This document shows positions 1-29,269 of a DNA stretch of 29,269 nt, one piece after another (position 1 is the stretch's first letter; each line of letters begins with the position of its first letter). Where the stretch lies: the IMG/VR virus record IMGVR_UViG_3300028581_000177, positions 1-29,269 of that record. One strand, written 5' to 3'. This DNA comes from a virus. A model generated the notes under the pieces. The model was not told the DNA's origin, did no database searches, and saw only the letters and a list, made by a program, of their open reading frames with translations. A program made the translations under genes and the position numbers.

Positions 1-167
1 GAGAGTCTAGCACAGGCTTTATGTGCAGCATCCGAGCCTTTAACTCCATGAACACGTTTTGCCCAAGGAATTTTTTTGCACAAATCTGCATAATTTTTTT
101 CTGCATTAGGTTCATCATAACTCAAGTATATTATGTCGTAATCAAGAACTCTAAATTTATTACTCAT
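1..167 (-). CDS. Glycosyltransferase-like protein, N-terminal fragment (runs off left edge)
   Basis: An ATG at 165-167 opens a frame that stays open to the window edge, giving the first 55 residues of a longer protein. The start overlaps the end of the preceding gene in the arrangement ATGAGTAA, so translation is probably coupled. The fragment begins MSNKFRVLDYDIIYLSYDEP and continues with a WAKRVHGVKGSDAAHKAC segment. From memory, this pattern ('D-x-I-x-L-S-Y-D-E-P-N-A' then 'A-K-R-V-H-G-V') occurs at the N-terminus of nucleotide-sugar-transferase-like proteins common in marine T4-like phages. That assignment is recall, not a search result. No catalytic motif falls inside the visible part. 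Its place at the end of a cassette holding two other glycosyltransferases supports a sugar-transfer role. It could still be an unrelated conserved phage protein. Confidence 0.6.
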   Translation of the reverse strand, partial: MSNKFRVLDYDIIYLSYDEPNAEKNYADLCKKIPWAKRVHGVKGSDAAHKACARL

Positions 168-753
168 TTATAACCTCATGATAGTATGTTTCAAGTCGTT
201 TTATAGTATATACACTTAATAGGCTAGATGTCTGCTCTATTTGATTTTCAAATGCAATTTCAAAGTCCAAATCGATCAAGTCAGTTAATCTTATAATTAT
301 GTATCGTTCCAATTGGTGTGGGTCGTTGAATCTTGTAATGCTAAACATCAACGGTCTGTCTAACGAAACTTTTTTTGTTTTTAAATTTTCTTTAATTGAT
401 TCATCTAATTTAAAAATCCATTTTGAATGTTTGATGTCTTGTACTATGGTTAAATCTGGTCTATGTTCAGAAGATATACTAGTTGGCACTCGATGCACTT
501 GCGTATTAATATCAAACACAACTTCTTCGTCGTTGAATCTGTGTTTTAATACATAGCTCTTTTTTATTGTATCAAAAATTACTTGATAAGCGTGAAACTG
601 TTCCTGTCCTGTGATTAAGTTGTAAACTTCCGCAGTATCTACTTCTATGTATAATCCTTCGTCTGTATTAGAATTTCCAACAGAGAGTAAATTTCCATTT
701 TCGTCAAAATAAACAAATTTCTTATTTGAAATATACAAAATATCTGTATTCAT
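160..753 (-). CDS. Phage protein of unknown function, in glycosyltransferase cassette
   Basis: A 197-residue protein not recognised as any family. It starts with MNTDILYISNKKFVYFDENG and is rich in beta-type and charged segments, with no signal peptide or membrane segment visible. The ATG at 751-753 lies one base after the TAA of the upstream glycosyltransferase, and an AGGA lies seven bases before the start inside that gene. At its other end the stop overlaps the next start. This packing says it is co-expressed and translationally coupled with the sugar-transfer enzymes. It may be an accessory protein of that pathway, but nothing in its own sequence shows this. The frame is intact and base composition resembles the neighbours, so it is very likely a real gene. 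Confidence 0.8.
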   Translation of the reverse strand: MNTDILYISNKKFVYFDENGNLLSVGNSNTDEGLYIEVDTAEVYNLITGQEQFHAYQVIFDTIKKSYVLKHRFNDEEVVFDINTQVHRVPTSISSEHRPDLTIVQDIKHSKWIFKLDESIKENLKTKKVSLDRPLMFSITRFNDPHQLERYIIIRLTDLIDLDFEIAFENQIEQTSSLLSVYTIKRLETYYHEVINE

Positions 754-754
754 G

Positions 755-1597
755 TTATAATCCTAAAAACTTTTCATATACAGATATTACCTCATCTGAA
801 GCAAAATCTTTTTCTGTATAATGAAATATTCCCGACTGTTTATAATTGCCAATTTTTAGATTTAAGTTGTTGTCTAAATACACACCTACTTTATCTTGCC
901 ATCTGTCTGTTTGAATCAACTTCCAATCTTGGCATCTGGTTTTCATATGAACAAAATACGGATAACTGGTGTTTGGATTTGATACTTTATTTTCGCAATT
1001 CAAAATCTTTGTTACAATTGCTGCACTTAAATCAACACTAGGAAACTTTTGAAAATATTTTCCTCCAGCATACTGCCCGTAGAACAATTCCCAATTGTTC
1101 ATTACCAATTCAAGCCATTTGTAAAACGTGTGTGCTTCATCACTTTTTTCAAAGTAATTAAAAGCACTGTAGAGATTTGGTAAGTTATGATTTATAAATG
1201 CCTTGCGATAATAAGGACTGGTAATTTCGTCGCCTCTATAAGTAAGTACTTTTTTTGTAAAAAATACCTTGTGTGTGTTTAAAAAGTTCCACCAATGGCT
1301 TATATCTTCCAATACCAACACGTCAGAATCGAGTACTATTGTACGATCATAGGGAGAAGCATGGTATATTTTCCACCTGTTTTCTATTTTCCATTGAGAT
1401 TTAAGTGCAGCGTCTTCCCACGGAATGTCCACAACCTCATCTATAACAGATTTGATCTTAGAATCAACAGGGTCGTTGGTGATTAAACATATTTTACTAG
1501 TAGGATTTGTTGCTCTTATGCTTAGTGCTGCAAGATATGCTTGTCTAATATAATCAATTTCGCTGTTTTGCGCTAAAATAGTAAAGTTAAGACTCAT
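755..1597 (-). CDS. Glycosyltransferase, GT-A type (GT8-like), paralogue of next gene upstream
   Basis: A 280-residue soluble protein with features of a GT-A-fold glycosyltransferase, enzymes that move a sugar from a nucleotide-sugar donor to an acceptor. The N-terminal strand (residues 4-10) is followed by SEIDYIRQAYLAALSI, then an ICLITND strand near residue 37. The sequence SPYDRTIVLDSDVLVLED holds the metal-binding DxD motif (D90, S91, D92). A late 'GIFHYTEKD' segment may supply a further metal-binding histidine, as in GT8-type enzymes (inference). The gene upstream carries the same SE[IV]DYI[RK]QA and SPYD..[IL].LD[ST]D blocks, so the two are paralogues. The ATG at 1595-1597 overlaps the preceding gene by 11 bases and is preceded by AGGA. 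Substrate and acceptor cannot be read from sequence. Candidates are virion proteins, host surface glycans or modified DNA. Confidence 0.78.
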   Translation of the reverse strand: MSLNFTILAQNSEIDYIRQAYLAALSIRATNPTSKICLITNDPVDSKIKSVIDEVVDIPWEDAALKSQWKIENRWKIYHASPYDRTIVLDSDVLVLEDISHWWNFLNTHKVFFTKKVLTYRGDEITSPYYRKAFINHNLPNLYSAFNYFEKSDEAHTFYKWLELVMNNWELFYGQYAGGKYFQKFPSVDLSAAIVTKILNCENKVSNPNTSYPYFVHMKTRCQDWKLIQTDRWQDKVGVYLDNNLNLKIGNYKQSGIFHYTEKDFASDEVISVYEKFLGL

Positions 1598-2435
1598 TGT
1601 CGATGATCCTGTTTAAGTTTATCTTATTCATAATATGCACATTGCTATTTTTAATCTTAACAGGAAAGTAATTGGTTGAGTTTTTATTGTTTTCAATCAA
1701 AAACAAAAATTCCAAATCTTTGATTTCGAGAACCAAGTCTCGATCTAATGTGTAATACATTGTTCCGGGTAAATTTTTTATGAAATTGCCCGTTTTATAA
1801 CCGTTCATAACATGAGCTGCTATACTAAATGCATAGTCATTTCTAAATGTAGCATAAGGTAACTGATAAATGTTTTTGTAATGATACCAGTTTTCTTGTA
1901 TATGCTGTATTAAATTAAAAAAAACTCTATTTGTTTCTGTTTTTCTAAAAAAAACCACAGTTGCCCAATAAAAATCCGGGCCTGTTTCACTGATTTTAGA
2001 AAATTCGCTTACATCTCTCCAACCCGATAGTTCTACTGCATTTTTGTACATCATTAAATTGTGAGGCTGTTCAAAACAATTCAACAGATCTAAATTTGAA
2101 ATTATAAAATCAGTGTCTAAAAGTAATGTTTCGTCATACGGCGATAACTCATATGCTTGACTTCTAGTATCATTTTTATATTCTAAATTTTTTCTTACAT
2201 AAATTCCGTCGTTGTACTTTTTATATTGGATTGCTTTTTTGTTTTTTATTTCTATAACTTGATCAAAGATTTTTTTATAGTCAGTAAATAATTTTTTTAA
2301 ATATGCTTCGTTGTCTGTGATGATGCTAACAGGCAAATTTAAATATTTTTTAATACGAGATGCACAATAAACAGCTTGTTTTATATAATCTACTTCGCTG
2401 TTATTTCTTGCGATTAGTAATGCACCTCTTTTCAT
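1587..2435 (-). CDS. Glycosyltransferase, GT-A type, paralogue of 755-1597
   Basis: A 282-residue protein with the same plan as its downstream neighbour: an N-terminal strand, then SEVDYIKQAVYCASRIKK, a 'VSIITDNEAYLKKLF' strand-helix, and the metal-binding motif in YDETLLLDTDFIISN (D107, T108, D109). The DTD motif and the preceding acidic strand are typical of GT-A-fold nucleotide-sugar transferases. After the motif the two paralogues diverge, including over the presumed acceptor site, so they probably act on different acceptors or in successive steps (inference). The start overlaps the stop of the upstream gene as ATGA. A GAGGG lies 12 bases upstream, a rather long spacing, so re-initiation after the upstream gene is likely. 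No membrane anchor is visible, so it should act in the cytoplasm of the infected cell. Confidence 0.72.
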   Translation of the reverse strand: MKRGALLIARNNSEVDYIKQAVYCASRIKKYLNLPVSIITDNEAYLKKLFTDYKKIFDQVIEIKNKKAIQYKKYNDGIYVRKNLEYKNDTRSQAYELSPYDETLLLDTDFIISNLDLLNCFEQPHNLMMYKNAVELSGWRDVSEFSKISETGPDFYWATVVFFRKTETNRVFFNLIQHIQENWYHYKNIYQLPYATFRNDYAFSIAAHVMNGYKTGNFIKNLPGTMYYTLDRDLVLEIKDLEFLFLIENNKNSTNYFPVKIKNSNVHIMNKINLNRIIDNES

Positions 2436-2779
2436 AAATCAACAATGCCCTCAATCGTTCTGTTGCTTCTTAATTTGTTATATTCAATCAAATATGTGTT
2501 GGATGCTTTCCAGTAAGCACTGATAACATTATCTGTAAACTCAACAAGATTTTCTATTTCAACCGGAATATCGTTGTCATCGATTAAAATAGTGCTGGTT
2601 TGTTCTAATAGAACTAGACTGTGGCAAAAACTTAAAAGCTGTTGTGTTACTGTAAACTGACCTCCACCAAAATAAAATATAATGTTACTTTGATATTGTT
2701 CTTTTAAAATTCTTTTCTGATTTTCAAGAGTAATCATATAATTACTAAAATCAAGTGCTTTTTCTAATCGTTCGTCCAT
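2432..2779 (-). CDS. Small conserved marine-phage protein, first gene of the glycosyltransferase cassette
   Basis: A 115-residue protein beginning MDERLEKALDFSNYMITLEN, followed by a lysine-rich helix and a glycine-rich IIFYFGGGQFTVTQQLL segment near residues 34-50. The first 30 residues look helical and possibly coiled-coil, and the rest mixed. From memory, similar small proteins with an 'N-Q-K-R-x-L-K-E' helix and a 'GG-x-F-T-V' turn accompany structural or glycosyltransferase genes in T4-like marine phages, but no function is known to me. The start is clear: the ATG at 2777-2779 has AGGAG seven bases upstream. The gene is the first after a sigma70-like promoter and its stop overlaps the next start (ATGA), so it leads the cassette. 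It could be an accessory or chaperone protein for the enzymes that follow. Confidence 0.75.
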   Translation of the reverse strand: MDERLEKALDFSNYMITLENQKRILKEQYQSNIIFYFGGGQFTVTQQLLSFCHSLVLLEQTSTILIDDNDIPVEIENLVEFTDNVISAYWKASNTYLIEYNKLRSNRTIEGIVDL

Positions 2780-2790
2780 GGAAAACTCCT

Positions 2791-2813
2791 ATTGTATCTT
2801 TCAATAATACAAT
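2791..2813. repeat. Inverted repeat over the -10 region (operator or terminator candidate)
   Basis: ATTGTAT (2791-2797) and ATACAAT (2807-2813) form a perfect 7-bp dyad with a 9-base spacer. It overlaps the putative -10 hexamer and start point of the cassette promoter, which fits an operator. Read on the plus strand it is followed by a run of seven T (2814 onward), which fits a weak terminator for plus-strand transcription, but no plus-strand gene is present. On the minus strand no T-run follows, so it is unlikely to end transcription from the structural genes. Confidence 0.4.
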
Positions 2814-2831
2814 ATTTTTTTAAAAAGTCAA
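2804..2831 (-). promoter_or_regulatory. Sigma70-like promoter for the glycosyltransferase cassette
   Basis: On the minus strand TTGACT (2826-2831, five of six matches to TTGACA) is followed after 16 bases by TATTAT (2804-2809, five of six matches to TATAAT). Transcription would begin near 2797, leaving a short leader carrying the AGGAG of the 2432-2779 gene. It lies in the 59-bp gap after the stop of 2839-3840. None of the TAAATA-core sites seen before structural genes occurs here, so this cassette is probably transcribed by unmodified host RNA polymerase. In AT-rich DNA such matches arise by chance, so confidence is moderate. Confidence 0.5.
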
Positions 2832-2838
2832 TGTGAAT

Positions 2839-3840
2839 TTATGCTGGAGGAGTCGCGTTGTTTGTGGTCATTGCAACTACTGTTGCAACTGTTGGAGCGG
2901 CTATACTAACTGCTGTATAGGTAGTGCTATTAAATACAAAACTGCTATCTGGACGGAATGTGTTAACGTTACTGGTAGCTGTACCGTCAACAGATTCGTC
3001 AACTGTTGTACCAGCATCATTATCGTCAAGAGAAATTCTAAAACGTAACACTGTACTGCTTACAATTCTTCCGTCAATTGTATAATCATTGCCTGTATAC
3101 AATCCTGATCCTGTTTTGATAAAAAGTTGACGATATATCGATGTTAAACTATCAAATCCACTACCTCCGCCGGTTGTAGTTGGCGTACCAGAGCTTGCTG
3201 TTAATGCATACTTTCCAAATCGTATTGTACCCATTGCTGATAATAAAGCTGCCCAATTTGTTGATTTGGATCCTGTGCCACCTGTAAGTGTACTGGAAAA
3301 CCTTAATTCGCCGCCAGCATTGAAGAATTGTGACATTTGTGTTGCAGTAGAAAATGTTACTGTAACCACATGATAAATTGAGTTAGCAGCATCTGCAGAG
3401 CCACCCCAAGTTGTGCTTCTAGCACTGCTTGTAGCAGTACCAAGTGTAAAATTTCCTACAGGAAATGCTGTAGAGCTTGGGTCAAAATTAGAAATGTTGG
3501 TGATTAAGGTTGTATAATCGTTCACACCCTGTTTTGTACCGTCTACTGGCGTTGCTTTTGCACCAGTAGATTGATTGAAAGTACGAGATGTATCTGCTCC
3601 TATGGTTTGACCAGTCGGAGGGACTGCTATCGAGGAACTTACTGTACCTTGTTGATGTACATATGCACTCTGTGCATCTAAAAATAAGTTGAGCATTTGC
3701 TGAGAAGTTACAGAATTAACCGATGCAGTAACCGCCGAAGATCTCATGGTCTGTCCATAAAGTGTCGAATAAACAGATACTAGAGATGTTCTTACATTAT
3801 TATATTGTACAGCAGTGATTGAATCGCCAACTATAGGCAT
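2839..3840 (-). CDS. Virion structural protein, 'FFNAGGE' type, paralogue of 3889-4809
   Basis: A 333-residue protein without signal peptide or membrane segments, rich in Ser, Thr, Gly and Ala as in phage fibre proteins. The central block QFFNAGGELRF (171-181) followed by a GGTGSKSTNWAALLSAMG segment (187-204) is shared with the next gene upstream, as are the N-terminal helical region and a 'WGG..D....H.VTVTF' strand near 145-163. From memory this block recurs in structural proteins of marine T4-like phages. The C-terminus (from about 310) becomes low-complexity, rich in Thr, Ala and Val. The ATG at 3838-3840 is preceded by AGGAGAG, and a weak TAAATA-core site lies 20 bases upstream of the start. 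The position after the tail-fibre genes suggests a virion protein, perhaps a fibre or decoration subunit (inference). Confidence 0.75.
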   Translation of the reverse strand: MPIVGDSITAVQYNNVRTSLVSVYSTLYGQTMRSSAVTASVNSVTSQQMLNLFLDAQSAYVHQQGTVSSSIAVPPTGQTIGADTSRTFNQSTGAKATPVDGTKQGVNDYTTLITNISNFDPSSTAFPVGNFTLGTATSSARSTTWGGSADAANSIYHVVTVTFSTATQMSQFFNAGGELRFSSTLTGGTGSKSTNWAALLSAMGTIRFGKYALTASSGTPTTTGGGSGFDSLTSIYRQLFIKTGSGLYTGNDYTIDGRIVSSTVLRFRISLDDNDAGTTVDESVDGTATSNVNTFRPDSSFVFNSTTYTAVSIAAPTVATVVAMTTNNATPPA

Positions 3841-3859
3841 TAAACTCTCCTAATAGCAT

Positions 3860-3867
3860 TATTTAGT
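3860..3867 (-). promoter_or_regulatory. Weak T4-type late promoter candidate (ACTAAATA)
   Basis: ACTAAATA on the minus strand keeps the TAAATA core of the T4 late consensus TATAAATA but differs in the first two bases. It lies 19 bases before the ATG of 2839-3840, and a start 6-7 bases downstream would fall just before the AGGAGAG ribosome-binding site. It also sits in the loop of an inverted repeat (AATAGCA 3852-3858, TGCTATT 3878-3884). It is the weakest of the six sites. Confidence 0.3.
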
Positions 3868-3888
3868 AAAAGTAAATTGCTATTCAAT

Positions 3889-4809
3889 TTAACTTGACAA
3901 GTTGATAATTGTTTGATAAGTTGGTGTAGGAACGCTAACATAATTTCCAGTAGGGCGTAATTGAGTAATAGTACTGGTGATTGTTCCAGTTACTTGCTCA
4001 TTGACGTCGTCATCTTGGCTTGCATCATCGAACATGACTAAAAATGTTATAACACTGGTGTTTTGTGCACCTTTTGCTCGAATTCTTATGTAATTCTGTG
4101 AATAAAGTCCCGAACCGTATTTTTCAAAAACTGTTTGATAACTAGAAGTTAAATTAAAATTACCTAAATTAAATGAAGTGCCGGAGCCAGTAGCAATTGC
4201 AGTTGTATAATTAAATTTTACTATACCCATGTTTGAAAGCATAGTAACCCAGTCGTTAAATTTAACACCAGACCCGCCTGCTGCTGTTGCTGCAAATCGT
4301 ACTTCTCCTCCGGCATTGAAAAAATGACGTCTGTGATCTGTACCTGTTGATAATATATTATTTCCTGAAGTATTGGTAGTTTGATATCCACCCGGAAATG
4401 TAACTGTAAATTCATGCATTATTGGGCCCGATGTTCCCCACGGCGCCGATCTCACACTGCTGGCTTTGGATTCTACCGTTACTCTATTCGGATGTACTAA
4501 ATTTCTATTAGCATAAATTGTATCAACTTTTGCTTCGTATTCTGTATATACTGTTTCGGTTATCTGATTTGTTGCTGCAACTGTAGACAATGTAGTTGAT
4601 ACATTTGATTGGTGAACTTCAGCTATATTAACATCAGCTTTTAAATTGTTCATATGTTGAGCAGTAACTATATCAACTGGAGGTGTGTTTCTAACTTGTC
4701 TGCTAGATAATACCTGACCATAACCAAATTCGCTAGACCCGTTACCCAATACAGTTCTTATTTTTGATTGCATAATGTTGTAGCGGGCTGCTTCGATATT
4801 ACGTGCCAT
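3889..4809 (-). CDS. Virion structural protein, 'FFNAGGE' type, paralogue of 2839-3840
   Basis: A 306-residue protein sharing with its downstream neighbour the FFNAGGEVRF block (163-172), a following GGSGVKFNDWVTMLSNMG segment (178-195) and a preceding 'PWG....MHEFTVTF' strand (near 123-138). The N-terminal hundred residues are predicted mostly helical by eye, the remainder beta-rich with Thr/Ser/Gly. There is no catalytic motif. The two paralogues probably form related structural parts of the tail or capsid surface; the exact site is unknown. The ATG at 4807-4809 has AGAGG seven bases upstream. A perfect TATAAATA late-promoter match lies 27 bases before the start, so high late expression is expected. 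An internal minus-strand frame at 4221-4415 is an out-of-frame shadow and was not kept. Confidence 0.78.
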   Translation of the reverse strand: MARNIEAARYNIMQSKIRTVLGNGSSEFGYGQVLSSRQVRNTPPVDIVTAQHMNNLKADVNIAEVHQSNVSTTLSTVAATNQITETVYTEYEAKVDTIYANRNLVHPNRVTVESKASSVRSAPWGTSGPIMHEFTVTFPGGYQTTNTSGNNILSTGTDHRRHFFNAGGEVRFAATAAGGSGVKFNDWVTMLSNMGIVKFNYTTAIATGSGTSFNLGNFNLTSSYQTVFEKYGSGLYSQNYIRIRAKGAQNTSVITFLVMFDDASQDDDVNEQVTGTITSTITQLRPTGNYVSVPTPTYQTIINLSS

Positions 4810-4836
4810 TAAAACCTCTTAATAAACTTATAGTTT

Positions 4837-4844
4837 TATTTATA
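4837..4844 (-). promoter_or_regulatory. T4-type late promoter, exact match (TATAAATA)
   Basis: A perfect TATAAATA on the minus strand, 27 bases before the ATG of 3889-4809. The TAA at its third to fifth positions is also the stop codon of 4840-6330, so the promoter is embedded in the end of the upstream gene. T4 late genes use this octamer with the gp55/gp33 sigma factor and sliding clamp (known biology); use here is inferred. Confidence 0.7.
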
Positions 4845-6330
4845 CCTTCAATACACATTCAACTAGCTTCTCTTCAATTGATTCATTGGTTTCAAGAGCT
4901 ATTCCAACTAATCCTACAGTTTCTACAGTTGAACAAACTCCGTCTTGAAATACATAAACAGGTTGTCCTTTTTTTACAGAACCTGTAATTCTAACCGGTA
5001 CTCTTCCTTTAAGTGCTATTGCTTGACCATCAATATGAGAATTCATCAAATAAGCCGGATTTTCTGATGTAACTCCTATGCAGATATTACTTGCATTTGC
5101 AGGACCTGTTTCGTATTCATTGTTACTAGAAACTGTCATTGCAGTTCCAACAGGATGTATTGACTCAACAGTGTATTTTTCAGCCAAGTCTGCATACTGT
5201 GCAACTGTAGCTGTTCCTACAAAGAATGTTGCTTTCAGCGCACCTGCTGTAATAGTTTGTCCGTCAATGGTTTCATTAGCGGCTGTTCTAGAAGCAATTG
5301 TATCTGCGGTCGCAGATACAGATGCAGTTTTATAAGCAGCACCTACTTTTAGTGTGTCTGCTTGTGTTGCAATACCGTTAAACGAAGTTGCATAAACTGT
5401 TCTCCATTTTTCTCCAGATTTTCCTAAATCATACGCATTTGTTGATCCTGGATGTATACCGGTGCTGTCAATGTATGTAATTAATCCGTTGCTTGAATTT
5501 TTAAATCTCAACAGATTTCTAACTAATTTTACAACAGGTGTTTGCAAATCTGAATCAATGTTAACAATTAAGTCCGAGTCACTGCCTACACTAAATCCAG
5601 TCTCGTTAAAACTTACTACGTTTGTAAATGATATATTGTCAGCAGTCAGATAATCAGTTGCTGCCCTACCAGCTAGTTTTAATGCGTTTGATGCAGTACC
5701 CCAGAATCTATAACTTGACGATGTTACTCCGGCAGTACTTGCTCTAGTGTCTATTAATGTAACACCTTGTTTGATTACATCAAATCCTGCTATAGCAGTG
5801 TTTGTTGAATTGGTGAAATCTGCGTCTTTACTAACAACAAACACAACTGTATCGTTTATAGTTGCAGTGATTACATTGTGCGTTGCATTGCTGGTGTCAG
5901 TTAGAGTGCTACTTTTCATTTGTGTTTCGCCAACACCCGGTGCAGTTTGCGGACCTACTAGTACCCAGTCATTTACTGCATTTTTTACATACAGTTGCTC
6001 AGTTGAGCTGTTCCACCAAAATTCGCCTTCGACAAAACCGTTTGGTTGAGCTGTGCTTATTTCTGTGCCGCCAGTGGTTTTCCATTTTGTTCCATCATAA
6101 ACTTTTAATTTATTAACCGAATTATCAAACCAAATCATTCCAGATACTGGTTTTGCAGGCGGTGTTGATCCTGCAAAATTTTCCAATAAAAACATAAAGT
6201 TTTCATTTTGAGCTTCGCCATAACCGGCGTAGTTTTTTCCAATAAATTTTAATTCAGTTGTAGTATTTACGGTACCGTCCTCAACTGTTGTTTGTACTGT
6301 ACCGTTGTATTTGTTAATAATGTATGCCAT
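4840..6330 (-). CDS. Tail-fibre-like protein with shared adaptor N-terminus and 'YADLAEKY' C-terminal module
   Basis: A 496-residue fibre-type protein. Residues 1-127 are the adaptor shared with the next two genes upstream. It has DGTVNTTTELKFIGKNYAGY near 18-37, NENFMFLLENFAG (42-54), a 'P-V-x-G-x-I-W-F-D' turn, LKVYDGTKW (74-82), and ends in WVLVGPQ. The middle is beta-rich with a 'YDLGKSGEKWRTVYATSFNG' element near 300, a strand-turn common in phage fibres. From about residue 377 a C-terminal module begins with YADLAEKYT and includes GVTSENPAYLMN and a 'G-R-V-P-V-R-I-T-G-x-V-K-K-G' strand. From memory such ends recur on marine phage fibres and resemble the terminal domain of Peptidase_G2/chaperone-type tips; autocleavage cannot be shown. 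AGGGG precedes the ATG, and a GATAAATA late-type site lies 27 bases upstream. Confidence 0.82.
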   Translation of the reverse strand: MAYIINKYNGTVQTTVEDGTVNTTTELKFIGKNYAGYGEAQNENFMFLLENFAGSTPPAKPVSGMIWFDNSVNKLKVYDGTKWKTTGGTEISTAQPNGFVEGEFWWNSSTEQLYVKNAVNDWVLVGPQTAPGVGETQMKSSTLTDTSNATHNVITATINDTVVFVVSKDADFTNSTNTAIAGFDVIKQGVTLIDTRASTAGVTSSSYRFWGTASNALKLAGRAATDYLTADNISFTNVVSFNETGFSVGSDSDLIVNIDSDLQTPVVKLVRNLLRFKNSSNGLITYIDSTGIHPGSTNAYDLGKSGEKWRTVYATSFNGIATQADTLKVGAAYKTASVSATADTIASRTAANETIDGQTITAGALKATFFVGTATVAQYADLAEKYTVESIHPVGTAMTVSSNNEYETGPANASNICIGVTSENPAYLMNSHIDGQAIALKGRVPVRITGSVKKGQPVYVFQDGVCSTVETVGLVGIALETNESIEEKLVECVLKV

Positions 6331-6380
6331 TATGGATAAACCCCTAGTGCTTTATATTATTTATCGCATTACGGATAAAC
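6328..6380. repeat. Short direct repeat spanning the junction of two fibre genes
   Basis: CATTATGGATAAAC (6328-6341) and CATTACGGATAAAC (6367-6380) match at 13 of 14 positions with a 39-base period. The first copy covers the start codon of 4840-6330, the second lies over the last codons and stop of 6369-8180. The repeat brackets the promoter-containing gap. It may be a trace of a local duplication or of recombination between the paralogous fibre genes; chance is possible in AT-rich DNA. Confidence 0.45.
6358..6365 (-). promoter_or_regulatory. T4-type late promoter candidate (GATAAATA)
   Basis: GATAAATA on the minus strand differs from the T4 late consensus TATAAATA only at the first base. 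It lies 27 bases before the ATG of 4840-6330, the same spacing as at 4837-4844. Its first six bases can pair with TTTATC (6335-6340), which lies between the AGGGG ribosome-binding site and the start codon, so only transcripts read through from upstream could form that hairpin. Confidence 0.55.
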
Positions 6381-8180
6381 TGTTGTTGACTGATAAATCC
6401 ATTGATACGATCCGTCTATTTGAAACACTTTTAATGATCTAGATACCGACATCGATACTGTTTCTACTGTGTTTGAAAATCCAACGTCTTGTAATACAGA
6501 TTGATTTTCAACCCCGTTTTTGTCAACTGCTACGAACGTTTTGTTAATGCCGTCGCCGCCGTTGTAGGTAATTGTTCCTGAATATGCAGTACAATGAACA
6601 TACGCATAAACTCCGACGTTTTTAGTAATTCCCGGCACTAAATCTTCTATAAATGATGCTAATTGAGTGTTGTTTATTCCTGTAATATCGAATGTCAAAT
6701 ATACGTTTTGGTCTTGGAATTTTTCATCTACATATGTTTTATTAGCTACATAATTTCCTGGATCACTAACATCTGGGGTTGCAACACCAGATAATTTAAC
6801 ATCTGCCAATAACGGATCGCTAAACACTACTGTTCCGTCACTAACAATATATAACGGATATGCTGTGGTAGTAATTGTTGCACCATTTAAATTTATGTAA
6901 TCGACATTTAGGTTGTTTAGCACGCCCAATGAAGTTATTCCTGGTGCCGAAGTTACAGATGATCCCAATGCAGTAGCAGATAAAACCAATGAATTATTAA
7001 TTTTATACTGATAACCAGTAGGAATATTAAAATGACTAGTTGCGTTCCAGTTGTTGTTTGTGTTGTCCCATGTTAACGACTTATCGCTAACTGCTGATTT
7101 TACAACTATACCAGCGCCGTCTAATTCTAATTCTGAGAAAGTTGTGCCGCCCGAAGTTATTCCGAGTTCTATTGTTTTATCTTCAACTCGTATATTAGTA
7201 ACATCAAAATAGGAAGCTGATCCACCAACAATTAAGTCACCTGTAATTCTCATACTACCAGTTAAGTCTAGAGAATATAATGGAGTTGATTGCCATAAAC
7301 CTATTCTTGAATTTAGATTGTCTATTTTTATTGCATCGACATTAGATGCTCCTTGACGAACTTGTATTTTAACGTCTGCACCGGAGATTTGAGATCTCTG
7401 TACAACTGCACTACTTTCTACTCTAATAGTAAAATCCGAATCATCACCTACTATTAACCCTGTATCGTTTTTTATATGTAGTCGACCAGTGGTAGTATTG
7501 TTTGAAGCTATTTTTAAAAAACTGTTTGGAGTGTAAATATTACCCAGTGTATCCGACAATTGTGTTGTTGATGCAGCAGGACCATTAAATTTGAAATTGC
7601 TGTATTCAGAACTCATATTCCATCCTGCTAGAATGCTTGTTCCGAAGTTAGTGATAGAAGTTGCTGCTGTAAAACTCTCTCCGCTGACTATAGCAATCGT
7701 TGACCCACCGATTAAAAATCTTGCAACAACTCTAGGTTGTCCTGTATTATCAGTGATAGTTGTTATATTAAACCCTGATTCTCCCTGAGCATCAGTGTAA
7801 ATAGGACCTGCAAGTAATAACTCATTCCCATCGCTGAAGTATATTTGCTTATTGTTGGTATCTATCCAGATGTCTCCAGACAACATAGTAGGCTGTGTTG
7901 CAGAAACAATTGTTGCATCAGTTGATCTAAAATTTGTACCATCAAATATTTTTAGTCTGTTTTCAGATGTGTCGTACCAAAGTTGTCCTCTAATAGGATT
8001 TGCTGGAGGTGCTGTATTGGAAAAATTTTCTAATAATTTTACAAAATTTTCGTTAAGATATTCTCCGTAGCCTGTATAATTTCGCCCTACTAATACTAGG
8101 TCTGTGGTATCAGTATCTATACGGCCATCGACTAAGTCAACTAAGAGTGTGCCATCTGCTGTATTAATTTTATAACTCAT
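6369..8180 (-). CDS. Tail-fibre-like protein with shared adaptor N-terminus, distinct C-terminal tip
   Basis: A 603-residue fibre-type protein and the middle member of the trio. The adaptor is clear: DGRIDTDTTDLVLVGRNYTG near 18-37, NENFVKLLENFSN, 'PANPIRGQLWYDT', LKIFDGTNF and a final LLLAGPI. The centre contains VGDDSDFTIRVES, then from about residue 329 VEDKTIELGITSGG, FSELELDGAGIVVKS and LTWDNTNNNWNA. That cluster is familiar from marine phage fibre proteins and looks like strands of a trimeric beta-shaft (inference). The last 110 residues, from about YVDEKFQDQNVYLTFDIT on, form a tip not recognised here. The ATG at 8178-8180 overlaps the stop of 8180-10207 as TAATG, and GGAGT lies upstream, so translation is probably coupled. 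No late-promoter octamer precedes it, so it likely shares a transcript with the upstream fibre gene. Confidence 0.82.
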   Translation of the reverse strand: MSYKINTADGTLLVDLVDGRIDTDTTDLVLVGRNYTGYGEYLNENFVKLLENFSNTAPPANPIRGQLWYDTSENRLKIFDGTNFRSTDATIVSATQPTMLSGDIWIDTNNKQIYFSDGNELLLAGPIYTDAQGESGFNITTITDNTGQPRVVARFLIGGSTIAIVSGESFTAATSITNFGTSILAGWNMSSEYSNFKFNGPAASTTQLSDTLGNIYTPNSFLKIASNNTTTGRLHIKNDTGLIVGDDSDFTIRVESSAVVQRSQISGADVKIQVRQGASNVDAIKIDNLNSRIGLWQSTPLYSLDLTGSMRITGDLIVGGSASYFDVTNIRVEDKTIELGITSGGTTFSELELDGAGIVVKSAVSDKSLTWDNTNNNWNATSHFNIPTGYQYKINNSLVLSATALGSSVTSAPGITSLGVLNNLNVDYINLNGATITTTAYPLYIVSDGTVVFSDPLLADVKLSGVATPDVSDPGNYVANKTYVDEKFQDQNVYLTFDITGINNTQLASFIEDLVPGITKNVGVYAYVHCTAYSGTITYNGGDGINKTFVAVDKNGVENQSVLQDVGFSNTVETVSMSVSRSLKVFQIDGSYQWIYQSTTVYP

Positions 8181-10207
8181 TAAAAGACTCCGTGATAAAT
8201 GATGTATGTTACAGTAGCAAACGGTGGAACTGTGGTGAATTCGATCTGCGATGTATAATTGTAAATGCCTTCGGTTCTTGGTAAACCAGATCCAGGATCT
8301 CCGCCAACTATCGAGACACCTACTGCATCTGTATCAGCAACTCCTGTTACATCAGTGGTTGCATAAAATTGCGTACCATCATCGCCCATTAAGCTGTGTT
8401 TGTGTTCAGGTAATTGATTTTCAATGATGAAATCGCTTTCGGAACCACCATATTGACCAACTGATTCTGCTGCCAAATCATTTAGTACTCGGTTACCACT
8501 TACTGCTCCTCCAAGGTGACCCAGTGGAACTCTTCCTCTAAGGTCCGGTATTTTAAAAAACGCAGTAGTAGTACCTGCACCAAAGTTTTCTCCAATAACT
8601 GTAAACAAAGCTGCATAGGAAACTTTAGATTTTTCTGTTCCGTCACATATAAACCAACCGGTTGGAGCCGTAGTTCCTGCATATGGCATCATTGACCCTA
8701 CTGGAATAACTGGACCTTGTGCTGTGTTAGGAATTTTACTGGTTAACGTTGCCTGGCTTACTCTTTTTAAACCAATGTCAGCACCGGCTAATCTTCTTAT
8801 AACGACTTGATCACTTGATTCAATTGTTGTTATCAATGTTTTTGATGTAAAGTAATTGTCACTCAGTGTAGTTGTAAATGTTTTTGTTGTACCTCCGGTT
8901 TGACCATCAAAAACAAAACTAGGAGCAGTTATATCACCAGTCATTACAAATGTAGTCGGACTGTTTAATCTTCCTGTAGTAGTTGAAGAACCAGTGACAT
9001 TTCCTGTTAAGCTTCCTACAAATGTACCATTAAAATTTGTAGCGTATATATTATTGAATCTTGATAAGTTTGTGCCTATGTTTTTACCTGTTGTTTCTGG
9101 CAAAATGTTACCATTGACAGTTAAAGAACCTTCTAAATCTAAATTACCACCAACATTTAAGTTTTTGGCTATGCCTGCTCCACCCGGTACTACTAACGCA
9201 CCATTTGAAATTGTTGTGCTTTCTGTAGTACCACCTAATGTTAATGTTCCGGAGGCAACTATATTTCCAACAACGTCTAGTGCTTCTGTTGGAATTTTTG
9301 TCGGACTGCCTATTGCAACCTTGGTATCATTGTACACCCTAATTGCTGTCGTTGCAACTCCTGCATTGTTGACTTTAACGTCAATACTTCCATCACTTGC
9401 TTTGTGAGAAATTTCTCCCACACTACCGCTGACAGAAAACACAAGAGTTTGAGTTTCGCCTATGTCAAGGCCACCGTTGTTTCTTATTCTCAGCGTTCTA
9501 GTTAATATGTTTTCTGTGCTTTTTCTAACAAAATCAGTACCCGGAACATTTATTCCTGAAATAACTAAATTTTCAGCTTTTTCTGCAAGACCATAATATT
9601 TTGCAGCAGATCCACTGATATTGCCGCTTATGTTAATACCTGGATATATTATGCTGTAACCTTGTATTACTGCTTTGGGTATAAACTCTACTGAGCTTAT
9701 AATCGAAACAGGTACATCGTTAACATAATTTATAATAACTGGTATTTCTTGGTTTGTTGTTGACGTAACTGTTACAAATTTAGATCCTGTACTTGCACCT
9801 TCGCTGTAATCCGGGCCTACCAATATCCACCCAGATCCGCTGTACAAATAAACCTGTTGATTAGCTGTATCTACCCATAAGTCGCCTATTGTACTAGTAG
9901 AAGCTTCTGGTTCGCTGGTGGCTTTTTTTAGACCGCCTGCGCTGACCCATTGTGTTCCATCATACACTTTTAATTGATCGATACCGTCAGTTGTGTCATA
10001 CCAAAGTTGTCCTTCTACTGGATTTTCTGGAGACGTAGTATTAGCAAAATTTTCTAACAAATGTAAAAAGTTTTCTAAAACAATATTACCAAAATCTGAA
10101 AGATTTCTTCCTGGTAGTTGAAGAGAAGTGTCTGTGTTAACAGTGTTGTCTTCAACTGTTATAGAACCTTTGTTAACACTGTCAGTAAAGTTTACTTCAT
10201 ATGCCAT
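8180..10207 (-). CDS. Tail-fibre protein with phage tail-collar tip (gp12-like end)
   Basis: A 675-residue fibre protein. Residues 1-135 are the adaptor shared with the two downstream genes (VEDNTVNTDTSLQLPGRNL, LENFLHLLENFANT, 'NPVEGQLWYDT', LKVYDGTQW, ILVGPD). The middle holds beta-shaft-like repeats such as NNIYATNFNGTFVGSLTGNV. From about residue 498 a Phage Tail Collar domain follows: IPVGSMMPYAGTTAPTGWFI, then a CDG element, 'YAALFTVIGENFGAGTTTAF', and PDLRGRVPLGH. A later LPEHKHSL near 597-604 resembles the paired histidines that bind metal in T4 gp12, the short tail fibre that grips the host surface. The end is 'TVPPFATVTYIIYHG'. By analogy this is the receptor-contacting fibre of the trio. 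The ATG at 10205-10207 follows the upstream stop by two bases, with GAGG in front. Confidence 0.88.
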   Translation of the reverse strand: MAYEVNFTDSVNKGSITVEDNTVNTDTSLQLPGRNLSDFGNIVLENFLHLLENFANTTSPENPVEGQLWYDTTDGIDQLKVYDGTQWVSAGGLKKATSEPEASTSTIGDLWVDTANQQVYLYSGSGWILVGPDYSEGASTGSKFVTVTSTTNQEIPVIINYVNDVPVSIISSVEFIPKAVIQGYSIIYPGINISGNISGSAAKYYGLAEKAENLVISGINVPGTDFVRKSTENILTRTLRIRNNGGLDIGETQTLVFSVSGSVGEISHKASDGSIDVKVNNAGVATTAIRVYNDTKVAIGSPTKIPTEALDVVGNIVASGTLTLGGTTESTTISNGALVVPGGAGIAKNLNVGGNLDLEGSLTVNGNILPETTGKNIGTNLSRFNNIYATNFNGTFVGSLTGNVTGSSTTTGRLNSPTTFVMTGDITAPSFVFDGQTGGTTKTFTTTLSDNYFTSKTLITTIESSDQVVIRRLAGADIGLKRVSQATLTSKIPNTAQGPVIPVGSMMPYAGTTAPTGWFICDGTEKSKVSYAALFTVIGENFGAGTTTAFFKIPDLRGRVPLGHLGGAVSGNRVLNDLAAESVGQYGGSESDFIIENQLPEHKHSLMGDDGTQFYATTDVTGVADTDAVGVSIVGGDPGSGLPRTEGIYNYTSQIEFTTVPPFATVTYIIYHGVF

Positions 10208-10209
10208 TA

Positions 10210-10821
10210 TTAAACCTCATTAAATCCGCTTAGGCTTTGAACTCTAACAGTATAATCAATTTGAATTAATCTGTTTAAACTTTTTTGTACAGGATGAAAA
10301 ATTACATGAGTTATTAATCTTCCTGTGCCGGTTGAGCTGTAACTTCTAAGTCCAAGTTCGTCAAAAACAAACAACTGATCGGTGTTTGCCGCTGTGTCAA
10401 ACGCATCTTGCCCATTGGGCTCGCCGTAGTCTAGTAAACAACTAACTAGAATATCTGTATAATTTGTACCTGACACATGTCGTATTTCTGTTTTATTTCT
10501 AGTTGGATCAGTATTGTTAACACTGCGATCGTCAACTACTTTGCTGTGTGTTTGATTATACAAACTAGCATTTGTGCCTGTTGTGTTAGGAGTTAGGTAG
10601 GTAATTATACCTGTTGGATCTACACTTGTGCCTCCATTTCCAAAAGCCATTTCGTATATGAATCCCTGTCCAGCATTTGACAAACTTTCAGCCAATGCCA
10701 AACTCATATTTTCGTAATGTATAGCATTACGTTTGTTAATAAATATTTCTCCTGTTTTTGGATCAAATATTTTAATATGTCCTTCGACATGTATTCCGTT
10801 AAGATCGTTTAAATTTGTCAT
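10210..10821 (-). CDS. Conserved marine T4-like phage structural protein
   Basis: A 203-residue protein between the giant gene and the fibre trio. Notable segments are VEGHIKIFDPKTGEIFINKR near 11-30, AIHYENMSLALAESLSNAG, EMAFGNGGTSVDPTGIITYL and the end LIQIDYTVRVQSLSGF. From memory, proteins with this N-terminus occur next to tail genes in marine T4-like phages and are annotated only as structural. The frame can be opened at GTG 10828-10830, but the ATG at 10819-10821 is preferred: AGGTG lies six bases before it, and that GTG is itself part of the ribosome-binding site. A late-promoter-like AATAAATA lies 17 bases upstream. Its job could be to link the giant protein or wedge to the fibres (inference from position). 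Confidence 0.8.
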   Translation of the reverse strand: MTNLNDLNGIHVEGHIKIFDPKTGEIFINKRNAIHYENMSLALAESLSNAGQGFIYEMAFGNGGTSVDPTGIITYLTPNTTGTNASLYNQTHSKVVDDRSVNNTDPTRNKTEIRHVSGTNYTDILVSCLLDYGEPNGQDAFDTAANTDQLFVFDELGLRSYSSTGTGRLITHVIFHPVQKSLNRLIQIDYTVRVQSLSGFNEV

Positions 10822-10838
10822 ATGTGTCACCTATACTA

Positions 10839-10846
10839 TATTTATT
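10839..10846 (-). promoter_or_regulatory. T4-type late promoter candidate (AATAAATA)
   Basis: AATAAATA on the minus strand has one mismatch to TATAAATA and lies 17 bases before the preferred ATG (10821) of the small structural gene. Its third to fifth bases are the TAA stop codon of the giant gene, the same embedding seen at 4837-4844 and 28587-28594. Confidence 0.5.
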
Positions 10847-13800
10847 TAGGTAAGAGTATTGTTGCTTCACGCAAGAATCTGCTTATATTATTATTAGAAT
10901 TTATCAATGTCTTGTTTGGTTCGTTCCAAACTTTGCCTGTAGTTCTTGCAATTACAACCTTAACTCCAGCAAATGGTGCTATTGCCAATACCAATGCATT
11001 GCCATCAATAGAAAATTCTGGAGGTAATGTTACATCTCCTTCTGGACTATCTTGTGCAATTGTTTGATTAAACAATTGCATTGAAGTTTTTCTCAAGCGT
11101 CGACCTGCAACAAAAACTTCAATTTCGTTAACGCTGGTAGGAACCATGTAATCTCTAAAAGTAAATGTTGTAGCTGTAGAACTGCCATCTGCTATTTCAG
11201 TTTGTGTAAGAATTACATCTGAATAATTGATAGTTTCTTCAGGACCTTGCCCGTATGCAACTGCGCCAACGTTGTGAATATTTTTTACACCTGTACCAAG
11301 AGTACCTCTTCTTAACTGCTGTAATCTATTGCCAACCACTTCAAAGTATTCAATGCGTTCACCATCTACAAAAACTACACCGGGTATGTTTTTTGCTTTG
11401 TTAGGTTGGAATATTCCAACAGTGTTTTCAAGAACAATTCTTAGATCGTAATAATTTAGAGGTTCTGCTAATACATAAGAATTATTTTGATTCAATCTTT
11501 TATAGTGTGTTCTGTTTAGCATGTCTTTGAATATTCTAAATCCGTACTTAGGAGATATCGGAGCATTGCCAAATTCAATAACATCAATTTTATCGTTGTC
11601 CATCGGCACGACAGATAGCTGTATTGCATCCATTGCAGGAGACAATACATAATCCATGTTAGGAGTTAACAATTCGCCATTGAGTGCTACCCAGACATAA
11701 TTTGCACTCGATGTTGTGTTGTTTAACTTGATATACCCACTGGATACAAGGTTTCTTGTTATCCAATTATCGGTATTTTCTTCAACATAGGTATCTCTTA
11801 ATACTTTGTATAGGGTTCTCTTAAAATTGTTAATATCATGATTGCTAAACTGATATATTTCAATTTCTGTTCCAGAACTAGGAGGTACTGCAAAAGTCAA
11901 GCTGTTGCTTAGTTCATATGCTACATCACCGATTGTTAATAATGTATCATTTAATTCAAACTCTGGCGAAGTTGTAAACGAATCTCTAATATCACTTCTA
12001 AACGATCTTACAAGAATTTCGTTGTTGTTTACAGTTTTAACATAAGCATTGTAAGAAGTACTATCGTTGGTGGATACCAAAGTAATTTCTGTATCTGCAG
12101 AAATTATTGCATCCACAGCACTTGTAAATGTTATTCTTGAATCAGTAAAATAATATTCTGCGTCAGTTATAATATAAACATCTAATGTGCTATCCGATAC
12201 TCCTATATTTTCCTGTAACAATCTTACAATTCCAGTGGTTGAATCAAAAGTAAATTCTTCTTTTGTCAACTGAGTTCCATTAACAAAAACCAAAACATTT
12301 GCTTCATCTATTGTGGTTAAATCACTGTATTGCCAAGAGTCTATTGCATATTCTCTTTCATCAGTTGTAATAAAAGATTTACTATAACCTGGACTTAAAA
12401 TTTGATTGTTAGATTTAACAATCAAGTTATATGCCAACGGTTGTTTACTAAACGGTACAGTATTAACAATACCGTCAAACTCATGATAATTTGTAGCGCC
12501 GTCGGCACTAAAAGTTTTATCAATGATCACTTGACTGTACGTTTTTAATGGTGTGTCATAAACAGCATACTGAATAAAATCTCCATCCGCAATTACAGAT
12601 ACATCAAATACAATCTTAAGTCTATTTGGATGTTGTTCAGTATCCAATGTTTTAATGTGATTGTAATCTCTGCCGTTTTCTTTAACTACACCATTGACTG
12701 TTACAAAAGTCGATAATGATTCACTCCATACTGCCGAAGTTACAATCCCAGTTGTACTACCGTCTGATATAGTGTATTCTGTGTCGATTAAGTTAGCACC
12801 GTTAACACCAATCGACAATATCGAAAGCAATGATCCTACTGGTATAGTGCTATCAGCAAATGAAACTGTTTGTGTTTCATAATCAACATCAAACATCTCC
12901 GGTTTTAAAATTTGATTATCAACTTTGATAATTATACCGTCGTTGGATTGTGGTATATTTGGCAAATTGAATACTGTTTGTGTACCATCAATTTTGTAAT
13001 TTGCAACACTGATAATTCCAACTCCGTCGGCAGATCTGTGATAAACTTTAAGATCAAGTGTATCTAACACATGTCCTGGTACTAATTCTTCAGGACCCCT
13101 TGCTGCTGTGGTTATAAAATCATCACCGTCGATTGTTATATCTGCACTAGATAGCCCTGTTGCTGTAGTATATGCAAAATTACCGCCTGTAATTGCAGTA
13201 TCGTAGCTTGCTTCAGATGGTGCAAGACTACCGTCACTGGTGCTTTTTCTTATTATGACAATGTCATTGGCAGTTGTTTCTATTAACTCTTCGTCGATTA
13301 TAATAGTGTCAGTTATTCCATCGCCTATAATAGTGGCCATTTTTGCATTTAAATTGCTCAACGGAGTACTAGTGCCAAAATTTTGATCATCTAACCTAAT
13401 ATTGTTAAGATAAAAATTATACTCAACATTTAATTCTAAAGGTTTGCTTAGTGTAAGCATCGATGTACTACCATCTAAAATAAATATCTCGTCTTCATAT
13501 GTATTGTCAAATGTATCCCACGGCATAGAGCCATATCCGCCAACACCGAATCCTTGTTCAGTACCAAAGTCAATGCTGTTTACATTAACACCTTCGTAGG
13601 ACACACCGTCCATAAGTTGCGAAAGTTCTTTTCCTGCCATGCCAGTTGTTGGATTGTAAAAGAAATTTATTCTATCGGCGGCATGTAGTAAAGATACATC
13701 TTTTTTATAATTTACTATTATTTGCGAATTCAATGCTGGAGCATCAACAAACTTTATGTATCCGATCTGTCTTTCAAATCCTTTTGTCAAATCAGTATCG

Positions 13801-16800
13801 TTTCCAACAGTAAATTTACTGCTTAATTGTTGAATTCCGTTAACTGTAACAGTATAACTGTCTGTTCTAATATTCATAGGCCATTTTAGAACAAACTTTT
13901 CTTTTGCTGCTGTTCCTACAAATGTTTGTGTTTCATTTAGTTCAGTAAAGAGATACGAACTGCTGATTCTATCAAATTTTAACACAATATGAGCAGATCT
14001 AACAGTACCATTACCTATAATAGCAACTGCTGTGGCTGGTTCACCACCTTCGTCTTGAGTTCCACTAATAGTAACTAGAGGTGCTTTATAATATTTGCCA
14101 CCTTTATTTACTATTTCAATTTTTGATACTCTTCCTCTGCTTAGATAAGCACGAGCAGTGGTTCCACTGTCTCCTGTAACTATAACAATCGGTGTTTCCT
14201 TATACTTAGATCCGCCGTTGGCTACTTCTATAGAAACAACATCGTAGCCGTTGTTGTCTGTCCAGTTTTTGTAAGGATACTCAAGATATTTTTCAATTAC
14301 ATTTTGTATTTGATTGTTGTTGTACTTGGCATAACTAGGCTCGATTTCTTTTGTTAATTCGTTATAACTAGGTGGCAAATCAAAGTCAGTGGTTAAAGAA
14401 TTAGTGGGCTCAACATAAGAATAAGCACTTATATATTCTCTTACCTTTGTACTGTATGGTTTAACTTCGTTAACATAGTCTTGATAGTTTTCAAGATTAT
14501 CGTTTTGAAAATTAACTGGTTGATGTAGATTTCCGACATTGTGTTTTACTTTCACAAAACTGGTTTTGAAGGCCCAATCCAATCCGTGCTGTTCGTGCAA
14601 CGCATATCTTACACTTGCAAAAAATAGACCTAGATATTCAACAGATAAGTCACCTATAAATATTTCAGTCTTTAATGCAGACAATATATTTCTTAATTCG
14701 TTTACTGGTTCTTTATCGTAGAATGTTAAATCAAACACATTTGCATCGTAGCCACTGTTGATAGATGCGTAATTGTAAAGTTTAGCCGAAAGTTGAATAG
14801 TTCCGTTTTGTCTACCAACAGTTTTATAATTTACTGTATAATCTTCAGTTGTTACGTTTGCAATTTTTTCTAACAATAGCCAACCACCGGAACCAACGTT
14901 GTTGATTTTTACAACTTCGCCGATGTCTGCATCAAGACCAAATAGTTCATAGCTTTGATCAACAACATGATCTATTTGTGTTAAGCTGGTATAGTCAGCT
15001 AGGTACCAATCAGCATAATCCCAATATCTAGTGGTATCATAATTCTGATTGTCTTTTCTGATCCACAGTTGGGTAGATTTATTCCATTCATAAATTGCCC
15101 AGCGACCGCCGATTTCAGAATCTGCATTAACTAAAACGCTGTATTTTCTAATATTTAATTTTACATTATCTGTATAATTTTTACCTTTGGATCTTATATA
15201 TGTACCGGTGATTTGTCCTAAGTTGTTTATTGTTGTTTTAATAATAGCATTTGTACCATTGCTGTCAACAATTTCAACATTAGGTGCAGTTTTATAGCCT
15301 CGACCAGGACTTTGAATAGTTACAGAAACAATTTTTCCATTCTCAACTGTTGGTATTAAAATAGCCTGTTCTGTTTTAGAAACTCCTACAAATCTCAAAT
15401 CATCCAGTGTTTCAATTACACTGTCGTATCGTCCAGTGGTACTTGCAGGTTTTTCGTCTTTTAATAACAGTGTAGAGATATCATAATTGTCAATTATTTG
15501 TTCATTAATTAAAACGCTGTTTGCTCTTTCTACCAATTGCTTAACTGCTTCTAATCTATTTACAAACATACCTTGGCGTGGAGAATTTAAAATTCCGTAT
15601 TTTTGTCTAGCAGGCAATGCCGAATCCGGCACTGTTTTTGAATTTTGATCGTATCCTACCAAGCTGTCTATCCACTTGTTTTCAATCTCAGTATTTAAAA
15701 CAACACTGTTGTATCCCTCAGTTAACAATTGATATTCTGAATGAATATTTGAATTTAAAGTTTCATCTTTGGCTATTGTAAAATGAATCGCTGTTTTTCG
15801 ATCTTCTATAAAAGTTTTTACATTGTATAGTGCAAAGCTATTATCACTTAATAATGCTGCAAAACGATATCCCTGTCCTGACGGATCAGCTATCAGATTT
15901 TCTATTGCAAATGCAGATAATTGACGTTTGCTGTTTGTAGGAACATTTTTTTTACTCTTGACCCAGAAATAAAATCTATCTACGAACGAGCCCGATATTG
16001 TATCATAAACTTTCTTAGAACTATATATAGTATTATCGTACAGAGGTTGCCCACTAAAACCTTGTGTAAATCCAGTAGGTGTATCTGCTAATTCAGACCA
16101 TCTCAATGGTGTTACTGTTGATTCAACCCATTCATAAACATCAATTGTTGACCCTGGCAATAGTTTGTTCCAATTCGAAACTCTGTATTGATCGTCTCCT
16201 TGATAAGGGTTAAACCAACTGGCAGTTTTTAATTCCCACCACAACTTGCCAACTTGATCTTCTGCCCAATTGTTGACATTATCAACTACAACTCCGTCTT
16301 GATTGTTTATATTGAAAGAATAGACAGCAGGATCGTAGAAAGTTTTCCATGTAATTTCTTGTTCTGCAGGACCTGGTATAATTCCTTGACGAGGATCTAC
16401 AACGTCAAGATTTACCAATAAATCGTTTGTATCTGTAGAGTACAAGAAACATCTTTGTATTTTGTCAATATTTGGTTTACCTTGTTGTACTGTTATTTCA
16501 GACCAGCTGTTTGAATTTTTTACAGAACGTAGATCAGCAAACAACCCAAGTGACGAGTCGTCTGACTGCTCGTAGTTGTAAACCAACACAGAGTCATCAG
16601 TATCTGATGGATTTAGTTTTGGAAAACCTATATACAGATGATTGTCAATTAATTTAAAATTACTGATATCGTTGTATTTTGTATTTCGATTATATGCAAC
16701 ATCTTCTCCGTAAATATACGAATCGCCGAGTTGTTGAAACAGTGCAATTCTGCCAGTATCTTTCAATACATTAACAAAGTTTGTATAGCTGTTGTCAAAT

Positions 16801-19800
16801 GTTGTGTATTCTTTTCTTTCTGCAGAAGTTGAATCTTGAACATATTTTGAATACTTAATTTCTCCTGTGTCTGTTGTTCCAACTGCGATTCCATAAAGAT
16901 TTTCAGTAAATCTATCAAATGTTGTAGCCACTTTTCGGTCTGTGTTTTTTCCAGAAATTGCTAATTTATTTCCATAAAAATCTAAACCGGTGCCAAAAGA
17001 TTCATTTTTTTCCTCAAACGGACTTCTTAAAATCTGCAATAATTGATAAGTCGACACATTGTTGGCGGTTGTTTGCTTATAGATATACACACACCCGCCG
17101 TCGATTTCAACATCGTCATTTCTAGAAGCACCTATACCCATTCTGTCACCAGTGTCGTTAATAGCAACTTTCAGACCAAAATCTTCAGACAAGTCAGCAG
17201 TGTCAATGTGTTGAGAAAATTTCCATCTTCCTGAATTGTTTCTATATACCGAGACTCTTTCTGATCTTACACCTGCTCCTAGGTTAACCGAACTGGAAAG
17301 AATAATAATATCCCCAAGCATGTTAATATCAAAATTCTTTCCTATGTTGATTGCATCATTGTACAACGAGCTGTCACCTTCGTTGTCTATAATATTGTTT
17401 ATTCTAGGAATGTAACCAGTGTACTCTACTGTTTCATCGTTGAGCAATATCCACAATGCTGAAACTCCAGGTATTGCCGATCCGGGTGTTATATTTGTAT
17501 CTGCACGATATATTGATCCATTATAAAAAACTATTTCATTTAAATTATAACTTGCAGAATCACTGTATATTCCTTTGTACAATCTATCTTTGCTGTAGGA
17601 CCATTCATTGTTTGCATTGTTAATAAAATATATTCTTCCTCGAGACAGTGACTCAGTTCCAGGAGATCCAACAAATAATCTAACTTCGCCCGATGCAGTT
17701 GTTCTGAACTCAACTTTATAACCAAATCTTTCATTATTTTTTGGATCCGGACTTGTAATACAGTGTATCAAATTGTAATATCCAGTGGTCTGTTTTTCAT
17801 AAAGATAAACTACACCCTGATTGACCAATCCTGATTCTGTTCCAGAGTCTGTTGTTTCGATTAGATAAACAGGTTCCCAGTCTTGATTGTTTGTGCTAAT
17901 GGTACTGCTTTCATCCCACGGTGCAAAAGACGAAATAGCTCTCCAAAGAGTTCCATTGTCACTAACAATATCGCCTATTTGATAAACAGTACCTGGAATT
18001 AGGTCACCCTTAAAATTAGTTTTAACATCGCTTGCATATGGTGCACCTACTGCAAGATATTTGCCATTGTTGGTTAACGCAACAGAATACCCAAATGCAG
18101 AATATCCAGAAACTGTATCGTCCTGAACAAGTGATTGTATTTCTCTTTTATCTGAAGATTCAGTTGATCTTGCATATATTCTTACTATGCCACGTTGAAA
18201 ATCGTCAGACACTGACCCAATGGCCAGTATGGTATTGGATGTATTAGAATCAAAGCTGGTGGCAAAACCGTCACCGTCAAGTGTAGGATTGACAATTTCT
18301 TCTTGAAGAGAAAATACATTTTCGTTTTTATAAACTCCCCAGGTGTTGTCTCCTTTGTCATCAATCCACACAGTGTCGCTGAATTCCTGTCTTAGAGATT
18401 TTATACTGGTATTTAATGTTTCAGAATTGGAGAATCTTCTAGCAACAAACTTAGCAACCCCTACTTCGTTACTGTCTGGCAGTGATTCGATATTGCTTAA
18501 ATTACCTGCATTGATTACTTGAATTTTATTCATTGATACTGCCCAAATTTTATAAAATTTGCTTATATCGTCGTTGGTTGACAACAGTCCAATGATGTCT
18601 CCCTTTTGGTAATAATTTTCAATATAGTTTTCGAATACAACTGTAAAACCTTCTATTACATTATTGTTTTCGTCGATAACTTCATCACTGATTAAAGTGC
18701 TATCAAACGATAGCACTTTATCACCAGTTTTAACTAATCTTAAAACATCCCAAGTTTGATTGTAATTCGAAACCCAGATAAAATCTCCTACACGAATTTC
18801 TGAAGATTGTAAATTAAGAATTGAATCATATCCGTTGACTATTGCTGCAACGTCTTGTTCTCTTACATATCCGTTGTCTTTTGTGTAAACAAAGTTTGTT
18901 GTATTAGATACAAAAGGTGCATGGATATAATCGTCGGGTCGTAGATAAACTTCATAAGGAGCAATTTCGTAAACCAAATCAGTTCTTGTACTTGATTTAG
19001 TATCTACTAATTTGATAATTTGCGGTTCTAATTTATATTTTGTTTCGTCAACTATGTATTCAACTTCGTAGATATTGTCTATTGCGCCGTATTGACCAAG
19101 TCTAATTGCCCATTCTTCGTAGAACTCGAGACTTTCTTCACCAGCAGTACTCAATGCATCAAATAACTTTGTTAATGCATTTTTGGTTCCTTTTTCAGAA
19201 ATATATCCTTGATAAAACTTGTATTGACTTACACTATCTGTAATAATATTTGAAAGATACTCGCGTTTCTGATATCCAATCAAATGTTGTCCAAGTCTTT
19301 GTTGTTCTGCATCAAAGTTGTCAGTATCTAGATCGTAGAAATCTGCAAATTGATTGGCTTTGTAATCCCAGTTAGCATACAGTCTCGATTCCGGTTTTTC
19401 ATCAAGTCTGTTCCAATTGTTAGCATCAAAATTTTCAGTACTGGTGTGCTTTAAGTTTGAACTATAATAAAACTCTTTGTACTTGACCAAATCTCCTATT
19501 GCATAATCTGTCCAAGTATTCCAGTTTGTAATCTTGGCTTCATCGTATAAAAATCCAGCAACATTTAAACTACCATCCCAATTGTCGGTTCTGTATCCTA
19601 CAAGTTTGATTCTTTCTTGTCGGTAGCCTGGCACTTTGTCATATATTGTGTCATTGAATACTGTTTGATTATCAATTAATATAACATGTTCTTTTTGTAT
19701 CAATGGTAGTTTTACCAAGAAAATTCCTTCATCAGAATTTACAGGAGTTACCCCAAAACTGTTTGATGAATTTCTAAATATGTTAGAAAATTCTTTTGAT

Positions 19801-22800
19801 ATTCTACTACCATTGCCGCCTATCAAAGTGTAGTCATAGAACGAATCAAAAATATCGTCTACTACATAATAATCTTTTGAAAACTCAACTTTGTTTGCAA
19901 CAGGACTTACTGACAATACTGTTCCGTTATCCCAATTTTGTGTAACCCAGAACATAAATTCTTTAATGCAGAGTAGCATGTCCTCTAACGCTTCAGTATT
20001 TTTATTGTAAAAATTAAACAAAAATCCTTTACTAACAAGATATGCTTCATAACCTTGCATAAAATCTACAACATCTTGTACACTGCTTAATACAGATCCG
20101 TAAGGCAATGCTGTCACTGTTGTTTCGTAATCTTTCCTAATCAATGCAGTAACTCCACCTGCTATTGGCAGACTTGGAAGTTTTACAAATTTTAGAGGAT
20201 CAAAAGAATCGTCGCTAAGGTGTGTGATTTTTGTTCTATAATACTCACTGTTATATCTAACAATAGTTCCAATGGTATAATTGTTGTTAGCATCCCAGTT
20301 AACAAACTGCTCGCTGATTCCACCTACAGTTATTGCAGAATCCATCGAACGAGCTATTGGTTTATTGTAATAAAACACTGGATCATCTTTGTCGTATCCA
20401 GATAATATATAACCTGATTCTATTTTTTCTATAATTATTCCACTGAAAACAACAGTTTCTAACACACTGCTTTTAGCCAATGTAATTTGATAATTTTCAT
20501 CTGGAACAAATACAGAAGTTTTATTCAGTGGACTTCTGCTGTCCAACACCAACTTTAGTTTTGACTTATCAGCATACCCGCCAATTTTTATAGACAATTG
20601 ATTGTCTAAATTAGACAACTGAGTTTTGTATGTTTCGTATTTTGAAGTAACTTTGCTTGAAATATAACTACTGATATAATTAATCATTCCAGCAGTTAAT
20701 ACCAACGGTTCGGTTGTTGTTATTGACGAAAATTTTAACTCTTTGAGATTAATTCTCTTTTTTGTATCTTTATAAACTAAGTTTCCTGCATTGTCTCTTA
20801 CTGTTCTGCTTATATCAAATCCAACACCTAGAAGTTTAGCTGGTTGTGACAATACCCATGCTGTAATTAAGGAAAATGGATACTCACTGCTTCTTCTCCA
20901 TGCTGATTCCACAGGCGAATTGTCACCAAATACAAAACTATTTTTTGTTTCAAGAAGAACAAAGTCTTGTGCTAATCCAGAATCTAAAGGACTTAATAAT
21001 TGTCCATATTCGTTTACAGGAATGTAATCAAGTAAATTTGTTCTAGTATACTTTTTATTTCTGTATACAGGTTTACCGGGTTCTCTGATTATACCCTCTG
21101 ACAAATCTCTCCATAGTATAAGATTGTCTTTTGTATAAGGTGCAGGGCCGTATACAGATTCCCACCAAGTTGGTTTTATAGTAAATCCTAACATTTCCCA
21201 AGGATGCGAATGGGGACGATCTGTATCAAAATATTGTTTGTATACATTTCTCCAATATCCTTTTAATGGGTTTCCAGTTCTATCAGACATAGAAGAATAA
21301 TTATAAGTAAAACTCACGTCCTTATCCCACCAGTCGTGAGATGCATAGTCTGGAGAACCTGCTAATTCTAACCATTGTGCAAAATCTGATAACATGATAC
21401 TGTCAATGTTGATTTTTGAAAAACCTGTATTTCTGTTTATAGAACCAACAAATTCGTGTATATCAATTTTATCAATATCATATGATACTTTTATGTTATT
21501 ATAAATTCTCATTTCGAGTTCTAATAACAATTGATCTCTGTAATCATCAAATCCAACAGTTAAACTGCCATCGTGCCCTTGTATTACTGTTCTAGGACTA
21601 CTGTATGTGTTATCAACAAATATCAAAGGTTCAAATTTAGGATAGAGTCCTAGTTTTGTTGGTGTAGGAGGTATATTGGATCCTGTAGAAGCTTCATATT
21701 CATATACTTCAACAATATCGCCAAATTGTAAATCTCTAGTGACATAAACAAAGTTTTCAGTGAAGTTATAATCTTTGTTGTATAATAATTGATTTCCATT
21801 TAGATAAACGCCAACGGCACTGATTGATAGTGTAGACAGATCAAAGTTTTTTGACATTGCAAAATATGCAGGCCCTGCATACTCTACAGTGTGCAAGGTT
21901 TTTCTTGCAGCACCAAAACCAATCATGTCGCCAAAGTAGAAGGACTTGTTGCCAATGCTTTCTTTGATAATTTTATCAATAATCAAATCAAAATGTGATT
22001 TTGTTGGGCCAACAAATCCTGAATTTTCAGCTTCTAATAAAAATTTACGTTTAAATTTTGCATATTCTTTTCTTGCATATTTCAAAGACTTGACTATATT
22101 TGCATTTTTGTCAGTTATGTGGTATAGTGCAATGTTTACTGGACCACTATGCTGTACAAATCTTTTGCCGTATGTTGACAGAGTAGAAAGATCTCTTAAA
22201 TTTCCTACACCTGGGTACACACCTGAAAATCCAGGAATATCTTCCACAATAGAATTTACATGATCATTAACTTCACCTAGCGTGAAATATGTCACGTTGT
22301 CATTTAATGGATTTCGTTCTAAGTTTGTTGGTATTTCGTAAAATCCATTTTGATTTTTTGAAGAATTACTAAAACACTTTAATAACACAAAATCGCCTAT
22401 TGTTAAATTATTTAAAAATTCAACAACTGCATATTTATTTTTATTAACGATATTATAATCTTTTCCAGGCACTTGTTTAACATTGTTAACATAAACCTTT
22501 ACTTCTAAGTCGGTTAAATCACTGCTATTATCAAACACATCAACTTTAAAAGACTCGTTAACAGAAGAAACTGTGAATTGTCTAATTACATACTGTTTGC
22601 TATAATTTTTAGATTTTGTCCATCCATTAACATAAGAAAATGTAGATCCATCATTTTTAAATTTCTTTAAAAATCCAGTGTCAGTTGATTTTGAAGTTTC
22701 AACTTGTAAATCAGTTTGATATGTAATTGATTCATTTAACAAGTTAAATTCAAAAACAATATCCCCAACGTTGCTGATATTTCTGTAGGTTAATGGAAAA

Positions 22801-24632
22801 CCTAATTCAATGTCAGCTACTCCTGTGCCTTCTTTGTAAGAAAACAATTTGTTTCCTGAAAAATTACTAGAAGGATATTCTAGTGTATTACCGTAACTAT
22901 ATCCATTTTCATCAAACAAATCAAATCTTGGAAACTGATTCACTGATAACTTTTCTTGAGACTGTTGCCATACAGACCCGTCGTAATAAAACATTTTTCC
23001 CTTGGCTGCGATGCCTTCGGTAATTAGTACAACACTGTCAGTTTCAGGAACAGAATCGTCAGTATCAATTAAAGAAATTTGTCGACGACCGTTGTGTGTA
23101 ATAAATTTTACTTCATATATTCTTCCGTTGACTATTATATCTGTGTCAGCAGAAAATATAACACGCATACCGTCTACTAAATCAATGCCGTCTATATTGT
23201 ATCCTAAACTGCCTTCGATTTTGCTAAATGCATCTTTGGTGTGGGTATCTATTAAATTAACATTGGCTTTCGGTTTAGTGCCGTGTTTCCAAAGTTTTAA
23301 TCCTGCTTCAAATTCTATAATTGGTCTTTTTGCACGAAAGGTTTCGTCTAAATCAACAGGCAAATTATTTGCAACAAATGAAGTTTCGATTACCGATCTG
23401 TGAAACCAGCGATTGTATCTAGACCAAGGATTTTTATCTACACTAGCACGATTAATTACAATATAATCTTTTGTTCCTGGAAAACTGGTAGCATCTTCAA
23501 AAGGCAAATTATCAAATCCGGTATTGTCAAACGGAACTTGGTATTCCTGTGTAAAAATTGCAGGAACTTCAAGATCTCTTTCAGAAATCAGTTGTATTTC
23601 TGAACCTACTCCGCTGATATACCAATAACCTGTATTATACTCTACTGGAGTAACAGATCCTTGAAAATATACTTGCATTCCGTTTGAAAGTTCAATGCCG
23701 CTGGATGTTTTATAGGTTTTTTTACCTAAGATTTCTGCTTCAACATCGATTTGTGTGTTTTCTGATATTTCAAAAATTGTTACTATTCCGCTTGTATTGA
23801 TGTTGTTTTGACTAACATAATACAACACTGCTGGCGCATCGTCCGGAACTGTAAATTCTATAACACCACTTTCAACGTAATCAGTGTCGGATGTTATTCC
23901 TTTTTTATAAAGTGTACTTTGATTTAGAAAATCAGTGTCAGCAGTCGGATCTGTGTCTAAAAAGTTTCTATTTGTAACAAATGCTATAGGATGCCCAGGA
24001 GCATCAACTTCAAATTTATATGTTTGACCTTTAAACAGTTTGATAGATGGATTTCTAGTTAATCCATTGGGTGTGAATATATAAGCAGTGTTGTCGCCCT
24101 CATCCGATGTAGTAACTTTGTATGTGCTTATAACATCTCTAGATTGCCCTGCAATACCAATAGGTTGAGGACCCATCGGTAGCCAATAGTATTCTCTAAA
24201 GTTTACAAACATATCCCAAGAAATATGCGGATCCCAAGCATAGAATTCTTGACTGTTCAACAAACTGTGATTGTCAACGGATCCTTTAAGGCTGACGATT
24301 TGCCCTATGTAATCATTGTAATCTTTAAAAAATTCAACATTGTTTAGCTCGTCTTTGTATACAAGCGATGGCTCTAATTGATAATTTTCTCTTGAAGTTG
24401 AAACATCCGGCAAGTAAACATCTGTCGACTTTGCTGCTTTTGCATATCTTCTTCCTACAAATGCATTGACTTTTTCAACCACACCCGGCTTGGTCATTTG
24501 ATCCATAGTACTGCTTAAAAATTTCTTATTTACATCAGTTCTAAAGTACTTGGGTAAAAAGTCTGCTGAGCTTGTATTAGATGTACCGCCAACTGGAAGA
24601 GGAAAATCTGATTGATCGTTTTCGTATGCCAT
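10842..24632 (-). CDS. Giant multidomain virion protein (about 4,596 aa) at the T4 gene 7/8 position
   Basis: One uninterrupted frame of about 4,596 residues. Its ATG (24630-24632) overlaps the gp6 stop as TAATG, with GGAGG twelve bases upstream. Modules in order: a conserved-looking N-terminal region (1-170); a cupredoxin-like module (about 172-290) with GQTYKFEVDAPGHPIAFVT and 'APAVLYYVSQ'; 'V-N-N/L-N-G' beta modules near 706 and 938; a Trp-rich block (about 1096-1180) including SHPWEMLGFTIKPTWW; chitin-binding-like modules near 1442, 1701, 2210 and 2354; FG-GAP-type repeats (2115-2690); GxGY-type repeats near 3098 and 3462-3520; and at least eight 'VNG' beta modules from 3591 to the end. 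No coiled-coil tape-measure pattern, signal peptide or catalytic site was seen. Position argues for a baseplate-wedge or baseplate-anchored fibre replacing T4 gp7/gp8 (gp7 has about 1,030 residues). The sugar-binding-like modules suggest surface adhesion. Function is inferred. Confidence 0.85.
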   Translation of the reverse strand: MAYENDQSDFPLPVGGTSNTSSADFLPKYFRTDVNKKFLSSTMDQMTKPGVVEKVNAFVGRRYAKAAKSTDVYLPDVSTSRENYQLEPSLVYKDELNNVEFFKDYNDYIGQIVSLKGSVDNHSLLNSQEFYAWDPHISWDMFVNFREYYWLPMGPQPIGIAGQSRDVISTYKVTTSDEGDNTAYIFTPNGLTRNPSIKLFKGQTYKFEVDAPGHPIAFVTNRNFLDTDPTADTDFLNQSTLYKKGITSDTDYVESGVIEFTVPDDAPAVLYYVSQNNINTSGIVTIFEISENTQIDVEAEILGKKTYKTSSGIELSNGMQVYFQGSVTPVEYNTGYWYISGVGSEIQLISERDLEVPAIFTQEYQVPFDNTGFDNLPFEDATSFPGTKDYIVINRASVDKNPWSRYNRWFHRSVIETSFVANNLPVDLDETFRAKRPIIEFEAGLKLWKHGTKPKANVNLIDTHTKDAFSKIEGSLGYNIDGIDLVDGMRVIFSADTDIIVNGRIYEVKFITHNGRRQISLIDTDDSVPETDSVVLITEGIAAKGKMFYYDGSVWQQSQEKLSVNQFPRFDLFDENGYSYGNTLEYPSSNFSGNKLFSYKEGTGVADIELGFPLTYRNISNVGDIVFEFNLLNESITYQTDLQVETSKSTDTGFLKKFKNDGSTFSYVNGWTKSKNYSKQYVIRQFTVSSVNESFKVDVFDNSSDLTDLEVKVYVNNVKQVPGKDYNIVNKNKYAVVEFLNNLTIGDFVLLKCFSNSSKNQNGFYEIPTNLERNPLNDNVTYFTLGEVNDHVNSIVEDIPGFSGVYPGVGNLRDLSTLSTYGKRFVQHSGPVNIALYHITDKNANIVKSLKYARKEYAKFKRKFLLEAENSGFVGPTKSHFDLIIDKIIKESIGNKSFYFGDMIGFGAARKTLHTVEYAGPAYFAMSKNFDLSTLSISAVGVYLNGNQLLYNKDYNFTENFVYVTRDLQFGDIVEVYEYEASTGSNIPPTPTKLGLYPKFEPLIFVDNTYSSPRTVIQGHDGSLTVGFDDYRDQLLLELEMRIYNNIKVSYDIDKIDIHEFVGSINRNTGFSKINIDSIMLSDFAQWLELAGSPDYASHDWWDKDVSFTYNYSSMSDRTGNPLKGYWRNVYKQYFDTDRPHSHPWEMLGFTIKPTWWESVYGPAPYTKDNLILWRDLSEGIIREPGKPVYRNKKYTRTNLLDYIPVNEYGQLLSPLDSGLAQDFVLLETKNSFVFGDNSPVESAWRRSSEYPFSLITAWVLSQPAKLLGVGFDISRTVRDNAGNLVYKDTKKRINLKELKFSSITTTEPLVLTAGMINYISSYISSKVTSKYETYKTQLSNLDNQLSIKIGGYADKSKLKLVLDSRSPLNKTSVFVPDENYQITLAKSSVLETVVFSGIIIEKIESGYILSGYDKDDPVFYYNKPIARSMDSAITVGGISEQFVNWDANNNYTIGTIVRYNSEYYRTKITHLSDDSFDPLKFVKLPSLPIAGGVTALIRKDYETTVTALPYGSVLSSVQDVVDFMQGYEAYLVSKGFLFNFYNKNTEALEDMLLCIKEFMFWVTQNWDNGTVLSVSPVANKVEFSKDYYVVDDIFDSFYDYTLIGGNGSRISKEFSNIFRNSSNSFGVTPVNSDEGIFLVKLPLIQKEHVILIDNQTVFNDTIYDKVPGYRQERIKLVGYRTDNWDGSLNVAGFLYDEAKITNWNTWTDYAIGDLVKYKEFYYSSNLKHTSTENFDANNWNRLDEKPESRLYANWDYKANQFADFYDLDTDNFDAEQQRLGQHLIGYQKREYLSNIITDSVSQYKFYQGYISEKGTKNALTKLFDALSTAGEESLEFYEEWAIRLGQYGAIDNIYEVEYIVDETKYKLEPQIIKLVDTKSSTRTDLVYEIAPYEVYLRPDDYIHAPFVSNTTNFVYTKDNGYVREQDVAAIVNGYDSILNLQSSEIRVGDFIWVSNYNQTWDVLRLVKTGDKVLSFDSTLISDEVIDENNNVIEGFTVVFENYIENYYQKGDIIGLLSTNDDISKFYKIWAVSMNKIQVINAGNLSNIESLPDSNEVGVAKFVARRFSNSETLNTSIKSLRQEFSDTVWIDDKGDNTWGVYKNENVFSLQEEIVNPTLDGDGFATSFDSNTSNTILAIGSVSDDFQRGIVRIYARSTESSDKREIQSLVQDDTVSGYSAFGYSVALTNNGKYLAVGAPYASDVKTNFKGDLIPGTVYQIGDIVSDNGTLWRAISSFAPWDESSTISTNNQDWEPVYLIETTDSGTESGLVNQGVVYLYEKQTTGYYNLIHCITSPDPKNNERFGYKVEFRTTASGEVRLFVGSPGTESLSRGRIYFINNANNEWSYSKDRLYKGIYSDSASYNLNEIVFYNGSIYRADTNITPGSAIPGVSALWILLNDETVEYTGYIPRINNIIDNEGDSSLYNDAINIGKNFDINMLGDIIILSSSVNLGAGVRSERVSVYRNNSGRWKFSQHIDTADLSEDFGLKVAINDTGDRMGIGASRNDDVEIDGGCVYIYKQTTANNVSTYQLLQILRSPFEEKNESFGTGLDFYGNKLAISGKNTDRKVATTFDRFTENLYGIAVGTTDTGEIKYSKYVQDSTSAERKEYTTFDNSYTNFVNVLKDTGRIALFQQLGDSYIYGEDVAYNRNTKYNDISNFKLIDNHLYIGFPKLNPSDTDDSVLVYNYEQSDDSSLGLFADLRSVKNSNSWSEITVQQGKPNIDKIQRCFLYSTDTNDLLVNLDVVDPRQGIIPGPAEQEITWKTFYDPAVYSFNINNQDGVVVDNVNNWAEDQVGKLWWELKTASWFNPYQGDDQYRVSNWNKLLPGSTIDVYEWVESTVTPLRWSELADTPTGFTQGFSGQPLYDNTIYSSKKVYDTISGSFVDRFYFWVKSKKNVPTNSKRQLSAFAIENLIADPSGQGYRFAALLSDNSFALYNVKTFIEDRKTAIHFTIAKDETLNSNIHSEYQLLTEGYNSVVLNTEIENKWIDSLVGYDQNSKTVPDSALPARQKYGILNSPRQGMFVNRLEAVKQLVERANSVLINEQIIDNYDISTLLLKDEKPASTTGRYDSVIETLDDLRFVGVSKTEQAILIPTVENGKIVSVTIQSPGRGYKTAPNVEIVDSNGTNAIIKTTINNLGQITGTYIRSKGKNYTDNVKLNIRKYSVLVNADSEIGGRWAIYEWNKSTQLWIRKDNQNYDTTRYWDYADWYLADYTSLTQIDHVVDQSYELFGLDADIGEVVKINNVGSGGWLLLEKIANVTTEDYTVNYKTVGRQNGTIQLSAKLYNYASINSGYDANVFDLTFYDKEPVNELRNILSALKTEIFIGDLSVEYLGLFFASVRYALHEQHGLDWAFKTSFVKVKHNVGNLHQPVNFQNDNLENYQDYVNEVKPYSTKVREYISAYSYVEPTNSLTTDFDLPPSYNELTKEIEPSYAKYNNNQIQNVIEKYLEYPYKNWTDNNGYDVVSIEVANGGSKYKETPIVIVTGDSGTTARAYLSRGRVSKIEIVNKGGKYYKAPLVTISGTQDEGGEPATAVAIIGNGTVRSAHIVLKFDRISSSYLFTELNETQTFVGTAAKEKFVLKWPMNIRTDSYTVTVNGIQQLSSKFTVGNDTDLTKGFERQIGYIKFVDAPALNSQIIVNYKKDVSLLHAADRINFFYNPTTGMAGKELSQLMDGVSYEGVNVNSIDFGTEQGFGVGGYGSMPWDTFDNTYEDEIFILDGSTSMLTLSKPLELNVEYNFYLNNIRLDDQNFGTSTPLSNLNAKMATIIGDGITDTIIIDEELIETTANDIVIIRKSTSDGSLAPSEASYDTAITGGNFAYTTATGLSSADITIDGDDFITTAARGPEELVPGHVLDTLDLKVYHRSADGVGIISVANYKIDGTQTVFNLPNIPQSNDGIIIKVDNQILKPEMFDVDYETQTVSFADSTIPVGSLLSILSIGVNGANLIDTEYTISDGSTTGIVTSAVWSESLSTFVTVNGVVKENGRDYNHIKTLDTEQHPNRLKIVFDVSVIADGDFIQYAVYDTPLKTYSQVIIDKTFSADGATNYHEFDGIVNTVPFSKQPLAYNLIVKSNNQILSPGYSKSFITTDEREYAIDSWQYSDLTTIDEANVLVFVNGTQLTKEEFTFDSTTGIVRLLQENIGVSDSTLDVYIITDAEYYFTDSRITFTSAVDAIISADTEITLVSTNDSTSYNAYVKTVNNNEILVRSFRSDIRDSFTTSPEFELNDTLLTIGDVAYELSNSLTFAVPPSSGTEIEIYQFSNHDINNFKRTLYKVLRDTYVEENTDNWITRNLVSSGYIKLNNTTSSANYVWVALNGELLTPNMDYVLSPAMDAIQLSVVPMDNDKIDVIEFGNAPISPKYGFRIFKDMLNRTHYKRLNQNNSYVLAEPLNYYDLRIVLENTVGIFQPNKAKNIPGVVFVDGERIEYFEVVGNRLQQLRRGTLGTGVKNIHNVGAVAYGQGPEETINYSDVILTQTEIADGSSTATTFTFRDYMVPTSVNEIEVFVAGRRLRKTSMQLFNQTIAQDSPEGDVTLPPEFSIDGNALVLAIAPFAGVKVVIARTTGKVWNEPNKTLINSNNNISRFLREATILLPK
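11073..13862 (-). other. C-terminal series of 'VNG' beta modules in the giant protein
   Basis: Covers about residues 3591-4520. Eight segments share the pattern hydrophobic strand, V-N-G or V-N-N/D-N-Q turn, L, D/F-x-x-x, a hydrophobic strand and a 'G-D/S-x-I/L-x-I/V' strand. Examples are TVTVNGIQQLSS (3591), IIIKVDNQILKPEMF (3896), FVTVNGVVKENGRDY (3973), VLVFVNGTQLTKEEF (4107), VWVALNGELLTPNMDY (4309) and IEVFVAGRRLRK (4501). Spacing varies from about 40 to 200 residues, so these are degenerate beta-sandwich repeats with inserts rather than a simple tandem repeat. Confidence 0.6.
16563..18290 (-). other. Probable seven-bladed FG-GAP beta-propeller in the giant protein
   Basis: Covers about residues 2115-2690. 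Seven segments fit the FG-GAP pattern (FG-x-S/K-V-x, an 'xLxVGAP'-like strand, then G-x-V-Y-I/L-Y): ILAIGSV..GIVRIYA (about 2128), FGYSVALTNNGKYLAVGAP (2180), FGYKVEF..RLFVGSP (2303), IIILSSSV..RVSVYRN (about 2434), FGLKVAINDTGDRMGIGAS (2485), FGTGLDFYGNKLAISGK (2546) and LIDNHLYIGFP..SVLVYNY (about 2656). Segments 2, 3 and 5 are strong; 1, 4 and 7 lack the FG and are degenerate. Two chitin-binding-like modules (about 2210-2254 and 2354-2398) are inserted within or between early blades. Confidence 0.6.
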
Positions 24633-27600
24633 TAGTAAATAAAGCCTCCGGTATTAGTGCTGTTTGTTTCTACAGAACTCTGAAGTCCTGTTGTGTTAGA
24701 TGTATAACCTGTGACCACAGTGCCTGTTGATCTTAATCTTTCTGCTGTAATTGCCGAAATTACTTCAACATCGTCAACTGTTGCACTGCTTATAAATATT
24801 TCGTCCGATTCTGCTTTTATTTCATGCAAGCTACCAAATGCGCTGTCTGAAGATCTAGGAACAATTACAATGCTGCTTAAATCAGGCGACAATTCTTTTA
24901 TGATATAAGCCGACATTTCACTCCAATAAAATGTTTCGCCAAAGTCCCAATTATCCAATGAAAAATATTGATTTATAGCTGTTATAACACGAGATTTTAA
25001 GTCGTTGTCATTTACAACTCTTTCAGGATTTTTTACTATTTTAAAAATTGCTTGCATATTTGTATCACTTTTGCCGCCAAATAAAATTTTGTATCTAACA
25101 GGATGATAAATTATTTCATCACTTATTGATTTTATCGCATTAATTTCAGAACCGTAAGATCTATACAGTTGATCTGTGCTTGGAGGACTTGGCATTGAAG
25201 TTGTTGTTCCTGAAAGCCATTGTCTAAAATTACTGTCATATTGTTTAGTTAAAATAAAGGTGTCAATGATATTTGATGAGCTAGGATCTATGCGATTATT
25301 TTCATCGCTTGCATGTATGTATTGAAACTTTAATTCCGGTCTTCCAATATATGCATAATAGTCGTAAACCACAGTTAGTGTTCTTGACGATGTTGTTAAT
25401 TGATAAAAACGATCTTCATCAATGACATAATAGATAGGGTTATTTTCAACCAGCATGTTTATATCATTTTTTCTAGCAACTGTTATTATGTTTTCAGTTG
25501 ATGCATCAACATACACAACAAATTCGTTGTTGTTTATAATAACTTTTTCATTAAAAATGTAATTTGTTTGATTTACTATTTCTGTAAAAATCTGAGGATC
25601 ATCTATTACACCATCATCGTCACTGTCAAAGAAAGTAACTTCGACTTTTTTACTGTCTACATATCCATCGCCGTCTCTGTAAACTCCTGAAATTTCCCAA
25701 TTGAAATCTCTAGTAAAAGGAGATGTACCAGTACCAGTGTTTATATCATTGTTGATATTAAGTACAGTAATTTTGTCTTTGATGATTTTTCCAGATTTGC
25801 TATCAAATATTTTTTTATTATTGTCAAAATAAAATCTTATTTCGTTGTTGCTTTCAAATATATATCTTAATGTTCTATAGGTTACATCATATGCAGAACC
25901 AGTTGTTTCAAAAAGCACTATCCAGCTGCTGTCAAGAGATTGACCTGTTTCGTCACCTGCTAAACCTAGATTAAAATCGTCAAGCACATTAAGGTTGTCT
26001 TGAGTTACGACTTCCCAACTGCGTGTTTCTCTGTCGTATCTTAAGCCAAATGTTCTATATGCAAAAATTTGATCAACAATAGAAATTTTTATATCATCGG
26101 AAATTTCTTTGACAAACTTTGGCTTGACTAGAGTCAGTACAGAATTGTTAGGGACAATATCGTTAAAAATTATCGGTCCAAGTCCTGATGAAGCAACAGT
26201 TGTTCCGTCACCGGTTACACTTACTACTTTGACCCACTTATAGGACGTAGAATTTTTTGCATTAGCATTGGTTGTTAATGTTCCGTCAGGTAAAAAATAA
26301 TAACCTGCAGGAGAAACAAACTTAATCATTGCTCCAGCCTCAATAAATCTCAATGGACCTTCGGTAAAATTGCCTACTTGGTATTTTATTGAGTTTTCAT
26401 CGGAAAAATAACCAGTCGATCTATTTGTATCGGCTGTTACCTGTACCCATTTTAAATTTAATTCCACATAATTTTGATCAGGAAATTCCTTTAAATAAAA
26501 GCTTCTTACATTTGTTTCGCCGAGTATATCAGTGATTTTATTTTCAATTATGCTTTCAATGTCTGTACGAGTAACAAAAGTAAAATTGTCTTTTTTATCT
26601 TTGTATTCAGTATACAATATACCATCAGTTCCAAACAGATTGGTTTTGCTGTATTTTCCAGTAGCATCAATTAAATCGTAATATCTACTGATACCGCTCG
26701 AAGTTCTATTAACTGCTTTAACTTTGATAATATCTTGACTTATGCCCAACGGACCTATATTGTAATCTTCAGCTGTTATTAAACGATTTTGAGTATAATA
26801 GGTAGCAGGCGCATTGGTTTTGATGCTTTCAACTGTTTCAGTACTACTTGCATTATCTACTGCTGTTTTAAGTTCAAGTGTACAAGTAATGGTTTCTTTT
26901 CTACCAATTTTGCTTATATAAGGAATTCTAATTGCAACATTTTTTATACTTGCTGGAAGTATTGTATAATCTTTGTTTGCACTTGTTCTATAATATACTC
27001 TAAATTTTCCCTTAGGAAGATTGCCAAAAATACCATCGGAGAAAACAAGGCTTACTCTATCATCAACTCTAGTTAAAACACTGTAAATGTTTTTTATTTG
27101 TTTGTTTAAACTGTTGTAAACAATGTTGTTTCCTTCTACAGCAGAAACTTTGGTCCATAGTTCAGACTCGTTGTTTGAACTATCAAGACTGTACAGCCAT
27201 ATATCAGTATCGTTGATGTTTTGCACATCAATATCAATTTTTTGATTTGGAGTTGGAAAATCTACTAACAGATCATTTCTTTTCAGCGATCCTTGTCTAA
27301 AGTGCATGAAAAAGCCAGTTGAATTACTGGCTGCGCCTTGCCCGTTATCCCTATATAAAAACGAAAGTTGATTATTGGGCAGCGGCGGGTCTTCTACAAT
27401 TTCTCCGTTTGATATAGTAGAACTAACTACTTCAAAATCAAAACTCTGGTTGTTAATAGGTTTAGAAAAAGCATATACAGGAATTCCAGTTGACGAAGAT
27501 GAAAATCTATACTGTTCTGTTGGTATTCCACTAACTGTATCAAGTTTTATAGGTCTTCCAAAAGAATTTTGTATTGGCAACGCTGCATTAACAACTTTAA

Positions 27601-28069
27601 TATATTGCTCAAACCAGTCTGGATTCACAGTATCGTTCCAGTTTATAGTTCTGTTGCTTAGGTTAAACCCATTCGAATCACTGACATTTTCTGTAGTGCT
27701 AACACTGGTGATTTTTAACAATCCATTGGCTGATTTATTTCTTGTTGGATTATAAGAAAGCAGTTGTGCTAATCTTAATACACTTTCTTTTCGTTCAGCT
27801 AATTCTAGGAAGTTTTCTCTAGCATTTAAATCAACTCTAAATGCTATATTTTGTCCTAAGAAAGCAATCATATCAATTAATGCTAGATATTCAGATGATT
27901 CTATGTAATCGTTAAAATCTTCTGGATAATTGGTTCTTAGATACGAAATCATTGTTCGACGCAAGGTGTCAAAATCGTAGCTTTTAAAATCGGCAAATTT
28001 AAAGCTTTGATAGACTTTTTTCCAATCTTCAGCAAGCAATAATCTGTTTTGTCTGTCAGTATAGGACAT
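24632..28069 (-). CDS. gp6: Baseplate wedge subunit gp6, enlarged
   Basis: A 1,145-residue homologue of the T4 baseplate wedge protein gp6 (gpJ-like), which dimerises into the ring joining neighbouring wedges. The N-terminus is diagnostic of marine T4-like gp6: WKKVYQSFKFADFKSYDFD, LRTNYPEDFNDYIESSEY, 'LALIDMIAFLGQNIAFRVDL', NARENFLELAERKESVLRLA and LLSYNPTRNKSA. The C-terminal region has the baseplate-J-like run ending in 'RVITAINQYFSLDNWDFGE', then 'ETFYWSEMSAYIIKELSP'. It is far longer than T4 gp6 (about 660 residues), the extra being central. That region includes a DSDDDGVIDDP calcium-loop-like motif at 815-825. The frame opens at GTG 28075, but ATG 28069 fits better, with GAGG nine bases before it. 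A CATAAATA site lies 24 bases upstream. The giant gene begins on its stop codon. Confidence 0.92.
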   Translation of the reverse strand: MSYTDRQNRLLLAEDWKKVYQSFKFADFKSYDFDTLRRTMISYLRTNYPEDFNDYIESSEYLALIDMIAFLGQNIAFRVDLNARENFLELAERKESVLRLAQLLSYNPTRNKSANGLLKITSVSTTENVSDSNGFNLSNRTINWNDTVNPDWFEQYIKVVNAALPIQNSFGRPIKLDTVSGIPTEQYRFSSSSTGIPVYAFSKPINNQSFDFEVVSSTISNGEIVEDPPLPNNQLSFLYRDNGQGAASNSTGFFMHFRQGSLKRNDLLVDFPTPNQKIDIDVQNINDTDIWLYSLDSSNNESELWTKVSAVEGNNIVYNSLNKQIKNIYSVLTRVDDRVSLVFSDGIFGNLPKGKFRVYYRTSANKDYTILPASIKNVAIRIPYISKIGRKETITCTLELKTAVDNASSTETVESIKTNAPATYYTQNRLITAEDYNIGPLGISQDIIKVKAVNRTSSGISRYYDLIDATGKYSKTNLFGTDGILYTEYKDKKDNFTFVTRTDIESIIENKITDILGETNVRSFYLKEFPDQNYVELNLKWVQVTADTNRSTGYFSDENSIKYQVGNFTEGPLRFIEAGAMIKFVSPAGYYFLPDGTLTTNANAKNSTSYKWVKVVSVTGDGTTVASSGLGPIIFNDIVPNNSVLTLVKPKFVKEISDDIKISIVDQIFAYRTFGLRYDRETRSWEVVTQDNLNVLDDFNLGLAGDETGQSLDSSWIVLFETTGSAYDVTYRTLRYIFESNNEIRFYFDNNKKIFDSKSGKIIKDKITVLNINNDINTGTGTSPFTRDFNWEISGVYRDGDGYVDSKKVEVTFFDSDDDGVIDDPQIFTEIVNQTNYIFNEKVIINNNEFVVYVDASTENIITVARKNDINMLVENNPIYYVIDEDRFYQLTTSSRTLTVVYDYYAYIGRPELKFQYIHASDENNRIDPSSSNIIDTFILTKQYDSNFRQWLSGTTTSMPSPPSTDQLYRSYGSEINAIKSISDEIIYHPVRYKILFGGKSDTNMQAIFKIVKNPERVVNDNDLKSRVITAINQYFSLDNWDFGETFYWSEMSAYIIKELSPDLSSIVIVPRSSDSAFGSLHEIKAESDEIFISSATVDDVEVISAITAERLRSTGTVVTGYTSNTTGLQSSVETNSTNTGGFIY

Positions 28070-28093
28070 TAGCACTTTCCTCAGTTTATGTTG

Positions 28094-28101
28094 TATTTAT
28101 G
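28094..28101 (-). promoter_or_regulatory. T4-type late promoter candidate (CATAAATA)
   Basis: CATAAATA on the minus strand, one mismatch to TATAAATA at the first base, lies 24 bases before the preferred gp6 ATG (28069). It sits in the 49-base gap between gp25 and gp6 and would start an mRNA just upstream of the GAGG ribosome-binding site. It could drive gp6 together with the coupled giant gene. Confidence 0.55.
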
Positions 28102-28124
28102 AGAATTAATAAGTGCGTAGTTTA

Positions 28125-28568
28125 TTAAACAATGTTGTTATTTCTATCAAATCTAAATTGCAAGTATTCTGAAATACTATAATCTAGGTAGGTTAATTCA
28201 CACTGTATCTGTATGCCAGATTCATAACTATCAACTATAATTTTGTCTACAGTTACCCTTGGATCATAATTGATAATTTCTGTTACATTTTTTACAATAG
28301 TTTCTTTTAAAGATTCTGTAAACGGTTCGTATAAAACATCCCACATGATTGTTCCGAAGCCGGGATTTTCTAACTTTTCACCTAGTCTGATATGGAAATG
28401 ATTTACAATATCTTGTTTTATTAATCCAATATCAAAAAGCTTGTATTCTTTTGTATCTGGGTCGGTTGTGCTTATACCTTTATAGGTTCTACTTTCAACG
28501 GGTTTTACAACCACGTTTTGTGGCTGTATTTTTAAATTTTTATATAGATTTTTTTCTAACGAACTCAT
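28125..28568 (-). CDS. gp25: Baseplate wedge protein gp25 (GPW/gp25 family)
   Basis: A 147-residue protein of the GPW/gp25 family, the baseplate wedge component that with gp6 and gp53 forms the wedge core and, in T4, provides the site where sheath polymerisation begins. The family signature is present: HFHIRLGEKLENPGFGTIMW (58-76) followed by 'EPFTESLKETIVKNVTEIIN' (81-100) and YDPRVTVDKI (101-110). Length is close to T4 gp25 (about 130 residues), with a short N-terminal extension. The ATG at 28566-28568 has only a weak, distant AAGG in front, and a GATAAATA late-type site lies 18 bases upstream of the start. Order gp25 then gp6 supports the assignment. Confidence 0.95.
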   Translation of the reverse strand: MSSLEKNLYKNLKIQPQNVVVKPVESRTYKGISTTDPDTKEYKLFDIGLIKQDIVNHFHIRLGEKLENPGFGTIMWDVLYEPFTESLKETIVKNVTEIINYDPRVTVDKIIVDSYESGIQIQCELTYLDYSISEYLQFRFDRNNNIV

Positions 28569-28586
28569 AGCAGTATATTTACCTTG

Positions 28587-28594
28587 TATTTATC
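28587..28594 (-). promoter_or_regulatory. T4-type late promoter candidate (GATAAATA)
   Basis: GATAAATA on the minus strand, one mismatch to TATAAATA, 18 bases before the gp25 ATG. The TAA at its third to fifth positions is the stop codon of the truncated gene at the right edge, a third case of a late-type site embedded in a stop. Confidence 0.5.
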
Positions 28595-29269
28595 GTTGGG
28601 CATCTGACGGGCGTATAAAACCTCTTGGTGTTGTTGTGACTGTTTGTACCTTGGGTGCTGTAATAGAAGCTGATGATGCTGCTGTCTGGGACGGTGCTGT
28701 GTAATTAGACAATTTTGGGCCATCTGGTGTCTCAACAACTTTATATTGCTGTGTAACTGTTTTTGGACCATCTGGTGTCATAATTGTTTTTGCACCTGTT
28801 ACAATATCACCAACCTGTGCTACACGATTTTCTACAGCTTTGTTAAGCTGTTCTATAGACAACGGTTGTGCTCCGATGTCAGTAACTGGTGGTCTTCCGT
28901 TGTTTGATAGTGTTCCACTGTTTGCAACTGGATTCACTCCGTTGATTAACAAGTCTCTTATTTTTTCGCCTGTTCTAAAATCATATCTGTTGTCCAATGC
29001 ATTTATAAGTTTGTATGCATACGGATCTCCTACTGCGGGCAAAGACGAATTAGGCAAGGGTTGAAATCCAGCTGATCCACCAAAAACACGCTGACCACCA
29101 CCTGCTGCAAGTTCTGCTTGAATCCTAGGAGAAACTCCAGTTGGTTGATATGGTGCACTTCCGTTTTCAATGTCAACTGTTGAAAGATTTCCAGGGCCGC
29201 CGTTTCTAATATCAGCAACATTATATGAAAAAACATCAGCATTATGTCCTGACGAATTGAGTCCGTCTC
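28590..29269 (-). CDS. Baseplate-region protein, C-terminal part (runs off right edge), unrecognised
   Basis: Reading back from the TAA at 28590-28592, the frame stays open to the window edge, giving at least 225 residues. A TTG at 29055-29057 could be read as a start, but the frame continues upstream with protein-like sequence (NVADIRNGGPGNLSTVDIEN, then 'GGGQRVFGGSAGFQPL'), so the true start is beyond the window. Visible features are GDPYAYKLINALDNRYDFRT, a possible helix LSIEQLNKAVENRVAQVG, and a short near-repeat with two TPDGPK copies (MTPDGPKTV and ETPDGPKLS), followed by a Ser/Thr/Ala-rich tail. No lysozyme, PAAR or OB-fold motif is visible. Lying directly before gp25, it may be the end of a gp5-like hub/needle or another baseplate protein (weak inference). 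Confidence 0.8.
   Translation of the reverse strand, partial: DGLNSSGHNADVFSYNVADIRNGGPGNLSTVDIENGSAPYQPTGVSPRIQAELAAGGGQRVFGGSAGFQPLPNSSLPAVGDPYAYKLINALDNRYDFRTGEKIRDLLINGVNPVANSGTLSNNGRPPVTDIGAQPLSIEQLNKAVENRVAQVGDIVTGAKTIMTPDGPKTVTQQYKVVETPDGPKLSNYTAPSQTAASSASITAPKVQTVTTTPRGFIRPSDAQR

Follow-up and report, generated by a model that had tools for sequence, protein, structure and literature searches.

A giant gene directly downstream of gp6 in a jumbo-phage fragment probably encodes a baseplate-wedge protein in the place of T4 gp7

The IMG/VR virus record IMGVR_UViG_3300028581_000177 (29,269 bases), analyzed over its whole length and called the window here, carries a giant gene of 4,596 codons (10842..24632, minus strand). 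We conclude, with a probability of roughly 0.6, that its product is a baseplate-wedge protein of a jumbo myovirus, which stands in the place of T4 gp7 and most likely does the job of gp7. This conclusion is based on the order of the gp25-like and gp6-like genes, on the presence of homologues in purified virions and on the relatives, in which searches detected no separate gp7. The cyanophage giants in the equal slot (P-SSM2, S-MbCM6 and S-WAM1), which carry a gp7 core, point in the same direction, as does the placing of a gp7-core profile at one spot of most giants. Against it stand the weak gp7-core scores, an empty reciprocal search, the low pLDDT of the candidate motif and the giant of phage SCTP-2, which lies apart from gp6.

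All large genes of the window are on the minus strand, to which all coordinates below refer, in the order gp25-like gene, gp6-like gene, giant, 206-aa gene and a run of fibre- or collar-type genes. The gp25-like baseplate wedge gene (28125..28568; 147 aa) matched phrog_261 (3.9e-13) and phrog_43 (8.8e-10); in Pfam, its match to PF04965 (GPW_gp25; 5e-5) was slightly under the family cut-off. The gp6-like baseplate wedge gene (24632..28075; 1,147 aa), which is present in 64 phage records, matched phrog_10646 (1.2e-300) and the T4 gp6 family phrog_219 (4.2e-27). Its stop codon and the start codon of the giant form a TAATG overlap (24630..24634): the junction reads TTTACTAATGGCA, with one A common to the TAA of the gp6-like gene and the ATG of the giant, and a GGAGG is located about a dozen nucleotides upstream of this ATG. 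On the 3' side of the giant, the 206-aa gene (10210..10830) matched phrog_11259 (7.6e-68); the GTG proposed by the ORF finder is possibly not its true start. The earlier note on this DNA had described a single unbroken 4,596-residue frame after gp6; its coordinates and length were exact, and the strand, which it did not give, is minus. Indeed, the frame starts with ATG, has no internal stop and encodes a protein of about 518 kDa with five cysteines. It was also correct that T4 encodes gp7 and gp8 (1,032 and 334 aa) at the equivalent point after gp6.

Apart from the unusual length of the frame and the nature of the record, a metagenomic fragment, nothing speaks for an assembly artefact or a tape measure, and we consider the probability of either to be negligible. 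The modeled parts of the protein are predicted to be mainly beta, which argues against a tape measure. An artefact, named earlier as an outcome that would overturn the observation, is already refuted by independent isolates, since the same 13.8-kb open frame recurs in many independent contigs and homologues were found in dozens of phage isolates (blastp and tblastn). Each of two viral-contig scans gave at least almost 600 confirmed relatives. Copies in other contigs were 46 to 94% identical, and a 330-kb relative contig contains a 4,610-aa frame with 90% identity over the region searched. Furthermore, 139 distinct metagenomic loci showed the start of the giant and at least 400 nt upstream of it. 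The gp6-like frame ended no more than 120 nt from the giant in every one of them (139/139), and the TAATG overlap was found in 111. Among these loci, the frames that were complete in their own contig had a median length of 4,721 codons and reached up to 5,303; the shortest (378 codons) was a broken one.

The window gene is a further member of a family that is already catalogued and widespread among jumbo phages. The giant matched PHROG 10938, annotated as a virion structural protein, with E = 0 and 1072 bits in four stretches, the best of which comprised residues 702-1701, and it belongs to this family both by the profile match and by its position directly after the gp6-like gene. Homologues after gp6 were present in Atu_ph07 (4,449 aa), Phosso (4,555 aa), PA5oct (3,857 aa), PBECO4 (3,333 aa), RaK2 (3,326 aa), Munch (3,342 aa), CBB (3,340 aa), XaC1 (3,332 aa) and Vibrio phage 2.275.O (3,771 aa). 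Two members had already been detected in virions: CBB_236, of which 21 peptides covered 7.72% (PMC5259590), and PA5oct gp355, the record of which carries an ESI-MS/MS note for detection by mass spectrometry. With the family previously annotated and found in virions, the novelty attributed to the gene does not hold. A table for Sinorhizobium phage AP-J-162 contains a 131-aa wedge protein, a 1,198-aa wedge protein and a 4,455-aa structural protein (PMC11242549), a trio that looks like the counterpart of the gp25-like, gp6-like and giant proteins.

The PHROG 10938 giants CBB_236, RaK2 ORF070, PBECO4 gp538, PA5oct gp355, Atu_ph07 gp180 and Phosso 294 have the position after gp6 in common with the window gene. 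They also share its blocks 24-150, 300-1980 and 2700-3420, with roughly 25-35% identity in the aligned blocks. With 4,596 residues, the window protein belongs to the longer members (3,326-4,555 aa in these giants), and it differs from them by extra modules at residues 160-370 and 1990-2700. In nine of the ten named phages, the gp6-like gene is followed by the giant. The exception is Salicola phage SCTP-2, where the giant (3,807 aa) and the best gp6 match of the phage are about 90 kb apart. Because of this distance, the linkage between gp6 and the giant is not absolute and is broken in the SCTP-2 lineage. A 3,096-aa gene (record positions 8630-17920) stands before the giant in SCTP-2. In Klebsiella phage K64-1 (NC_027399.1, 54898-56250), three hypothetical protein annotations were found beneath one giant match, so that some records may contain a giant in several annotated pieces.

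The three family-wide conserved blocks (residues 24-150, about 300-1980 and 2700-3420) are separated and followed by variable parts. The conserved N-terminal region (residues 24-150; 24183..24563) is common to all homologues. Downstream of it, the AF2 model and VIA revealed a cupredoxin-like domain (residues 167-288; 23769..24134; Z about 9-10, rmsd about 2.4 Å over 95-101 residues), which according to occupancy is missing from RaK2-like homologues. This model, which covers residues 1-900 with good confidence (mean pLDDT 85.3; pTM 0.79), resembles predicted structures of family members in BFVD, such as the Atu_ph07 structural protein (TM 0.69). Pfam analysis detected three stretches of PF02839 (CBM5/12) in the giant, the best at residues 1445-1473, corresponding to a CBM5/12 module at residues 1446-1483 (20184..20297). 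A CBM5/12-like module at residues 1703-1743 (19404..19526) has the fold of a small domain of the phage Milano baseplate (8fqc_P1; VIA Z 8.0, rmsd 1.4 Å, 45 residues). The second half of the protein contains a variable beta region of low conservation (residues about 2100-2690; 16563..18335) with an FG-GAP repeat (PF14312 at residues 2165-2204) and the second conserved core in the family alignment (residues 2700-3420; 14373..16535). GSGY-type repeats are located at residues about 3104-3155 and about 3470-3524 (14061..14225), with matches to cyanophage giant gp7. Family comparison defined a variable C-terminal region (residues 3421-4596; 10845..14372), in which block 4342-4449 is common to PA5oct (40% identity). 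Thus, the protein consists largely of beta modules, as the earlier note had described (three CBM5/12 stretches, FG-GAP, cupredoxin-like domain and GSGY-type repeats). Modules of this kind would be compatible with a binding of surface sugars.

Neither the T4 gp7 family (phrog_964) nor the T4 gp8 family (phrog_977) matched the giant. Both were also without a match in 11 related records, several of which are complete genomes, while T4 was positive. As a sensitivity check, phrog_219 (T4 gp6) found the divergent gp6 in 9 of 10 relatives tried; for gp8, T4 was the sole positive control, none of the relatives serving as a distant one, and therefore the absence of a separate gp8 in the relatives is not established. 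When every part of the giant was compared by shallow-profile hhalign with T4 gp6, gp7, gp8, gp9, gp10 and gp11, nothing reached 15% probability, at a low power because the T4 side consisted of single sequences except for gp7. With two models, Foldseek and VIA gave only small CBM5/12-like and cupredoxin-like domains plus family members in BFVD, and the gp7, gp8 and gp10 folds were absent from the matches returned, by which such folds are not excluded. When the conserved blocks were compared by sequence with the PDB, no meaningful match was obtained.

These results bear on the proposal of a fused and expanded wedge arm, one of two readings offered earlier. The expanded arm is retained as the better reading, but a fusion of gp7 and gp8 is improbable. 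The failure of phrog_977 to find gp8 in the relatives, in a search with no distant positive control, would fit such a fusion, but no gp8-like match was present within the giant. Furthermore, the few matches of giants to the gp8-type phrog_438 fall in an inserted repeat (profile positions 185-264), away from the parts of this profile to which T4 gp8 corresponds, and P-SSM2 has a separate gp8 in addition to its 5,195-aa gp7. Matches of homologues to phrog_26741, phrog_2885 and phrog_438 were rejected as evidence for gp7 or gp8. They most likely correspond to GSGY repeats in the Atu_ph07 and Phosso inserts, since profiles of the motif region (A8) and of the N-terminus (A9) match no gp7 family. 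Profile comparison also gave no support to another candidate, a gp7 element near the N-terminus (residues 22-50) with an insert of 1,650 residues behind it.

A candidate gp7-type wedge-core motif with a predicted helix-KG-helix is located at residues 1786-1827 (19152..19277), where weak profile matches were obtained. For its analysis, a gp7-core profile (A10) was used that comprises T4-type, cyanophage giant and Otagovirus gp7 and the 503-aa Menderavirus gp7, without the giants of the jumbo family. The source cores are mutually related (hhalign probabilities 84-95%), and A10 recovers known gp7 genes in whole genomes with E values of 1e-23 to 1e-31. Of 13 jumbo-type records, two gave a weak A10 match (E 0.008 in one and 0.066 in the other), each time at one and the same spot inside the giant, and no gp7-core candidate was detected outside it. 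The best A10 place was the spot at residues ~1786-1827 in 101 of 122 non-redundant giants (5.8 expected by chance), although these are not 101 independent tests because the giants are mutually related. The top scores were 7.0 bits at the spot and 0.3 bits elsewhere, compared to 3.2 bits for reversed sequences. Six of the ten isolate giants (RaK2, CBB, Munch, PBECO4, Atu_ph07 and Vibrio 2.275.O) had their best A10 match elsewhere or had none.

Profile-profile comparison of the gp7 core with a deep profile of window residues 1700-1900 gave a score of 26.0, compared to at most 21.3 for 60 column shuffles and 9.8 for the reversed profile, and this place came first in a scan of the full-length giant. 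AF2 predicted helices at residues 1800-1814 and 1816-1829 that meet at KG, with low pLDDT. In summary, the KG(T/I) helical-core element has a consistent place and scores above the shuffles, yet its match is weak and the reciprocal search, with the giant profile against gp7 proteins, found nothing. We consider homology of the giant to gp7 through this wedge-core element likely but unproven.

T4 gp7 (1,032 aa) resembles the giant in its slot after gp6, in its overlapping start and possibly in a helix-KG-helix element. However, it is 4.5 times shorter, its family profile phrog_964 does not match the giant, and its core follows after ~640 residues, in contrast to ~1,780 in the giant. The cyanophage proteins are closer in size. 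P-SSM2 PSSM2_111 (5,195 aa), annotated as gp7, comes right after gp6 and is followed by the separate gp8, and the slot after gp6 is also occupied by giants in S-MbCM6 and S-WAM1. The frames after gp6 in S-MbCM6 (record positions 11949-28120) and S-WAM1 (11883-28078) imply about 7,022 and 6,737 aa, respectively, with the gp7 core near residue 700. Like the window gene, the cyanophage giant gp7 genes are located directly after gp6, encode GSGY-type repeats and belong to a marine myovirus; unlike the window, they have a clear gp7 core near the N-terminus and, in P-SSM2, a separate gp8. The conserved blocks of the window protein showed no alignable homology to cyanophage giant gp7. A full-length alignment with cyanophage gp7 was discarded, as the repeats alone match.

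Alternatively, the giant could be a fibre or adhesin that is bolted next to gp6 and is no relative of gp7, the true gp7-type subunit being a short unrecognised protein encoded elsewhere. Such a protein would account for the mosaic architecture, in which carbohydrate-binding-like, cupredoxin-like and FG-GAP modules are combined, for the weak gp7-core match with its empty reciprocal search and for the separation of the giant from gp6 in SCTP-2. Still, we consider it clearly less probable than the wedge protein, given the constant coupling to gp6 in the metagenomic loci (139/139), the 13 jumbo-type genomes without another gp7-core candidate and the clear gp7 core of the cyanophage giant in the equal slot.

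How the giant may act as a wedge protein is suggested by known contractile tails, in which a pair of gp6-type chains forms the wedge together with a single gp7-type chain, as in the (gp16)2-gp17 module of XM1, where the gp7-type chain is part of the helical core bundle and bears spikes (PMC10457771). XM1 gp17 (242 aa) represents the minimal gp7 type, and one chain per gp6-type pair corresponds to a general contractile-wedge design (PMC10457771); it differs from the giant by its minimal size and by spikes on loops instead of modules. In T4, gp7 is monomeric, with six copies and contacts to gp10, gp8 and gp6; upon firing, domain A of gp7 swings outwards (PMC3004832). By analogy, the giant would most simply be the third wedge chain, with a very large periphery. 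There would be about one giant per wedge and six per virion. The short helical element near residues 1786-1827, as the putative counterpart of the gp7 element in the (gp6)2-gp7 wedge module, would grip the gp6 pair. The other ~4,500 residues, mostly beta modules of which some are family-wide and some swapped between members, would build the baseplate rim, hold fibres and possibly touch the host surface. Upon contraction, the giant arm would move outwards like domain A of T4 gp7. The suggestion of the earlier note that the coupling to gp6 implies matched stoichiometry was not supported. In T4, genes 6 and 7 have four bases in common (83060-83063), yet 12 gp6 and 6 gp7 are present (PMC3004832), and therefore equal amounts do not follow from an overlap of genes.

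Going further, the giant might be a true gp7 orthologue, the ancestral core of which was buried ~1,780 residues deep as surface modules were repeatedly inserted and added. Jumbo phages and cyanophages would then have independently enlarged the wedge subunit, leading to a ~500-kDa single-chain rim that replaces several T4 rim proteins. We regard this scenario as speculative and rather unlikely as a whole. If the gp7 reading of the giant is true, it explains the failure to find T4 gp7 in RaK2-like and related jumbo phages and names the protein to seek in their baseplates. Should the gp7 core be confirmed, a single wedge subunit would range in size from 242 aa (XM1) to more than 5,000 aa and would clearly exemplify how the insertion of modules enlarges a part of a viral machine. 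Since the giant is already in databases and virion proteomes, this is a clarification rather than a discovery.

Other genes of the window were inspected as well. Two overlapping genes (755..1597 and 1587..2435) appear by eye similar to nucleotide-sugar glycosyltransferases, with an LDSD/LDTD motif, and no Pfam family passed 0.01. The adjacent genes 2839..3840 and 3889..4809, which matched no PHROG or Pfam family, look by eye like paralogues with a shared FFNAGGE.RF.. motif. Three consecutive fibre-type genes (4840..6330, 6369..8180 and 8180..10207) have a similar N-terminal stretch of ~90 residues, in which all three match phrog_15511 and phrog_14394, and the first of them in gene order contains a Collar domain. 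From the similar N-termini, it appears as if three different fibres had one attachment domain.
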